Assembly (NCBI GenBank): GCA_013141125.1
Contig: JABFRO010000002.1
Span: 186,001-250,000 of the forward strand
Reading direction: 5' to 3'
DNA: 64,000 bases
DNA from: Methylophilaceae bacterium
Lineage (GTDB): Bacteria; Pseudomonadota; Gammaproteobacteria; Burkholderiales; Methylophilaceae
The notes below the pieces were generated by a model that was not told where the DNA came from, did not search any database, and saw only the letters and a list, made by a program, of their open reading frames with translations. A program made the translations under genes and the position numbers. This document shows, piece by piece, positions 1 to 64,000 of this stretch (the first letter of the stretch is position 1; each line of letters opens with the position of its first letter).

Positions 1-2
1 CC

Positions 3-980
3 GAGTTAGCCCGCTACCAGGCGGAAACAGAAATTACCGTGATTGAATATCCTGATTTCAGTGAAGTTAAAGGGCAATCATCCCCCAAGCGCGCTCTGGA
101 AATTGCCGCCGCAGGTGGGCATAGCATTTTGCTATCCGGTCCGCCAGGCACAGGAAAATCCATGCTGGCCTCACGTTTTGTTGGCATTTTGCCCACCATG
201 ACCGAGCAAGAAGCGCTTGAATCCGCCGCCATTCAATCCCTTAACGGCGCATTTTGCAGTAGCAACTGGAAGCGCAGACCCTTTCGTTCGCCTCATCACA
301 CAGCATCAGGCGTGGCCTTGGTGGGTGGCGGTGGAATTCCGCGTCCAGGAGAAATTTCCCTCGCCCACAATGGCGTTTTGTTTTTGGATGAATTGCCGGA
401 GTTTGATCGTAGAGTGCTGGAAGTGTTGCGTGAACCGCTGGAATCTGGCCACATCACGATTTCCCGCGCGGCACGTCAGGCGGATTTTCCTGCCAGCTTT
501 CAATTGATTGCGGCGATGAACCCTTGTCCTTGTGGCTATTTGGGGCATTACAACAACAAATGCCGCTGCACGCCGGATCAGGTATCGCGCTACAAATCGA
601 AAATTTCCGGTCCACTGTTGGATCGTATAGATTTGCATATTGAAGTGCCTGCGCTACGCGAAGATGAACTGACCGCAAAAGGCAATAGCGAAGCCAGCGC
701 AGAAATCAGAACGCGCGTTGAAAATGCTCGCAAATTACAGCTGGCACGCCAAGGCAAAGCCAATTTTTTGCTTGGCAGTTTGGAGATTGAACAATTCTGC
801 ACTCCCGATGAAGTGGGTTTGAATTTATTAAAACAAGCCATCAACCGCCTTAGCCTCTCCGCCCGCGCCTATCATCGTATATTAAAAGTAGCGCGCAGCA
901 TTGCTGATCTGGCTGATGCGCCCACGATAAAGCCTGCCCATATAGCCGAAGCCGTGCAGTATCGGCGCTATGAGATTTAG
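3..980 (+). CDS. comM: ComM/YifB-family Mg-chelatase-like AAA+ ATPase, 5' end outside window
   Basis: The reading frame is open from the first bases of the window, so the start lies upstream; about 325 C-terminal residues of a roughly 500-residue family are present. Visible are the Walker A motif GPPGTGKS, a Walker B motif ending LFLDELPEF, and a cysteine cluster (CPCGYLGH then CRC) typical of the family. The C-terminal Mg-chelatase helical domain follows, with the usual RAYHRILKVARSIADL segment. ComM is a hexameric helicase that promotes branch migration during natural transformation in other proteobacteria; that role is family knowledge, not shown here. The gene ends 29 bases before the next one, which has its own ribosome binding site. 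Confidence 0.93.
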   Translation, partial: ELARYQAETEITVIEYPDFSEVKGQSSPKRALEIAAAGGHSILLSGPPGTGKSMLASRFVGILPTMTEQEALESAAIQSLNGAFCSSNWKRRPFRSPHHTASGVALVGGGGIPRPGEISLAHNGVLFLDELPEFDRRVLEVLREPLESGHITISRAARQADFPASFQLIAAMNPCPCGYLGHYNNKCRCTPDQVSRYKSKISGPLLDRIDLHIEVPALREDELTAKGNSEASAEIRTRVENARKLQLARQGKANFLLGSLEIEQFCTPDEVGLNLLKQAINRLSLSARAYHRILKVARSIADLADAPTIKPAHIAEAVQYRRYEI

Positions 981-1009
981 AGTACCTTGAGCTAAAGTGA
1001 GGTTGAAAT

Positions 1010-2065
1010 ATGGAACCGCAAATCAATAGCTGGCAAGAAGAAAAGCGTTCGGTACATTTGTACCAAGCCATGGCCGAAACTGAAACAATCGCCTCGCGCA
1101 AGGCCTTGTTTGCACAGCTGGCTATTGAGGCCGAGCATCAGGCTGGGCTTTGGGCGCAAGCCATAAAAGAGGCGGGTCAGAAGCTACCCGATAAATATAT
1201 GCCTGAGCTTCGCGTCAGGCTTGTCATTTGGCTGATTCGCCATATTGGGGCTGAAAAAATCAAACCTATTTTAGCCGCCATTAAAATTCGCGGCCTATCG
1301 GTTTACAATCACAGTCATCTTACCGGTACGCGCAAGACCGGCTATCACCCGGTTCCCAGATCAATTAAAGATATTGGAGCCAGCCATCGGGGCACCAGCA
1401 ACAGTGGCGGTCTACGCGCAGCGGTGTTTGGTGTGAATGATGGCTTGGTTTCAATTGCTTGTTTGATTATGGGGGTAGCGGGTGCAGCCAGTGCCAACAG
1501 CGTGATTTTGCTGACCGGTGTTGCAGGTTTGCTGGCGGGCGCGTTTTCCATGGCAGCCGGTGAATACATTTCCATGCGCTCACAACGCGAGATGTTTGAA
1601 TATCAAATCGGGTTGGAGCGCGAAGAGTTGGCGCAATATCCAGAAGAAGAGGCGGATGAGCTGGCTTTGATTTATATCGCTCGTGGAATGCAGGAAGAGG
1701 AGGCCCAGGCCATGGCGCAACATATGATCGCCGACCCAGAGCTTGGCTTGGATACGCTGGCACGTGAAGAGCTGGGTTTGAACCCGGACGAATTAGGCTC
1801 GCCCTGGCTGGCGGCTTTTTCGTCTTTCTTCGCTTTTGTCGCTGGGGGTATTATCCCTATGCTGCCTTATTTGTTTACGATTAAGCATTCATTACAAGTC
1901 TCAGTCTCATTAACTGGCTTGGCATTATTCGGCATAGGCGCCACACTTTCGCTATTTACCGGGCGAGATGCGCTATGGGGTGGTTTGCGTATGCTGGTGA
2001 TAGGTGGCTCAGCAGGGGTACTCACTTATGGCATAGGTAATTTGTTAGGGGCGAATCTGGGATAA
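1010..2065 (+). CDS. Ferritin-like (rubrerythrin) domain fused to VIT1/CCC1-type iron/manganese transporter
   Basis: The 351-residue protein has two parts. Residues 1 to about 130 form a ferritin-like helical domain with acidic and histidine ligands (QEEKRS near residue 9, YQAMAETE near 20, EAEHQ near 40), as expected for a di-iron site. Residues about 135-351 are a VIT1/CCC1 membrane domain with about five hydrophobic helices; AVFGVNDGLVS and the AAGEYISMRSQ segment are the family signature. The architecture matches membrane-bound ferritin A (MbfA) of alphaproteobacteria, an iron exporter, so export of Fe(II) or Mn(II) from the cytoplasm is the likely role (inference). The ATG at 1010 follows a TGAGG ribosome binding site. 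Confidence 0.88.
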   Translation: MEPQINSWQEEKRSVHLYQAMAETETIASRKALFAQLAIEAEHQAGLWAQAIKEAGQKLPDKYMPELRVRLVIWLIRHIGAEKIKPILAAIKIRGLSVYNHSHLTGTRKTGYHPVPRSIKDIGASHRGTSNSGGLRAAVFGVNDGLVSIACLIMGVAGAASANSVILLTGVAGLLAGAFSMAAGEYISMRSQREMFEYQIGLEREELAQYPEEEADELALIYIARGMQEEEAQAMAQHMIADPELGLDTLAREELGLNPDELGSPWLAAFSSFFAFVAGGIIPMLPYLFTIKHSLQVSVSLTGLALFGIGATLSLFTGRDALWGGLRMLVIGGSAGVLTYGIGNLLGANLG

Positions 2066-2121
2066 GCCGTTTTTTAGTGCAGAAAGCATGTTTAAATTAA
2101 TTTTGAGACGGAAACATTGTC

Positions 2122-2523
2122 ATGAAGAAAGTGATCAAATCAGATGTTGAGTGGCAACAACAACTCAGCCCGATTCAATATGAAGTTACCCGTCACGCTG
2201 CAACCGAACGGCCAGGTACAGGAGAATATACGCACCACGACGAAATCGGTATTTATACCTGTGTTTGCTGCGGAACACCACTATTTGAATCCGACACCAA
2301 ATTCGATGCTGGTTGCGGTTGGCCCAGTTATTTTAAGTCACTAAACCCCGCCAATGTGCGTGAAAAAACGGATAAATCGCACGGTATGGTGCGTACGGAA
2401 GTGATTTGCAATATTTGTGACGCACATTTAGGCCACGTTTTTTCTGATGGGCCGCCACCTACCGGCTTGCGTTATTGCATTAACTCGGCCGCATTGAGAT
2501 TCGAGCCAGCACCCAAACTTTGA
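2122..2523 (+). CDS. msrB: Peptide methionine-R-sulfoxide reductase MsrB
   Basis: The 133-residue protein is full length for a stand-alone MsrB. It repairs R-epimers of methionine sulfoxide in oxidised proteins. The structural zinc site is seen as Cys47 and Cys50 in TCVCCG plus Cys96 and Cys99 in CNICDAH. The catalytic cysteine is Cys119 in RYCINSAAL, and Cys65 in GCGWPS is placed to act as the resolving cysteine. The gene stands alone, 56 bases after the transporter gene, and is followed by a strong hairpin terminator. There is no fused MsrA domain and no signal peptide, so the protein is cytoplasmic. Confidence 0.96.
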
Positions 2524-2542
2524 TTGAAGGTTTTGATTGGAC

Positions 2543-2582
2543 AAAGGGCATGTAAAAACAATGTTTTTACATGCCCTTTTTA
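2543..2582 (+). terminator. Rho-independent terminator after msrB
   Basis: A perfect 17-base inverted repeat (2543-2559 and 2563-2579) with a 3-base loop is followed by a T run. It lies 20 bases after the msrB stop. The flanking A and T tracts would let it work in both directions, which suits the convergent ccoS side. Confidence 0.9.
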
Positions 2583-2626
2583 TTACAGGGATGCGTTTTT
2601 GGTTTGTTGCGACGACGGCTTGTGAG

Positions 2627-2728
2627 TTACCCAAATAAAATGACAGACAGTATGCTCGACCATGCCAGCACGATTAAAGCCACTACAATGGTCATTGGTA
2701 AATTATCAAAAGTAAAATAAGTCTTCAT
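2627..2728 (-). CDS. Very small single-helix membrane protein next to ccoS
   Basis: A 33-codon frame starts at the ATG at 2728 and ends at 2627, just 20 bases after the ccoS stop and on the same strand. Its peptide begins MKTYFTFDNLP and then has one hydrophobic helix of about 20 residues. The layout (short soluble head with DNLP, one membrane helix) resembles small accessory subunits of cbb3-type cytochrome oxidase such as CcoM, and the position beside ccoS supports an oxidase link. That is inference; I cannot align it. The ribosome binding site is weak (GCGAG). It is too short for ordinary gene finders. Confidence 0.45.
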   Translation of the reverse strand: MKTYFTFDNLPMTIVVALIVLAWSSILSVILFG

Positions 2729-2748
2729 AAAAAAATCTCGCTTGTAAA

Positions 2749-2955
2749 TTATTTCTTAATACTATTCTTATTGACCTCGTGATTCAAGTGGTTAAACGGA
2801 ATCATCGGATCGTTGTCATCCATTAAAATGCGCTGCGCCGGACCTTCCATATCATCGTATTGCCCACTTTTGATCGCCCATAATATGCCGATAGCAACCA
2901 ATCCTAAAAAAATGACGGTAATTCCAAACAGAAATAGTAGCGTGGCCAGGGTCAT
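2749..2955 (-). CDS. ccoS: cbb3-type cytochrome oxidase assembly protein CcoS
   Basis: The 68-residue protein has one N-terminal membrane helix followed by the CcoS signature: WAIKSGQYDD, then EGPAQRILMDDND. CcoS is an inner-membrane factor needed for cofactor insertion into the cbb3 oxidase. In most genomes it follows ccoI in the ccoGHIS operon; here none of those genes is adjacent, so it has been separated from the oxidase cluster. Its start lies only five bases beyond the repaired stop of the dynamin-like gene, so the two were probably cotranscribed. Confidence 0.88.
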   Translation of the reverse strand: MTLATLLFLFGITVIFLGLVAIGILWAIKSGQYDDMEGPAQRILMDDNDPMIPFNHLNHEVNKNSIKK

Positions 2956-2960
2956 TTGAG

Positions 2961-4922
2961 TCAGGCCGACTTGAATAATGGAACATTGTCGGTATTGGAA
3001 TTCAGTGCAGCGCTAATTTTTTGCTGAAAAGCATCCAGGTCGGCTATCTGTTTCAGCACGCCTTTTCCAGCACTGCTAACTCCCTATACGTTCATCCAGA
3101 GAGTCGGTAGATTTATAAATGCGCTTAATGCTGTCCAGTCGCCTGCGTAGCAACATTTGATGTTCTTTTATCTGCGATTGCATGGGGGAAATGACAGACC
3201 TAAGCCAGCCCTCCACATCATGATTCGCTGTTTCAAATAAGGTAATGACACGACTTGCCAGCGTTGCAAAAAACTTTGAAGTTAAGGTGGCTTTCTCATT
3301 GGAAAGCATGTTTAGCAGTGTGTTGAATCGCTCTTTATAAGCGCGCTCAAGTTTAGCCAGTTCTTTTTGGTGACGTAGCGAGGTGTATTGGGGAATGTCG
3401 AATTCACGCAAGCCATGTTCCTTCGCAAATTTTGCATACATGGCATCCATCATCTTTTTAATTTCATTGGCTTGGTGGTCTGACTTAATCAAACGATCTT
3501 TAATTTCAACAAAGAACACATCCATGGCATCTCGGATGTTTTTGTAAAATTGGCTGAGAGCATAGTTGCTCTAGTTGTCTTGACCTGCTCCTTAAGTACC
3601 TCCATACCAAGCAACGTTAGTAACTGATTGGCTTGTTGTGAAAAAATACTCCTTAGCGCCTGGAATTGCTGCAAGCCCTTATCAAAACTTTCTTTATCTG
3701 TTTTAACTTTACTCATCATGTGCGCAATGACGTCTTCGTTTTTGCCACGCAGCCCTTTTAACTCTTCCAGCTGATCGCCAAGTCCTAGCGTTCTTGCTGC
3801 CAGGATAGTACGCGCATTATTTATCAGCTCTTCAATCTCGCCCTGCGTATTGCTGCGCACGATGTCTTTTTTGGATAACATTAGCTCTTCAGACAGCGCT
3901 TTTTCCAATAATGGCAGACGGCTTTGCGTTAAAAGTTTTTCATCGCCATTTATTCTGGCTAGCAAACCCTTTTGCGCCGAAACCGGAAAAATATGCTGGG
4001 TATCCAGCCCCAGCAAGCTGGCACTACTCTCTACCTGTTTAACAATTTCTTTCTCTATTTCAGCATCCTGCTTGAGTTCATCCCACAAGCCGTCAATTTT
4101 ATTCAGGACTGCAAACCTGCCCTTTTGCTTGAAGCGTACGCCGCTGATAAATTGTCGCCAAACGTCAATTTCCGATTTGGTGACACCGGTATCCGCTGCG
4201 AGAATAAACAACACCGCATGGGCGTTGGGTAGCATGTTCAGCGTGAGTTCAGGTTCGGTACCGATAGCGTTCAAGCCTGGCGTATCAAAAATAACCAAGC
4301 CTTGCTCCAATAACGGATGGGGGAAATTAATCACCGCATAGCGCCAGCAGGGAATGTCGATACTGCCATCTGCATTCAGGTTCATTGCATCATCAGCACT
4401 ATTGGGATCATATAAGCCATAGCGCTCCGCATCCTCGACGCTGACACGTTTGGTACGACTCACTTGCTTAAAGGTTTCCTGCATGGTTTCGTTGTCTTTG
4501 ATGTTAAATTCAAAGATCGTCCATTCTTCAGGCCGCCGTTTGTATTCTGAAGTAGTTGCATCCAGTAAACGTGTTTCTATGGGGAGTAAGCGTAATGAGG
4601 TTGGCAACGCCGCATCGTAAAGCAACTCCGTCGGGCACATGGTGGTACGACCGGCGCTGGACGGCAACATGCGCTGCCCATAATCAGCAAAGAAAATCGC
4701 GTTGATTAACTCGGATTTGCCGCGCGAAAATTCTGCAACAAAAGCGACATTAAGCTTGTCGTCGCGCAGCTTTTCCAAAATATGCTGGATATGCTTTTCT
4801 ATTTGACTATCAATCAACTCCTGCTCAGTGAGCCAGTGTTGATATTCACTAATCGAATCAAAAAGTGCTTTTCGCCACTGAGCGTAAGCGGTGAATTGAT
4901 GGGCTATCTGGTTTTCCGCCAC
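2961..4922 (-). pseudogene. Dynamin-like GTPase gene broken by two frameshifts
   Basis: The first 477 codons (4922 down to 3489) encode the G domain: P-loop EFSRGKS, switch threonines in GRTTMCPTEL, DTPGLNAIG (G3) and NKID (G4). The coiled-coil stalk then continues in another frame (through SQFYKNIRDAM, to 3076), and the tail (through DLDAFQQKISAALN) returns to the first frame and stops at 2961. A one-base loss near 3552 and a one-base gain in the GGG run near 3080 explain this. Together the pieces give about 654 residues, the normal size of bacterial dynamin-family proteins, which act on membranes. The precise substrate is unknown. This is either a decayed gene or one with sequencing errors. 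Confidence 0.8.
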
Positions 4923-5154
4923 GTTTCTACCTTAGTGCGTTTAGTTGATTATCACTCTAGCATGGTTTAAAAATTAATTAAACAAATCAGTCGGCTATTG
5001 CGCCGAGTCGGATTTGTAACCAAGCCAGAAGCCTCTGAAAAAGGTTCCATGAACAGCGAAATTGCCTAGGTATCACAGCCGCCTTAACTGCGTTCTGATA
5101 GACCTATTCTGCTATTATCGTGACTTTAACAAAAACCTTTAAAAGTAATTCATC

Positions 5155-5535
5155 ATGACTGCGCTAACCGCTAACCCGCCACGTCCCGTCGATATTCGTT
5201 TGCATCAAGCTTCGCGCGTATTGGAAATATCGTTTGATGACGACACCAATGCCAGATTTTCCTGCGAATTTCTGCGTGTTTACTCGCCTTCTGCCGAAGT
5301 GCGTGGCCATGGTGCCGGACAAGAAGTGCTGCAAATGGGCAAAGAAGAGGTCAACATTGTAGGCATAGAACCTGTTGGCCATTATGCCGTCAAGCTGGTT
5401 TTTTCGGATGGTCATGACACCGGGCTGTATTCGTGGGACTACTTACACAATCTGGCTAAAAATTATGATGCGCTCTGGTTGGAGTATTTGGGCCGCCTCG
5501 CCGCAGCAGGGGTCGCGCGCAAGGAGCTGGTATGA
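5155..5535 (+). CDS. DUF971 domain protein (gamma-butyrobetaine hydroxylase N-terminal-like)
   Basis: The 126-residue protein is one DUF971 domain: it opens with a [19 protein letters not shown] strand pair, then [17 protein letters not shown], and later [14 protein letters not shown], where the histidine and aspartate are the conserved family residues. The domain occurs at the N terminus of gamma-butyrobetaine hydroxylases and alone in bacteria; links to iron-sulfur assembly have been proposed, but the role here is unknown. Its stop overlaps the ubiE start by four bases (ATGA), so the two are translationally coupled, an arrangement common in betaproteobacteria. Confidence 0.9.
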
Positions 5536-6272
5536 GTGAAGAGAGTAGTACGCATTTTGGTTTTAAAACGATAAATGAAAACGAAAAGGCGCAAAAAGTC
5601 GGTGAAGTATTTCATTCTGTTGCACGTAATTATGATTTGATGAACGATGTCATGTCCGCTGGCTTGCATCGTGGATGGAAGCGTTTTGCGGTTGAGATTA
5701 GCGGTGTGAGCGCAGGTGGCCGTGTGCTGGATGTGGCGGGAGGCAGCGGCGATATGTCGCGTTTGTTTGCCAAAAAAGTGGGTGATACGGGCGAAGTTGT
5801 GTTGACTGATATTAATGCTTCCATGCTAGCCGTAGGCCGCGACCGTCTGATTGATGCTGGCCTGACCGCCCCGGCCTTGCAGTGTGATGCAGAAAAGCTG
5901 CCTTTTCCTGACCAGTATTTTGATTGCGTGTGCGTGGCTTTTGGCCTGCGCAATATGACGCACAAAGAAAAAGCGTTGGCTGAAATGCAGCGCGTGCTCA
6001 AAGTCGGTGGGCGCTTACTTGTTCTGGAATTCTCGCAAATATGGAAACCGCTCGCTCCGCTCTATGATGCTTACTCCTTTAAGCTATTGCCACTCATGGG
6101 CAAGCTATTCGCCAAGGATGCCGACAGCTACCAATATCTGGCCGAATCCATTCGTATGCACCCGGATCAGGAAACCTTGCGCCAGATGATGCTGGATGCG
6201 GGATTTGCCAAAGTGGATTATTACAATCTGGCGGCAGGCGTTGTGGCCTTGCATAAAGGTTGGAAAATCTGA
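5532..6272 (+). CDS. ubiE: Ubiquinone/menaquinone biosynthesis C-methyltransferase UbiE
   Basis: The 246-residue class I SAM-dependent methyltransferase is full length. The SAM-binding motif I reads [12 protein letters not shown] at residues about 64-75. The family signatures [19 protein letters not shown] near the N terminus and [14 protein letters not shown] in the middle are intact. UbiE carries out the C-methylation step of ubiquinone (and menaquinone) synthesis. The gene begins a ubiE-ubiJ-ubiB run with spacings of 6 and -1 bases, so it is part of one operon with the upstream DUF971 gene. Confidence 0.97.
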
Positions 6273-6278
6273 CTCATT

Positions 6279-6884
6279 ATGCTCAAGCCACTACTTACAA
6301 AACTATTAAATCATTTAATCAACCAGAATCTAACAGCAAAAGAACAACTTCAACCTTTTGCCAGCAAATCTGTCAATTTTCGTTTACCGCCGTTAAATGT
6401 CACGCTTGTGGTTTTGGAAGATGGTGGTTTGGCCATCGCGGGCGAATCCAGCACACCCGAAGCCACAGTTACCATTCCAATGTCTGTCGCACTTCGCTTG
6501 CTGGCAAATGATGAAGCCGCAAACTCGCTGATTACCCTGGAGGGTGATTCTGAGTTAGCCGCTACGCTGGCAAAAGTATTGCGTGGATTTTCCTGGAATT
6601 ATGAAGAAGATTTAAGCCGAATCGTCGGCGCTATGCCTGCGAGCAAAGTGACTAGCTTTGGCCGCAAAGCCACAGAGCAAGTGAGCGCCCAAGCCCAAAA
6701 CGCGACCGCATCTCTCACCGAATACTTGCGTGAAGATCAGCAGCTGATTGCCGCCAACTATGCCATCCAACAATTTTTAAGCGATGTGGATGATGTGCGC
6801 GATGATGCCGAGCGCTTGGCAAAACGGCTGCAAAAGCTGGAAGCAGCGATCACGGAAAAACTGAACAAGAAACCAGCCGCCTGA
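6279..6884 (+). CDS. ubiJ: Ubiquinone biosynthesis accessory factor UbiJ (SCP2 domain)
   Basis: The 201-residue protein has an N-terminal SCP2 lipid-binding domain (residues about 15-110, containing LVVLEDGGLAIAGES and SVALRLLANDE) and a C-terminal helical, charged region with a coiled coil (DDVRDDAERLAKRLQKLEAA). This is the usual layout of UbiJ, which holds ubiquinone intermediates in the cytosolic Ubi complex. Position between ubiE and ubiB confirms the assignment. Its stop overlaps the ubiB start in TGATG. Confidence 0.93.
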   Translation: MLKPLLTKLLNHLINQNLTAKEQLQPFASKSVNFRLPPLNVTLVVLEDGGLAIAGESSTPEATVTIPMSVALRLLANDEAANSLITLEGDSELAATLAKVLRGFSWNYEEDLSRIVGAMPASKVTSFGRKATEQVSAQAQNATASLTEYLREDQQLIAANYAIQQFLSDVDDVRDDAERLAKRLQKLEAAITEKLNKKPAA

Positions 6885-8416
6885 TGCTTTTATTTCGTCT
6901 TGTAAAAATCATGCTGATTTCCATGCGCTTTGGCCTGGATGAATTCATTCTGGGTCATGCCAAACTGAATTGGCTGCAAAAGCTCGTCAACACCCTGTTA
7001 TTCTGGCGCAAGCTTCAGGCACCGCGCGGCGAGCGGCTGCGCTTGGCACTGGAAACGCTGGGGCCGATTTTCGTCAAATTCGGCCAAATGCTTTCCACCC
7101 GGCGTGATTTGATACCCTTGGATATAGCCGACGAGCTGGCCAAATTGCAGGATCAAGTGCCGCCTGTCGCCTATACCTCTGTGGCGCAGACCATACAGCT
7201 GGCATTCGCGCAACCGGTAGAGCAGGTGTTTGCGCAATTCAATCAGCAGCCCATCGCCAGCGCCTCGGTGGCGCAGGTACATTTTGCGCATTTGCCGGAT
7301 GGCACGCCGGTTGCAGTCAAAATTCTGCGTCCCGGCATTGCCGCTGTCATTGCCAAGGATTTGGCATTGCTGGATAGCGCCGCTTGGTTGCTGCAAAAGC
7401 TGTGGTCTGAAGGCAAGCGTTTGAAACCGCGCGAGATTGTGGCGGAATTCGGGCGACATATACACAGCGAGCTGGATTTGACACTGGAAGCCGCCAATTG
7501 CAGCCTGTTGGGGCGCAATTTTGCCAGCAGCAAGTTGCTGATGGTGCCCAAGGTGCATTGGGATTGGTGCCGCGAGCAAGTCATGGTGATGGAGCGCATG
7601 GATGGCACACCTATCAGCCAGGTGGATTATTTGCGCAAAATGGGGGTGAATATACCCAAGCTGGCGCGTGACGGCGTGGAGATTTTCTTTACCCAGGTGT
7701 TCAGGGATGGCTATTTTCATGCCGACATGCACCCCGGCAATATCCAGGTCGCCGCCGATGGCCGTTATATCGCACTGGATTTCGGCATCATGGGTACGCT
7801 GAATGACACCGACAAATACTATTTGGCGCGCAATTTTTTGGCCTTTTTCAAACGCGATTACCGCGATGTAGCCGTGGCGCATATTGAATCCGGCTGGGTG
7901 CCTGCGGATACTAATGCCGATGCCCTGGAAACCGCTGTGCGTGCAATCTGTGAACCGATATTTGATAAGCCGCTTAAAGATATTTCCTTTGGCAGAACCT
8001 TGCTCAGCCTGTTTCAAATGTCGCGCCGCTTTGGTGTCATCATTCAGCCGCAACTCATCATGCTGCAAAAAACCCTGCTAAATATTGAAGGCTTGGGGCG
8101 CGATCTGGATCCCAATCTGGATTTATGGGCAACTGCGAAACCGTTTCTGGAGCGCTGGATGTCTGAACAAATGGGCTGGCGCAGTGTAGTGCGCAATCTC
8201 AAAACAGAATTACCCCATTGGCGCACCGCCATCCCGCAAATGCCGCGACTGTTGCAAACGCTATTGCAAGACCAGCAAAAGTCATCCCAAAATCACGAAC
8301 TACACCTGCTGGTGCGCGAACAAAAACGCCAGAATGGCTGGCTCAGGCTAATTGCCGGTGCTTTAATCGTGTTGGTGTTGTTCGAGATTTATAGCCGCTG
8401 GACTGGCGCAGTTTAA
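6884..8416 (+). CDS. ubiB: UbiB, ABC1/ADCK atypical kinase-like protein for ubiquinone synthesis
   Basis: The 510-residue protein carries the UbiB/ABC1 signature FVKFGQMLSTRRDLIP near residue 62, the invariant lysine in PVAVKILRPG, the catalytic-loop equivalent HADMHPGNI and the metal-binding LDFGIMG. A hydrophobic helix at the C terminus (LIAGALIVLVLFEIY) anchors it to the inner membrane. UbiB proteins are ATPases that help extract or route ubiquinone precursors for the Ubi complex. It is the last gene of the DUF971-ubiE-ubiJ-ubiB operon. Confidence 0.97.
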   Translation: MLLFRLVKIMLISMRFGLDEFILGHAKLNWLQKLVNTLLFWRKLQAPRGERLRLALETLGPIFVKFGQMLSTRRDLIPLDIADELAKLQDQVPPVAYTSVAQTIQLAFAQPVEQVFAQFNQQPIASASVAQVHFAHLPDGTPVAVKILRPGIAAVIAKDLALLDSAAWLLQKLWSEGKRLKPREIVAEFGRHIHSELDLTLEAANCSLLGRNFASSKLLMVPKVHWDWCREQVMVMERMDGTPISQVDYLRKMGVNIPKLARDGVEIFFTQVFRDGYFHADMHPGNIQVAADGRYIALDFGIMGTLNDTDKYYLARNFLAFFKRDYRDVAVAHIESGWVPADTNADALETAVRAICEPIFDKPLKDISFGRTLLSLFQMSRRFGVIIQPQLIMLQKTLLNIEGLGRDLDPNLDLWATAKPFLERWMSEQMGWRSVVRNLKTELPHWRTAIPQMPRLLQTLLQDQQKSSQNHELHLLVREQKRQNGWLRLIAGALIVLVLFEIYSRWTGAV

Positions 8417-8422
8417 GGCAAA

Positions 8423-8735
8423 ATGATTACCGATGGCGCGGTGAGTGTGGAACACGGCATGATACTGGGTACCGCCATCGTCCTGACTTACACCACGTTT
8501 GGCGGCATGATGTCCGTTGCCATTCTGGATTTCATACAGATGATTGTGGTCATCAGCGGTTTGCTCTACATCGGCTATCTGGTTTCCGATATGACAGGCG
8601 GCGTGTTGCCTGTCATAGAAAAAGCGCGCGCTACCGGCAAGCTGGATTTTTCCGCCGCCTGATCCATGGCTGTGGCTGACCTTTATCGGCGCGTGGATGA
8701 CCATGATTGCCGGCTCGTTATTGCCCAGAAGATAG
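8423..8735 (+). pseudogene. Remnant of a sodium:solute symporter gene
   Basis: About 100 codons of a sodium:solute symporter family protein are recognisable in two frames. The first part (8423-8662) contains VLTYTTFGGMMSVAILDFIQM, a family hallmark region. After a stop, the next frame continues as DPWLWLTFIGAWMTMIAGS to a stop at 8735, which is what follows in intact symporters. Both ends of the gene are missing. The fragment begins seven bases after the ubiB stop, so a deletion probably brought it there. It is not expected to be functional. Confidence 0.72.
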
Positions 8736-8899
8736 GTAAAACCTTGCCTCCAGAAGCCAGCTTTTTACACCGCCATGCCGCGCGAGCACATAATTCGCAC
8801 CAATATCGCTAATGTTGGCAGTATTATTCAGATGGACTTACATCGAAGACAAAATCCCTTGTAGAATCATCATTTTCCCCCGCTGGACGAAGTTACTTC
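8736..8899. other. Non-coding stretch before the cytochrome c peroxidase gene
   Basis: No convincing gene is seen. A short open segment (MPREHIIRTNIANVGS) may be more gene debris. The promoter of the peroxidase gene should lie here; I see no clear consensus elements. Confidence 0.4.
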
Positions 8900-9907
8900 A
8901 TGAAAAAATCCCACCCTCTACTCATGGCTATTGCGCTGGCTTTGGCCACATTGCCCAATTTGTTGTTAGCAGCAAACGCCAAAGAACCCATACAACCGAT
9001 CAAAGCGGCCAAGCCTGTTAATCCGGCTTTGGTCGAGCTAGGCAAAAAGCTGTATTTCGATCCGCGTTTGTCCAAATCCGGTTTTATTTCGTGCAATTCC
9101 TGCCACAACTTATCAATGGGGGGTACGGATAACCTGAAAACTTCCATCGGCCATAACTGGTTTCAAGGCCCCATCAATGCCCCTACCGTGCTCAATTCCA
9201 GTTTGAATCTGGCGCAGTTTTGGGATGGCCGCGCGGCCGATTTGAAAGCGCAAGCGGGTGGCCCGATTGCCAATCCGGGAGAAATGGCTTTTACCCATGA
9301 GTTGACTGTCGATGTGTTGCAGTCGATACCGCAATACGTGGCTGAATTCAAAAAGTCGTTTGGCAGTGAAAAAGTGACAATTGATGAAGTCACCACCGCT
9401 ATCGCCGCTTTTGAAGAAACGCTAGTGACACCCAACGCCCGCTTCGATAAATGGCTGCAAGGCGACAAAAAAGCGCTGAGCGCAACTGAACTAACCGGTT
9501 ATCAATTGTTCAAGAATAGCGGCTGCACAGGCTGCCATAACGGTGTCGCCGTAGGCGGCAATTCGTTTCAGAAGTTTGGCCTGGTACAACCCTATGCAAC
9601 CAAAAATCCGGCAGTCGGCCGTTTTGCAGTAACCGGCAAGGATAGTGATCGTTTCAATTTCAAGGTGCCCACCTTGCGCAATGTGGAGCTGACCTACCCC
9701 TATTTTCACGATGGCGAGGCTGCCACCTTGACGCAAGCGGTAGATACCATGGGGCGCTTGCAATTGGGCAAGAAATTTACCGATGAAGAAAATGCCAGTA
9801 TCGTAGCTTTTTTGAAAACCTTGACAGGCGATCAACCCACTTTCAAATTGCCACAATTACCACCATCCAGCGACAAAACACCGCGTCCGCAGCCGTTCAG
9901 CAAATAA
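8900..9907 (+). CDS. Periplasmic di-haem cytochrome c peroxidase (CCP/MauG family)
   Basis: The 335-residue precursor has a signal peptide (MKKSHPLLMAIALALATL to about residue 27) and two haem c sites, CNSCH near residue 70 and CTGCH near residue 210, each at the start of its own cytochrome domain. The segments YFDPRLSKSGFISCNSCHN, PTVLNSSLNLAQFWDGRA and PTLRNVELTYPYFHDG are typical of bacterial cytochrome c peroxidases. The enzyme reduces hydrogen peroxide in the periplasm with electrons from cytochrome c. A proline-rich tail ends the protein. The gene is monocistronic, with its own terminator. Confidence 0.93.
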   Translation: MKKSHPLLMAIALALATLPNLLLAANAKEPIQPIKAAKPVNPALVELGKKLYFDPRLSKSGFISCNSCHNLSMGGTDNLKTSIGHNWFQGPINAPTVLNSSLNLAQFWDGRAADLKAQAGGPIANPGEMAFTHELTVDVLQSIPQYVAEFKKSFGSEKVTIDEVTTAIAAFEETLVTPNARFDKWLQGDKKALSATELTGYQLFKNSGCTGCHNGVAVGGNSFQKFGLVQPYATKNPAVGRFAVTGKDSDRFNFKVPTLRNVELTYPYFHDGEAATLTQAVDTMGRLQLGKKFTDEENASIVAFLKTLTGDQPTFKLPQLPPSSDKTPRPQPFSK

Positions 9908-9919
9908 AGATTCAAATTG

Positions 9920-9965
9920 AATAAAAAACCGGTGCAGACAACAATCAGCACCGGTTTTTTATTCA
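9920..9965 (+). terminator. Terminator after the cytochrome c peroxidase gene
   Basis: A 16-base inverted repeat (9920-9935 and 9948-9963) with a 12-base loop ends in a T run. It starts 13 bases after the stop codon. Confidence 0.9.
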
Positions 9966-10074
9966 GCGTGTGATGGAATCACTCTGGGAAATGAAGCCTG
10001 ATTCTTGGTCTATTCCTGCCTTGAACTACACATAATCCGCGTTATTCTGTGGGCTGAGCTATAAGAGTCAGCGC

Positions 10075-10458
10075 CTAATCGTTGCCAATTTGCGCACTAT
10101 AAGCTTCCGCCGAGAGTAGTGTTGCCATATCTGCCGGGTTGGTGGCTTTAAATTTAAAAATCCAGCTTTTATAGGGTGTGTCGTTAATGAGTTCAGGGGT
10201 TTCTGATACGGCTTGGTTGATGGCTTCAACAATGCCATCCAGCGGAGCATATAAATCAGAACCGGTTTTGACAGATTCCAGCAAGCCGCATGGTTGACCC
10301 GTTTGAAGGCTCTGGCCGATGGCAGGTAATTCGACAAAAACAATGTCGCCCAAAGCGTCTTGCGCAAAATGGGTGATGCCAGCTAAAAAGCTGCCGTCAT
10401 CGGTTTTTTTTACCCAAACATGCTGGGGGGAATAGCTTAAATCATCTGGATTCTTCAT
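10075..10458 (-). CDS. gcvH: Glycine cleavage system H protein (lipoyl carrier), orphan
   Basis: The 127-residue protein is a complete H protein. The lipoylation lysine lies in ESVKTGSDLYAP, and HVWVKKTDDG and GDIVFVELPAIG are conserved core strands. In the glycine cleavage system it carries the aminomethyl group between the P, T and L proteins. No gcvT or gcvP is next to it, so it works either with genes elsewhere or as a lipoyl relay protein. It faces away from the endopeptidase gene; about 170 bases lie between the two starts and must hold both promoters. I see no glycine riboswitch. Confidence 0.93.
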   Translation of the reverse strand: MKNPDDLSYSPQHVWVKKTDDGSFLAGITHFAQDALGDIVFVELPAIGQSLQTGQPCGLLESVKTGSDLYAPLDGIVEAINQAVSETPELINDTPYKSWIFKFKATNPADMATLLSAEAYSAQIGND

Positions 10459-10630
10459 GACATTGTCGCCTGTAGTTGGAGTTGATACGTTATATATTTA
10501 TTTTCGCATAAATGCTTGAATCATGGGGTTGGTATAATTTCTTAAATCAGTTGAGATATGTTGCCTAAGCGATTGACATTGCAGTAATATGTAGATAAAT
10601 TGAAAATTAAAAGTAATTCAGGAGTTGAGC

Positions 10631-11764
10631 ATGTTAAGAAAATTATTAATAGTTTGCACAGCGCTTACGCTGCTGATTCCACCGCTATCGGTAGCTGCCG
10701 GCCAAGCCAAACATCATAAAAATGTTGCGCAAATACAGCCGAAACATAGTCAGCAAAAGGTGGCAAAATTAAACAAGGCTAAACCGGTCAAGCTAAGCAA
10801 ATCCAAATCCGTCAAATTGGTTAAGGCTAGTAAAGCGGCTAATTTAGCTCATGTTCGGCCAGAGTCAAAGGCACGCGCAACAAAAGTGAGCATGCGCAGC
10901 GTTGGTAGAAGACTGGTTGTCATCAATTCGCATATCCGTAATAGTCAGCCAGTCGTGAAAAAAGTTGCACTGACGCAGGATGTATTCAATCAGGCCATGG
11001 ATAGCGGCGGCGTGCTCCGCCTCGCTTCCAGCAAAGCGCTGATTATTAACCAGCAAACTGGCGAAACGCTTTACGCAAAAAATGTGGATTTACCCACACC
11101 CATTGCCTCGGTCACCAAGCTTATGACAGCGATGGTGGTGTTGGATGCTGCGCTTTCCATGGATGAAAACATTACCATCAGCGATGCGGATGTGGATTGG
11201 CTTAAAAACACCAGCTCCAGAGTACATGTGGGCACTCAATTAAGCCGTTTTGAGCTGCTGCAACTGGCGCTCATGTCTTCGGAGAATCGTGCCGCTTCTG
11301 CGCTGGGTAGAAATTACCCGGGCGGCATTACCGCTTTTGTTAGCGCAATGAATAATAAAGCGAAGCTGTTAGGTATGACGCGTACGCGCTTTGTTGATTC
11401 GAGTGGGCTGGATAGCAGCAATATCTCTACCGCTGAAGATTTAGTAAAAATGGTAAATGCGGCGCACCGCTACAATGTCATTAAACAAATCACTACCACC
11501 GCCAGTTACCAAGTGCCATTGCTCGGCTATAGCCATCCGGTTGAGTTTCACAATACCAATGCGCTGGTGCGAAATAGCGATTGGACTATAGGTATCTCCA
11601 AAACCGGATTTATCAATGAAGCCGGGCGTTGTCTGGTAATGCAAGCGCAGATTGACGGCAAGCCTTTCATTATTGTGTTGCTGGATTCAGTCGGGAAATA
11701 CACCCGTATTGCCGATGCGCAACGCATACGCAAATGGATAGAAAGCAATCATTCGGTGGGTTAA
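10631..11764 (+). CDS. pbpG: D-alanyl-D-alanine endopeptidase (PBP7/PbpG type)
   Basis: The 377-residue precursor starts at the ATG at 10631, six bases after a strong AGGAG. It has a signal peptide (to about residue 22) and a long, lysine-rich linker up to about residue 125, which may bind the cell wall. The peptidase S11 domain follows with all three active-site motifs: SVTK (in ASVTKLMTAM), SEN (in SSENRAASAL) and KTG (in SKTGFIN). Enzymes of this group cut D-Ala-mDAP cross-links in peptidoglycan in the periplasm. An in-frame TTG two codons upstream is less likely as the start. Confidence 0.93.
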   Translation: MLRKLLIVCTALTLLIPPLSVAAGQAKHHKNVAQIQPKHSQQKVAKLNKAKPVKLSKSKSVKLVKASKAANLAHVRPESKARATKVSMRSVGRRLVVINSHIRNSQPVVKKVALTQDVFNQAMDSGGVLRLASSKALIINQQTGETLYAKNVDLPTPIASVTKLMTAMVVLDAALSMDENITISDADVDWLKNTSSRVHVGTQLSRFELLQLALMSSENRAASALGRNYPGGITAFVSAMNNKAKLLGMTRTRFVDSSGLDSSNISTAEDLVKMVNAAHRYNVIKQITTTASYQVPLLGYSHPVEFHNTNALVRNSDWTIGISKTGFINEAGRCLVMQAQIDGKPFIIVLLDSVGKYTRIADAQRIRKWIESNHSVG

Positions 11765-11791
11765 GCGACTTTTGTCCAATCTGTATTAGCG

Positions 11792-11828
11792 AAGTGCCCT
11801 TGAAATCTTCTTTTTCAGGGGCACTTTG
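11792..11828. terminator. Terminator between convergent pbpG and moeB
   Basis: A 14-base inverted repeat with one mismatch (11792-11805 and 11813-11826) sits between the two converging genes, with T and A runs on the proper sides for use from either direction. Confidence 0.75.
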
Positions 11829-11863
11829 CTTTTGGGAATGCCAATTCAGATGTACTTGAACAA

Positions 11864-12619
11864 CTAGCCAGGAGCCTGACCGCACACCTTGCAAGCGGCA
11901 TCCCGACTCAGCTTGATACTGCGCCACTCCATCGCCAGCACGTCCAGCAACAGCAAACGTCCTTGCAGGCTTTTACCCACACCCATTAACAGCTTCATCG
12001 CCTCTGCGGCTTGGCATGTGCCTATCATGCCCACCAGCGCCGCAAACACGCCATTTTCCGCACAACGCATTTCCTGGTCGCCGCCTAAATCCGGGAACAA
12101 ACAGTGATAGCACGGGCTGCTATCACTACGCATATCAAACACCGTCACCTGCCCTTCAAACCCAATCGCCGCACCGGAAACCAAAGGCTTGCGCAGTTTT
12201 ACGCAAAGACGGTTCAAGGTATAACGCGTGGCAAAATTATCCGAGCAATCAATCACCACATCCGCCGCCGCGACCAGTTTTTCAAACATTTCTTCAGAGG
12301 GTTTCTCGCAGATGGTGTTGACCAAAATCTCAGGGTTAATTGCCTGCAACGTCTGCCGCGCCGAAAGCGCCTTATTCACGCCTATGGCTTGCGTGGTATG
12401 AATAATCTGCCGCTGTAAATTGGTCAGATCCACAGTATCAAAATCGCAAATGGTTAGCTGCCCCACGCCGCCCGCTGCCAGATACAACGCCACCGGCGAA
12501 CCCAAGCCCCCCGCGCCAACAATCAGCGCATGGCTATGGACGAGTTTATCTTGCCCCTCGTAACCGATTTGCGGCAACAGGATATGGCGGCTATAACGGA
12601 GGAGTTGGTGGTCGTTCAT
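11864..12619 (-). CDS. moeB: MoeB/ThiF-family sulfur-carrier adenylyltransferase
   Basis: The 251-residue E1-like enzyme opens with RYSRHILLPQIGYEGQ, then the nucleotide-binding GAGGLGSP and the CDFDTVDLTNLQRQ motif. Two zinc CxxC pairs are present (PCYHC near residue 170 and CKVC near the C terminus). It activates the C-terminal glycine of a sulfur carrier: MoaD for molybdopterin synthase if it is MoeB, ThiS if it acts in thiamine synthesis. The gene set in this window, rich in molybdenum-cofactor genes, favours MoeB, but the two cannot be separated by sequence alone. No rhodanese domain is fused. Confidence 0.9.
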   Translation of the reverse strand: MNDHQLLRYSRHILLPQIGYEGQDKLVHSHALIVGAGGLGSPVALYLAAGGVGQLTICDFDTVDLTNLQRQIIHTTQAIGVNKALSARQTLQAINPEILVNTICEKPSEEMFEKLVAAADVVIDCSDNFATRYTLNRLCVKLRKPLVSGAAIGFEGQVTVFDMRSDSSPCYHCLFPDLGGDQEMRCAENGVFAALVGMIGTCQAAEAMKLLMGVGKSLQGRLLLLDVLAMEWRSIKLSRDAACKVCGQAPG

Positions 12620-12797
12620 AGGTTTGTTTGTTCTCGGGGGGAGTTACGCTTCAGATTTGGGGTGTATTCATGCGCCCCACTAATTTTTTGTTGTTTTGTT
12701 GTCGGTAATGCGTGCAGGCTGGCGTTTCTGGATTGGCAATTCATCCAAGCCAATAGATAAAAAACGTTGATGTACTCTATTAGGCAAGGCTGGTATT
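12620..12797. other. Intergenic stretch upstream of moeB
   Basis: No gene is apparent. It should contain the moeB promoter, which reads to the left. No toxin gene is found next to the antitoxin-like frame at 12798. Confidence 0.4.
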
Positions 12798-12929
12798 TTA
12801 GGGAAGGTTCATGGACTTCCGAAATATATCGCCCAGCTCCTGCCCACGCGTTCTACGATGATATGCCGCCTGTAAACACAGCTTGGCTATGAGCATTTTA
12901 TCCAGATTGCGGATTGTCAGATTTGCCAT
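12798..12929 (-). CDS. FitA/Arc-like ribbon-helix-helix antitoxin fragment
   Basis: A 43-residue frame from the ATG at 12929 begins MANLTIRNLDKMLIAKL and continues to GQELGDIFRKS. This matches the N-terminal pattern of FitA/VapB-type antitoxins (strand for DNA contact, then two helices). Intact relatives are usually 70-80 residues and are followed by a PIN-domain toxin; neither the tail nor the toxin is present here. It is probably a decayed half of a former toxin-antitoxin pair. Confidence 0.4.
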   Translation of the reverse strand: MANLTIRNLDKMLIAKLCLQAAYHRRTRGQELGDIFRKSMNLP

Positions 12930-13013
12930 GGAAGAGCCTGTAGCGAGATTCAAAACAATCATTGTAGACAGAGCTAACGCACTGAACAAGCCATGTAGCG
13001 TTGCCCACCTCGC

Positions 13014-13460
13014 TTACAAAGATTCTCCAGGCAACCATCCTTCCTTTAATACGTCTGCTATATTCCACGGGCAGGTTTCCGGGAAAGTATCAATATCCAT
13101 TCCCGTTTCATTTTCAACTTGTGATTTTGCTTTATCCCAAACAATTTCAGTCCATGGTTCATCCCTGAATTTTGTATGCAGACTAGGCGCTTCCTTTAAT
13201 ACATAACTAACCTCTTTCCGTTGCGTTCGGATGGTATGTTGCCAGTTTTTGCATTGTCTGGCAGGCTGATATTGCCATTTCAACAAATGCGCCAATAACA
13301 CGGCCATGCGGCTGGCCAGTTCGCGTTGTTCGCTTTTGCCCACGCATTCTATTTCCTCGGCAAGATGTTCAATATCCAGCTAGTCAAACTTGCCTGAACG
13401 CATGAATGCCGCCTGCTCGTTAGCCCATGCCACTACGTCGGTTTGATAAGCGGTTGCCAT
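13014..13460 (-). pseudogene. DUF29 family gene with an internal amber codon
   Basis: Starting at the ATG at 13460, the frame reads MATAYQTDVVAWANEQA, then hits TAG at 13380-13382 after FMRSGKFD, and continues in the same frame with LDIEHLAEEIECVGKSEQR to the true stop at 13014. The whole is about 148 residues, the size of intact DUF29 proteins, and the C-terminal family motif FPETCPWNIADVL is present. One base change (most simply CAG or GAG to TAG) inactivates it. The part after the stop could restart at 13343 but would lack the N-terminal helix. DUF29 function is unknown. Confidence 0.75.
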
Positions 13461-13791
13461 GATTTTCGTCTTCCAGGTTTTGTGAAAAGATTTTGTGAAA
13501 TTCTACGCTCAATTTTTATTACACGCTTTATCGTTGCCACCTTGCGCGAGCCGCATTGAGATGGCGCTAACTTTAGGGCATTTCTATTAATTCACAATCG
13601 TCACCATACCGCATTGCTCACAAAAAAATATTCCTTACTTATCAAACATATGCCGCGTCATAATTTTTTATTCGTGCCTTGTCTGGTTTAGAAACTTGAA
13701 TTAATAGAAGTGCCCTTTATGCGGTATTTTCAAACATAAACTCATACCCCAAGTTTTGCCGGGCAAAAGAACGTGGCTCGGCCGCTGCGTT
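13461..13791. other. Non-coding region between DUF29 and uvrA
   Basis: AT-rich, with no gene seen. It holds the inverted-repeat structure at 13575-13716. Confidence 0.5.
13575..13716. repeat. Short inverted-repeat element, possible MITE remnant
   Basis: Arms of 20 bases at 13575-13594 and 13697-13716 match in 18 positions when one is reverse-complemented, and enclose about 100 AT-rich bases without a gene. I could not find a clear target duplication. It may be a small non-autonomous element or a long hairpin. Confidence 0.35.
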
Positions 13792-16606
13792 TTACAGCAT
13801 GATTTTCAGGTATTTACCGGTATAGCTTTCCGCACAGGCCGCCACAATTTCCGGCGCGCCTTGGGCAATCACCATACCGCCGCCATCGCCGCCTTCCGGC
13901 CCCATGTCTATCAACCAGTCAGCGGTTTTTATCACATCCAGATTGTGTTCAATAATGACAACGGTATTGCCGTGGTCGCGCAGGCGGTGCAGCACATCCA
14001 GCAGTAATTGAATGTCTGCAAAATGCAGGCCGGTGGTGGGTTCATCCAGAATATACAGCGTGCGGCCGGTATCGCGCTTGGAGAGTTCCAGCGCCAGCTT
14101 GACACGCTGCGCCTCACCACCCGAGAGCGTGGTGGCGGATTGACCAAGCGTGATATAACCCAAGCCAACTTCAAGCAGGGTTTTCAGCTTGCGCGCCACC
14201 ACAGGTACCGCGTTAAAAAACTCATAGGCCTGTTCTACTGTCATCGCCAGCACTTCGTGGATGTTTTTGCCTTTGTAATGAATTTCCAGTGTTTCGCGGT
14301 TGTAGCGATGGCCTTTGCACACATCACACGGCACATAAACATCCGGCAAAAAGTGCATTTCCACACGCAGCACGCCATCGCCCTGACAGGCTTCGCAGCG
14401 CCCGCCTTTGACGTTGAACGAATAGCGACCCGGGCCATAGCCGCGTGCGCGTGATTCCGGCACCCCGGCAAATAATTCACGAATCGGCGTAAACAAGCCG
14501 GTATAAGTGGCAGGATTGGAACGTGGCGTTCGGCCTATCGGGCTTTGGTCTACATCCACCACCTTGTCGAAAAACTCCAGTCCTTCAATCCCGTCAAACG
14601 GCGCAGGTTCGGTGGTGCTGCCATATAAATGATGGGCAACCACGCGATACAACGTGTCGTTAATCAAGGTCGATTTGCCGGAGCCGGAAACCCCGGTCAC
14701 GCAAGTCAGCAAGCCTACGGGCAGCTCCAGCGTCACATCTTTTAAATTATTACCCGTAGCATGGGTCATTTTCAGCCAGCGTTCAGGCTCGGGCGCGTGG
14801 CGCTGTTTGGCGTATTGAATTTGTTTTTCCCGCTTAAATACTGCCCGGTGAGGGCGAATCGGTATTGGCCTGAATTTGTGCTGGCGTGCCTGCTGCTACC
14901 ACATGGCCGCCATGTTCACCGGCCCCGGGGCCTATATCCACCACATAATCCGCCGCCATGATGGCATCCTGATCGTGTTCCACTACGATTACGGTGTTGC
15001 CTATATCACGCAGACGCTTTAGCGTTTCCAGCAGCCTGTCGTTATCACGCTGATGCAAGCCTATGGAAGGCTCATCCAGCACATACATCACGCCAGTCAG
15101 GCCGGAACCAATCTGCGAGGCCAGTCGTATGCGCTGCGCTTCGCCGCCGGAGAGCGTTTCTGCCGAGCGCGATAGTGAAAGATATTCCAGCCCGACATTG
15201 GTCAGAAATTTCAAACGATTGCTGATTTCCTTGACGATTTTGTCGGCAATCGCCAGCTTTTGCCCGGTCAGTTCCAGCGTGTCGAAGAAAACCAGTGCGT
15301 GTTTGAGCGGAGCTTCACAGATTTCATGGATATTTTTATTGCCCACTTTAACGTGGCGCGCCTCGCGCCTGAGGCGGGTGCCGCCGCAATCGGGACAGCT
15401 TTGAGAGTTGAGATATTTCGCCAGCTCTTCGCGCACGGTGGATGAATCCGTCTCATGGTAGCGGCGTTGCAGATTATTCAAAATGCCTTCAAAACTGTGG
15501 GATTTTTGATAAGCCTTGCCGCGTTCATTCAAATACTGAAAGGAGATTTCCTCTTTGCCACTGCCATGCAATAAAATCTGTTGCGTTGTTTCCGGCAGCG
15601 CTTCAAACGCGGTTTCCAGATCAAATGCATAGTGCGTAGCCAGGCTTTGCAACATTTGAAAATAAAACTGGTTGCGTTTATCCCAGCCTTTGATTGCACC
15701 GGCCGCCAGCGATAAACTCGGAAAAGCTACCACGCGTTTAGGATCAAAAAAGCTGATTTGCCCCAAGCCATCACACTTGGGGCAAGCACCCATGGGGTTG
15801 TTGAACGAAAATAAACGCGGCTCCAGCTCAGCCAAGGAATAATCGCAAACCGGGCAGGAGAATTTGGCCGAGAATACATATTCCTTCGCGCTATCCATTT
15901 CTAGCACCAAAGCTTTGCCATCGGCCAAACGCAAGGCTGTCTCGAAAGATTCGGCAATACGCTGCTTCATATCCGCGCGCACTTTCAGGCGATCCACCAC
16001 TACATCCACGCTGTGCTTGGTAGTTTTGGCCAGTTTGGGCAGGGCTTCCATTTCATACACCGTGCCATCCACACGCACGCGCACAAAACCCTGGGCTTTC
16101 AGCTCTTCAAACAAATCCAGCTGCTCGCCCTTGCGGTTGGCCACCACAGGCGCAAGTATCATTAGCTTGGTGTCTTCCGCTAGCGCCAGCACACTATCCA
16201 CCATTTGTGACACCGTTTGCGCTTCCAGCTTGAAGCCATGCTCCGGGCATTCCGGGTCACCGGCGCGCGCATACAGCAGGCGCAGATAATCGTGAATTTC
16301 TGTGACCGTGCCCACGGTGGAGCGCGGATTATGTGAAGTGGATTTTTGCTCGATGGAAATGGCGGGCGATAAGCCTTCAATCAAATCCACATCGGGTTTA
16401 TCCATGCGCGCTAAAAATTGCCGCGCATAAGCCGAGAGCGATTCCACATAACGCCGCTGGCCTTCCGCATAAAGCGTATCGAAAGCCAGGGACGATTTTC
16501 CCGAGCCGGAAAGCCCGGTAATGACAATCATTTTATTGCGCGGCAAATCCAGCGAAATGTTTTTAAGATTGTGCGTGCGTGCACCGCGTATGCGTATGAA
16601 ATCCAT
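13792..16606 (-). pseudogene. uvrA: Excinuclease ABC subunit A, reading frame interrupted near residue 585
   Basis: UvrA is the damage-recognition ATPase of nucleotide excision repair. The first 590 codons (16606 to 14834) hold the first ATPase half: Walker [10 protein letters not shown], zinc cysteines CPVCDYSL, the UvrB-binding region and signature [12 protein letters not shown]. The frame then runs into TAA. The second half (GVSGSGKST, zinc motifs CEAC and [16 protein letters not shown]) continues in a different frame to 13792 and is readable from about [18 protein letters not shown]. One extra base, or two missing bases, between about 14835 and 14860 accounts for the shift. Repaired, the protein is about 937 residues, the usual size. 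It is either a real mutant or a sequence error. Confidence 0.88.
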
Positions 16607-16701
16607 GAAGGCTACAACCTGACTAACGCCATTAAAGGCAACCTGTTAATATACGCAATTTCCCGCCTACAGTTCAATAACTTTTCGTATCGCAAAAAAT
16701 A

Positions 16702-18114
16702 ATGGCCTCCAAACAAGATAAAAATCCCAAAAATAAAAATGCGGAACGCATGTCGCCGCTGGAAATGCGCGCCAGTGCCAGCCTTGCCTCCATTTACGGC
16801 TTGCGCATGTTGGGCATGTTTCTTATTCTGCCGATTTTTGCCATTTATGCCAATACCTTGCCGGGCGGCAGCAGCCAGCTTCTGGTCGGCCTGGCGCTGG
16901 GTGCCTATGGTTTGACGCAAGCCATTTTTCAGCTGCCTTTCGGCATGGCTTCGGATAAATTTGGCCGCAAGCGCGTGATCTACTTTGGCTTGCTTGTCTT
17001 TGTCATCGGCTGTGTGGTGGCCGCGCAAGCCAGCGATATTTACGGCATCATCATTGGCCGCGCATTGCAAGGAGCGGGGGCGGTATCCGCCGCCGTGATG
17101 GCGCTGGTGGCCGATTCCACACGCGAAGAGCACCGTACCAAAGCCATGGCAATGATAGGCAGCACCATTGGGCTAACCTTCGCTTTATCGTTGATACTAG
17201 GCCCCGTGCTCAACCAATGGATAGGCGTTCCCGGTATTTTTGCGTTGACTGGCGTACTCGCTGCACTAGCGATTTTGGTAGTGAAATTCATCGTCCCCGA
17301 CCCTGGCAATAGCCATTTTCACTCGGATACGCAAGCCGTCCCCGCCAAGCTCAAAGATGTGCTGCAAAACCCGCAATTGTTACGTTTGAATTTCGGCATC
17401 TTTGCCTTACACGCCGCGCAGATGGCGATGTTTCTGGTGGTGCCGTTTGCCATCAAGCAAAGCAGCGGCATGGGGGTGAATGACCACTGGCTGATTTATC
17501 TGCCAGTATTGCTACTGTCTTTTGTGGTGATGGTACCGGCGATTATCATTGGCGAAACCCGCGCCAAGTTGAAGCAAGTATTTGTCAGCGCCATCGCCCT
17601 GATGCTGGGCGCGCAGCTGCTGTTTGCTTCCTCCATCACCCACTTTTGGGGCATTGTGATCTCGCTTGGCGTGTACTTCATTGCCTTCAATATTCTTGAA
17701 GCCACCCTGCCTTCCATCATCTCCAAAATCGCCCCCGCCGCGTTTAAAGGCACGGCTATGGGGGTTTACAACACCGCGCAATCGCTGGGAATTTTTACCG
17801 GTGGTTTGGTCGGCGGTTTTCTGTCGCACTATTATGGCTATGCCGCTGTGTTCAGCTTCTGTAGCGTGCTCATGGCGCTATGGCTGTTTTTTGCCATCAG
17901 TATGCAAGCGCCGCCAGCTGTGCGCACCAAGATGTATCATCTGGAAAAAATCAGCGCAGCTGATGCTAAAATACTCTCGGATAAACTGAGTCAATTGGCC
18001 GGCGTACGCGAAACCACCGTGATTGCCGAAGAAGGCCTGATCGTACTCAAGGTAGATATGAAACAAGAATGGGATGAGCAGCTCGTGCTCAATCTCATAG
18101 AACAAGCCCATTAG
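16702..18114 (+). CDS. YajR-type MFS transporter with C-terminal ferredoxin-like domain
   Basis: The 470-residue protein has twelve predicted membrane helices, the MFS motif A as GMASDKFGRKRV near residue 82, and a second motif GRALQGAGAVSAAVMALVAD. After the last helix, residues about 405-470 form a small alpha/beta domain (from YHLEKISAADAKI to the end) like the YAM domain of E. coli YajR. The substrate is unknown; the family is listed with proton-driven drug exporters. The gene is divergent from uvrA, with 95 bases between the starts, and is followed by ssb after 16 bases. Confidence 0.9.
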   Translation: MASKQDKNPKNKNAERMSPLEMRASASLASIYGLRMLGMFLILPIFAIYANTLPGGSSQLLVGLALGAYGLTQAIFQLPFGMASDKFGRKRVIYFGLLVFVIGCVVAAQASDIYGIIIGRALQGAGAVSAAVMALVADSTREEHRTKAMAMIGSTIGLTFALSLILGPVLNQWIGVPGIFALTGVLAALAILVVKFIVPDPGNSHFHSDTQAVPAKLKDVLQNPQLLRLNFGIFALHAAQMAMFLVVPFAIKQSSGMGVNDHWLIYLPVLLLSFVVMVPAIIIGETRAKLKQVFVSAIALMLGAQLLFASSITHFWGIVISLGVYFIAFNILEATLPSIISKIAPAAFKGTAMGVYNTAQSLGIFTGGLVGGFLSHYYGYAAVFSFCSVLMALWLFFAISMQAPPAVRTKMYHLEKISAADAKILSDKLSQLAGVRETTVIAEEGLIVLKVDMKQEWDEQLVLNLIEQAH

Positions 18115-18130
18115 AAAAAAGGACAGCTAA

Positions 18131-18589
18131 ATGAATAATTTAAACTTTACCGGCAATATCGGACGCGATTGTGAAACGCGCTATACCGCAGGCGGTGATG
18201 CCATTACCTCATTCTCGGTGGCGCTCACCAGTGGCTTTGGTGAGAAAAAACTCACCAGCTGGATGAATTGCTCCATGTTCGGCAAACGCGGTGAAGCCGT
18301 TGCGCCATACCTCAAAAAAGGTACCCAAGTCGCCATCAGCGGCGAGTTTTCAGCCCGCCCCTATACCAACAAAGAAGGCGTTGAAAAAATCAGTCTGGAT
18401 GTACGCGTCAATGATCTGACCTTGCTAGGCGGCAAATCCACCGCCAACTATGATGACAGCGGCATGAATCAGGACGCAGAACGCCAATCCGCCCCGCGTC
18501 AAGCCCCCGCAGCGGCTCCGCGCCAAGCTCCCGCCAGCAAACCGGCAGGCTCCGGCTTTGATGATTTTGAGGACGACATTCCGTTTTAG
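18131..18589 (+). CDS. ssb: Single-stranded DNA-binding protein
   Basis: The 152-residue protein has an OB fold (MNNLNFTGNIGRDCETRYT to about residue 105), a flexible alanine/proline/glutamine-rich linker and the acidic C-terminal tip DDFEDDIPF that binds partner proteins. It coats single-stranded DNA in replication and repair. The tip is intact. The uvrA/transporter/ssb order is common in betaproteobacteria. A terminator follows, and beyond it the mobile island begins. Confidence 0.96.
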   Translation: MNNLNFTGNIGRDCETRYTAGGDAITSFSVALTSGFGEKKLTSWMNCSMFGKRGEAVAPYLKKGTQVAISGEFSARPYTNKEGVEKISLDVRVNDLTLLGGKSTANYDDSGMNQDAERQSAPRQAPAAAPRQAPASKPAGSGFDDFEDDIPF

Positions 18590-18616
18590 AGTATACCTCT
18601 CGTATTGATGTAAACT

Positions 18617-18652
18617 AAACCCTCCATGTCTTTTGATATGGAGGGTTTTTAT
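18617..18652 (+). terminator. Terminator after ssb
   Basis: An 11-base perfect inverted repeat (18617-18627 and 18638-18648) with a 10-base loop ends in a T run. The left end of the mobile island lies directly beyond it. Confidence 0.9.
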
Positions 18653-18718
18653 TTGTTTACATAGTTTTAATTGTTTGCTACTCTTTCGGCATAGTGCATA
18701 CCTTGAGAGAGTGTAAAT
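18653..18718. repeat. Putative left end of the island
   Basis: TTGTTTACA at 18653-18661 and an inverted partner TGTAAAT at 18712-18718 lie just before the first recombinase start. The same 9-base word recurs at 36915. Such paired arms are what tyrosine recombinases bind, but the match is short. Confidence 0.3.
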
Positions 18719-18719
18719 A

Positions 18720-20012
18720 ATGCATCTTCGTTATCGGCTTAAATTGATCGTAATGTTTTCAGGCGAGCGTCTGCCTGTTCTCCTTGGTCTGGATGGCTTG
18801 CCCATGTTTGAGCCAACGGTCTTTTCATTGTCAGAGGTGCGCTCAAGAAACAGGGCATCCAACACGATCGACAGTTATCTAAGGTCGGTGATGGTGTTTC
18901 TACTGTTCCTTGATCTGAGGAAGATCAACCTGGAAGATCGCTTGGATGAAGGGCAATTACTTTCTCTTGGGGAAATTGAGGAGTTGGTTGGGATATGTCG
19001 GCTGCCTCTGGAAAAGATATATTCCATGCTGGACGAAGCTCCGAGCTTGTCTCCGCAATCTGCTTCATCAGTTGTTTCGTTGGAAAAATTAAGGATGAAA
19101 TCGGCAGGGCCTCCTGAGGTTGAAATTAATCCTAGTTCGGCAGCAACAAGGCTAAGGAATATCCGTGATTATCTGAGATGGCTTGCTATTGGGCGCATGT
19201 CCAAACATGGCATTGATGCATCGCTCAGGATTACATTGGAATCTTCAACTCAATACACATCGCATGCTATTGATGCTCGTCTTCCATCAGCCAGCTATAA
19301 ATCAGGTGAGCTTGACCAGCGCGAGGGATTGGAGCCGGAAGTCGTTGAGCGAATCCTGAAAGTCATCGATCCGCACTCGTCAGATAATCCATGGACGGAT
19401 GAGCATTCACGATATCGAAACGCACTCATTATTGAATGGCTGCTTTGTCTCGGGTTGCGGCGTGGTGAACTGCTTAATGTCCGTATCGGAGACGTTAAAT
19501 TTCGGGATAGCACGGTAACGGTGGTCCGTCGGGCTGACAACCCTGATGACCCTAGAAAAAACCAGCCTAAGGTCAAAACGAAGGGAAGAGAAATTCCAAT
19601 ATCTTCCAGTCTGCTAGATAAGACCAACGCTTACATCATGAATCATCGTTCAGTGATTCGCGGTGCCAGGAAACATGATTGCCTATTTGTTGCCTCGGGT
19701 ACTGGTGCCCATTTGTCGATTCCTTCACTGAACAAGATATTTAATGTCCTTCGTGAAAAATGCCCAGATATCCCGGGTCATGTTTTTCCGCATATCTTCC
19801 GCCATACATGGAACGACCGGTTCTCTGAAGAGATGGATGCCAATAAAGTTGGAGAAGATGCCGAAAAGAAAGCGCGATCATATTTGATGGGGTGGTCTGA
19901 GACATCGGGGACAGCGGCCACTTATACACGTCGCCATATTCGTAAGAAGGCTCAGGAGGTTTCACTTCAGTTGCAGAAAAATATTCTGGAAAGGGGGAGT
20001 GACGATGAGTAA
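18720..20012 (+). CDS. Tyrosine recombinase, first of three
   Basis: The 430-residue protein has an N-terminal core-binding region (SNTIDSYLRSVMVFLLFLD) and a catalytic domain with a full residue set: Arg near 247 in LGLRRGEL, the lysine region KTKGREIPIS, HIFRH near 358-362, and Tyr402 in TAATYTRRH. It should cut and rejoin DNA and move the island. In three-recombinase elements all three proteins are usually needed. Its end overlaps the next start by 8 bases (ATGAGTAA), so the genes are coupled. The start at 18720 directly follows the inverted-repeat end of the island. Confidence 0.9.
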   Translation: MHLRYRLKLIVMFSGERLPVLLGLDGLPMFEPTVFSLSEVRSRNRASNTIDSYLRSVMVFLLFLDLRKINLEDRLDEGQLLSLGEIEELVGICRLPLEKIYSMLDEAPSLSPQSASSVVSLEKLRMKSAGPPEVEINPSSAATRLRNIRDYLRWLAIGRMSKHGIDASLRITLESSTQYTSHAIDARLPSASYKSGELDQREGLEPEVVERILKVIDPHSSDNPWTDEHSRYRNALIIEWLLCLGLRRGELLNVRIGDVKFRDSTVTVVRRADNPDDPRKNQPKVKTKGREIPISSSLLDKTNAYIMNHRSVIRGARKHDCLFVASGTGAHLSIPSLNKIFNVLREKCPDIPGHVFPHIFRHTWNDRFSEEMDANKVGEDAEKKARSYLMGWSETSGTAATYTRRHIRKKAQEVSLQLQKNILERGSDDE

Positions 20013-21555
20013 TTTGCAGCCAATAACTCCATTGCGCAATACGCCACTAGATTTGCCTAGTGAAGTTAAGACGCTTAATGGTGCGCGGTTTGATCCTCGA
20101 CTAGATAGATGGGCTTATCGGGATAGCACGAGAAATATAAGTCTGAATTTCTCGGAGTGGAATGCTGCACCTGCATTAATCGATTCCGTAAAGAAGGTGC
20201 TGATTTGGTACGCCGAGAATAAGTCTCCTGATCACCTTAAGAATATGTTTGAGCGCTTTCAGCACATGCTGAGAAGTATTGATTTATATGGTGGCAATGC
20301 TGTGCAAATTAGTTGTAATGACATAATAAATTACAGGGCGAAATTATCTAAAAATACTGCTTGGTATCTCGGCAATTTGGCCGGCTTCTTGCAAAAATGG
20401 CACGATCTAGGTGTGCCTGGCGTAACGGATGATGCCGTCGCGCTACTTAAACAGCTACGCATTCAAGGCAATCAAAAAGGCGAGGCCGTTCTGACGATGG
20501 ATGCCGAGAATGGTCCTTTCTCGGACATTGAAGTAGAAGCTATTCAAGCTGCACTCGGGTGTGCTTATGAAGAGGGCAAGATAGATTTAGAGGATTACCT
20601 TCTTGTCTGGTTATTTTTGGCGCTAGGGCAACGCCCGATTCAATATGCTTCTCTAAAAGTGTGTGATGTTGGAACTGAGGAGTCAAAGGACGGTGCGACT
20701 ATATATACGCTGAGGGTGCCCAGGGCGAAGCAGCGTGGACACTTGTCACGAGGAGATTTCAAGCAGCGTGTCTTGATTCCACAAATTGGTGTGAAGCTTG
20801 TCCAGCATGCAATGGAAGTACAGGCAAATTTCATGGAGACCCTGCCGAATCCAGGTCATGCCCCGTTGTTTCCAGCGAAAAGATCACGACTAAACGAACC
20901 AAAAGGATTTGAGTACCATCGTACATCACAGACATTGTCGGATGCTTTGGAAGCGGTGCTGCTAGGCTTGAATGTCGTATCAGAGCGCACAGGCGAGCGA
21001 CTCCATATAACAGCTACGCGATTCCGCCGTACGCTGGGTACTCGCGCAGCGATGGAAGGCCATGGTGAATTGGTAATCGCAGAGTTGCTTGACCATACAG
21101 ACACCCAGAATGTCGGCGTTTATGTACAAGCCACGCCAGAAATCGTTGAACGTATCGATAGGGCGATGGCCATGCATCTAGCTCCGCTGGCTCAAGCTTT
21201 TGCTGGTGTCATTATTGCCGATGAGTCCGAGGCGACTCGCAAGGATGATCCAGCAAGTCGTATATGTGATCCGCGAATTGACTCATCCATGAAGCCGATG
21301 GGTAATTGCGGCAAGTATGGTTTCTGTGGCTCCTTAGCCCCCATTTCTTGCTACACCTGTAGGAGTTTTCAGCCATGGTTAGACGGCCCGCATGAGGCCG
21401 TGCTAAATCATCTTATTCTGGAGCGTGAACGCTTGCTGGTTGGAAGTGATATACGCATCGCATCTATCAATGACAGGACAATTCTTGCCGTGGCCGAAGT
21501 TGTGCATCGCTGCGAAGCAATCAGGGCTGAGATGCGGGAGGTAATGGATGTCTGA
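20005..21555 (+). CDS. Tyrosine recombinase, second of three, with C-terminal cysteine motif
   Basis: I choose the ATG at 20005, five bases after AAGGGGGAG, giving 516 residues. The catalytic domain shows Arg210 in LGQRPIQYAS, RFRRTLGTRAA near 337 in place of the usual HxxR, LDHTDTQNVGVY with the presumed nucleophile Tyr373, and then a cysteine-rich tail CGKYGFCGSLAPISCYTC followed by FQPWLDGPHE. That tail is a hallmark of Tn554 TnpA/TnpB-like recombinases and probably binds zinc. The gene overlaps both neighbours by 8 bases. Confidence 0.85.
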   Translation: MSNLQPITPLRNTPLDLPSEVKTLNGARFDPRLDRWAYRDSTRNISLNFSEWNAAPALIDSVKKVLIWYAENKSPDHLKNMFERFQHMLRSIDLYGGNAVQISCNDIINYRAKLSKNTAWYLGNLAGFLQKWHDLGVPGVTDDAVALLKQLRIQGNQKGEAVLTMDAENGPFSDIEVEAIQAALGCAYEEGKIDLEDYLLVWLFLALGQRPIQYASLKVCDVGTEESKDGATIYTLRVPRAKQRGHLSRGDFKQRVLIPQIGVKLVQHAMEVQANFMETLPNPGHAPLFPAKRSRLNEPKGFEYHRTSQTLSDALEAVLLGLNVVSERTGERLHITATRFRRTLGTRAAMEGHGELVIAELLDHTDTQNVGVYVQATPEIVERIDRAMAMHLAPLAQAFAGVIIADESEATRKDDPASRICDPRIDSSMKPMGNCGKYGFCGSLAPISCYTCRSFQPWLDGPHEAVLNHLILERERLLVGSDIRIASINDRTILAVAEVVHRCEAIRAEMREVMDV

Positions 21556-23599
21556 TATTTTTCTATTCAAGCCCAAGGCGGAACTTGATGCCTCACAGAA
21601 TCTGCGTCGTTTTATTGATTCATGTCGCAACGAGCTGACGGTATTCGGTGCAGATTTGCCATTTGACGAAAATGTTTGGGACATAACTGACTCAATCAAT
21701 TTGAAAGGGCATGGAAACAAAAGGCATAGATTGGTCTTTAGTAATTTGGAGACGGTTAATGATAAGGCTCCTGCTCCAATGGCGGAGTCATTCCTGTCTT
21801 TTGCCAAAGCCTATTTTCGTTACATGCAGGGATTTCGCCCCATTGTCGGCGTTGGGCCAAGACTCGTCGCATTGCGTGCTTTGGAAGCCGCTTTGAGAGT
21901 GAATGGAGGCGATGCCGGCCCAGCCCGTGCAGACATTCTGATTTTCAATCGCGCTGCTCAAATGATTGTTGAAAAATACACCGAAGCTGCAGCCTATAGG
22001 ATGGGTGGGCAGCTTGAAATGTTGGCGGACTTTTTAACTGATAACAAATTAACAACTGTCCCTGCTCGGTGGAGGAACTTTATCAAACGTCCTGGTGATG
22101 CGGTTCGGGTTGGTAAAGAGTTTGATGAACGTCGCAAAGAAAAGATGCCATCTCAGGCTGCCTTGGATGCTTTGCCGCAAATATTTCGAAATGCTGTTGA
22201 ACCAATTGATGTGATTGTTAGCTCAGCGGCGGCGATGATGTGTGCCTCGCCGGATCGAATTAGTGAGCTTTTATCTCTCCCGCTTGATTGCGAAGTTCGG
22301 CAGAAGAACAAAAAAACTGGTGAGGAGGCTTACGGTCTGCGTTGGTGGCCGGCAAAGGGGGCTGACCCAATGATTAAATGGGTTGTTCCTTCAATGGCTA
22401 GTGTTGTTCAAGAAGCTATCGAAAAAATTCGCAAGGTAACTGATGAGGCTCGTCGTATTGCAAAATGGTATGAGGGTCATCCGGGGAAAATTTATTTAGT
22501 TGGCGAACTGGAATATCTACGTGGGCAGGAGTGGGTATCAATGCAGGAATTGGCAGGCATACTTGGTATGTCAGAACGCGCAGGTGCTAATACTTGGTGT
22601 AAGACGAATCGCATTGATGTCATAAAAAAAGAACAAGGCAAAATTTATGTGCGGTTGAGTGATGTTGAAAAAGTAATTATTGGAATGTTGCCAAGAGACT
22701 TCCCGCTGCTGGATAAAGAGACTGGCTGCAAATACAGCGAAGCTTTGTTTGTGGTTCGAGTCAATCAGCTCCACGCTCAGCGAGGCACCTACAATTGCCA
22801 GATTGAACCAATAACCATCAATCAAATTAACACTGGCCTTGGCGGTCGAACTGAGCATGGGTTTGCCTCCATATTTTCTAGATTTGGATTCATTGAGCCA
22901 GATGGAAGCCCAATTAACATTAGCACCCATCAGTTCCGTCATTACCTCAATACGCTCGCGCAAGCGGGTGGCCTAAGCCAGCTCGACATCGCCAAATGGT
23001 CGGGTCGAAAAGATATTCGGCAGAACGCTGCATACGATCACGTCACACCTGGTCAAATGGTGCAGAAGATACGTGATGCGATTGGTGATGACAGCACCAT
23101 GTTTGGCCCACTGGCTGAACTAGCAAAAAAGACTCTTATCCCTAGAGACGAATTCGCTCGCTTGGTTGTGCCCACTGCGCACACCACTGAACTGGGTTAT
23201 TGCATTCACGACTACACCATGTCGCCATGTCAGCAGCATCGGGATTGTATTAATTGCACAGACTTGATTTGCGTAAAGGGTGATGAAGAGAAGGAGCGAC
23301 GGTTGCGTCAGCAGCTTGAGGAGGCGCGAGATTTATTGCGTCGGGCAGAAGAAGCCACAAAAGATGGCTATTACGGAAGTGATCGTTGGCTGGAGCATCA
23401 CACGTCAACCGTGGAGCGATTGTCACAACTCTGTTCCATCATAGATGATCCTAAAGTGCCCATAGGCGCAGTGATTCAATTGTCACAGCCGAAATCAGTT
23501 ATGCAGCAAGTTACCATGCAACGCAGGTTAGAGTCGGTGGAGGAAATGAGTCATGCACCGGCCTCTCAGTCGAGTACAGCGACCATAACGGGAGAATGA
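21548..23599 (+). CDS. Tyrosine recombinase, third of three, with internal HTH-like insertion
   Basis: The 683-residue protein is the largest of the trio. Catalytic residues seen are Arg in SPDRISELLSLPLDC (near 239), His461 and Arg464 in THQFRH, Trp in AKWSGRKD, and Tyr496 in NAAYDHV. Between the first arginine and HxxR, residues about 330-376 look like an inserted excisionase-type helix-turn-helix (MQELAGILGMSERAGANTW). The C-terminal part has a cysteine cluster (CIHDYTMSPC, CINCTDLIC) and a long coiled coil (EEKERRLRQQLEEARDLL). The start follows GGGAGG and overlaps the previous gene by 8 bases. Confidence 0.85.
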   Translation: MSDIFLFKPKAELDASQNLRRFIDSCRNELTVFGADLPFDENVWDITDSINLKGHGNKRHRLVFSNLETVNDKAPAPMAESFLSFAKAYFRYMQGFRPIVGVGPRLVALRALEAALRVNGGDAGPARADILIFNRAAQMIVEKYTEAAAYRMGGQLEMLADFLTDNKLTTVPARWRNFIKRPGDAVRVGKEFDERRKEKMPSQAALDALPQIFRNAVEPIDVIVSSAAAMMCASPDRISELLSLPLDCEVRQKNKKTGEEAYGLRWWPAKGADPMIKWVVPSMASVVQEAIEKIRKVTDEARRIAKWYEGHPGKIYLVGELEYLRGQEWVSMQELAGILGMSERAGANTWCKTNRIDVIKKEQGKIYVRLSDVEKVIIGMLPRDFPLLDKETGCKYSEALFVVRVNQLHAQRGTYNCQIEPITINQINTGLGGRTEHGFASIFSRFGFIEPDGSPINISTHQFRHYLNTLAQAGGLSQLDIAKWSGRKDIRQNAAYDHVTPGQMVQKIRDAIGDDSTMFGPLAELAKKTLIPRDEFARLVVPTAHTTELGYCIHDYTMSPCQQHRDCINCTDLICVKGDEEKERRLRQQLEEARDLLRRAEEATKDGYYGSDRWLEHHTSTVERLSQLCSIIDDPKVPIGAVIQLSQPKSVMQQVTMQRRLESVEEMSHAPASQSSTATITGE

Positions 23600-23600
23600 G

Positions 23601-24026
23601 ATGGCGCAGAAAAGAGCCAAAAACCTTGATGATGCAGGCATAAAGCAAATCGTTGAAATTCTCGATGGCTGGTCTGGGAAATTAACATGGGAACTATTGA
23701 TAGATGCTATTGAACTGCGTATGCATAGTCGTTATACACGTCAGACTTTGCATAAACACGAACGTATTTACAATGCTTTCGAGCTTCGCAAGAAAGGTAT
23801 TGCCGATGGCGACGGAGAAATTCGAACTGTTCGTTCCCCGGAGTTGCAAAAATCATTGGAACGTATAGCAAGGCTGGAAGTTGAGAATAAGCGTTTAGAG
23901 TCTGAGAACGAGAAGCTGTTAGAGCAATTTGTTCGCTGGGCATATAATGCTCATACGAGAGGGTTGGATAACAACTTTTTAAATCAGCCGCTCCCACCGG
24001 TAAATCGTGGGCAGACCAAGAAGTGA
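23601..24026 (+). CDS. Small coiled-coil protein of the recombinase module
   Basis: The 141-residue protein starts one base after the third recombinase gene. Its N-terminal half has a segment that could be a DNA-binding helix pair (TWELLIDAIELRMHSRYTRQTL); its C-terminal half is a charged coiled coil (IARLEVENKRLESENEKLLE). By position, size and shape it corresponds to TnpC of Tn554 or to GmtX of gamma-Mobile-Trio elements, small proteins that modulate transposition; the exact relation is not settled from sequence alone. Confidence 0.6.
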   Translation: MAQKRAKNLDDAGIKQIVEILDGWSGKLTWELLIDAIELRMHSRYTRQTLHKHERIYNAFELRKKGIADGDGEIRTVRSPELQKSLERIARLEVENKRLESENEKLLEQFVRWAYNAHTRGLDNNFLNQPLPPVNRGQTKK

Positions 24027-24173
24027 TTGCCACACTAGCTATCTGTGCTGTTGATTACGGATACCAAATATTCAGATGTGATGCGGAACCACGAATTGTG
24101 TAATATCCTTTGTGTGTATAGTATTCGCTAGAGTATCAAGCTTTAACTCATAATAAATTATCAGGGACGTTAC

Positions 24174-25712
24174 ATGCTCACCGGCGAACTTCGCAGCCAA
24201 ATAGATTCAATCTGGAACTCCTTCTGGTCAGGCGGCATCTCCAACCCCATGGAGGTGATGGAGCAAATCACTTATCTGCTGTTCCTGCGCAGGCTGGATG
24301 ACCTGCACACCCTCGAAGAAAACAAATCCACCCGCCTTGGCAAGCCGATAGAGCGGCGCATTTTTCCCGAGGGCAAAGATGCCAAGAAGCGGAATTACAA
24401 CGACCTGCGCTGGTCGCGCTTCAAGCACTTCGCCCCTGCCGAGATGTACACCGTGGTGGGCGAGCATGTGTTTCCTTTCCTGCGCACCATGGGCGGCGAC
24501 GGCTCCACCTATGCGCACCACATGAAAGATGCGCGCTTCACCATCCCCACCCCGGCACTGCTCGCCAAAGTGGTGGACTTGCTCGACCACGTGCCGATGG
24601 AAGACCGCGACACCAAGGGCGACCTGTACGAATACATGCTGGGCAAGATAGCCAGCGCCGGGCAGAACGGCCAGTTCCGCACCCCGCGCCACATCATCCA
24701 GCTCATGGTCGAAATGTCCGCGCCCAACCCCAAAGACATCATCTGCGACCCGGCCAGCGGCACCTGCGGTTTTCTGGTGGCGGCGGGCGAATACCTGCGC
24801 CAGCACCATCCTGAAATCCTGCGCGATGCCAAAGCCAGCAAACATTTCCACCACGGCATGTTCCACGGCTACGACTTCGACAACACCATGCTGCGCATCG
24901 GCAGCATGAACATGGCGCTGCACGGCGTGGACAACCCCGACATCCGCTACCGCGATTCGCTGGCGCAAGACCACGCCGGGGATGAAGACAAATACTCCCT
25001 CATCCTCGCCAACCCGCCGTTCGCCGGATCGCTCGATTACGAAAACACCGCCAAAGACCTGCTCGCCATCGTCAAAACCAAAAAGACCGAGCTGCTGTTC
25101 CTGGCCCTTTTCCTGCGCCTGCTCAAACCCGGCGGCCGCGCTACCGTTATCGTGCCGGATGGCGTGCTGTTCGGCTCATCCAACGCGCACAAAGAACTGC
25201 GCCGCATGCTGGTCGAAGACCACAAGCTGGAAGCCGTCATCTCGCTGCCCTCCGGCGCATTCAAACCTTACGCGGGCGTTTCTACCGGCATCCTGATTTT
25301 TACCAAGACCAACTCAGGCGGCACGGATAACGTCTGGTTCTACGACATGCAGGCTGATGGCTGGAGCCTCGACGACAAGCGGCAGCCGTTGCTGCCCGAG
25401 GACAAGCTGGGCGCTATCCCTGCACAAGCATTGAGCGAAGCGGAACACGCCAAGAACAACCTGCCCGATGCGTTGGCACGGTGGACGCAACGCGAGAACG
25501 CAGAACTGCAACGCCCCCGCACTGCACAGAGCTTCTGCGTACCTAAGGCCGAGATTGCCGCCAACGGCTACGACCTCTCCATCAATCGCTACAAAGAGGT
25601 GGTACATGACGTGGTGGAGCATGTGTCACCCAAGGAGATTATGGCAAGGCTGGACAAGTGGGAAACTGAGATTGCAGCAGGCATGAAAGAGCTTGAGAGG
25701 CTGTTGGGATGA
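24174..25712 (+). CDS. hsdM: Type I restriction-modification system, N6-adenine DNA methyltransferase subunit
   Basis: The 512-residue HsdM begins with the helical N-terminal domain (QIDSIWNSFWSGGISNP, ITYLLFLRRLDD). The methyltransferase domain has SAM motif I in DPASGTCGFLVAAGEYL near residue 195 and the catalytic NPPF at about 280-283. It methylates adenine in the site chosen by HsdS. The gene is GC-rich compared with the recombinases before it, hinting that the restriction operon arrived from another source. Its last four bases (ATGA) overlap the hsdS start. About 147 AT-rich bases upstream should carry the operon promoter. Confidence 0.96.
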   Translation: MLTGELRSQIDSIWNSFWSGGISNPMEVMEQITYLLFLRRLDDLHTLEENKSTRLGKPIERRIFPEGKDAKKRNYNDLRWSRFKHFAPAEMYTVVGEHVFPFLRTMGGDGSTYAHHMKDARFTIPTPALLAKVVDLLDHVPMEDRDTKGDLYEYMLGKIASAGQNGQFRTPRHIIQLMVEMSAPNPKDIICDPASGTCGFLVAAGEYLRQHHPEILRDAKASKHFHHGMFHGYDFDNTMLRIGSMNMALHGVDNPDIRYRDSLAQDHAGDEDKYSLILANPPFAGSLDYENTAKDLLAIVKTKKTELLFLALFLRLLKPGGRATVIVPDGVLFGSSNAHKELRRMLVEDHKLEAVISLPSGAFKPYAGVSTGILIFTKTNSGGTDNVWFYDMQADGWSLDDKRQPLLPEDKLGAIPAQALSEAEHAKNNLPDALARWTQRENAELQRPRTAQSFCVPKAEIAANGYDLSINRYKEVVHDVVEHVSPKEIMARLDKWETEIAAGMKELERLLG

Positions 25713-26860
25713 ATGCTTGGGGTAGGGTTCCTTTGGCGAAGCTCGCGGAGTCAGTTGACTATGGAGTTACTGCATCTGCAACATCTAAGCCAGTTGGGCC
25801 AAAATTTCTCCGCATAACTGACATACAGGACAATGCGGTGAATTGGGAAACCGTGCCTTGGTGTGAGTGTGATTCACGGAGTTTAGCTGAATCACAACTT
25901 AAGCCGGGTGACATTGTTTTTGCCAGAACTGGAGCAACAACAGGAAAAAGCTATCTCATCAAGGATTGCCCACCGGAGACCGTCTTCGCTTCCTACCTTA
26001 TTCGTGTTCGAGTTCGAGAAAATGTTGAGCCTCGCTACGTAAGCCACTTTTTTCAAACTACAGATTATTGGTCTCAGATTACAAGAGGTTCACGCGGTGC
26101 TGCACAGCCAGGGGTAAATGCAACTACGCTAAAAACTCTTGAAATTCCTGTTCCACCCCTGCCTGAGCAACGACGCATTGCCGCAATCCTTGACCAAGCA
26201 GATGTGCTGCGGGTTATGCGCAGGGTTGCTTTGGTAGACTTGGATAGCCTCACGCAGTCCATTTTCATTGAGATGTTTGGTGACCCCGCAACCAACCCGA
26301 AAAGCTGGCCGTACAAAAGTCTTATTGGTTTGGGGAATGTTGTAACTGGGGGTACACCGCCGAGTTCAAAACCAGGCATGTTTGAGGGCCCAATTCCATT
26401 TGTCACGCCCGGTGACTTGGAAAGCGATGAGTCAGTGAAGAGAAGCTTGACAACAGAGGGTGCAAAGGAAAGCAGGACGGTGCGTGCGGGATCAACTCTT
26501 GTCTGCTGCATCGGCGCGACAATTGGAAAGATGGGTATCGCGCGGGTGCAAAGCGCGTTTAATCAGCAGCTCAATGCGGTTGAATGGACCGGCGAAATCG
26601 ATGACATCTACGGCTATGCAGCACTACGATTCTTCAAACCGACGATTAGAGCCTGGGGTGCATCCACCACGCTTCCAATTCTGAAGAAATCATCATTCGA
26701 GAAGATTGAAATCCCAGTTCCCCCAGTATCCTTACAACGAGAGTTCGCAGAAAAAGTCAAAGCGGCAGAAAAACTGCGCGTGGCTCATAAGTCCTCGTTG
26801 GCCGAGCTAGATGATCTATTTGTCTCGCTTCAAAATCTCGCCTTCAAGGGAGGGCTGTAG
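25709..26860 (+). CDS. hsdS: Type I restriction-modification system, specificity subunit
   Basis: The 383-residue HsdS has two target-recognition domains, each closed by a conserved helical spacer: IPVPPLPEQRRIAAILDQAD near residue 145 and IPVPPVSLQREFAEKVKAAE near 335. Each domain reads half of a split DNA target; the target itself cannot be predicted here. It overlaps hsdM by four bases and is lower in GC, common for S genes, which change by recombination. The next gene starts two bases after its stop. Confidence 0.95.
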   Translation: MNAWGRVPLAKLAESVDYGVTASATSKPVGPKFLRITDIQDNAVNWETVPWCECDSRSLAESQLKPGDIVFARTGATTGKSYLIKDCPPETVFASYLIRVRVRENVEPRYVSHFFQTTDYWSQITRGSRGAAQPGVNATTLKTLEIPVPPLPEQRRIAAILDQADVLRVMRRVALVDLDSLTQSIFIEMFGDPATNPKSWPYKSLIGLGNVVTGGTPPSSKPGMFEGPIPFVTPGDLESDESVKRSLTTEGAKESRTVRAGSTLVCCIGATIGKMGIARVQSAFNQQLNAVEWTGEIDDIYGYAALRFFKPTIRAWGASTTLPILKKSSFEKIEIPVPPVSLQREFAEKVKAAEKLRVAHKSSLAELDDLFVSLQNLAFKGGL

Positions 26861-26862
26861 CT

Positions 26863-27957
26863 ATGAGAGGTGAGTTCATAGGGGTGTGGGAGGAAACCTA
26901 CCGAGAAATATGGAACCCACTGCTACAGCAGGAAGCTGTGCCCAGCGACGTATATTCCGCGCTCTACCAAGAACTGTATGAAGCAATCGGTGATACACAC
27001 GGCGTCGAGTTTTCACTGCAGATCAACGATGCCATTCAGCTTCGTGAAGCGTTTGATCGTGCTTTGACGCTCGCAGGTATAGATGTAGGTCGTGAAAAGG
27101 CGGACGGAGTTTATGCAACTGTTGATCAACCTGATGTAACTGCAAGGAGGGCTGCAATAGAATCTGCGCTTGCAAGTCTAATTGGCGACGCTGCCAAAGC
27201 GGCTCAGGCGCTAAATCAAGCGTTGCGAGAGCTTGCAAGCGAACCAGTAAGACGAGCAGAAGCAAGAGAACGCGCTCTTGGACTCATATTGAATGAAACC
27301 GGGAAAAGCCAAGAAGCCTTTGAAGAGGTCCGTGCATCTATGCTGATTGGTGAACGGGCCATAGTCACTTTTCTTGAATCGGTTTTCGATATCCTCGAAG
27401 AATATGGTGGGGATGCGCTTTCAAATCCCTATTTCAACTTGCTTACCACCTTCATTGAAAAGTTTAGCCTTCGCTATGACTTGCGACGCCCCTGTCTGCT
27501 TTGCCCGACACTTCCGGGTGTTTTCAATAGTCTTGTACGTGACTTAAAGGAGGCAACCATCAAAGACGTTCATCTAAACGGGCTGATGAAGGATTACGAG
27601 GAAGCGATCCGTGATCTGCGCACTGACTGCACAGATACTCGGATCAAGACCTGCATGGTCAAGCAAATAAACTTGTTGGAAGCGATGGGAAGCAGCACTT
27701 CTGGAGTAACAGCGAAAACTGTGGGGCAAATTTGCAATCAAGTCGGAACTTGGCCTCATGAGAGCATCAAGCAATCAATGAAAAGCCTTTACGAATTTAC
27801 CTGCGACTATCCAGGAATCAGACATGCGGGCACACCTGGAAGTGCGCTTCGTACAATTGAGATGCGCGACATGGTTGCGATGTCTATCTTACTGACGGGT
27901 TTTATCCCCTATCTGTCGGACAAAGTAAATTCCGAAACGGTGTATTGGAGGAGTTAA
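26863..27957 (+). CDS. Unknown protein encoded between hsdS and hsdR, Abi-like C-terminal region
   Basis: The 364-residue protein is not a known Hsd subunit. It starts two bases after hsdS and ends 69 bases before hsdR, so it belongs to the operon. It is helical and soluble. The middle has alanine-rich helices (ALASLIGDAAKAAQALNQAL) and a CLLC motif near residue 208. The C-terminal 60 residues (FTCDYPGIRHAGTPG, then MRDMVAMSILLTGFIPYL) resemble the RHGG-type end of abortive-infection/HEPN-like proteins. A role as an accessory or backup defence factor is inference. Confidence 0.6.
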   Translation: MRGEFIGVWEETYREIWNPLLQQEAVPSDVYSALYQELYEAIGDTHGVEFSLQINDAIQLREAFDRALTLAGIDVGREKADGVYATVDQPDVTARRAAIESALASLIGDAAKAAQALNQALRELASEPVRRAEARERALGLILNETGKSQEAFEEVRASMLIGERAIVTFLESVFDILEEYGGDALSNPYFNLLTTFIEKFSLRYDLRRPCLLCPTLPGVFNSLVRDLKEATIKDVHLNGLMKDYEEAIRDLRTDCTDTRIKTCMVKQINLLEAMGSSTSGVTAKTVGQICNQVGTWPHESIKQSMKSLYEFTCDYPGIRHAGTPGSALRTIEMRDMVAMSILLTGFIPYLSDKVNSETVYWRS

Positions 27958-28026
27958 GTTAATGACCAGTACCGCTACCCACCATATGTTTAGGCAAACA
28001 ACACGCATTGCTATAAGGAAAAATAA

Positions 28027-31000
28027 GTGAGCAACTTCGCCTTCCTCAAGTCTGAGTGGCCGATGCTGTTCGATGCAGCAACCCAAGCAGAAGGAATGGC
28101 GAACACCGATGCCCGCGCCTCCTGCTTCTATTCCCGCCGCGCGTTGGAGCTGACGGTGGCGTGGCTCTACACCTACGACAAAACCCTCAAGCTGCCATAC
28201 CAAGACCACCTGAGCGCGCTCATTCATGAGCCCACTTTCCGCAAGGCAACGGGCGAGGCGGTGTTCACCAAGACCAAGCTCATCAAGGACCTCGGCAATC
28301 TGGCGGTGCACAGCACGCGCAAGATCATGCACGCCGATGCGCTGACGGCGACGCGCGAGTTGTTTCATGTTTGTTACTGGCTGGCGCGCACTTATGGCAA
28401 GAAGTCGCGCCCTGATCCCGGCCTGATTTTTTCCGCTACCTTGCTGCCGCAACCTTCCGCCGCACCGGCACAGTCACTCGACCAATTGCAGAAGCTGGAA
28501 GCGCAACTGCACGAGCGCGACCAAAAACTCACCACGCTGCTGGCGGACAAGACGGCGCTGGATGAGGAACTGAAAAAGCTGCGCGAGGAAATCGCTGCGG
28601 CCAAGAAGACCAACTCCGCGCAACTCGACACCCACGATTATTCCGAAGCGCAAACCCGCGATTACTTCATCGACCTTCTGCTGAAAGAAGCGGGTTGGCC
28701 GCTGGATAAGTCGCAAGACCGCGAGTTTGAAGTGAGCGGCATGCCCAGCGATTCCGGCGTCGGCTTTGTCGACTATGTGTTGTGGGCAGATGACGGCAAA
28801 CCGCTGGCGGTGATTGAAGCCAAGCGCACCAAGCGCGATGCCAAGGTGGGGCAGCAGCAAGCCAAGCTGTATGCCGATTGCCTGGAAGCGAAGTACGGTC
28901 AGCGTCCCGTGATTTTCTACACCAATGGCTATGAGCATTGGCTGTGGGACGATGCCAGTTACCCGCCTCGTGCGGTGCAGGGCTTTTTCAAAAAGGCCGA
29001 GCTGGAGTTGATGATTCAGCGCAGAACCACGCGCAAATCGCTGGCAGCCGCGCCGATTAACGAGGCCATCGTCGAACGCTATTACCAGACCCGCGCGATC
29101 CGCCGCATCGGCGAAGCCATTGAAACCGACCATCAGCGCAAAGCCTTGGTGGTGATGGCGACCGGGGCGGGCAAGACGCGCACGGTGATTGCGCTGGCCG
29201 ATGTCCTGATGCGCTGCAACTGGGCCAAGCGCGTGCTGTTTCTGGCCGACCGTGTGGCCTTGGTAAGGCAGGCGGTCAATGCCTTCAAGACGCACCTGCC
29301 GGATTCTTCGCCGGTGAATCTGGTTACCGAAAAAGATACCGAGGGGCGCGTTTACCTTTCCACTTATCCCACCATGATGGGCTTGATTGATGATGCGAAG
29401 GACGGGCAGCGCCGTTTTGGAGTGGGGCACTTCGACCTTATCGTGATCGACGAGGCGCATCGCTCGGTGTATCAAAAATATCGCGCCATCTTTGAGTATT
29501 TCGACAGCTTGCTGGTGGGACTGACGGCCACGCCCAAGGATGAAATCGACCACAACACCTATGGCTTGTTTGATCTGGAAAGCGGTGTGCCGACCGATGC
29601 CTATTCGCTGGACGATGCGGTGTCTGATAGGTTTCTGGTTCCGCCCGAGGCGGTTTCCGTGCCGCTCAAGTTTCAGCGCGAGGGCATCAAGTACGACGAG
29701 CTATCGGAAGACGAGCAGGAGCAGTGGGACGCACTGGAGTGGAACGAGGACGGCACTGCGCCTGATGAAGTGGGCGCCGAGGCGCTCAACAAGTGGCTGT
29801 TCAATACCGACACCGTGGACAAGGTGCTGGCGCATGTGATGACGCGCGGGCAGAAGGTGGCGGGTGGCGACCGGCTGGGCAAGACCATCATCTTTGCCAA
29901 GAACAACGACCACGCCGAGTTCATTGCCGAACGCTTCAATATCAACTACCCGCATTACAAGGGCGAGTTTGCGCGGGTCATCACTTTCAAGACCGAATAC
30001 GCGCAGAGTCTGATCGACAACTTCTCCGCCAAGGACAAGATGCCGCATATCGCCATCTCGGTGGATATGCTGGACACCGGCATCGACGTGCCGGAGGTGT
30101 TGAACCTGGTGTTCTTCAAGGCGGTTCGCTCCAAGACCAAGTTCTGGCAGATGGTCGGGCGCGGCACACGTTTGTGCCCGAATGTGTTCGGGCCGAACGA
30201 GGACAAGAAATTCTTTTACCTTTTCGACTACTGCCAGAACCTGGAATATTTCAGTCAGAACCCGGATGTGACCGACGGTGCGTCCAGCGAAGCGCTGGGG
30301 ACGCGCTTGTTCAAGGCGCGCCTGCAACTGATAGGCGAGCTGGACAACCAATTCATCGGTGAGCAGTCCATGCTCCAAGTCGAAGATGCGTATTACGATA
30401 AGGGTGACGACAAGACGCTGCGCCGCGATTTGGCCGACATGCTGCATACGCAGGTGGCGGCGATGAACATCGACAATTTCGTGGTGCGGCCACAACGCAG
30501 GCTGGTGGAAAAATATGCCCAGACTGAGCCGTGGAAAAAGTTGGGTGTGGCCGAGTTTACCGAACTGGCGCAATACGTGTCGGGTCTGCCCACCGAGTTG
30601 GCCGATGAAGACGAAGAGGCCAAGCGTTTCGATTTGCTGGTGCTGCGCACGCAGCTTTCCATCTTGCAGGCCAATCCGGGCTTCGCCAGCCTGCGCGACA
30701 AAATCATCGCCATTGCCAGTGCACTGGAAGATCAGCAGAGCATCCCGGCCATCAAGGCACACATCGTTTTGATTCAGTCGATGATGGGAGAGGAGTGGTG
30801 GGCGGATGTCACCGTCGCTATGCTGGAGACGGCTCGCAAACGGCTGCGCACGTTAATCAAGCTCATTGAGAAAGGTAAGCGCATCGTCGTTTACACCGAC
30901 TTTGAAGATGAGCTGGGCGAAGGCACAACAGTCGAGTTGCCGGAAATGGGCATTGGCATGAACTTCGAACGCTTCCGCGACAAGGCACGCCAGTTCCTTA

Positions 31001-31428
31001 AAGCGCACGAAAGCCATCTGGCATTGCAACGCCTGCGCCGTAATCAGCCGCTCACAGCATCCGACCTCGACGAGCTGGAGCGGATGTTGGTCGAAGCGGG
31101 CGGCACACAGGCAATCATTGATCGAGCAAAGGAACAAAGCCAAGGGCTGGGTGTGTTCATCCGCTCGTTGGTAGGGCTGGATCATGAAACTGCAAAGCAG
31201 ACATTTAGCCAGTTCATTTCAGGGGCTGCGGTGTCCGCTAACCAAATTGAGTTCATCAACCTTGTGGTCGATTACCTGACCGAGAATGGTGTGATGGAGC
31301 CGGACAGGCTGTATGAGTCTCCGTTTACCGACATCAACCCCTTGGGGCCGGAAGGGGTGTTTCCGTCGGCCAAAGTGGATCAGATAGTGCAGGTGCTCAC
31401 TGAAATTCGGAATAGTGCGGTTGGATAG
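28027..31428 (+). CDS. hsdR: Type I restriction-modification system, restriction/translocase subunit (EcoEI type)
   Basis: The 1133-residue HsdR starts at GTG after an AAGGA site. Domains in order: an N-terminal DUF4145/HEPN-like region (residues 1-120), a coiled coil, a PD-(D/E)XK nuclease with VDYVLWADD and IEAKRTKRD near 250-268, the helicase core with Walker A ATGAGKT near 378 and DEAH near 475, the second RecA domain with DTGIDVP and MVGRGTRLCP, and an EcoEI-type C-terminal domain. All catalytic motifs look intact. It pulls DNA past the complex and cuts unmethylated DNA. Confidence 0.95.
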   Translation: MSNFAFLKSEWPMLFDAATQAEGMANTDARASCFYSRRALELTVAWLYTYDKTLKLPYQDHLSALIHEPTFRKATGEAVFTKTKLIKDLGNLAVHSTRKIMHADALTATRELFHVCYWLARTYGKKSRPDPGLIFSATLLPQPSAAPAQSLDQLQKLEAQLHERDQKLTTLLADKTALDEELKKLREEIAAAKKTNSAQLDTHDYSEAQTRDYFIDLLLKEAGWPLDKSQDREFEVSGMPSDSGVGFVDYVLWADDGKPLAVIEAKRTKRDAKVGQQQAKLYADCLEAKYGQRPVIFYTNGYEHWLWDDASYPPRAVQGFFKKAELELMIQRRTTRKSLAAAPINEAIVERYYQTRAIRRIGEAIETDHQRKALVVMATGAGKTRTVIALADVLMRCNWAKRVLFLADRVALVRQAVNAFKTHLPDSSPVNLVTEKDTEGRVYLSTYPTMMGLIDDAKDGQRRFGVGHFDLIVIDEAHRSVYQKYRAIFEYFDSLLVGLTATPKDEIDHNTYGLFDLESGVPTDAYSLDDAVSDRFLVPPEAVSVPLKFQREGIKYDELSEDEQEQWDALEWNEDGTAPDEVGAEALNKWLFNTDTVDKVLAHVMTRGQKVAGGDRLGKTIIFAKNNDHAEFIAERFNINYPHYKGEFARVITFKTEYAQSLIDNFSAKDKMPHIAISVDMLDTGIDVPEVLNLVFFKAVRSKTKFWQMVGRGTRLCPNVFGPNEDKKFFYLFDYCQNLEYFSQNPDVTDGASSEALGTRLFKARLQLIGELDNQFIGEQSMLQVEDAYYDKGDDKTLRRDLADMLHTQVAAMNIDNFVVRPQRRLVEKYAQTEPWKKLGVAEFTELAQYVSGLPTELADEDEEAKRFDLLVLRTQLSILQANPGFASLRDKIIAIASALEDQQSIPAIKAHIVLIQSMMGEEWWADVTVAMLETARKRLRTLIKLIEKGKRIVVYTDFEDELGEGTTVELPEMGIGMNFERFRDKARQFLKAHESHLALQRLRRNQPLTASDLDELERMLVEAGGTQAIIDRAKEQSQGLGVFIRSLVGLDHETAKQTFSQFISGAAVSANQIEFINLVVDYLTENGVMEPDRLYESPFTDINPLGPEGVFPSAKVDQIVQVLTEIRNSAVG

Positions 31429-31593
31429 GCTACAGTAAAACAAACCGTATGAGGCATTGTCACCCCATGGACAATCCTGAGGGCAGGGGCTATCATTTCA
31501 AGTTATAGTTCCTCAGTATATTGAGAACAAATAAAGACGAAGAAGAAAATGAATATTGCTGGCTCGGTAACAGTCACACAGGAGAACCCAAAC

Positions 31594-32127
31594 ATGAACA
31601 TAGTTTATGCGGCTCCAAAACCTTATGGGCAACCTCAAGTTTATATTTCCGAAGTAGCGAAGGACGTGGCTAAAGAAATTAGTTATGGTTCTGGAGATGA
31701 TTTAATTGCACTCGTTGAAAACATCGGTGGTAGGGTGACTTATCAAGAGTTGCGCGAGCTTGAAAAAAGTGACTCTGGTTCAATACTTGTTGAGCCCGAT
31801 GGGAAGTTTGAAATAACTCTTCCTAACCACACAAGTATGCAGCGTGATCGTTTTACTATCGCACATGAAATAGGCCATTTGGTTTTGCACTTCATGTTAA
31901 ATAAAGGGAAAGCTGATCATGAAGGTTTGGCAGCAGCTCGCTATGGCTCTGGTCTAGTGGAGTATGAGGCTAACTGGTTTGCAGCTTCTTTCTTGATGCC
32001 AGATGATCAATTCAAACTATGTTATGAAAGCAATGCGGCTGATTTGAATGCTGTTGCTGCTAAGTTTGCGGTATCTTTAACTGCGGCCGCAGTGAGAGCA
32101 AAGGCATTGGGACTTAGTGGTTACTGA
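31594..32127 (+). CDS. ImmA/IrrE-family metallopeptidase
   Basis: I favour the ATG at 31594, nine bases after AGGAG, giving 177 residues; an in-frame ATG at 31549 would add 15. The peptidase domain has the zinc site HEIGH in RFTIAHEIGHLVLHF and a third ligand probably in VEYEANWFAASFLMP. Family members cut repressors or other regulators after a signal (ImmA with ImmR, IrrE/PprI with DdrO). No HTH domain is fused here. The stop overlaps the start of the next gene by 11 bases, so the two products are coupled and probably act together. Confidence 0.85.
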   Translation: MNIVYAAPKPYGQPQVYISEVAKDVAKEISYGSGDDLIALVENIGGRVTYQELRELEKSDSGSILVEPDGKFEITLPNHTSMQRDRFTIAHEIGHLVLHFMLNKGKADHEGLAAARYGSGLVEYEANWFAASFLMPDDQFKLCYESNAADLNAVAAKFAVSLTAAAVRAKALGLSGY

Positions 32128-33349
32128 CCATTCGCTTCCTGATGGCCTCCAAGATCATGGCTATCTCAAACCTACGCTGAGAATTTTTTTAAGCGTGGAT
32201 ATAGTTAACTCCACTTCATTTAAACAAGCAGCCCGTGGTCATTTAGAAAAGAAGCTGAGACAAGCGGACGTGCCTATTGAGAATGACCGAGAGGAAATTT
32301 GGTTTTCTCCGATCGCCCGGTTTTATCGCGGCATTGAGCGAAAGCTTGGGGAAGAGTGGAGGAAGCGATGTGATTCAATTACTGATTTAGGGGATCCGGG
32401 TTCTCCACCAACTCTTTGGAAGGCATCCGGTGACGAAGTTATTTATGAGAAAAAATTAGTTTCGCCGCTTCAGGCATTGCTGACTACCCGCGCGTGGATG
32501 GCAGCAGTAAATGAGCATCGGTTAGAACTTAAAGAAGAGTTTCCAATACTAGATTTGAAAGCCTCGGCATGGCTCGCAGGTTTTCCAGTGAATAACGCTG
32601 AAGTCGTTTTGCGCCGTACTCCTGATGAGTTAAATCCACTTGAAGATTTAACTGAAGGTGACTCCTTTTTGGTAAATATTCTTCGGCTAAAAGAATTGCA
32701 TAAGCAGTCCAGAAGTGACGATGGGGACATATTTCTGGACTTTATTGGCCCTTCAATGGATACCGGATTTCGAGTTTCCTCCTTGGCTACGCCACGTAAA
32801 TTGGCCATTACCATTGACCTTGCTTACATGGTCGCTCATGCAGCAGATGCGATGCCGAAGCACATTTCTTTTCCATTGCTGAGGCCTCCTTTGTTTCAAT
32901 ATGACGGGCGTATCCCCTTGAAGGGGGTTTCGGATGGGGCTCCATACCCTTTTTTCTGGATAGATATGAAAGAGGATGACGCCATACTCGTCGAAGAGGA
33001 TAAGTTGACGGGCCGTAAGAGACTACTGTGTGCAGAAGTTCTTCCGTTCTGCACGGGATTTTTCTCGGAGCATCATGAAAGAGGTGCGTTCATGACCCCA
33101 TATCTGGTGGATGAGCCCACGACCTCACCTTTTAGTCATGTTCCAGAGGTGCATAAGAAAAGATTGGCGGGACTTGTATATTGGGCACAAGAGCTTAATA
33201 AGCGGGAAGAGGAAAAAGCATCTCAATTGGCCATTAATGAACCAACTGTTCCGCAAGAACCCGCCTCGGTTCCGCCTACGTTTCCTGAGTTGTGGACTGA
33301 GTTGGCGAAATTTTTCATTAGCAGACAGCCTGGGATTGTTCAAAAGTAA
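32117..33349 (+). CDS. Nucleotide-cyclase-like protein (class III fold, Pycsar-like), partner of the peptidase
   Basis: The 410-residue protein starts at GTG with GGGA upstream, inside the peptidase gene. Residues about 20-240 follow the class III nucleotide cyclase pattern: FLSVDIVNST with Asp28, and WKASGDEVIY with Asp106 as the second metal ligand; LDLKASAWLAGFP and the DTGFRVSSLATPRKL segment match later core strands. The rest (240-410) is unassigned and soluble. Cyclases of this type make cCMP or cUMP in Pycsar antiphage systems. No TIR or membrane effector is next to it; the neighbour is a peptidase. The function is inferred from motif pattern only. Confidence 0.5.
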   Translation: MVTDHSLPDGLQDHGYLKPTLRIFLSVDIVNSTSFKQAARGHLEKKLRQADVPIENDREEIWFSPIARFYRGIERKLGEEWRKRCDSITDLGDPGSPPTLWKASGDEVIYEKKLVSPLQALLTTRAWMAAVNEHRLELKEEFPILDLKASAWLAGFPVNNAEVVLRRTPDELNPLEDLTEGDSFLVNILRLKELHKQSRSDDGDIFLDFIGPSMDTGFRVSSLATPRKLAITIDLAYMVAHAADAMPKHISFPLLRPPLFQYDGRIPLKGVSDGAPYPFFWIDMKEDDAILVEEDKLTGRKRLLCAEVLPFCTGFFSEHHERGAFMTPYLVDEPTTSPFSHVPEVHKKRLAGLVYWAQELNKREEEKASQLAINEPTVPQEPASVPPTFPELWTELAKFFISRQPGIVQK

Positions 33350-33378
33350 TACTGACAGCAACTTGGGTTAATGTACAT

Positions 33379-33418
33379 GAAACGCCAATCGGATCGCACC
33401 CGGTTGGCGTTTCGCTTT
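33379..33418. terminator. Bidirectional terminator between convergent genes
   Basis: A 10-base perfect inverted repeat (33379-33388 and 33404-33413) with weaker pairing inside its loop lies between the cyclase-like gene and the convergent HTH-peptidase gene. Confidence 0.7.
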
Positions 33419-33423
33419 ATAGC

Positions 33424-34500
33424 TTATGCAAGTCTCAGACTTGGAATATCTTTCGATTTTATAATTTGCTTATCTACCGGATTATCAATTAAATTAAATA
33501 TCAATCCATATAGCTCCCCGCTAGGAATGTAAAGCTCTTTAGCAACATGCTCTTTTGTAATTCTGTCTTCCCAAAGCTTGCGGAATATCATTTCCCAAAG
33601 CGTAGATTTCTCTCTCGGCAATCCATTAGGCTCCGATCTTCCAAACTGCTTATTAATCTGAATACAGAAAGTTCTATATTGCCAATCACTCAGACGCTCA
33701 GCTTTATGTAGCCGATAAGCTAGCGCAGAAACTGATATTCCCCATCGAGACTTCGCCTGTACTAATTGATTCAATGAGGTGATAAAAGGAACATTGCCGA
33801 TCAAATCCATTGTCGGCATAAGGACATGGGAAGCAAACTTATCGGCTTCTATTTCTGCTTGCCGCCCTTGCGGTTTCGTATGCCTATGGAGAACCAAATG
33901 CCCCAATTCATGCAACGCATCAAATCTGCTTCTTTCAGCCGTGCTGAAGGAATTTAGAAAAATATATGGAATCCCATCGCGCCAACATGAAAATGCATCT
34001 AGATTTTTTGTATCTTCACAAAGTGAAAAGATTCTCACGCCTTTGGATTCCAACAATTTAATTACATTCGATATTGGCTTTTCACCAAGCCCCCAATATG
34101 TACGCAATACTTTTGCGGCAGCATCTGGCTCGTTCTCATGTTCCAAATTTATCAAGTCTACTTCGGGCAAATTGAATTTATCTGAAACCCAATCGGCAAT
34201 TAGATATGCAAATGATCCAGCCATTAAAGCAGAATCTCTTTCTCTTGCTGTCATGGCCGAAAGACTGCGGAAACTTACTGAGTCAGGAGTCGGAATATCT
34301 ATGTCGTCACCGCAGAAAAAATCAACAGGGAATTTTAGCGCCTTAGATAGAGCATCTATGGTTGATTGCTCGATATTTTCTGCCTTTCCTTGTTCAATCC
34401 TAGAGAGATGCACAGCAGTAATTCCGGCCAAGTCGGCCAGCCCCTTGCCGGTCAATTGCCTTCGTTTTCTGGCAATAATAAGTCTTGATGGATTAAACAT
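33424..34500 (-). CDS. HTH (XRE) plus ImmA/IrrE metallopeptidase fusion
   Basis: The 358-residue protein has an N-terminal XRE helix-turn-helix (LIIARKRRQLTGKGLADLAG, then AVHLSRIEQGK) and a peptidase domain with HELGH in RFDALHELGHLVLHRH and the third-ligand region EIEADKFASHVLMP. Fused proteins of this type often are regulators of toxin-antitoxin or phage-defence loci, where the peptidase acts on the repressor itself or on a partner. The C-terminal 100 residues are unassigned. Its start lies two bases after the stop of the 34503-35135 gene, so the two form an operon. Confidence 0.85.
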   Translation of the reverse strand: MFNPSRLIIARKRRQLTGKGLADLAGITAVHLSRIEQGKAENIEQSTIDALSKALKFPVDFFCGDDIDIPTPDSVSFRSLSAMTARERDSALMAGSFAYLIADWVSDKFNLPEVDLINLEHENEPDAAAKVLRTYWGLGEKPISNVIKLLESKGVRIFSLCEDTKNLDAFSCWRDGIPYIFLNSFSTAERSRFDALHELGHLVLHRHTKPQGRQAEIEADKFASHVLMPTMDLIGNVPFITSLNQLVQAKSRWGISVSALAYRLHKAERLSDWQYRTFCIQINKQFGRSEPNGLPREKSTLWEMIFRKLWEDRITKEHVAKELYIPSGELYGLIFNLIDNPVDKQIIKSKDIPSLRLA

Positions 34501-34502
34501 GG

Positions 34503-35135
34503 TTAAGCTTTTTTGCTTATCTGGATGTCGAAGTCTTGATCGTCAGTATCAGGTTTGTCTGATTTAACCGACAAATCACTCCAATCATCATCCTGAATGA
34601 TGAAAATTCGCTCATCAAACGTTCCGAAGCTTCCATTCTTAATTGCGCGCGGCTTAGACAGTTCAGCCTTTACAATGCCGTCATTAAAAGATACACAGTA
34701 AAACCATACATGCGTATTTTCCCTAGCCTTGTCCTCATCTTCCATGTAAGACCACAAATATCCTGCTGGGTTATTAACAAGTCCGGCGATGCCACTCCCT
34801 TTGCTGGATATTGGGCATGGGTCTTTCATACTGCATGCCACATCAACATTTTGGAACAAAAGTACGACACCAAGATTCTTGTTTGAGATTCCTTCTACAC
34901 CATTATGTCTCGTCATTTCCCAGCCATGTTTACTGACAAATATTAATCTTAGCGCTGCCAGTCCTGCATGATATGAATATGTACCCGGAGCACTTGCTGA
35001 GTGTAGAATGGTTGCCTCATTTCTTGCGGAAACCGCCTCAAGTGCTATGCCTTGAAGTTCTCTGATAGTTACATCGAAATCAAACAGTTTATTATTGATT
35101 TCGTCTTGCTCTTGAAAAACAGTCGCTGAATTCAT
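34503..35135 (-). CDS. Unknown protein in operon with the HTH-peptidase
   Basis: I do not recognise this 210-residue soluble protein. The ATG at 35135 is a better start than a TTG four codons upstream. It contains GVVLLFQNVDVACSMKDPCP and VNNPAGYLWSYMEDEDKARE, and a very acidic C-terminal part (SDKPDTDDQDFDIQI). It precedes the XRE-ImmA/IrrE gene with a 2-base gap. Such a pairing often means a target or toxin controlled by the peptidase-regulator; that is inference from position. Confidence 0.55.
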   Translation of the reverse strand: MNSATVFQEQDEINNKLFDFDVTIRELQGIALEAVSARNEATILHSASAPGTYSYHAGLAALRLIFVSKHGWEMTRHNGVEGISNKNLGVVLLFQNVDVACSMKDPCPISSKGSGIAGLVNNPAGYLWSYMEDEDKARENTHVWFYCVSFNDGIVKAELSKPRAIKNGSFGTFDERIFIIQDDDWSDLSVKSDKPDTDDQDFDIQISKKA

Positions 35136-35247
35136 AATTAGCACCAAGTTAATATTTTAAGCCTCAATTGTGGTACAAAAAATTAACTTGGTCAATGTAA
35201 TTCTATGATGATGTTGCGAGTTTTTGATGCGCCAGTAATTTTCTTAA

Positions 35248-35552
35248 TATTGGCAACGGTATTTAACAGATTTTATACGACTTGTGCGGCTGCTACATAA
35301 TCCCGCTTTTTCCCGTATCGTAGGGCGTTTTACTGAAAGATTAAAGCAAGTCAACAGCAAGGCGTGGGCATTGTGGGGAGTGCGCTCAAGGTGACACAAC
35401 TTCAGTCTCAGATAGATGAATTGAAGAAGGCCGTAACAATTAAGGATGAAGAAATGTGGGGCATTAATAGCAAACTCAAGCCACCGATGAAAATATCTCA
35501 AGAAGCTATTGATAGAGCCGCCATTCCAGATAGAGGAAGATTTCGCCTCTAA
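35248..35552 (+). pseudogene. Possible degraded gene fragment, about 100 codons in two frames
   Basis: A protein-like segment runs open from 35248 (WQRYLTDFIRLVRLLHNPAF onwards) to a stop near 35391, and a coiled-coil-like segment (VTQLQSQIDELKKAV) follows in another frame to 35552. Read together they suggest one frameshifted gene of unknown family; the second part alone could start at a GTG at 35364. No ribosome binding site is clear. Confidence 0.25.
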
Positions 35553-35582
35553 CGATTAAGGTTAGACTTCATATAACTCCCT

Positions 35583-36404
35583 ATGTCTGAGTCAAAAAAT
35601 ATTCCCCTTGAGCAAGTTCTCGCGAATGCGCTCATGAAGTCAAGTTTCGGTCCAAAACTAGAATCGCACATCGCCCTCTCTCTGGCGGCATCTGAGTCAC
35701 GGCAGCAGTTGGCTAAAACAGTTCAAGAGCCTGTGCGGGATTTACAGAAAGCCTTCGCCGATCTTATCGCTGACATGGTTAGTGCCTTTGCAAAACTTCC
35801 TGGAGAACTCCGCCCTGCAATGAGGTCGCTGGTGGGTCTTGGATGGTTTCCGTCAGGCGAAATGGGCTTCTCCGAAATACACGCATTTCGGCAAGCCTGC
35901 GATGCGGGAAACAAAGTTGCCGTCGATCAAGCGATGGTCGACTGGTTGCGAACCGAAATGCCGGAAATACGAAAGCGTCTGTCGAACAGATTCCCCCTCA
36001 GACATCAAATTCTGGATGCAGCTTTCGCAGCTCATGAATCCGCCAAGTATGAGTTATCCATTCCAGTCTTTCTTGCTCAGGTAGAGGGTATGTGTCTAGA
36101 AGTTCTAGGAACGAAACTGTTCTCCACTAAGAGCGGCGTACCTGTGACGCGAGAGTCGACTGAAGCGTTGTCACGAATGGAGCTCTCTGAAGTCTTGCTG
36201 TTACCTCTTCGGGAGCTTCATGGCCTAACGGCCAGCAAGGCATCACGCGGCAATTGGCCTGATGCACCGAATCGTCATGAAATCTTGCATGGTATTTCGA
36301 CCGACTACGCCACGCCCATCAACAGCTACAAGGCCATCTCCCTTTTGGAGTACTTCTGCACCTTTGTTGCACCAAGACTTGATGCGGACTGGCCACGCAT
36401 ATGA
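35583..36404 (+). CDS. HEPN-like protein of unknown function
   Basis: The 273-residue protein is helical and soluble. Near the C terminus it has NRHEILHGIS followed by YATPINSYKAISLLEYF, which fits the RX4H motif and trailing helix of HEPN-type proteins (Arg, four residues, His). The N-terminal half (PLEQVLANALMKSSFGPKL and on) is unassigned. HEPN domains with this motif are often RNases in toxin and abortive-infection systems; others are inactive. No nucleotidyltransferase partner is next to it. Its place at the end of a defence-rich island suggests a defence role (inference). Confidence 0.6.
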   Translation: MSESKNIPLEQVLANALMKSSFGPKLESHIALSLAASESRQQLAKTVQEPVRDLQKAFADLIADMVSAFAKLPGELRPAMRSLVGLGWFPSGEMGFSEIHAFRQACDAGNKVAVDQAMVDWLRTEMPEIRKRLSNRFPLRHQILDAAFAAHESAKYELSIPVFLAQVEGMCLEVLGTKLFSTKSGVPVTRESTEALSRMELSEVLLLPLRELHGLTASKASRGNWPDAPNRHEILHGISTDYATPINSYKAISLLEYFCTFVAPRLDADWPRI

Positions 36405-36453
36405 AGTTGCCACCTAACCCGTCCATCAACCCGGACCAGCCGGGTGGTGTCCT

Positions 36454-36792
36454 ATGGAAATAATTGCGCACGAATTTACAGATTCACTCTCAAGTTTTCT
36501 TCTGGAAAATCCCACCTCAAACGAAAGAGATTGGCTGAAACAAATTGATCAAGGTGAGCTATCGACACTTGTTGATCTATTGCGATTAATTGCGGAGGGG
36601 AGAGGGGTTCCAGGATTCGATGAATTCGAATGTTTAAATAAATTCACTGACGCGCATCTATTGGCTTTTAAGGTTAATAATATTGGGAAGAAACGTCATA
36701 TTTCAAAAATGAAACCTGAGCGGCAAAATAAATTGGTCTCCAGAATTCTGATGGACGCTCAATTGACGTTGATCAGTCACAAAATTGTTTAG
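36454..36792 (+). CDS. Hypothetical protein, last gene of the island
   Basis: I do not recognise this 112-residue protein. It is soluble, with helices such as NERDWLKQIDQGELSTLVDLL and a basic stretch NIGKKRHISKMKPERQNKL that could contact nucleic acid. It starts 50 bases after the HEPN-like gene on the same strand. No good ribosome binding site is seen. Confidence 0.45.
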   Translation: MEIIAHEFTDSLSSFLLENPTSNERDWLKQIDQGELSTLVDLLRLIAEGRGVPGFDEFECLNKFTDAHLLAFKVNNIGKKRHISKMKPERQNKLVSRILMDAQLTLISHKIV

Positions 36793-37086
36793 CTCGGATT
36801 GAGCACAACAAAAATTGCATCGAATAGCAAATAGGCGTTGGGGCGGCTTCGTAAATCAGTTGGCGAACATGCCGACAAGAAAAAGTGTAAACTTTATCAT
36901 CGAATTTCAGTATATTGTTTACAGAATAATTGACATGATAATGACGAATCACTATCTAGCCCTTGTATTCCCTCTGTATGGTTGTATGTTTACCTGTCTT
37001 AGGTATGCAGAACCATTTTGAATTTAAATATTTCAATAATGCAAAAATTGGCACATTAAATCTAAAATCATATAACACGCAGCCGC
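36793..37086. other. AT-rich non-coding right boundary of the island
   Basis: No convincing gene is present; the longest frames have no start signal or homology. It contains the inverted pair at 36886-36923 proposed as the right end. Confidence 0.5.
36886..36923. repeat. Putative right end of the island
   Basis: TGTAAAC (36886-36892) and GTTTACA (36917-36923) form a 7-base perfect inverted pair 24 bases apart, shaped like a tyrosine recombinase core site. The 9 bases TTGTTTACA at 36915-36923 also occur at 18653-18661. Confidence 0.3.
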
Positions 37087-37395
37087 TTAATCTCCAATCC
37101 GATTGCGGCTGATTTCCCGCAACATAAAAACATAAAGCCCTTCCACCTTGTCGCGCGCCCAGGGCGTTTTGCGTAGAAATTTCAGGCTGGATGCAATACT
37201 GGGATCATGGCTGAAGCAACGCACGGGAATGCGCTCAGCCAGTTCCACCCAGCCATAATGTGCCTCCAACGCAGTGACAATGACCTCCAGCGTAAGGCCA
37301 TGCAGTGGGTTGTTAATTTGCTTGGCCGGCACTATGGCTTGCGCTTCGGCTTGCGTGGTGGACGTGCTGGGAAAGCTATCTGCGGGCGGCTTCAT
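37087..37395 (-). CDS. VF530 family DNA-binding protein
   Basis: The 102-residue protein contains the VF530 (DUF2132) domain from [20 protein letters not shown] to [15 protein letters not shown], with [16 protein letters not shown] in between. The family is small, helical and annotated as DNA-binding from structure; the cellular role is unknown. It begins the core chromosome to the right of the island and is followed on the same strand by the tup genes, though they are probably transcribed separately. Confidence 0.88.
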
Positions 37396-37434
37396 GTGTG
37401 CTCTTTGATCGGGCGGAGTGTGTGAATATACCTC

Positions 37435-38130
37435 TTATTGCGTTTGCAAGCTTGCGTTCTCCAAACGTAACTTAACCGCATCTTTTAAAGCCATCAGCTC
37501 GGGATCGTGCGTGGCAATGACCACACAGTGATTGTCATCACACATTTTTCGAATCAAGGCGATCACTTGCTGGCGCGCCTCTTCGTCCAGATTGGCGGTT
37601 GGTTCATCCAGCAATAAAATCTCGGGATTCAGCACTTTTGCTCGCGCCAAAGCCACACGCTGTTTTTCACCGCCGGATAATTTATGTGGTGGAATCTGTG
37701 CCAGATATTGCACGCCCGCCCATTGCATGGCTGCGTTTACTTTTGCATCACGCTGACGCAGGTTGAGGCCGCTGGCCTTGAGTCCGTAGGCTATATTGGC
37801 CGCTACACTAGTGCTGAAAAGATAGGGATGCTGATGCAGGTAAATCACGCGCGGTGCAAGCTGCGTGCATATTTTAGGTGCTGGCACAACCCGGCCTGCA
37901 AAATACAGGCTATTGATTTGCGCTGGCTCCAAGCCCGCCAATATGCGTAACAGCGTGGTTTTACCGGAACCATTGCTACCGGTCAGCACATAACTTTGGC
38001 CGTGTTTCAGGCTTAATTCCGGCACATCAAACAATAGGCGCTCACCAAAGGTTTTACGCAAGCCGTACACTTGCAGCAGATTATCAAGCGCTTGCATATA
38101 CACAGGTGTGTTCATTATTACAGCATTCAT
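37435..38130 (-). CDS. tupC: Tungstate ABC transporter ATP-binding protein
   Basis: I start it at the ATG at 38130, which overlaps the permease stop in ATGA; this gives 231 residues. ABC motifs are complete: Walker A GSNGSGKTT, signature LSGGEKQRVALARA, Walker B LLLDEPTANLD and the switch histidine in ATHDPEL. It powers uptake of oxyanions through TupB. The neighbours decide the substrate. A longer reading frame upstream lies within tupB and is not coding. Confidence 0.92.
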   Translation of the reverse strand: MNAVIMNTPVYMQALDNLLQVYGLRKTFGERLLFDVPELSLKHGQSYVLTGSNGSGKTTLLRILAGLEPAQINSLYFAGRVVPAPKICTQLAPRVIYLHQHPYLFSTSVAANIAYGLKASGLNLRQRDAKVNAAMQWAGVQYLAQIPPHKLSGGEKQRVALARAKVLNPEILLLDEPTANLDEEARQQVIALIRKMCDDNHCVVIATHDPELMALKDAVKLRLENASLQTQ

Positions 38131-38822
38131 CTCAGGCCTCCCCGACCTTGCAAAACGGCCAAACCTATATTGATGGCTAAGGCAATCACCACCAGCACTA
38201 TGCCTAACGCAATACCCTGCACAAATTCGCCCTTGCTGGTTTCCAGCGCAATAGTGGTGGTGATGTTGCGCGTCACACCGGCGATATTGCCGCCCACCAT
38301 CATGGCGCAACCGATTTCAGAAATCACCCGGCCAAAGCCGCTTACTATGGCCGCCATCACCGCAAAGCGTACTTCCAGCAAAATCGTCATGGCGCTGCGC
38401 AAATGACCGGCACCCAGGGTTCGCGCGGTTTCCGCCACACGTTCATCCACCGCTTGCACGGCGGCCAGCGTTAACGCGGCAAGAATAGGAAAAGCCAGTA
38501 TCGCCTCACCGATAACCATGGCTTGCTGCGTAAACAGTAAATGCAGTTCACCAAATGGCCCTAAGCGGGAGAGCATCATGTAGAGAATCAGACCTATCAC
38601 GACCGTGGGTAAAGCCAGCAGCGTCTGCACTAATACAATGGCTAATCTGCGCCCGGGAAAACGATAAGTCGCCAGTACAAAGCCCAGAGCAATGGCTAAT
38701 GGCGCGGCTATTAACAAAGCTAAAAAGCACACTTTGACCGAGATCAATATGGTGCCCCACAGGGTGGCATCCCACGAAAACAACAGCCTTAAGGCCTCCA
38801 GCGTGGTGTTTAACAAGGGCAT
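38127..38822 (-). CDS. tupB: Tungstate ABC transporter permease
   Basis: The 231-residue protein has five to six membrane helices and the permease EAA-like loop AETARTLGAGHLRSAMTILL. The segment GRVISEIGCAMMVGGNIAG is typical of TupB-type permeases. It forms the inner-membrane channel for tungstate. It lies between tupA (12 bases upstream) and tupC (4-base overlap), making one operon. Confidence 0.92.
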   Translation of the reverse strand: MPLLNTTLEALRLLFSWDATLWGTILISVKVCFLALLIAAPLAIALGFVLATYRFPGRRLAIVLVQTLLALPTVVIGLILYMMLSRLGPFGELHLLFTQQAMVIGEAILAFPILAALTLAAVQAVDERVAETARTLGAGHLRSAMTILLEVRFAVMAAIVSGFGRVISEIGCAMMVGGNIAGVTRNITTTIALETSKGEFVQGIALGIVLVVIALAINIGLAVLQGRGGLR

Positions 38823-38834
38823 GAAAAAACCGGC

Positions 38835-39659
38835 TTACTTGCTTGCAGGTATGAAGAGTTGTTCGCCACTCACTTTGTAGGACGCGATTGCCTGCTGCCC
38901 GGTTTTGGACGTAATCCAGCTAATCAGCGCGCTTGCGCCTTTGTAATTAATATCCGGATATTTTTTTGGGTTCACGGCAATAATGCCATAAGGATTAAAC
39001 AGTCGTACATCGCCTTCCAGCAGAACAGGCAAGGCAATTTTGTCGCGATAGCTGACATAAGTACCACGATCCGTAAGTGTGTAAGCGCGCAGCTCGCCGG
39101 ACATGGCCAATACCTCGCCCATGCCCTGCCCGGCGGAAATATACCAGTGGGATTGATTGATGTCGGCAGGCTTGATACCGGCTATTTTCCAGTAACTTCG
39201 CTCCATTTGATCGGTGCCGGAATCATCGCCGCGTGAGATGAATTTGGACTGACTTGACGCGATTTTCTTCAGCGCAGCTACCACATCCTTGTCACCCTTG
39301 ATTTTAGCCGGATCATTCGCAGGCCCAATCACCACAAAATCATTGGCCATCACATCATGCCGGTCTATGCCGTGACCTGCCGCCACAAAGGCATCTTCTG
39401 CCGGGCGCGCATGTACCAGCACCACATCCACATTGCCATCTTCGCCCAATTTAAGCGCCTTACCGCTACCCACAGAAATCACCTGCACCTTACAGCCACA
39501 GCTTTGTTCAAATTTAGGCAGCAAATAATCCAGCAAACCGGAATTGGCGGTGCTGGTGGTAGTAGCCAGCCTTATAATGTTTTGATCTGTAGCACTGGCA
39601 GGACTTATTGCCGACAATATCAACGTAGCCAAGGCTACAAAAGTTTTATAAAGATTCAT
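38835..39659 (-). CDS. tupA: Tungstate-binding periplasmic protein
   Basis: The 274-residue precursor has a signal peptide ending near ASATDQ. The mature protein starts with the TupA ligand motif TTTSTANSGLLDYLLP, continues with VGSGKALKLGEDGNVDV and SRGDDSGTDQMERSYWK, all typical of the tungstate-specific TupA rather than ModA or WtpA. It delivers tungstate (and perhaps molybdate) to TupBC. Tungsten supply suits a W/Mo formate dehydrogenase, in line with fdhD further along. Confidence 0.93.
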   Translation of the reverse strand: MNLYKTFVALATLILSAISPASATDQNIIRLATTTSTANSGLLDYLLPKFEQSCGCKVQVISVGSGKALKLGEDGNVDVVLVHARPAEDAFVAAGHGIDRHDVMANDFVVIGPANDPAKIKGDKDVVAALKKIASSQSKFISRGDDSGTDQMERSYWKIAGIKPADINQSHWYISAGQGMGEVLAMSGELRAYTLTDRGTYVSYRDKIALPVLLEGDVRLFNPYGIIAVNPKKYPDINYKGASALISWITSKTGQQAIASYKVSGEQLFIPASK

Positions 39660-39852
39660 GTGTGGCCTTTGATAGTGGTTTTCAGCTGCGTTTATCAGGC
39701 CGATATATTAGCAAAAATACAACAGCTTTCCTATTTGCGGTTGGTTTTAAAAATATGGATACTAGAAAAACCACCTTCAGCAGAACTACCATGCTGATGC
39801 GTAGTCTGCAGATTGCAAACTTGCAATTAAAAATTAATCGCCAAATTAGCCT

Positions 39853-41103
39853 ATGAAATTGATCGTAAAATTGATTGCATTAACACTGCTGCTTTTCTCG
39901 CTAGCCTTGATCGGTGCGCTGGTGCTGGCGGTTGAGGATAAGCCACGGCTTCAAGGTCGTGCAGATTTAACAGCAGAGCGTATTGCACACGGCAAGCAGT
40001 TTTTTGAACAAAATGATCCGCGCCGCTTGAAAGCTGGCTCGGTTAAACAAATTCGTCTGGAGCAGGAGGATTTGGATCTGGCAATTAATTATTTTGCCAA
40101 TCAATACTTGGGCGCTGTGGCTGGATTGAGTATTGATGCAGGCCAGGCGGTTATAGAAGGTACGCTAAATTTACCTCAAAGTCCTTTGGGGCGATTTTTG
40201 AATGTAAAAATTGCATTCAAACAAACCGATAAGCTACCCACAATTGACCATGTGATGCTGGGCAAGTTGTGGGTTCCCGGTTTTATTGCGGAGTTTTTGA
40301 TGGAAAGCATCTTGCCACGCATACAACCACTTGTTGATTGGGGCGTGCTGGATACCATGATGCGCGAGGTGAAGTTTGAACAGCAGTATGCGTTAGTCAC
40401 TTATCAGTGGCAGAACAATCTGCCCGCACAATTCAGCGGTATTGTTTTTTCAGTGGAGGATCAGGAAAAAATTACGATTTATCAGCAGCGCTTATCTGAG
40501 TTAACCATAAAAAACAAAGGCAATCTGGAGTTAACGCGACTGATGCAACCGCTGTTTCAGTTGGCACAGGAGCGTAGTCAAAACAGCGATGCGATTGCAG
40601 AAAACCGTGCGCTGATTTTGGTGCTCACTTTTTACGTCAACCATAAGGCATTAAACAAAATACTACCGCAACCCCAGCTATTGATTAAACCAAAGTGGCG
40701 TAAAGTGACCTTGAATGGCCGCGATGATTTTCCCAAGCATTATCTGGTTTCTGCACTATTAGCAGCCTATGCGGGAACGCCATTGGCGAATGCGGTGGGG
40801 TTGTTCAAGGAAATGGAAGATTCCAAAAGTGGCAGCGGTTTTTCGTTTAACGATATTGCGGCGGATCACGCCGGTACGCGCATGGGTGAATTAGCTATTG
40901 GCAGCGAGTTAAATGCGCAGAAAATTCAGGCACTAATGATGCAGGCAAATGAAAGTGACATCATGCCTAAAACCTCGGATTTGCCCGAATATATGGCGGA
41001 AGCTGAATTTAAACGCCGCTTCGGCGGTACACAAGGTGCGCCTTATCAGAAAATGATGCGGGAAATTGAGCGCCGTGTGGCGGCCTTGCCGATTAATCAG
41101 TAA
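39853..41103 (+). CDS. Membrane-anchored or exported protein of unknown function
   Basis: I do not recognise a named family. The 416-residue protein has one N-terminal hydrophobic helix (LIALTLLLFSLALIGALVL) without a clear cleavage site, so it is probably anchored to the inner membrane with a large periplasmic part. Later segments include FSFNDIAADHAGTRMGELA and VLTFYVNHKALNKILP. It is monocistronic and divergent from tupA. Similar lone proteins occur in proteobacteria, annotated only as hypothetical. Confidence 0.75.
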   Translation: MKLIVKLIALTLLLFSLALIGALVLAVEDKPRLQGRADLTAERIAHGKQFFEQNDPRRLKAGSVKQIRLEQEDLDLAINYFANQYLGAVAGLSIDAGQAVIEGTLNLPQSPLGRFLNVKIAFKQTDKLPTIDHVMLGKLWVPGFIAEFLMESILPRIQPLVDWGVLDTMMREVKFEQQYALVTYQWQNNLPAQFSGIVFSVEDQEKITIYQQRLSELTIKNKGNLELTRLMQPLFQLAQERSQNSDAIAENRALILVLTFYVNHKALNKILPQPQLLIKPKWRKVTLNGRDDFPKHYLVSALLAAYAGTPLANAVGLFKEMEDSKSGSGFSFNDIAADHAGTRMGELAIGSELNAQKIQALMMQANESDIMPKTSDLPEYMAEAEFKRRFGGTQGAPYQKMMREIERRVAALPINQ

Positions 41104-41107
41104 CTGA

Positions 41108-41313
41108 TGTTACGCACCTTCATTTATCCGCAGATGGCACAGATCACGCAGATTAAAGGCCATGTGTTTGTACTCCATGTGTGGCGTACCACAGTTAGCC
41201 ATGCACCGCCATTACAGAACCAATGACAGCGTAAGTCTATTCATCCCATTTTTGAAAATCTGCGTCCATCCGCGTTATCTGCGGATCATGTTTTTCATGG
41301 GGTTTGCGTAACA
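41108..41313. repeat. MITE-like inverted-repeat element
   Basis: Perfect 9-base ends (TGTTACGCA at 41108-41116, TGCGTAACA at 41305-41313) enclose a second pair of longer arms (about 41125-41155 and 41257-41286) that match imperfectly when reverse-complemented, sharing ATCCGCAGAT and GCAGATT. No gene lies inside. The whole 206 bases look like a small non-autonomous element or an intergenic hairpin repeat family. Confidence 0.55.
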
Positions 41314-41368
41314 GCACTCAGTAAAAGCGAATTCTTTCGCCCTTGAACCAGTTTTCTCACCATTGATT

Positions 41369-42682
41369 TTAAAGTACGAAAGTAAAATCCTTCACCAATG
41401 CTCCCGGCAGGCGTGCACTGTGGGTGCTGCGTTCACCGTAAGAATCATTATCTATCAGCAATTCGCGTTCATTAGTCAGCGCCAGCAGGTTTTCGCCCAA
41501 AATACGGAACAGCGAATCATCAAAACGCATCACATTCAATGGCGCTTTAATTACGCCGTTTTCCACCCAAAACGTGGCAAAGCGCGTCATACCGGTGACG
41601 CGGCAATTGGCGCGATCAGAAAAATTAAGATACCAGAGGTTGCTGATGTAAATGCCGGTGCCGAGTTCGGCCAGAATCTGTGACAGCGGCAATTCACCGG
41701 CGGCGATGTCGAGTGAAGCCAGTGTTTCGCTGCCATTGGTGGTGAGGTCATATTCCTTGGCGGTGCGCGGCGCAATCATGCTGTTCACCAGTCGTCCGTG
41801 ATCGAGCAGCGTAATGCGCTCAGGCTTGATAAAACCTTCACTTTGAAACCCGGGAGCCAGACCTTGGGCTGTATTTTCAGATAAGTTAAGCTTTGCACTC
41901 AGTTCAAGCCCTTCATCACGCATACGCCGTAGCGAGCTTTGCTTGGTGCGTAGGGATTTTTCCGAGAAGCCATCCCAATTCAGCATGCTGATGATTTCAC
42001 CCAATGCGGTGGGCGTTAAATAGGCGCGATAGGCTCCGGGCTTGATGGTGACGGGTTCGCGTTTGAGGTTTTCCAATTGTGCAGTTGCCGCGTGAAATTT
42101 CTCCCTGAATGCCGTGCTGTCCCAATCAAATCCAGCATAGGCGGTTTTTACGGCTTTGTCGCGGGTTTGGTACAAGCTCCAATCGAGATTGAAATTACTG
42201 GTTTCATGCCAATTACGCTGACCATAGGAATTGGCAAAGCCGCGATACAGTGCGCCTGCGGCGAGAATGCCGACAAAATCATAGGCGTTTGCCAGCGCCA
42301 GAATGTCATTCACGATGACATCGGTTGCAGGCAAGCGTGAGGCGACGATATGTTCAGTCGAATTCACCCCGGTTGAAATCAGTAAATGCGGGTCTTCCGG
42401 CAAATCGGGCAATTGGCTGCGCAAATCTGCCAGTATTTTATCCAGCGCCGTGTGATCGGTTTGCAGATGGCCGCTAAGCGTGGTTGAGCTATTGGCGTGG
42501 CGCAGGCCGTTAATCAATTTCAGCGACAGATAAATCTGATGCACATGCCCAGGCTGGCGTATGGCACCGCGATTGAAACGCACAAAGTCTGAATCCTCCG
42601 CTGCCAGCCAGCAGGTAAATTGTTCGTCATTTTTAAGTTGATGTTGCAATGCATCAGCAAGGGCGTAAAAATAGGTTTTCAT
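41369..42682 (-). CDS. pmbA: TldE/PmbA, partner subunit of the TldD metalloprotease
   Basis: The start is the ATG at 42682, overlapping the tldD stop in TAATG, giving 437 residues; a longer frame upstream lies inside tldD. The protein has the TldD/PmbA fold but no HExxxH motif, as expected for TldE. Recognisable segments are TGVNSTEHIVASRLP and the C-terminal ANCRVTGMTRFATFWVENG. TldD and TldE form a cytoplasmic protease that matures microcins and degrades CcdA in other bacteria. This subfamily is divergent from E. coli PmbA. Confidence 0.85.
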   Translation of the reverse strand: MKTYFYALADALQHQLKNDEQFTCWLAAEDSDFVRFNRGAIRQPGHVHQIYLSLKLINGLRHANSSTTLSGHLQTDHTALDKILADLRSQLPDLPEDPHLLISTGVNSTEHIVASRLPATDVIVNDILALANAYDFVGILAAGALYRGFANSYGQRNWHETSNFNLDWSLYQTRDKAVKTAYAGFDWDSTAFREKFHAATAQLENLKREPVTIKPGAYRAYLTPTALGEIISMLNWDGFSEKSLRTKQSSLRRMRDEGLELSAKLNLSENTAQGLAPGFQSEGFIKPERITLLDHGRLVNSMIAPRTAKEYDLTTNGSETLASLDIAAGELPLSQILAELGTGIYISNLWYLNFSDRANCRVTGMTRFATFWVENGVIKAPLNVMRFDDSLFRILGENLLALTNERELLIDNDSYGERSTHSARLPGALVKDFTFVL

Positions 42683-44118
42683 TAGATTTCTGCTCCAAAA
42701 ACATCCACCTGCTCGAACAAACAGGCGGGCGAAGCGTGGCCTACTCGGATCACTTGTGACGGTTCGGCCTTGCCGCAAAAGGGCGTGCCCATCACCTCAA
42801 GCGTTGAGGCATCGCCCACGTCTTTCAGGTTGCGCCAGAAGGTGGCGGAAATGCCGCGATAATTGGGATTTTTGACCACGCCTTTTAGTTCGCCGTTTTC
42901 AATTAAGCGACCATATTCACAACCAAACTGAAATTTATTGCGCGAATCATCAATCGACCAGGAAGTGTTGGTCTCCATCAACACGCCGCGCTCCACGGAT
43001 TTAATCATGTCGTGTAACGCGCTGCTGCCGGGCTCAATATTCAGATTGGCCATGCGATCCAGCGGCGGACGGTTCCAGCTGCTGGCACGTGATGCCGCCA
43101 CGCCTTCAATGCCTGCGCGGGCTTGTGAAATTGCACCGCCCAGAGGCCGCTCCAGCAAGCCATTGCGGATGACAAATTGCTTCTCGGCAGGGCTGCCGTC
43201 GTCATCCCATTGATAGCTGGCAAACTGCTCGGGACGCGTGGGATCAAAACTGACATTGAGTAGCTCGGAGCCGTATTGATAGTGACCGAACATATCCAGC
43301 GAGACAAAGCTGGTACCTGCAAAATTGCGCTCATCGCCCAGGATGCGATCCAGCTCCAGCGGATGACCGATGGATTCGTGAATTTGCAGCATCATTTGTG
43401 ATGGCATCAGCAATAAATCCATCGTACCCGTCGGGCAGTTGGGTGCGGCCAACAACTCCAGCGCCTCTTCTGCCAGACGTTGACCGCTGCCAAGCAAGCC
43501 GCCGTGCGTAAATATCGACAAATCGCCCTGCAAACACACACCACGCCCGCCAAAGCTGCGCGTTTGCGTATCCGCACCGGCATTGGCAGTCACAGCAAGA
43601 TTGGGCATCACATAGCGAAACTGCTGCAACACTTCACCGCCATCCGCAGTCAGATAAAGCTGGTCAGAGGCAATCGTCCACAAAGAAGCCTCCCAATCCA
43701 CAATGCGCCCATCCAAATGACAAGTCGCCGATTCCGCTTGCAAAAGATCAATGATTTCTTTCCGCGACAATTGCGCTGGCTGGCTCAAATTCGGGCTTTG
43801 ATAGCGGCCAGTCGCGCGCGGTAAAGCAATCCTGGAATAATCCGTCACCGCTCGCCCGGCGCTGGCTTCTGCCCAGGCTTGTGCTTGCTTGATGGCTTGC
43901 CTTAAACCGGATTCGCTCAAGTCGCTGGTTGCCGCATAACCATAACCACCTTGATGAATGACCGTTACCATGGCACCGCGATCCACGCTGGTAGATAGCG
44001 GCTGCAACACATTCTGGCGTACCGTGATTTGCTCACTGGATTCATCCAGCAAACGTAGCGAGCAAAAATCAACGGCGGGAGACAGGCGTTGGAATAGGGC
44101 GCGTATGGAATCGAACAT
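42682..44118 (-). CDS. tldD: TldD-type zinc metalloprotease
   Basis: The 478-residue protein carries the catalytic HExxxH motif in MLQIHESIGHPLELDRILG and the family glycine-rich end. It pairs with PmbA/TldE, whose gene overlaps its stop. The TldD-TldE dimer unfolds and cuts extended peptides. The upstream 228 bases before yefM hold no convincing gene. Confidence 0.9.
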   Translation of the reverse strand: MFDSIRALFQRLSPAVDFCSLRLLDESSEQITVRQNVLQPLSTSVDRGAMVTVIHQGGYGYAATSDLSESGLRQAIKQAQAWAEASAGRAVTDYSRIALPRATGRYQSPNLSQPAQLSRKEIIDLLQAESATCHLDGRIVDWEASLWTIASDQLYLTADGGEVLQQFRYVMPNLAVTANAGADTQTRSFGGRGVCLQGDLSIFTHGGLLGSGQRLAEEALELLAAPNCPTGTMDLLLMPSQMMLQIHESIGHPLELDRILGDERNFAGTSFVSLDMFGHYQYGSELLNVSFDPTRPEQFASYQWDDDGSPAEKQFVIRNGLLERPLGGAISQARAGIEGVAASRASSWNRPPLDRMANLNIEPGSSALHDMIKSVERGVLMETNTSWSIDDSRNKFQFGCEYGRLIENGELKGVVKNPNYRGISATFWRNLKDVGDASTLEVMGTPFCGKAEPSQVIRVGHASPACLFEQVDVFGAEI

Positions 44119-44284
44119 TTTCTAACTCGCAGGTGATTAAAATATAAAGAATAAAGCTCTGGATTGTTTATGAGCTTGAATAAGCAAGTTAGTTTACATG
44201 GCTATGAAAATAGACGCAAAATTCTGGATACCCTCGACGAGGGCGATAGGGATAGCTACTTTTACACAGGAACTCAAATCAAAT

Positions 44285-44334
44285 TTGCTCAAAATCAGGC
44301 ACGCTCTTATACTTGTCCAACTTAACGTACAAGT
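44285..44334 (+). promoter_or_regulatory. Promoter and operator of yefM-yoeB
   Basis: TTGCTC (44285-44290) and TATACT (44308-44313) are spaced by 17 bases, a good sigma-70 match. An inverted pair ACTTGT (44311-44316) and ACAAGT (44329-44334) overlaps the -10 box and start site, as expected for self-repression by a YefM-YoeB complex. The yefM start follows after AAGGAG. Confidence 0.6.
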
Positions 44335-44346
44335 AAGGAGTTTGAG

Positions 44347-44604
44347 ATGAAAGTTGTCACCTATTCACATGCGCGTAATTCACTTAAATCTGTTTTGGAT
44401 GGGGTGGTGCAAGATGCTGACATCACCATCATTAGCCGCCGTGATGCCGAAGGCGATGCGGTGGTGATGTCCCTGGACAATTACAACAGCATGATGGAGA
44501 CGCTGTATCTGATCAGCAACCCGGCTAATGCGGCGCACCTTGCCAAGTCCATTAAGCAGGCGCGTGAAGGTAAAGCGCAGACCCGCGAATTGTTGCCCGA
44601 CTAA
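44347..44604 (+). CDS. yefM: YefM-type antitoxin
   Basis: The 85-residue Phd/YefM protein opens with VVTYSHARNSLKSVLDGV and has SRRDAEGDAVVMSLDNYNSM, the family core. The C-terminal part, which binds the toxin, ends in EGKAQTRELL. It neutralises YoeB and represses its own operon. It has a strong AAGGAG site and overlaps the toxin start by one base. Confidence 0.93.
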   Translation: MKVVTYSHARNSLKSVLDGVVQDADITIISRRDAEGDAVVMSLDNYNSMMETLYLISNPANAAHLAKSIKQAREGKAQTRELLPD

Positions 44605-44870
44605 TGGCGCGCCTGTTGACGTTTACCCCTGCCGCGTGGGGTGATTATCTTTATTGGCAAGGGCAGGATAAAAAGACGCTTAAGCGGATTAATTCCCTTA
44701 TCAATGAAGCCGCGCGCAGCCCGTTTGACGGCATAGGCAAGCCAGAAGGCTTGCGCGGTGATTTGTCAGGTGCCTGGTCCAGGCGTATTGATGATGTAAA
44801 TCGGCTGGTGTATGAGGTAACAGAATCGGAGCTGCTTATTATCGCTTGCCGTTTTCATTATGAAAGCTGA
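44604..44870 (+). CDS. yoeB: YoeB-type mRNA interferase toxin
   Basis: The 88-residue toxin keeps the residues needed for activity in E. coli YoeB: the glutamate in GKPEGLRGDLSG, the arginine in WSRRID, and the C-terminal histidine in CRFHYES. It is a ribosome-dependent endoribonuclease that cuts mRNA at the start of translation. The start lies in TAATG, so its synthesis depends on yefM translation. Confidence 0.94.
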   Translation: MARLLTFTPAAWGDYLYWQGQDKKTLKRINSLINEAARSPFDGIGKPEGLRGDLSGAWSRRIDDVNRLVYEVTESELLIIACRFHYES

Positions 44871-44886
44871 GTATTAAGCCGCGCGC

Positions 44887-45240
44887 TTACTCTTCTATCG
44901 GAGCCAGTAACGCCAGCAAATCACCGATTTCAGCGTTGACTACCTGGCTGGCTTTCGCTTCTATTTCCCGATAGCGATGCAACACCAAAAACCCAAGCTC
45001 GGTAATATGCGCGCCGCCACCGTGGCTACCACCGGTGGCGGTGGCGACCAAGGGCTGTTTAAAACTGTGGTTCATGGTATCCACCAAATCCCAAGCACGT
45101 TTGTAGGACATGCCCATGCTGCGCGCGGCGGCAGATATGGAGCCATCGCGTGCTATCGCTTCCAGCAGGCTGGCTTTGCCCGGGCCTATGGCCGAAACCT
45201 TGCCGTAGGGGACGTGAATTTTGATGATGTTGGTGGTCAT
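44887..45240 (-). CDS. One-domain ModE-like molybdate-responsive regulator
   Basis: The 117-residue protein is only the winged helix-turn-helix of ModE/LysR type: GKASLLEAIARDGSISAAAR and MSYKRAWDLVDTMNH are the signature. The molybdate-binding TOBE (Mop) domains of full-length ModE are missing, so metal sensing would need another mechanism or partner. Position between the tup and moa genes suggests control of tungstate/molybdate uptake or cofactor synthesis. Confidence 0.88.
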   Translation of the reverse strand: MTTNIIKIHVPYGKVSAIGPGKASLLEAIARDGSISAAARSMGMSYKRAWDLVDTMNHSFKQPLVATATGGSHGGGAHITELGFLVLHRYREIEAKASQVVNAEIGDLLALLAPIEE

Positions 45241-45457
45241 TAAATGGGTTCCGTGAAAGTTTGTGGGCTTCTTGCAAGATAACCCTGCTTACGTCAGCAT
45301 TGTATATGCGTGTTGGAACACTTAAAATCAAAAAAATGAAATCCATAACGCAAAATAACCAGCCGCATCATGCAATTGTTAATGAATGCAAAATTCAGGG
45401 ACAGGCTTCATCCGCGATATGTTTTGATAAATTGCGCTATTATATTTTCAGACTGTA

Positions 45458-46372
45458 ATGTTTATTAGACAACTCAAATACCTGGTAACACTGGCCGAGA
45501 TGCGACATTTCTCACGCGCGGCAGAGGCTTGCCATGTATCGCAGCCCGCCTTGTCCGCTGCCATCCGCAATCTGGAAAAAGAGCTGGATCTGAATCTGGT
45601 TTTGCGCGGTCGAAATTATGAAGGCTTAACGGCCGAAGGTGAAAAAGTCGTGGGTTGGGCGCAGCATTTGCTTTCCAGCTATGAAGCCATGCGCCAGGAG
45701 GCCGTCAGTGCGCACACCAATCTGTCCGGCACTTTGCGCATAGGTGCTATTCCCACCACCATGCCGGTGGTTCCTTTCCTCACGACTCCCTGCCAGGAAA
45801 AGTACAGCGACATCAAGGTCACTGTGCTATCGCTTTCATCCGACGAAATTGTGCGACGGCTGGACAGTTGTGATTTGGATATTGGTCTGACATTTCTGGA
45901 TGAGAAATCACTGGCGGGCTTCCAGATGTACCCGCTTTACCTGGAGCGTTATGTGCTGGCCACCCACAATGAGGCGATTCTGCAAGGCAGGCAATCACTA
46001 AACTGGAATGAAGTAGCCGAGCTGCCTTTATGCCTGCTGACAGCCAATATGCAAAGTCGGCGCATGATAGATTCTGCCTTTCGCTTTGCTGGTGTAAGCC
46101 CGCATATCCGCGTTGAAACCGATTCCATTTTTGCGCTGTATGCGCAATTGCGTTGCAGTGATTTATGCACCGTAGTACCGCACAGCGTGCTCAGCCTGAT
46201 CGAAATGCGCCAGGAAATATCCATTGTGCCCATCACGCCGCCACTCGCACGTGAAATCGGCTTGATCGTGCGCAAGCAAAATCCCTATCCTCCCGTCACT
46301 GCTGCCGCTTTGGAAATGGCTTTGAAAATTCCATTGCAGGCGCGCTTCGATAGCTTAATTCAGCAAGTTTGA
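45458..46372 (+). CDS. LysR-family regulator upstream of formate dehydrogenase
   Basis: The 304-residue regulator has an N-terminal HTH (LVTLAEMRHFSRAAEACHVS, then QPALSAAIRNLEKEL) and a periplasmic-binding-protein-like effector domain starting at GTLRIGAIPTTMPVVP. It sits just before the formate dehydrogenase gene on the same strand, with 185 bases between, so it is a likely activator of that gene, perhaps with formate as signal (inference). No clear ribosome binding site precedes the ATG. Confidence 0.92.
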   Translation: MFIRQLKYLVTLAEMRHFSRAAEACHVSQPALSAAIRNLEKELDLNLVLRGRNYEGLTAEGEKVVGWAQHLLSSYEAMRQEAVSAHTNLSGTLRIGAIPTTMPVVPFLTTPCQEKYSDIKVTVLSLSSDEIVRRLDSCDLDIGLTFLDEKSLAGFQMYPLYLERYVLATHNEAILQGRQSLNWNEVAELPLCLLTANMQSRRMIDSAFRFAGVSPHIRVETDSIFALYAQLRCSDLCTVVPHSVLSLIEMRQEISIVPITPPLAREIGLIVRKQNPYPPVTAAALEMALKIPLQARFDSLIQQV

Positions 46373-46557
46373 TTCAACAGCTTGACCTAATACCCAAGTT
46401 TGATAACTAAAACCTATTAAACGATAAGGCAACGGTATTGGGAATCGCCATTTAAAACCCGCACAATCCTCCTCGTGATGTAGCTGCATTCATAACGCAA
46501 CGCTGTCACTGCAAGTAGCCAAAATTTGGCGCTGCATAACCCACCAGGAGGAAACAA

Positions 46558-47760
46558 ATGGCTAAAATTGTTGTTGTTTTATATGATGACCCAGTTGGCG
46601 GTTACCCTACAAGCTATGCGCGCGATGATTTGCCGCAACCGGAAATTTACCCTGACGGTCAAACTCTGCCTACCCCCAAGGCTATTGATTTCAAACCAGG
46701 TGTATTGCTGGGCAGTGTTTCCGGTGAACTGGGCTTGCGCAAATATCTGGAATCGAATGGTCATACATTAGTAGTAACTTCCAGCAAGGATGGTGCAGAC
46801 AGCGTATTGGATCGTGAATTGCCTGATGCTGAGATTGTTATTTCGCAACCGTTCTGGCCTGCCTACATGACAGCCGAACGTATCGCCAAGGCGAAAAAGC
46901 TGAAGATGATTGTGACTGCCGGTATTGGCTCCGACCATACCGATTTGCAAGCCGCGATTGAACGCAATATCACCGTGGCTGAAGTCACTTACTGCAACAG
47001 TAATGCGGTGGCTGAACACGTGGTCATGTCGATTCTGGCATTGGTACGCAATTTTATTCCATCCCATAACTGGGTACTCAAAGGCGGCTGGAACATCGCT
47101 GACTGCGTATCACGTTCCTATGATCTGGAAGCCATGAATGTCGGTACCGTAGCCGCAGGGCGTATCGGCTTGCGCGTATTGCGTTTGCTCAAGCCTTTCG
47201 GTGTCAATTTGCACTATCTGGATCGCCATCGTCTGCCAGAGGCAGTAGAACAAGAATTGGGACTGACTTACCACAGCAGTCTGGAAAGTCTGGCCAAGGT
47301 GTGCGACGTGGTTACCCTGAACTGCCCATTGCATCCTGAAACCGAGCACATGATTAATGAAAAAACGCTAAAATTCTTCAAACGCGGTGCCTATCTGGTG
47401 AACACGGCACGCGGCAAGCTGGCGGATCGTGATGCTATCGTGGATGCTCTGGAAAGTGGCCAACTGGCAGGTTATGCCGGTGACGTTTGGTTCCCGCAAC
47501 CAGCGCCCAATGACCATCCATGGCGCACCATGCCCAATCACGGCATGACACCGCATATCTCCGGTACCAGTCTGTCGGCTCAAGCACGCTATGCTGCTGG
47601 CACCCGCGAGATTCTGGAATGCTACTTTGAAAACCGTCCAATTCGTAATGAATACCTGGTGGTACAGAATGGCGCACTGGCTGGCGTGGGTGCGCACTCG
47701 TACAGCAAGGGCAATGCCACCGGCGGTTCAGAAGAAGCCGCCAAGTTTGAAAAGAAATAG
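46558..47760 (+). CDS. fdh: NAD-dependent, metal-free formate dehydrogenase
   Basis: The 400-residue enzyme closely follows the well-studied Pseudomonas sp. 101 formate dehydrogenase, with the same length, start (KIVVVLYDDPVGGYPTSYAR) and end. The NAD site is VGTVAAGRIGL near residue 197; the substrate region PFWPAY, the arginine in NTARGKL and the histidine in MTPHISGT are present. It oxidises formate to CO2 and makes NADH, using no molybdenum or tungsten. AGGAGG at 46546-46551 is a very strong ribosome binding site, pointing to high expression. A terminator follows. Confidence 0.97.
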   Translation: MAKIVVVLYDDPVGGYPTSYARDDLPQPEIYPDGQTLPTPKAIDFKPGVLLGSVSGELGLRKYLESNGHTLVVTSSKDGADSVLDRELPDAEIVISQPFWPAYMTAERIAKAKKLKMIVTAGIGSDHTDLQAAIERNITVAEVTYCNSNAVAEHVVMSILALVRNFIPSHNWVLKGGWNIADCVSRSYDLEAMNVGTVAAGRIGLRVLRLLKPFGVNLHYLDRHRLPEAVEQELGLTYHSSLESLAKVCDVVTLNCPLHPETEHMINEKTLKFFKRGAYLVNTARGKLADRDAIVDALESGQLAGYAGDVWFPQPAPNDHPWRTMPNHGMTPHISGTSLSAQARYAAGTREILECYFENRPIRNEYLVVQNGALAGVGAHSYSKGNATGGSEEAAKFEKK

Positions 47761-47795
47761 ACTTATTTCTGTTTTTTAAAAGTTAAGGTGAGCTG

Positions 47796-47832
47796 ACGAG
47801 CGATGCGCAATCTCCGCCATCGCTCGTTTTTT
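47796..47832 (+). terminator. Terminator after formate dehydrogenase
   Basis: A 10-base perfect inverted repeat (47796-47805 and 47818-47827) with a 12-base loop ends in six T residues. Confidence 0.88.
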
Positions 47833-47888
47833 AGGCGCAAATTTTAATCATTGATTGTTGGCTGATTCGATTCTGAAATGGAATTATT

Positions 47889-48395
47889 TTGTCATTACTG
47901 AAAAAACTGAAAAGCGATAAGGCTGGGTTACCACCGCGCCCCGCATTTAAATCCGTCGCCTTGGCCTGGCTAGGCGCTTTTCTCGCCATTGCCTTGACTT
48001 CAACAATGTCTGATGCCCTCGCGGTCAGTCTGGTGCTGGGTTCGTTTGGTGCCACCTGTGTGCTGGTATTTGGTTTCCCTGATGTCGCATTTTCGCAACC
48101 GCGCAATGTGATTGCCGGGCATTTGGTAAGTTCGATGAGTGGCTTATTGTTTCTCAGCGCTTTTGGCGCGCATTGGTGGGCCATGGCCGCCGCCGTTGCC
48201 ACGGCTTTGGCGTTGATGCTGTTTTTAAGAGTCGTACACCCTCCCGCAGGTTCTAATCCCGTCATCATTTTTATGGCATTACCCACTTGGAAATTCCTGA
48301 TATTTCCAACGCTGGTAGGTTCTATTCTGATAGTTGCCGTTGCGCTCGTTTATAACAAATACGTGCGAAAAATTAATTATCCGAAATATTGGTAA
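47889..48395 (+). CDS. HPP-family membrane protein
   Basis: The 168-residue protein has four hydrophobic helices and the HPP motif in RVVHPPAGSNPVIIFM. Other conserved parts are GSFGATCVLVFGFPD and SQPRNVIAGH. Some HPP proteins transport nitrite; the substrate here is unknown. The only in-frame start after the upstream stop is a TTG at 47889 without a good ribosome binding site, so the start is uncertain. Confidence 0.85.
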   Translation: MSLLKKLKSDKAGLPPRPAFKSVALAWLGAFLAIALTSTMSDALAVSLVLGSFGATCVLVFGFPDVAFSQPRNVIAGHLVSSMSGLLFLSAFGAHWWAMAAAVATALALMLFLRVVHPPAGSNPVIIFMALPTWKFLIFPTLVGSILIVAVALVYNKYVRKINYPKYW

Positions 48396-48520
48396 GCATT
48401 TGTTGTCAAACAGCCATTTAATAGACGTGGTTTAACGGTAGGCTAGAAACCCTACCGCTCTCAACGTTGTATTAACTCATTGAAACATTTAGAATCGCAA
48501 CCCCATATGTTTAATGCGAA

Positions 48521-49576
48521 ATGTATTCTGCCAAGATGCAAATACAATATAAAGAGCCAGAAAACAATACTCACCTCAGCCCGCTCATTGACCGTTTTGG
48601 GCGGCAGGTGGATTACATTCGCTTGTCGATTACGGATAGATGCGATTTCCGCTGCGTATATTGCATGGCCGAGGACATGACGTTTTTGCCGCGCCACGAG
48701 GTGTTAAGCCTGGAAGAATGCGCGCGCTTGGTGAGGGTTTTTGTGGCGTTAGGCGTGAGCAAGGTACGTATTACCGGCGGTGAGCCGCTGGTGCGTAAGA
48801 ATGCGCTGTGGCTGTTTCAGGAAATTGGGCAGCTCACCGGATTAAAGGAATTGGTCATGACGACCAATGGCTCGCAACTGGAGCAGTATGCACAGGCTTT
48901 GCGCGATGCCGGAGTCAAGCGCATCAATATCAGCCTGGATAGTTTGAATGCCGAGCGTTTCCGCAAAATTACCCGCGTAGGTGAACTGGATAAAGTGTTG
49001 CGCGGCATAGCGGCCGCCAAAGCGGTTGGCTTTGACAATATCAAATTAAATACCGTGTTGATGCGCGGCACCAATGATGATGAAGCCTTGCCACTGTTGA
49101 ATTTTGCCATTGAGCAAGACATTGATATTTCCTATATCGAAGAAATGCCTTTGGGCGCGGTGGATCATACGCGCGATTCGACTTATATCAGCAACGCCGC
49201 TACGCTTAAATCACTGCAAAGTCATTATCCATTGGTCAGCAGTGCAGAAAGCAGCGCGGAAAATCGCACTGGCCCCGCAGAATACTGGCGCGTTACCGGC
49301 ACCCAAACACGCGTGGGTTTTATTTCGCCGCATAGCCATAATTTCTGTGAATCCTGCAACCGCGTGCGTATTACCTGCAAGGGCGAGCTTTTTCTGTGTT
49401 TGGGGCAGGATGACAAAGTGGATTTAATGCCCTTGCTGCGCGAGTTTCCCGATGACGATACCCCGCTCATCAACGCCATCATTGCCTCCATGCAAATCAA
49501 ACCCCAAGGCCATGATTTTGACTTGAAGCGCGCCGAACCAGCGGTGATCCGCTTTATGTCGCACACCGGCGGATAA
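48521..49576 (+). CDS. moaA: GTP 3',8-cyclase MoaA (molybdenum cofactor step 1)
   Basis: The 351-residue radical SAM enzyme has the N-terminal cluster TDRCDFRCVYC, GGEP in ITGGEPLVRK, the C-terminal cluster FCESCNRVRITCKGELFLC, and the GG end (SHTGG) essential in the family. It starts cofactor synthesis from GTP. Two ATGs (48521, 48536) lie close together and neither has a clear ribosome binding site. A small hairpin (48436-48457) precedes it but does not have the form of a known Moco riboswitch. fdhD follows after 10 bases. Confidence 0.96.
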   Translation: MYSAKMQIQYKEPENNTHLSPLIDRFGRQVDYIRLSITDRCDFRCVYCMAEDMTFLPRHEVLSLEECARLVRVFVALGVSKVRITGGEPLVRKNALWLFQEIGQLTGLKELVMTTNGSQLEQYAQALRDAGVKRINISLDSLNAERFRKITRVGELDKVLRGIAAAKAVGFDNIKLNTVLMRGTNDDEALPLLNFAIEQDIDISYIEEMPLGAVDHTRDSTYISNAATLKSLQSHYPLVSSAESSAENRTGPAEYWRVTGTQTRVGFISPHSHNFCESCNRVRITCKGELFLCLGQDDKVDLMPLLREFPDDDTPLINAIIASMQIKPQGHDFDLKRAEPAVIRFMSHTGG

Positions 49577-49586
49577 CATTCATCCC

Positions 49587-50432
49587 ATGCCACTTACTGC
49601 TATCGCTCAACGCCCCGAAATCACCCAAGCCAGCCGTCCGCTTACTTTTATCGTCCCTGCCATCAACGAGCATGGCGAAAGCATAGCTACCGAAATCGCT
49701 GGTGAAAGCCCGCTTACGCTTTATCTGGATAAGCGTGAGATTGTGACGCTAATGACACTGGGTGCCGCGCCAGAAGCTTTGGCTATCGGCTATTTGCGCA
49801 ACCAGCGCTTGCTCAACAACATCGAACAAATTGCCGCCGTGCAGGTGGATTGGGAAGTTGAAGCCGTTGCCGTCACTACGCGCCATGGTGTGGAGCTGGG
49901 CGATAAATTGGATAAGCGCACCGTAACTACGGGCTGTGGACAAGGCACGGTTTTTGGTGATTTGATGGAAGATATAGACAACATCAAGCTGCAGCAGGAT
50001 AGCGTGCTCAATGAATCCACTTTGCATGCGCTGCTGGACAATGTGCGCACCTACGACAGCCTGTATAAAAAGGCGGGCGCTTTGCATGGGTGCGCGCTGG
50101 CTAATAATTCCAATGGCAAAATTCTTTATTATGTCGAAGATGTAGGTCGCCACAATGCCGTGGATGCGATTGCCGGCATGATGTGGCTGGATGGCGTGAG
50201 TGGGCATGACAAAATTTTTTACACCACCGGCCGCCTCACCAGCGAAATGGTGATTAAAGCCGCCCAAATGGGCGTGCCGTTTTTAATTTCGCGCTCCGGC
50301 CTCACGCAAATGGGCTGGCAAGTCGCCCAGTGCTTGGGCATGACCATGATAGGCCGCTCGCAAGGCAAACATTTTCTTATCTTTACCGGTGCTGAACGCT
50401 TCTGCTTTCAATCGCAAACTGGAGTGGCATAA
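49587..50432 (+). CDS. fdhD: Formate dehydrogenase sulfurtransferase FdhD
   Basis: The 281-residue protein is full length. The active cysteine region is TTGCGQGTVFG, with one cysteine where E. coli has a CxxC pair; VEDVGRHNAVDAIAGMM and YTTGRLTSEMVIKAAQMG are family signatures. FdhD passes sulfur from a desulfurase to the molybdenum or tungsten cofactor and is required for metal-dependent formate dehydrogenase. No such dehydrogenase is in the window, so one should lie elsewhere in the genome. Confidence 0.95.
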   Translation: MPLTAIAQRPEITQASRPLTFIVPAINEHGESIATEIAGESPLTLYLDKREIVTLMTLGAAPEALAIGYLRNQRLLNNIEQIAAVQVDWEVEAVAVTTRHGVELGDKLDKRTVTTGCGQGTVFGDLMEDIDNIKLQQDSVLNESTLHALLDNVRTYDSLYKKAGALHGCALANNSNGKILYYVEDVGRHNAVDAIAGMMWLDGVSGHDKIFYTTGRLTSEMVIKAAQMGVPFLISRSGLTQMGWQVAQCLGMTMIGRSQGKHFLIFTGAERFCFQSQTGVA

Positions 50433-50434
50433 AC

Positions 50435-51013
50435 ATGGGCATTACTGGCGTTATTCTGGCGGGCGGCTTAGGCCGCCGTATGGGTGGCTTGGATAAAGGC
50501 TGGGTTCCATTTCTGGGTAAGCCATTAATTACCCATGTCATCGCGCGCCTTCAGCCGCAAGTCGATGAAGTTTTAATCAATGCCAACCGCGAAACCGAGC
50601 GTTATGCGGCGCTGGGCTATACGGTCATTGCCGATGACATCGCCGGATTTGCAGGGCCTCTTGCTGGATTGCACATCGGCATGAGCGCCGCAAAACAGGA
50701 TTTTGTAGTTACCACTCCCTGCGATTCGCCTTTATTGCCACTGGATTTGGTAGAACGTTTGATGGCAGGGTTAATCAAACAACATGCAGATTTAGCCGTG
50801 GCTAAAACCGGTAATCAAGCGCATCCCGTCTTTTGCTTGTGTAGAAAAACCTTGCTGCCACATTTAACGGCTTATTTGCAAAGCGGTGGCCGAAAAATTG
50901 ATGCCTGGTATAGCACTTTGAACGTGGCGGAAATTTTGTTTGATGACAATGCAGAAGCTTTTAGCAATGTGAATACACCCGAAGAACTGCGCGAATTAGA
51001 GAATCTGTTTTGA
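50435..51013 (+). CDS. mobA: Molybdenum cofactor guanylyltransferase
   Basis: The 192-residue protein begins ITGVILAGGLGRRMGGLDKG, the nucleotide-binding motif of MobA, and has the metal site TPCDSPLLPLDLVERL. It adds GMP to the cofactor to make the guanine dinucleotide form used by formate dehydrogenases. It starts two bases after fdhD and its stop overlaps mobB, so moaA-fdhD-mobA-mobB is one operon. Confidence 0.95.
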   Translation: MGITGVILAGGLGRRMGGLDKGWVPFLGKPLITHVIARLQPQVDEVLINANRETERYAALGYTVIADDIAGFAGPLAGLHIGMSAAKQDFVVTTPCDSPLLPLDLVERLMAGLIKQHADLAVAKTGNQAHPVFCLCRKTLLPHLTAYLQSGGRKIDAWYSTLNVAEILFDDNAEAFSNVNTPEELRELENLF

Positions 51014-51591
51014 ATCCCCATAATCACCCGCCCATCACTTGCCCCGTCCCTATCCTCGGCTTTTGCGCCTACGGCAGCGGTATCGGTAAAACCACATTGT
51101 TGGTCAGCCTGATTCCCGTCCTAACCCGGCGGCGCTTACGCATTTCCGTCATCAAACACGCACACCACAGCTTTGATATAGATCACCCGGGCAAGGATAG
51201 CTACCGCCTGCGTGAGTCCGGCGCAGTGCAAATGCTGCTAGGCTCGCGCCACCGCTGGGCGCTGATGACCGAACTCTCGCGCATCCCGAATAATCCACCC
51301 GAACCCGGCTTGGACGAATTGCTGCCGCATATTGATACCAGCCTGATTGACTTGGTGATAGTCGAAGGCTTCAAACACGCCGCCATCCCCAAAATAGAAG
51401 TGTTTCGCCCCTCGCTCAACAAGCCCTTATTGGCGAATGAAGATAGCCATATCATCGCTATTGCCAGTGACGGCGCGGTTGCTAGCCAATTGCCGGTGCT
51501 CAATTTGAATGATGCAGAGGAAATCGCGGCATTCATTTTGGCGTGGATGCAAGCGCAGTCGGCAACGGCCAAACAATGTTCTGCTTTGTGA
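51010..51591 (+). CDS. mobB: MobB, GTP-binding cofactor biosynthesis adaptor
   Basis: The 193-residue protein has Walker A GSGIGKTTLLVSLIP and the family region SVIKHAHHSFDIDHPGKDSYR. MobB is a GTPase that assists MobA. The start is a TTG overlapping the mobA stop (TTGA); ATG options are absent. It is the last gene of the operon before the AT-rich insert. Confidence 0.92.
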   Translation: MNPHNHPPITCPVPILGFCAYGSGIGKTTLLVSLIPVLTRRRLRISVIKHAHHSFDIDHPGKDSYRLRESGAVQMLLGSRHRWALMTELSRIPNNPPEPGLDELLPHIDTSLIDLVIVEGFKHAAIPKIEVFRPSLNKPLLANEDSHIIAIASDGAVASQLPVLNLNDAEEIAAFILAWMQAQSATAKQCSAL

Positions 51592-51652
51592 ATAAAACAC
51601 TGCACCTACAAACTATGAACTCATTGGCTTTTAGGGGATAATCGCACCCGTA

Positions 51653-52477
51653 ATGATTAATGGGTTTGATAATATGAATTGTGATATAAGGCCAGTTAAA
51701 GGCGTTCATGCAGTGCAAAGCGTAGCTTTTGTACTGGAGCTTAGTGCGCCTGTTCTAGCATCACAAATAAAAGCCGCTATAGCAAGTTATGAATCTTCCG
51801 ATAGGTTACGCACTTTGTTTCCATCCAAACAAGAAAACCGTGGCACTACTATAGCCATTAACGATGGCGGTGTTGCAGTAAAGCAAAACCAAGAAATTGA
51901 TAGCGTTACTTTTCAAAGACTTTCATTAGACGGAAGTCTGGAGGTTGCGTTAACAATCCAAGCTAATAATATTTCCTATGCCTGCAATAGGTATACAAGA
52001 TGGAAAGAGGTTTCTCAACAAGCGTTGAGCTTACTACGAGAATTCGTTAAATATGTATTTCCAGAACTTAGTGTCACAGTTATTGGATTGCAATATATTG
52101 ATGAATTTTTAATAACTGGAGAAGTGGATTCATTTTTCCCTTCGATGATTCTAAGAGAAAATCAGAGGGTGCCCAAAGCGCTTCTAATGCAAAAAGATGG
52201 ATGGCATAGCCATTCAGGTTGGTTTGAGTCAAGTAAAGATAATGACAAAATGCTAACAAATTTGAATTTCAATATGGTGCCTCAGTCTGAAAACTCTGTT
52301 TTTCAAATAGTCACCGTACATAGAGAAATAAAGCATATACCAATAAAGTCTTTTGATGCCTTAGTAGTGGCTGTTGATTCAGATTTTGAAAAATTACATC
52401 AACGAAACATAAGTGTTTTAAGAGAAGTTTTGAACGAAGATACACAAAATTTGATAAATCTTGGAAGTGGTAAATAA
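51653..52477 (+). CDS. TIGR04255-like protein of a small accessory cluster
   Basis: The 274-residue protein has the pattern of the sporadically distributed TIGR04255 family: NRYTRWKEVSQQALSLLREF and VTVIGLQYIDEFLI. The function is unknown. Base composition is clearly more AT-rich than mobB and moeA on either side. The next gene starts five bases after its stop. Members of this family often sit with a second small gene, which hints at a two-part system. The start is uncertain (ATG at 51653 or 51674). Confidence 0.6.
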   Translation: MINGFDNMNCDIRPVKGVHAVQSVAFVLELSAPVLASQIKAAIASYESSDRLRTLFPSKQENRGTTIAINDGGVAVKQNQEIDSVTFQRLSLDGSLEVALTIQANNISYACNRYTRWKEVSQQALSLLREFVKYVFPELSVTVIGLQYIDEFLITGEVDSFFPSMILRENQRVPKALLMQKDGWHSHSGWFESSKDNDKMLTNLNFNMVPQSENSVFQIVTVHREIKHIPIKSFDALVVAVDSDFEKLHQRNISVLREVLNEDTQNLINLGSGK

Positions 52478-52481
52478 CGCT

Positions 52482-52994
52482 ATGTTAGCAATTGCAAGTT
52501 TGGCCGTCATTGGATATTTGGCTACAGGTGCTGACACCAAACGTGTTAGCGGGGATGTTTACGCTCCGAAAATAAGTTTAGTCGAAAACAACATAGCCAA
52601 AGACTACTCTCAAACAAAGACACATATACCATCTTTGGTAGCTTTGACTAACTCGACAACCATATCAAAAGCTCGTGGCTTAGATAATAAAGCAGGCGAT
52701 GAAATATTAAAGGCTTTTAATGAAATCGGCTTGCCACCAAAAGAGGGTATCCGCCTGTTAGAAATTAATAAAGATTTTTTAGGTTTAAATTCTTACCCAG
52801 TTAAAAAAATTGAGCCTATTACATCAATAGATTTAGAAGAGGGAGCGACTTATTTAAATGTTCGCCTTTATATCGAGGCTGATTTTGAAAAGGTATTAGA
52901 GTTAGATTATCTGATGACAAAAAATCTTGTTAAATCTACAGAATATATTCCTGAGAAAATCTCATTTACCGTATACAACGAAGAGATTGTATAA
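52482..52994 (+). CDS. Unknown protein of the accessory cluster, possible N-terminal membrane helix
   Basis: I take the ATG at 52482, giving 170 residues that begin MLAIASLAVIGYLATG, a short hydrophobic segment that could be a membrane anchor. The rest is soluble, with LEINKDFLGLNSYPVKKIEP. No family is recognised. The TIGR04255-like gene ends five bases before, and the HEPN-like gene starts one base after, so the three form an operon. Confidence 0.55.
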   Translation: MLAIASLAVIGYLATGADTKRVSGDVYAPKISLVENNIAKDYSQTKTHIPSLVALTNSTTISKARGLDNKAGDEILKAFNEIGLPPKEGIRLLEINKDFLGLNSYPVKKIEPITSIDLEEGATYLNVRLYIEADFEKVLELDYLMTKNLVKSTEYIPEKISFTVYNEEIV

Positions 52995-52995
52995 A

Positions 52996-53409
52996 TTGAT
53001 AGAGCCTCGTGACTTTGAGGATCAGGCTAGAGGAATTGTGGGAACTTTACCAACCGAAGTTAAGTTTCGTACGGGTATAAGTCGAGCCTATTACGCCGCT
53101 TTCCATTACTGTAATGTGGCAGCGAAAACATGGTGTAATCAACTACCCAATACAGAGAAAAAGGATAAGGGTATTCACGAACAGCTTTATTGTCAGTTAC
53201 AAAAACCAAGTAACTTAGCTGTTGTGGACTCTTCGTTGCGAAGCATGGCTGAACTAGCAAAAAAATTGAAATTTCTTCGTGTGGATGCAGATTATCACCT
53301 TGATAAAACTATAAGCAACAAGGAATACACTTCAGCATTAAGCTACATGAGTAATGTGAAAAAAGAGCTTGAAGAAGCTCAAAGATTATCCACTTCTACA
53401 CAATCGTAA
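52996..53409 (+). CDS. HEPN-like protein of the accessory cluster
   Basis: The likely start is a TTG at 52996, one base after the previous stop, giving 137 residues from IEPRDFEDQARGIVG. GISRAYYAAFHYCNVAA is the classic helix of HEPN/UPF0332 proteins, and LRVDADYHLD supplies an RX5H pattern of HEPN RNases. Such proteins are often toxins paired with nucleotidyltransferases, but no nucleotidyltransferase is next to it; the partners here are the two preceding unknown genes. Confidence 0.65.
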   Translation: MIEPRDFEDQARGIVGTLPTEVKFRTGISRAYYAAFHYCNVAAKTWCNQLPNTEKKDKGIHEQLYCQLQKPSNLAVVDSSLRSMAELAKKLKFLRVDADYHLDKTISNKEYTSALSYMSNVKKELEEAQRLSTSTQS

Positions 53410-53538
53410 TCGGCATATATACCTATCCAAACTGCATAACGCTAGAATATGTTTGCCTTACTGCACAGTCACTTCGCTTACTGCCTAGAAAACTCAGCTA
53501 CATAAAATATTGCTCAAATTTAAAATATAACCAACATA

Positions 53539-54819
53539 ATGAACAAAAAATCCATCACCGAGTTAGTTAACGGCGCGAGTTGCCTGGATGACTATGATCC
53601 CAATTCCATGCCTGTTGTACAGGCGCGCAAACACATTCGCAATTATTTAAGCCCGCTTAGCACCAAGGAGTGTTTGCCGCTGCGTAGCGCGCTGGGTCGG
53701 GTTTTGGCGGAGGCGATTATTTCGCCATTTAATGTGCCTAATCATGATAACTCTGCCATGGATGGTTATGCATTTAATGCGGATGAGCCGTCAACTGACG
53801 GCGTGACGCGTTTAAAAATAATAGGTACCGCTTTTGCCGGGAAAGCTTTCGACGGCAAAGTAAGTGGCGGTACTTGTGTGCGCATTATGACCGGCGCGGT
53901 GATGCCGGAGGGCGCGGATACCGTGGTAGTGCAGGAGCGTGTGACTGTGGATGGCGACATCGTCAGTTTTAGTGATGGGCCTAAACGCGGCATGAACCGG
54001 CGTTTGGCGGGGGAAGATTTAACGCGGGGGCAGGTAGTATTGGCGGCGGGTCACCTCATGCGTCCGGCGGATTTGGGTTTGATTGCATCGCTAGGGTTTG
54101 GCGAAGTCAAAGTTTATCGCAAGCTGCGTGTGGCGTTTTTTTCCACCGGTGATGAACTGGCCAGCATTGGCCAAGCGCTTGGCCAGGGCGAAGTTTACGA
54201 CAGTAATCGCTATACGCTTTACGGCATGTTGGCACGTTTGGGCGTTGAAATTATCGACATGGGCGTGGTGCGGGATGATCCGGCCTTGTTGGAAAGCGCC
54301 CTGCAAGAGGCTGCCAGCAGCGCCGATGTTATTCTCACCAGCGGCGGTGTCTCTGTGGGTGAGGCGGATTTCATGAAGGAGTTGCTGGAAAAATTAGGCC
54401 ATGTTGTTTTCTGGAAAATCGCCATGAAACCCGGCCGTCCACTGGCTTACGGCAAAGTGGGCAATGCGCATTATTTCGGTTTGCCCGGCAACCCGGTCTC
54501 GGTCATGGTCACTTTTTATCAATTTGTACGCGAAGCGTTGCTGGTGCTGATGGGGCAACCAGAACCTGCGCCTTTGCCGCTGCTCAATGTTGAATGCACC
54601 AGCAACATTAAAAAATTCACCGGCCGTACCGAATTCCAACGCGGCAGATTATTTATAGTTAGCGATGGCACTTGGAAAGTCAGCACCACCGGCGCGCAAG
54701 GTTCAGGCATTTTGCGTTCCATGTCGGAAGCTAATTGCTTTATCGTTTTGGATGAGAATGTAGGCAATGTGACCGCAGGGATGACAGTACAGGTACAGCT
54801 TCTGGAGGGTCTGGTTTAG
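53539..54819 (+). CDS. moeA: Molybdopterin molybdenumtransferase
   Basis: The 426-residue protein has the MoeA signature NVPNHDNSAMDGYAF near residue 75, the metal-insertion region ILTSGGVSVGEADFMKELL and GLPGNPVSVMVTFYQF. It inserts molybdate (or tungstate) into adenylated molybdopterin. It was probably the continuation of the moaA-fdhD-mobA-mobB operon before the AT-rich three-gene insert; it now needs its own promoter in the 129 bases upstream. Confidence 0.95.
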   Translation: MNKKSITELVNGASCLDDYDPNSMPVVQARKHIRNYLSPLSTKECLPLRSALGRVLAEAIISPFNVPNHDNSAMDGYAFNADEPSTDGVTRLKIIGTAFAGKAFDGKVSGGTCVRIMTGAVMPEGADTVVVQERVTVDGDIVSFSDGPKRGMNRRLAGEDLTRGQVVLAAGHLMRPADLGLIASLGFGEVKVYRKLRVAFFSTGDELASIGQALGQGEVYDSNRYTLYGMLARLGVEIIDMGVVRDDPALLESALQEAASSADVILTSGGVSVGEADFMKELLEKLGHVVFWKIAMKPGRPLAYGKVGNAHYFGLPGNPVSVMVTFYQFVREALLVLMGQPEPAPLPLLNVECTSNIKKFTGRTEFQRGRLFIVSDGTWKVSTTGAQGSGILRSMSEANCFIVLDENVGNVTAGMTVQVQLLEGLV

Positions 54820-54850
54820 TCTTTGCAGCCTTCCCCTACCTGAGAGCTAT

Positions 54851-55570
54851 CTATTTACCCAGATTTTCTGCTGCAAAACTCCAGTTAATCAACTTGTCTA
54901 AAACGGCCGTGACGTAATCCGCGCGGCGGTTTTGATAATCAAGATAATAGGCGTGTTCCCAAACGTCTATAGTAAGTAATGGTTTTGCACCACTAGTGAA
55001 CGGTACTTCAGCGTTGCCGGTTTTGACAACTTTAAGCGTATTATTTTCCAGCACCAGCCATGCCCAGCCGCTGCCGAATTGGCTGGCGGCGGCGGTAGCC
55101 AGCGCTTTTTTCAGTGCATCTACCGAGCCAAAAGCCGCTTCAATTTTCTGTTTCAAGGCGGCGGGTGGCTCACCACCACCGCTGGTGCGCAGGCTATTCC
55201 AATAAAACGTGTGGTTCCAGATTTGCGCGGCATTATTGAAAATGGCGGCTTTATCGGCTTTACCAGCGGTTAGCATGATAATTTTTTCTAGCGATAGTTC
55301 GGCTAATTCCGTTCCCGCCACCAGTTTATTTAGGTTATCCACATAGCCTTTATGATGCTTGCCGTAATGAAAACTCAAGGTGTTGGCCGAAATTACCGGC
55401 TCCAGCGCATTTTCCGCATATGGTAAAGGCGGTAAAACATGCGGTGCTGCAGCCGCGTGCGCTTTACTGGCAAAACTACCTGCCGCCAACAACAGCGCCG
55501 CGCTTGAAGTTGCTGTTAAAAAATCACGGCGACTAATACTGGAAAAAGTTTCTACTTTGGTTTCATTCAT
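54851..55570 (-). CDS. sodB: Tat-exported Fe/Mn superoxide dismutase
   Basis: The start ATG at 55570 follows AGGAA and gives 239 residues. A twin-arginine signal (ISRRDFLT at residues 12-19, then a hydrophobic stretch to AHA) directs the folded enzyme to the periplasm. The metal ligands are the histidine in LSFHYGKHH, the histidine in QIWNHTFYW, and Asp and His in [11 protein letters not shown]. It removes superoxide. Most Fe/Mn SODs lack a signal peptide, so a periplasmic form stands out. Iron or manganese use cannot be decided here. Confidence 0.93.
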
Positions 55571-55859
55571 GATGATTTTCCTGATGGTCATTATTAAATT
55601 ATCAGCTAAATCTGACATTCTTGGAAAGCACTGGTTCAGCAAACATGCTATTTACCTTCTGCACAGATAAAAAATGACATTCCTAACTATTGGAGTATAT
55701 TTTTGTTCTCCAAACATGGATATTGCATAATGCAGCTTGGAAAGACGAAATGTGATCAATGTTGATTTGAGTAGCATAAATCGTACATCACTCTGCAAAC
55801 CACATGTATTCATTCGGCGAAAACGTCTCAAAATGGACTTTGATAAAGGAGCATTCCAA

Positions 55860-56555
55860 ATGAAAAAGAAACTATTGACAGGTTTAACAACGAGTATGCT
55901 AATGATGGTCAGTGTAGGCATTGCACAGGCTAATATTATTGACGATACTTACGGTGCCGGTGCAGGCGGTTTTGAGCTTGGCAACTTTGTGAGTGGTGGT
56001 GGACTTACCGATGCTTGGGGTCAAGATTATATGGGGCTGGCACCTGGCGACACAACCATCACAGGCTGGACAGTAGGTGGGCCAGGGAATGGTGTTGATT
56101 GGTTGTCAACTCCAAACTTTGCAGCAGATTCTGGCATTCACTCGGTTGACCTTACTCATTTGAGTGCAAGTTCAATCTTTACGGTTATTCCGACTATTGC
56201 GGGTAATTTGTATTCTTTGTCCTTTAGTGCAGCGACTTCCAATGCTCCGCCGATTTATCCTAATTACACGGGGACTGGAGTAGTATCCGCAGGCTCTCTG
56301 GTCAACCAAGCCTTTGTTGCTACGCTGAGCGTTCCCACTTCCGCCCAAACTTACACGCCATATTCGTTCCTGTTCACAGCAACTGAAGCAACGACTACGA
56401 TCAAGTTCACAAGCACAGGTCTAAGCAACAGCTATTACGGACCAGTAATTGATAGCGTGAGTGTTTCAGCTGTGCCGGAGCCAACAACCATACTTCTTTT
56501 TAGCGCTGGCTTGGCATGGCTGGCTGATGCCAGACGTAGAAGTAAAAAACAATAG
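55860..56555 (+). CDS. PEP-CTERM sorting-domain protein
   Basis: The start ATG at 55860 follows AAGGAG and gives 231 residues. It has an N-terminal signal peptide (MKKKLLTGLTTSMLMMVSV) and the C-terminal PEP-CTERM tail VPEPTTILLFSAGLAWLADA followed by basic residues. Such proteins are processed by an exosortase and exported, often into extracellular polymer. The central part is a beta-rich, low-cysteine domain of unknown binding role. A terminator follows. Confidence 0.9.
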   Translation: MKKKLLTGLTTSMLMMVSVGIAQANIIDDTYGAGAGGFELGNFVSGGGLTDAWGQDYMGLAPGDTTITGWTVGGPGNGVDWLSTPNFAADSGIHSVDLTHLSASSIFTVIPTIAGNLYSLSFSAATSNAPPIYPNYTGTGVVSAGSLVNQAFVATLSVPTSAQTYTPYSFLFTATEATTTIKFTSTGLSNSYYGPVIDSVSVSAVPEPTTILLFSAGLAWLADARRRSKKQ

Positions 56556-56561
56556 TCAAGC

Positions 56562-56594
56562 AAAAGCAGAGCCACTTTGGCTCTGCTTTTTCAA
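56562..56594 (+). terminator. Terminator after the PEP-CTERM gene
   Basis: A perfect 13-base inverted repeat (56562-56574 and 56578-56590) with a 3-base loop has A and T runs at its ends and may serve both this gene and the convergent recG. Confidence 0.88.
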
Positions 56595-56638
56595 TTGCCA
56601 TTGGCAAAATCTACCCCATCAGTTAAGCTCATAACCGC

Positions 56639-58624
56639 TCAAACCTTAACCCACTCTTCCGCCTGATTCATCCAGCGTTGTAAATGTAGCGCTACGGCTT
56701 CCGGGTGCTGCTGTAACAATTTTTCCGCATTAGCTTGCGCCTGTTCCAACAGATCCACATCGCGCTCCAGATCGGCAATTTTAAGCATGGGCACACCGCT
56801 TTGGCGCAAGCCCAAAAACTCTCCTGGGCCGCGCAGATGCAGATCGGCCTTGGCAATTTCAAAGCCATCAGCAGACTCCCGAATAATTTTAAGCCGTGCG
56901 CGGGCGGTTTCCGAGAGTGGTTGTTGATAAAGCAGAATGCAGGCGCTTTGCGCCGCACCCCGACCTACGCGCCCGCGCAACTGATGCAGCTGCGATAGCC
57001 CGAAGCGCTCGGCATGTTCTATCACCATCAGGCTGGCGTTGGGTACATCGACCCCAACTTCAATCACGGTGGTGGCGACCAGCAATTGAATAGCACCGGC
57101 ACTGAAGGCCTCCATCACCGCCTGCTTTTCAGCGGCCTTCATACGTCCATGGATTAGCCCCGTATGCAAATCGGGGAAAGATTCAGAGAGTAATGCGTAA
57201 GTATCCTGCGCGGTTTGCAGTTGCAGTGTTTCCGATTCCTCAATCAGCGGGCATACCCAATAGGCTTGGCGGCCTTGGCTGCAGGCCTCATGCACGCGCT
57301 CCAGCACTTCATCGCGGCGCGCATCGGAAACCAATCGCGTGGCGACAGGGCTGCGTCCGGGAGGCAACTCATCAATCACGGAAACATCCAGATCGGCGTA
57401 ATAGCTCATGGATAAGGTGCGCGGAATTGGCGTGGCACTCATCATCAGCTGATGCGGCTGTGCGCCTTTTTGCCGTAGCGACAAGCGCTGCTGTACGCCA
57501 AAGCGGTGTTGCTCATCGACTATGCTCAAGCCTAAATTGGCAAACTGCACTTGCTCCTGAAACAGCGCATGGGTACCCACCGCCAGTTTGGCTCGACCAT
57601 TGGCGATGGCTTCCAAGGCCGTAGTACGGGCTTTTTTGCCTTGACTGCCCACCAGCCAGGCGATTTCTATAGCCAGTGGAGCCAGCCAGGATTGCATTTT
57701 TTGATAATGTTGTTCAGCCAGAATTTCCGTAGGTGCCATGATGGCAACTTGCCAGCCATTTTCCATGGCTTGCAAAGCGGCTACCGTTGCCACGATGGTC
57801 TTGCCGCTACCAACATCGCCTTGCAACAAGCGCTGCATGGGATAAGCCAAGGCCAAATCCTGCGTGATTTCTTGCACCACTTTTTGCTGCGCAGCGGTCA
57901 AGGTAAAAGGCAGGCTTTGCAATAAAGCCGGTACCAGTTTGGTCGATGGCAACAGTGCCGGTGCGCCCAAGCTGCGGCGGCGCGCATAATGGCGGCGCAT
58001 GGAAAGCTGCTGCGCGAGCAACTCGTCAAACGCCAGCCGTCGCCAGGCGGGCGTGGTGCGTTCCTGCAAGGCTTGCAGATTAGCTTCAGGGCTGGGGTGG
58101 TGCAAAGCGTGCAGGCTATCGGCAAACTCGGGCAAATGCAGTGCTTGATAAACCCAGGCGGGCAAGGTTTCTTGCAGTGAATTTTGTTGCAGCGCCCAGG
58201 CTATCCATTTGCGCAAAGTGGCTTGGGTTAGGCCAGCCGCAGCCGGATAAATTGGGGTGAGATTTTCTGCTACCGGCGTGTCCGGCTGCGCTACCCGGCA
58301 TTGCGGATGCACCATCTCCCAACCGACAAAAGCTTGGCGCGCTTCGCCAAAAGCACGTATACGCTTGCCCACTTTGAGGGCGGCAATCTGGCTGGGGTAA
58401 AAGTGCAAAAAGCGCAAATTGAGCTGGCCGCTGGCATCTTCCAAACGCGCAATGAGCATCTTGCGCGGCTTGTATTGCACTTCGGCATGGACAATTTCGC
58501 CTTCTATTTGCACCTGATCGCCACTGCGCAAATCACGAATGGCGGTGACATGCGTTTCATCCATATAACGCAGGGGCAAATGCAGCAATAAATCCTGCTG
58601 CGTGGTGATGCCCAGCTTTTGCAA
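56639..58624 (-). CDS. recG: ATP-dependent DNA helicase RecG
   Basis: The 661-residue protein has the RecG wedge domain, Walker A GDVGSGKTI, the DEQHRFGV box, MSATPIPRT, and TTVIEVGVDVPNASLMVIEHAERFG with QLRGRVGRG in the second motor domain. RecG rescues stalled forks and Holliday junctions. The start is uncertain: the codon at 58624 is TTG (NLQKLGI context), an in-frame stop lies about 20 codons upstream, and no ATG lies between, so the protein lacks a normal N-terminal segment of some 20 residues or begins at a non-ATG codon. Confidence 0.93.
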   Translation of the reverse strand: MQKLGITTQQDLLLHLPLRYMDETHVTAIRDLRSGDQVQIEGEIVHAEVQYKPRKMLIARLEDASGQLNLRFLHFYPSQIAALKVGKRIRAFGEARQAFVGWEMVHPQCRVAQPDTPVAENLTPIYPAAAGLTQATLRKWIAWALQQNSLQETLPAWVYQALHLPEFADSLHALHHPSPEANLQALQERTTPAWRRLAFDELLAQQLSMRRHYARRRSLGAPALLPSTKLVPALLQSLPFTLTAAQQKVVQEITQDLALAYPMQRLLQGDVGSGKTIVATVAALQAMENGWQVAIMAPTEILAEQHYQKMQSWLAPLAIEIAWLVGSQGKKARTTALEAIANGRAKLAVGTHALFQEQVQFANLGLSIVDEQHRFGVQQRLSLRQKGAQPHQLMMSATPIPRTLSMSYYADLDVSVIDELPPGRSPVATRLVSDARRDEVLERVHEACSQGRQAYWVCPLIEESETLQLQTAQDTYALLSESFPDLHTGLIHGRMKAAEKQAVMEAFSAGAIQLLVATTVIEVGVDVPNASLMVIEHAERFGLSQLHQLRGRVGRGAAQSACILLYQQPLSETARARLKIIRESADGFEIAKADLHLRGPGEFLGLRQSGVPMLKIADLERDVDLLEQAQANAEKLLQQHPEAVALHLQRWMNQAEEWVKV

Positions 58625-58715
58625 ATTGGCTAAAACCGGTTTGGAAATAAGCTTGAATTCAGCCAGCTTGCTCAGGGTTCAGACTTTCAATTGACCAGTG
58701 TTAGCGATGGATTTA

Positions 58716-59102
58716 TTAGCTATCGGCTAATACCAGCACGCCGTCGGCTTCAACCAGTGCATCTCTGGGCAAGGATGCCACACCCACAGCAGCGCGGGCA
58801 GGGTAAGGTGCGCTGAAGTATTCCGCCATGATGGTATTCACCAAAGCAAAATGCGCTAAATCGGTCAGAAAAATATTCAGCTTGACCACATCCGCCAGTG
58901 AGCCGCCGGCAGCCGTGGCCACTGCGCTCAAGTTTTTGAACACACGGTGCACCTGCGCCTCTATGCCTTCCACCAGCTGCATGGTAGAGGGATCGAGACC
59001 GATTTGGCCGGACAAATAAACCGTGTTGCCGACTTTAACCGCTTGTGAATAAGTGCCTATGGCTTGCGGTGCATCATTGGTTTGAATGATTTGTTTTGAC
59101 AT
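58716..59102 (-). CDS. ridA: RidA family reactive-intermediate deaminase
   Basis: The 128-residue protein follows the family throughout: [28 protein letters not shown], and [20 protein letters not shown], with the arginine in PARAAVGV that binds the substrate carboxylate. RidA hydrolyses reactive enamines and imines formed by amino-acid enzymes. It stands in the recG-ridA-spoT run seen in related genomes. Confidence 0.94.
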
Positions 59103-59131
59103 ATTGTTCCTTTAATTTTGAAACTTGCTAG

Positions 59132-61348
59132 CTAACGACCTTTTCGACGCCGTTCTATACTAGCGCCCTTAGCGCGATTGATGCGCACTACATCAGGAAT
59201 TTTGCGCAAATGTCGCATCAAGGCGGCCAAATGCGCGCGATTTTCTACTTCCACGGTAAATTGCATATTGGTATAAGCGCTGTTGTCGGATTCTTCCATG
59301 CTGACATTATCAATATTGGAACCGGCAGCGGCAATACCCGCAGCAATTTTCGCCAACATGCCAGGCTGGTTGGCCGCCGCCAGTTTGAGATTCACCTTGA
59401 ACAAGCTTTTACTGTCAGGCTCCCATTCCACATCCAACCATTTTTCCGGGTCAACACGGAATTTACGAATGGCCGGGCAATCATGGGTATGAATGACCAA
59501 GCCTTTGTCTTTATTGATGAAGCCCAAAATCGGATCACCGGGGATGGGGCGGCAACATTTTGAGAAATTAACCGCCATACCTTCCGAACCGCGTATGGTG
59601 ATGATGCCTAAAGCTTTATTGGTAGATTTATCGTGATCTTCGCGCAATGCCAACAGCTGGTGTGCTACCAGCACATTCAAACGCTGACCCAAGCCAATAT
59701 CTGTCAGAATTTCTTCCTTGCTGGTGACATTGTAATCACGCAATAACTTTGTCCAGCGCTCTTCTTCAATATCCGCAGGGTTCGCGTGTAGTGCGCGCAA
59801 GGCCTGATTCAACATGCGCTCGCCCAGCTCTGCCGATTCTGAAGATTGCATGGATTTTAGATAATGGCGGATATGCGCGCGCGCCTTGCCTGAAATGACG
59901 TAATTCAACCAAGCCGGGTTGGGTTTGGCGTGTATGGCGGTAATAATCTCGACATGGTCGCCGTTATGCAATTCCGTGCGCAGCGGGGCGAGCTCATGAT
60001 TGACTTTAACCGCGACACAGCGGTTGCCAATGTCGGTATGTACCGCATAGGCAAAATCTACAGCCGACGCACCTTTGGGTAAAGCCAGAATTCTGCCTTT
60101 GGGCGTAAAGACATAAACCTCATCGGGAAACAAATCCACCTTGAAATGCTCAAGAAATTCCAGCGAATCCGTACTTTCGCTCTGTATATCCAGCAAGCGT
60201 TGTAGCCATTTGTGCGTTTGCTGCTGCAAGGCCGTCAAATGGGCATCCGAGGCTTTATATAACCAGTGCGCGGCAACCCCGGCATCTGCCACATTGTGCA
60301 TTTCCTTGCTGCGGATTTGCACTTCAATCGGCGTGCCGAACGGACCAAACAATGTCGTATGCAAAGACTGATAACCATTCGCCTTGGGGATGGCGATGTA
60401 ATCCTTAAACTTGCCGGGGATAGGCTTATAAAGGCCATGCAGCACACCAAGCGCCACGTAACAGGTAGAAAAATCTTTTACTACGACACGAAAGCCATAA
60501 ATATCGTGGATTTGTGAAAAAGTGACGGTTTTACCGATCATTTTTTTGTAAATACTGTAAAGATGCTTTTCTCGACCGGAAACTTCCGCGTCTATATGCT
60601 CAGTTTTCAAGCGCTGTTTGATATCATCAAGGATCTTGCTGATCACCTCCTTGCGATTGCCGCGCGCCGCTTTTACCGCTTTTGAAATCACTCGAAAGCG
60701 CATCGGGTAGAGGAATTTAAAACTTAAATCCTCCAGCGATTGGTAAATGGTATTGAGTCCTAATCGATTAGCTATCGGCGCATAAATTTCCAGTGTTTCA
60801 CGTGCAATGCGGCGCTGTTTTTCCGCTGCCATGATTTCCAGTGTGCTCATGTTATGCAGCCTATCCGCCAGCTTGACCAAAATGACGCGCACATCTTGCG
60901 ACATGGCCAGCAACATCTTGCGGAAATTCTCAGCTTGCGCTTCCGTCGCACTCTGAAACTCGATTTTATCCAGCTTGGAAACACCATCCACCAGATTCGC
61001 CACTTGCTTGCCAAATATCTGCGCAATTTCGTGTTGTGTGGTGCCAGTATCCTCCACCACATCATGCAATAAACCGGCAATGATGGTAGGTGTATCCATG
61101 TGCAGCTCAGCCAAAATGCACGCGACAGAAACCGGATGCATGATATAAGGCTCACCGCTTTTGCGCATTTGACCTTCATGCGCGGTCGCACTATAGCGAT
61201 AGGCCGCCCAAATCTGGAAAATATCTTCCGGCCTTAGATAGGCCTTGAGAAGCAAAGTAAGCTGGGAATCCTCGCTGTCGGCGGGCAGCAGGGGAGGGGT
61301 AGCTGGTTTTACAAATTCCGCCGAATCTTTTGTGTTGGTTTTGGGCAT
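59132..61348 (-). CDS. spoT: Bifunctional (p)ppGpp synthetase/hydrolase SpoT
   Basis: The start ATG at 61348 gives 738 residues; a longer frame has no ribosome binding site. The hydrolase domain has HD and the active HDVVED motif in AGLLHDVVEDTGTT. The synthetase domain (SGREKHLYSIYKKM, IPKANGYQSLHTTLFGP) follows, then TGS (VFTPKGRILALPKGASAVDF), a helical region, a zinc-finger-like site (KCCRPIPGD) and an ACT domain. Both halves look intact, so it should make and degrade the alarmone of the stringent response. It lies upstream of ridA and downstream of rpoZ. Confidence 0.94.
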   Translation of the reverse strand: MPKTNTKDSAEFVKPATPPLLPADSEDSQLTLLLKAYLRPEDIFQIWAAYRYSATAHEGQMRKSGEPYIMHPVSVACILAELHMDTPTIIAGLLHDVVEDTGTTQHEIAQIFGKQVANLVDGVSKLDKIEFQSATEAQAENFRKMLLAMSQDVRVILVKLADRLHNMSTLEIMAAEKQRRIARETLEIYAPIANRLGLNTIYQSLEDLSFKFLYPMRFRVISKAVKAARGNRKEVISKILDDIKQRLKTEHIDAEVSGREKHLYSIYKKMIGKTVTFSQIHDIYGFRVVVKDFSTCYVALGVLHGLYKPIPGKFKDYIAIPKANGYQSLHTTLFGPFGTPIEVQIRSKEMHNVADAGVAAHWLYKASDAHLTALQQQTHKWLQRLLDIQSESTDSLEFLEHFKVDLFPDEVYVFTPKGRILALPKGASAVDFAYAVHTDIGNRCVAVKVNHELAPLRTELHNGDHVEIITAIHAKPNPAWLNYVISGKARAHIRHYLKSMQSSESAELGERMLNQALRALHANPADIEEERWTKLLRDYNVTSKEEILTDIGLGQRLNVLVAHQLLALREDHDKSTNKALGIITIRGSEGMAVNFSKCCRPIPGDPILGFINKDKGLVIHTHDCPAIRKFRVDPEKWLDVEWEPDSKSLFKVNLKLAAANQPGMLAKIAAGIAAAGSNIDNVSMEESDNSAYTNMQFTVEVENRAHLAALMRHLRKIPDVVRINRAKGASIERRRKGR

Positions 61349-61468
61349 GACACGCGCTCTTTGCCTGACATCAAACCAAACAAAACTCAAACACATGACT
61401 AGCTGCCGAGTTCAATGCTCGCAGATTACCCGTGAAAGCGCTTGAGATACGCATGTTAGCCCGAAACA

Positions 61469-61684
61469 TCAGGGTCGTCCGCGATGCAGTAATTCCAAAC
61501 CCACTTTGCCTGCTGCAATTTCACGCAAGGCCAGCAGGCCAGGCTTTTCTTTCAAGCCGCTACGCACCGCCACCAACGGCTCGGAACCGTTAGCCAGCTG
61601 ACGTGAGCGGTAAGCTGCAACCAGCGTCAGGTGGAAGCGATTAGGGATTAATTCCATACATTCGTCTATCATGCTGCGTGACAT
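61469..61684 (-). CDS. rpoZ: RNA polymerase omega subunit
   Basis: The 71-residue protein has the omega pattern [20 protein letters not shown] and [15 protein letters not shown]. Omega helps assemble RNA polymerase and takes part in ppGpp binding, which fits the conserved rpoZ-spoT pair. It follows gmk on the same strand with a short gap. Confidence 0.96.
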
Positions 61685-61708
61685 TGAGATTCTCCATTTG
61701 AGTGCGGT

Positions 61709-63194
<1,486 letters not shown>

Positions 63195-63313
63195 TATTGT
63201 TCCTGAGTAAATTTAGCCTATGGTATCAAATAAGTTGGAATTCATGACAAAATAGCCGTTATATGTCAGAACAGCTTTCATAACCGCGCATATTTCCCAA
63301 TTATCCTATAACA

Positions 63314-64000
63314 ATGTCCGTAAAAAAGAATCAGGCACTTCCTGTTGGCTACAAACTACAAGACTATGAAATTATCAAAGTCTTGAGTATGGGCGGCTTT
63401 AGCTATGTATATCTGGCACGCGATCAGAACCAAACCACGGTCGCCATAAAAGAGTATCTGCCTGCCGCACTGGCACTACGCCAAAGCCAAGCGCAAGTAA
63501 GAGCAACTTCTTTTGAAACCAGTGCTGACTTTCGACTCGGGCTTAAATGTTTCTTTGAAGAAGGGCGCGCGCTCGCCAACATCAATCACAAAAACGTGGT
63601 GCGTGTGCTTAATTTTTTTCGCGAAAATGAGACCGTTTACATGGTCATGCAGTACGAGCGAGGCAAATCACTGCAGCAATTTATTCTTGCGCAAAACAAG
63701 CCGGTGACAGAAAGCTTTGTCCGGCGCGTATTTAGTGAACTGCTTAATGGGTTGCGTGAAGTCCACACCCATAAACTGCTGCATCTGGATATCAAACCCG
63801 CCAATATTTACATTCGACTGGATGGCTCGCCGGTTTTACTGGATTTTGGCTCTGCGCGCCAGGCGCTGTCAGATATACATCTCAACTTGCCTTCCAGCTT
63901 CACACCTGGATTTGCCCCGCCAGAGCAGCACTACGAGCGCAAATTTTTGGGGCCATGGAGTGATATTTACAGCGTAGGGGCTAGCATGTATGCCTGCATG
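63314..64000 (+). CDS. Serine/threonine protein kinase, 3' end outside window
   Basis: A frame from the ATG at 63314 stays open to the window end (229 codons), so the gene continues beyond. All early kinase motifs are present: glycine loop MGGFSYVYLA, the lysine in VAIKEYLP, catalytic loop HLDIKPANIYI, LDFGSAR and APPEQHYE. The region between is helical and typical of Hanks-type bacterial kinases. The loop has HLD rather than HRD, a form common in bacterial stress kinases. It starts divergently from yicC. Its substrate and C-terminal domains are not visible. Confidence 0.9.
   Translation, partial: MSVKKNQALPVGYKLQDYEIIKVLSMGGFSYVYLARDQNQTTVAIKEYLPAALALRQSQAQVRATSFETSADFRLGLKCFFEEGRALANINHKNVVRVLNFFRENETVYMVMQYERGKSLQQFILAQNKPVTESFVRRVFSELLNGLREVHTHKLLHLDIKPANIYIRLDGSPVLLDFGSARQALSDIHLNLPSSFTPGFAPPEQHYERKFLGPWSDIYSVGASMYACM

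Follow-up and report, generated by a model that had tools for sequence, protein, structure and literature searches.

A very probable GInt carrying defence genes at the 3' end of ssb in a Methylophilaceae bacterium

The window, the whole stretch of 64,000 nucleotides of Methylophilaceae DNA that was analysed, contains a four-gene recombinase operon directly downstream of ssb, followed by a cargo region and a second boundary. The features are as follows.

18131..18589, + strand: ssb, the target gene, which reaches the left end with its final two codons and stop
18581..18586, + strand: CCGTTT in the Pro-Phe codons, the attL exchange region, with putative limits to the six bases
18609..18661, + strand: motifs of the left end, TGTAAAC and GTTTACA, flanking a hairpin that resembles a terminator
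18720..20012, + strand: ginA, tyrosine recombinase of 430 aa with R247, K286, H358, R361, W392 and Y402
20005..21555, + strand: ginB, tyrosine recombinase of 516 aa with R210, K242, R341, H364 and Y373, without the box-II His
21548..23599, + strand: ginC, recombinase-related, 683 aa, with R237, K270, H461, R464, W484 and Y496
ginC product, about residues 324-382: winged helix in the predicted model
23601..24026, + strand: ginD, encoding 141 aa with helices at the N-terminus and a long helix at the C-terminus
24174-25712, + strand: hsdM, type I restriction-modification
25709-26860, + strand: hsdS, type I restriction-modification
26863-27957, + strand: gene for 364 aa, weakly like PADLOC PDC-S32
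28027-31428, + strand: hsdR, type I restriction-modification
31549-32127, + strand: M78-peptidase protein
within 31549..33349, + strand: protein of 410 aa without family
33424-34500, - strand: RmrA match
34503-35147, - strand: RmrT match
35583..36792, + strand: two proteins without clear family, 273 and 112 aa
36885..37012, + strand: right end, with GTGTAAAC at 36885 and GTTTACA at 36917
36989-37014, + strand: right-end motif TTTAC..AGGTAT..AACC
37013..37018, + strand: attR exchange region CCATTT, after which the right flank begins

The open reading frames together with family and profile matches confirmed the three overlapping tyrosine recombinases (430, 516 and 683 aa) of the initial annotation. 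GinA and GinB match Phage_integrase (8.9e-14 and 2.7e-6, respectively), and GinB covers the whole profile of the NCBIfam model NF041502 'site-specific integrase' with 612 bits (cut-off 350). GinC gave no Phage_integrase match in Pfam and matched NF041502 weakly (19.5 bits, 3.3e-4), far under that cut-off of 350, while hhalign relates its later catalytic boxes to those in GinB (E 2.2e-7). No PDB relative was found with GinA as a single sequence; as a profile it retrieved XerA, XerD and integrases. The ginB frame encodes 518 aa from GTG 19999 or 516 aa from ATG 20005, and with the latter start the ginA/ginB and ginB/ginC overlaps are 8 bp each, followed by a 1-bp gap before ginD. The small partner with a long helix, noted at the outset, was likewise recovered: GinD is predicted to form short helices and one 40-residue helix (residues 80-119, mean pLDDT 76), and its model matched nothing in the PDB with an E of up to 0.001. 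The defence-rich cargo described beside the operon was found as type I restriction genes and RmrA and RmrT matches, and conjugation families were absent from the matches of the 10 cargo proteins scanned.

This 18.4-kb island (18587-37018), at the 3' end of ssb, is very probably (about 0.95) a GInt, a site-specific mobile island. According to Bardaji 2017 (PMC5385486), a GInt consists of an operon, ginABCD, encoding three recombinases and a small protein, with cargo downstream of it and a 3' end that is short and AT-rich, and the ssb end is the insertion target in 6 of 11 GInts of diverse species, with the product unaltered. Cargo of 2.5-70 kb after ginD, a fixed target and imperfect direct repeats, 10-17 nt long, on either side are further features in published accounts, and GInts with defence genes in their cargo are already known from E. 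coli. The window resembles these elements in its operon at the 5' end, with ginABC and the small ginD in GInt order, in the cargo with defence genes downstream of ginD, and in its insertion at the ssb end between short imperfect direct repeats; the cargo of ~13 kb (24174-36792) lies within the published range. On reading, 36793-37012 appears AT-rich. The gene set and its homologues, both ends, a common right-end motif and the uninterrupted site of a sister element were observed directly, and membership is judged by plan, target, homologues and published text, the type GInt being that of P. stutzeri DSM 4166. A carrier of a defence island in Methylophilaceae thereby has a class and both of its ends.

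The initial annotation had suggested a mobile trio element of the recombinase-in-trio (RIT), Tn554-like or Gamma-Mobile-Trio (GMT) plan, of which the linked trio, the coiled-coil partner and the ssb neighbour stand, whereas none of the three named classes is the best fit. Tn554 (TnpA, TnpB and TnpC) also combines tyrosine recombinases with a small helper, and GinD is reported as weakly similar to TnpC; unlike the window, with its three recombinase-related genes, Tn554 has two recombinases and, as far as the available descriptions go, no GinC counterpart, and it was set aside. The GInt class fits better, and 'Tn554-like' was nevertheless near, because one group files ginABCD elements as subfamilies of a Tn554 family; the Tn6571 family is a further name for ginABCD-type elements (PMC10121019 and PMC8865565). 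In a RIT element three recombinases move between inverted repeats, which would account for the three adjacent recombinases here, but RIT recombinases are 315-410 aa long, flanked by 34-bp terminal inverted repeats and unaccompanied by ginD in the descriptions available. The proteins of the window are longer (430, 516 and 683 aa), with ginD in addition, and of the longest 25 inverted repeats (94 in total) none connects the left end with the right; protein size and ends speak against RIT, and we give it next to no credence. NCBIfam includes GMT models, and no GMT-named family appeared among the NCBIfam matches with E up to 1. Mobility and an abundance of defence genes are also traits of GMT elements, but four genes and an ssb target fit a GInt, and a GMT element is scarcely conceivable. 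Strand-biased circularizing elements (SEs), which are related to GInts and likewise built on four genes (intA, tfp, intB and srap), have tyrosine recombinases, a fixed target and a 6-bp exchange in common with the island (PMC10214605). In SEs, however, the second gene encodes the non-catalytic Tfp, and SEs are known only from Gammaproteobacteria; we regard an SE as highly improbable. The second gene of the window encodes a protein in which the catalytic residues Arg, Lys, Arg, His and Tyr are present.

The boundaries of the GInt were located by comparison between elements. So short a repeat would not stand out alone, and a direct search to the right of attL for its repeat stayed at chance level. 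The imperfect direct repeat pairs CCGTTTTAGA at 18581 with CCATTTTGAA at 37013 (7 of 10 alike). On the left, the window and six other loci align from the SSB tip onward in the order CCNTTY, stop codon, TACC, TGTAAA, hairpin and, mostly, GTTTACA. The hairpin stem varies between elements with its complementarity kept, and by eye a stem precedes a T run in 10 of 11 ssb-inserted left ends, the plasmid element L106 being the one without. On the right, the window reads TTTAC, AGGTATGCAGAACCATTTTGA at 36989-37021, and this pattern occurs once in the 64-kb window within 2 mismatches, with 0.01 expected. The motif is shared by a Methylotenera genome of the same family (G173, contig JABFQV010000005.1, locus L058), which reads GGTATACACAACCATTTTGATTGCTATCGC, and right ends similar to that of the window are present in L061 and L062. 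The right end of pTROUS1 was not placed because the pattern has no match there. Among 187 genomes, the right-flank pattern matched outside the window in G092 and G195, neither of them at an ssb end.

The attL six-mers vary by host (CCGTTT, CCGTTC, CCTTTC, CCTTTT and CCATTT), and those of attR are CCATTT in the window and G173, CCGTTT in L061 and CCGTTC in L062. From these alignments we infer that CCNTTY is the exchanged stretch. No placement of the exchange in the Pro-Phe codons was found among the listings of the open-access literature searched. The sharing of the ssb target by GInts of little sequence identity is called remarkable in PMC5385486, and exchange in conserved ssb tip codons would help explain a target common to dissimilar GInts.

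An uninterrupted site was identified for a sister element. In G006, a genome that shares its genus with G173 and has no GinB match, ssb runs into TTTTGATTGCTATCGC and then into a gene 87.6% identical to the one that adjoins the G173 island on its right; as judged from these junctions, this is the empty site of the G173 element. The proposed search for an empty site thus succeeded for the sister, whereas none was found for the window's own insertion among genomes that include no other of the host's genus. VF530-like genes, suggested as the flank to look for, were matched in 25 of 80 relatives and by coordinates adjoined ssb in none, and VF530 synteny was dropped as a test for that reason; tblastx of the ssb flanks was dropped as too noisy. 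Among 29 ssb loci read for their flanks, one (G016) has a GInt-like left end.

The left-end pattern was found at 23 sites in 20 of 187 family genomes, with 0 control hits and with one site at the ssb tip in each of the 20 (G191:C62, one of the 23 sites, was left out, and for G007 the position at ssb comes from coordinates alone). Matches to gin genes follow in nine (G000, G007, G173, G195, G208, G209, G211, G026 and G191), that in G026 lying at a contig end and that in G191 being in pieces, while G187 has only a short GinA-like piece. In the other ten (G016, G021, G148, G156, G160, G171, G175, G184, G193 and G200), no gin match was present in the DNA read, and four of them have genes like those to the right of the G173 island about 0.6-3.4 kb further on. 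These solo left ends look like island loss in which the stop codon and terminator were kept; they may instead be native ssb ends which GInts resemble. Decay appears common because so many left ends have no gin match or hold only a broken or partial ginA, as in G191 and G187, which lends something to the idea that the window's element is a GInt by descent and now immobile, its operon a resident marking an old insertion. Against this, its four gin genes are open, their catalytic residues are conserved and both ends of the island are recognisable, and we consider immobility unlikely, though well short of negligible.

For a GInt that still moves, GinA, GinB and GinC with GinD would recombine attL with attR and release a circle; recombination between the circle and the final codons of an ssb gene would then give insertion. 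Exchange would take place inside about six bases, CCNTTY, where the SSB tip has its Pro-Phe codons. Since the left end supplies a stop codon together with a terminator-like hairpin, the SSB protein would be kept. We infer the exact six bases, the formation of a circle in this host and the requirement for all four proteins; that all four are required was shown by others for another GInt.

Catalytic residues were compared in alignments of 16 GinA, 15 GinB and 18 GinC sequences, the window included, with L063, nearly a copy of L059, and three partial loci (L060, L064 and L065) omitted from some. R247, H358, R361 and Y402 are kept in all 16 GinA sequences, as is K286 by the printed box, and W392 in 15. 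All 15 GinB sequences keep R210, K242, R341, H364 and Y373 and lack the box-II His, the position being T, I, K, R, N, Y or V, which we count as a difference from the GInts described in PMC5385486. R237, K270, H461, R464 and Y496 are kept in 18 of 18 GinC sequences and W484 in 17, in an alignment with 18 invariant columns of 683. The form of the motif and two weak hhalign alignments that agree in register, one with GinA (E 0.0026, probability 11.7%) and one with GinB (E 0.059, probability 0.9%), suggest that R237 and K270 may be the box-I Arg and Lys; the GinC core profile without the insert aligned with GinB mainly across boxes II and III. The window GinC, having in the alignment the first Arg and a complete R-K-H-R-Y, thus departs from PMC5385486, in which GinC is without the first Arg; two papers describe it as without the first Arg or without the RHRY motif, a trait that is descriptive in print and not class-defining. 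A possible reason is the longer spacing between boxes I and II, 218-256 residues in GinC compared with 97-126 in GinA and 105-170 in GinB.

This stretch of GinC holds the predicted winged helix (pLDDT block means 73-84). The GinC model is otherwise poor (mean pLDDT 42), better only there and at about 571-650. Foldseek compared the winged helix with BldC and Pukovnik Xis at probability 0.96-1.00 but E 0.37-1.3, and VIA-align gave Z of 7.3 and 7.1, respectively, a weak likeness because elsewhere on the model helical proteins without relation to GinC score 6-7.2. HTH_17 matched the window GinC at E 0.01 and 2 of 16 GinCs, under the cut-off. Searches of solved structures found no recombinase with the GinC profile and nothing useful with the insert. 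The predicted fold suggests a possible excisionase-like role for the winged helix. We propose, tentatively and at clearly less than even odds, that GinC, far from being a dead structural subunit, is an active recombinase, the third of the element, with a built-in winged helix of excisionase type interrupting its catalytic domain. No description of GinC as catalytically complete was found among the listings of the open-access literature searched. If the proposal is true, GInts have a directionality factor inside a recombinase, three strand-cutting enzymes (GinB without the box-II His) share a single short site at the Pro-Phe codons of SSB, and models of GInt recombination change.

Relatives of GinC were found in nine genome loci, and an ssb tip lies upstream in all seven that include DNA upstream of ginA (L057, L058, L059, L061, L062, L063 and L064). 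The linkage of the recombinases, a claim of the initial annotation, was upheld by an identical order of the four genes in L057, L058, L059, L061 and L062 and in the plasmid records L096 and L097, the last two being GInts that sit at ssb with 8-bp overlaps. The plasmid element L106 and the genome element G120 are also at ssb; no ssb match was found beside the gin operons of L102, L103, L105, G202 and G542, and L104 has no upstream sequence. A GinC search of 399 genomes of the order gave matches in 5, the host's own included, and homologous operons occur on Pseudomonas and E. coli plasmids (GinC 25-57%), in records that do not name them GInts. Six scored loci have SSB identities of 36-40% and GinA identities of 67.7-90% to the window. 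The low SSB values are confounded as evidence of transfer because the window SSB is itself an outlier, with a median of 38.8% to 29 family members compared with 67.8% among those members and best matches (45-56%) in two other families; its MFS neighbour is ordinary (70.5% against 68.0%). The family members L058, L059 and L064 have GinA at 72-75% and MFS at 66.5-67% to the window, and the Gallionella MAG locus L057 combines a GinA of 90% with an MFS neighbour of 56.6%, a contrast that is a cleaner sign of horizontal spread than the SSB identities.

The SSB encoded at the target gene of the window's GInt (18131-18589, forward strand) is an outlier within its family: in pairwise comparison, its median identity to the SSBs of 29 family members is only 38.8%, whereas the latter share 67.8% identity with one another. 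Unlike SSB, the MFS neighbour of the island displays ordinary divergence. The closest matches to the window's SSB come from two other families of the same phylum, and a genome search found no second close SSB in the window's own genome. Judged from these sequence comparisons, ssb looks like a replaced gene.

Left ends resembling that of a GInt (stop codon, TACC and TGTAAA) were also observed 3' of ssb in ten genomes, with gin genes absent from the DNA read; right-flank genes lie close by in four of the ten. In two records, a GInt right end runs straight into a further left end, an order that would fit a former tandem of two islands. Split gin genes were located on two plasmids, and three contigs of a viral collection (L150, L151 and L152) carry gin operons with approximately 30% identity; these contigs may be either phage or bacterial DNA.

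Gin-related features in the compared records
L107, L136, L139, L141-L147, after ssb: GInt-like left ends, no gin genes in the DNA read
L061:10590-10700: right end and adjoining left end
L149:752-900: right end and adjoining left end
L104:1197-2759, E. coli plasmid: ginB in two pieces
L103:3010-4331, Stutzerimonas plasmid: ginA in two pieces

Near its C-terminus, the recombinase GinC contains a conserved cysteine cluster (GxC, PC, C, C; window 23189-23293) that is possibly metal-binding. Elsewhere in the window, two overlapping small ORFs (44347-44870) presumably resemble a YefM-YoeB toxin-antitoxin pair. Three ORFs without Pfam families (51653-53409), flanked by molybdenum-cofactor genes (mobB-like and moeA-like), may constitute a separate small insert; the GC content inside this stretch is 34% at 52001-53000.
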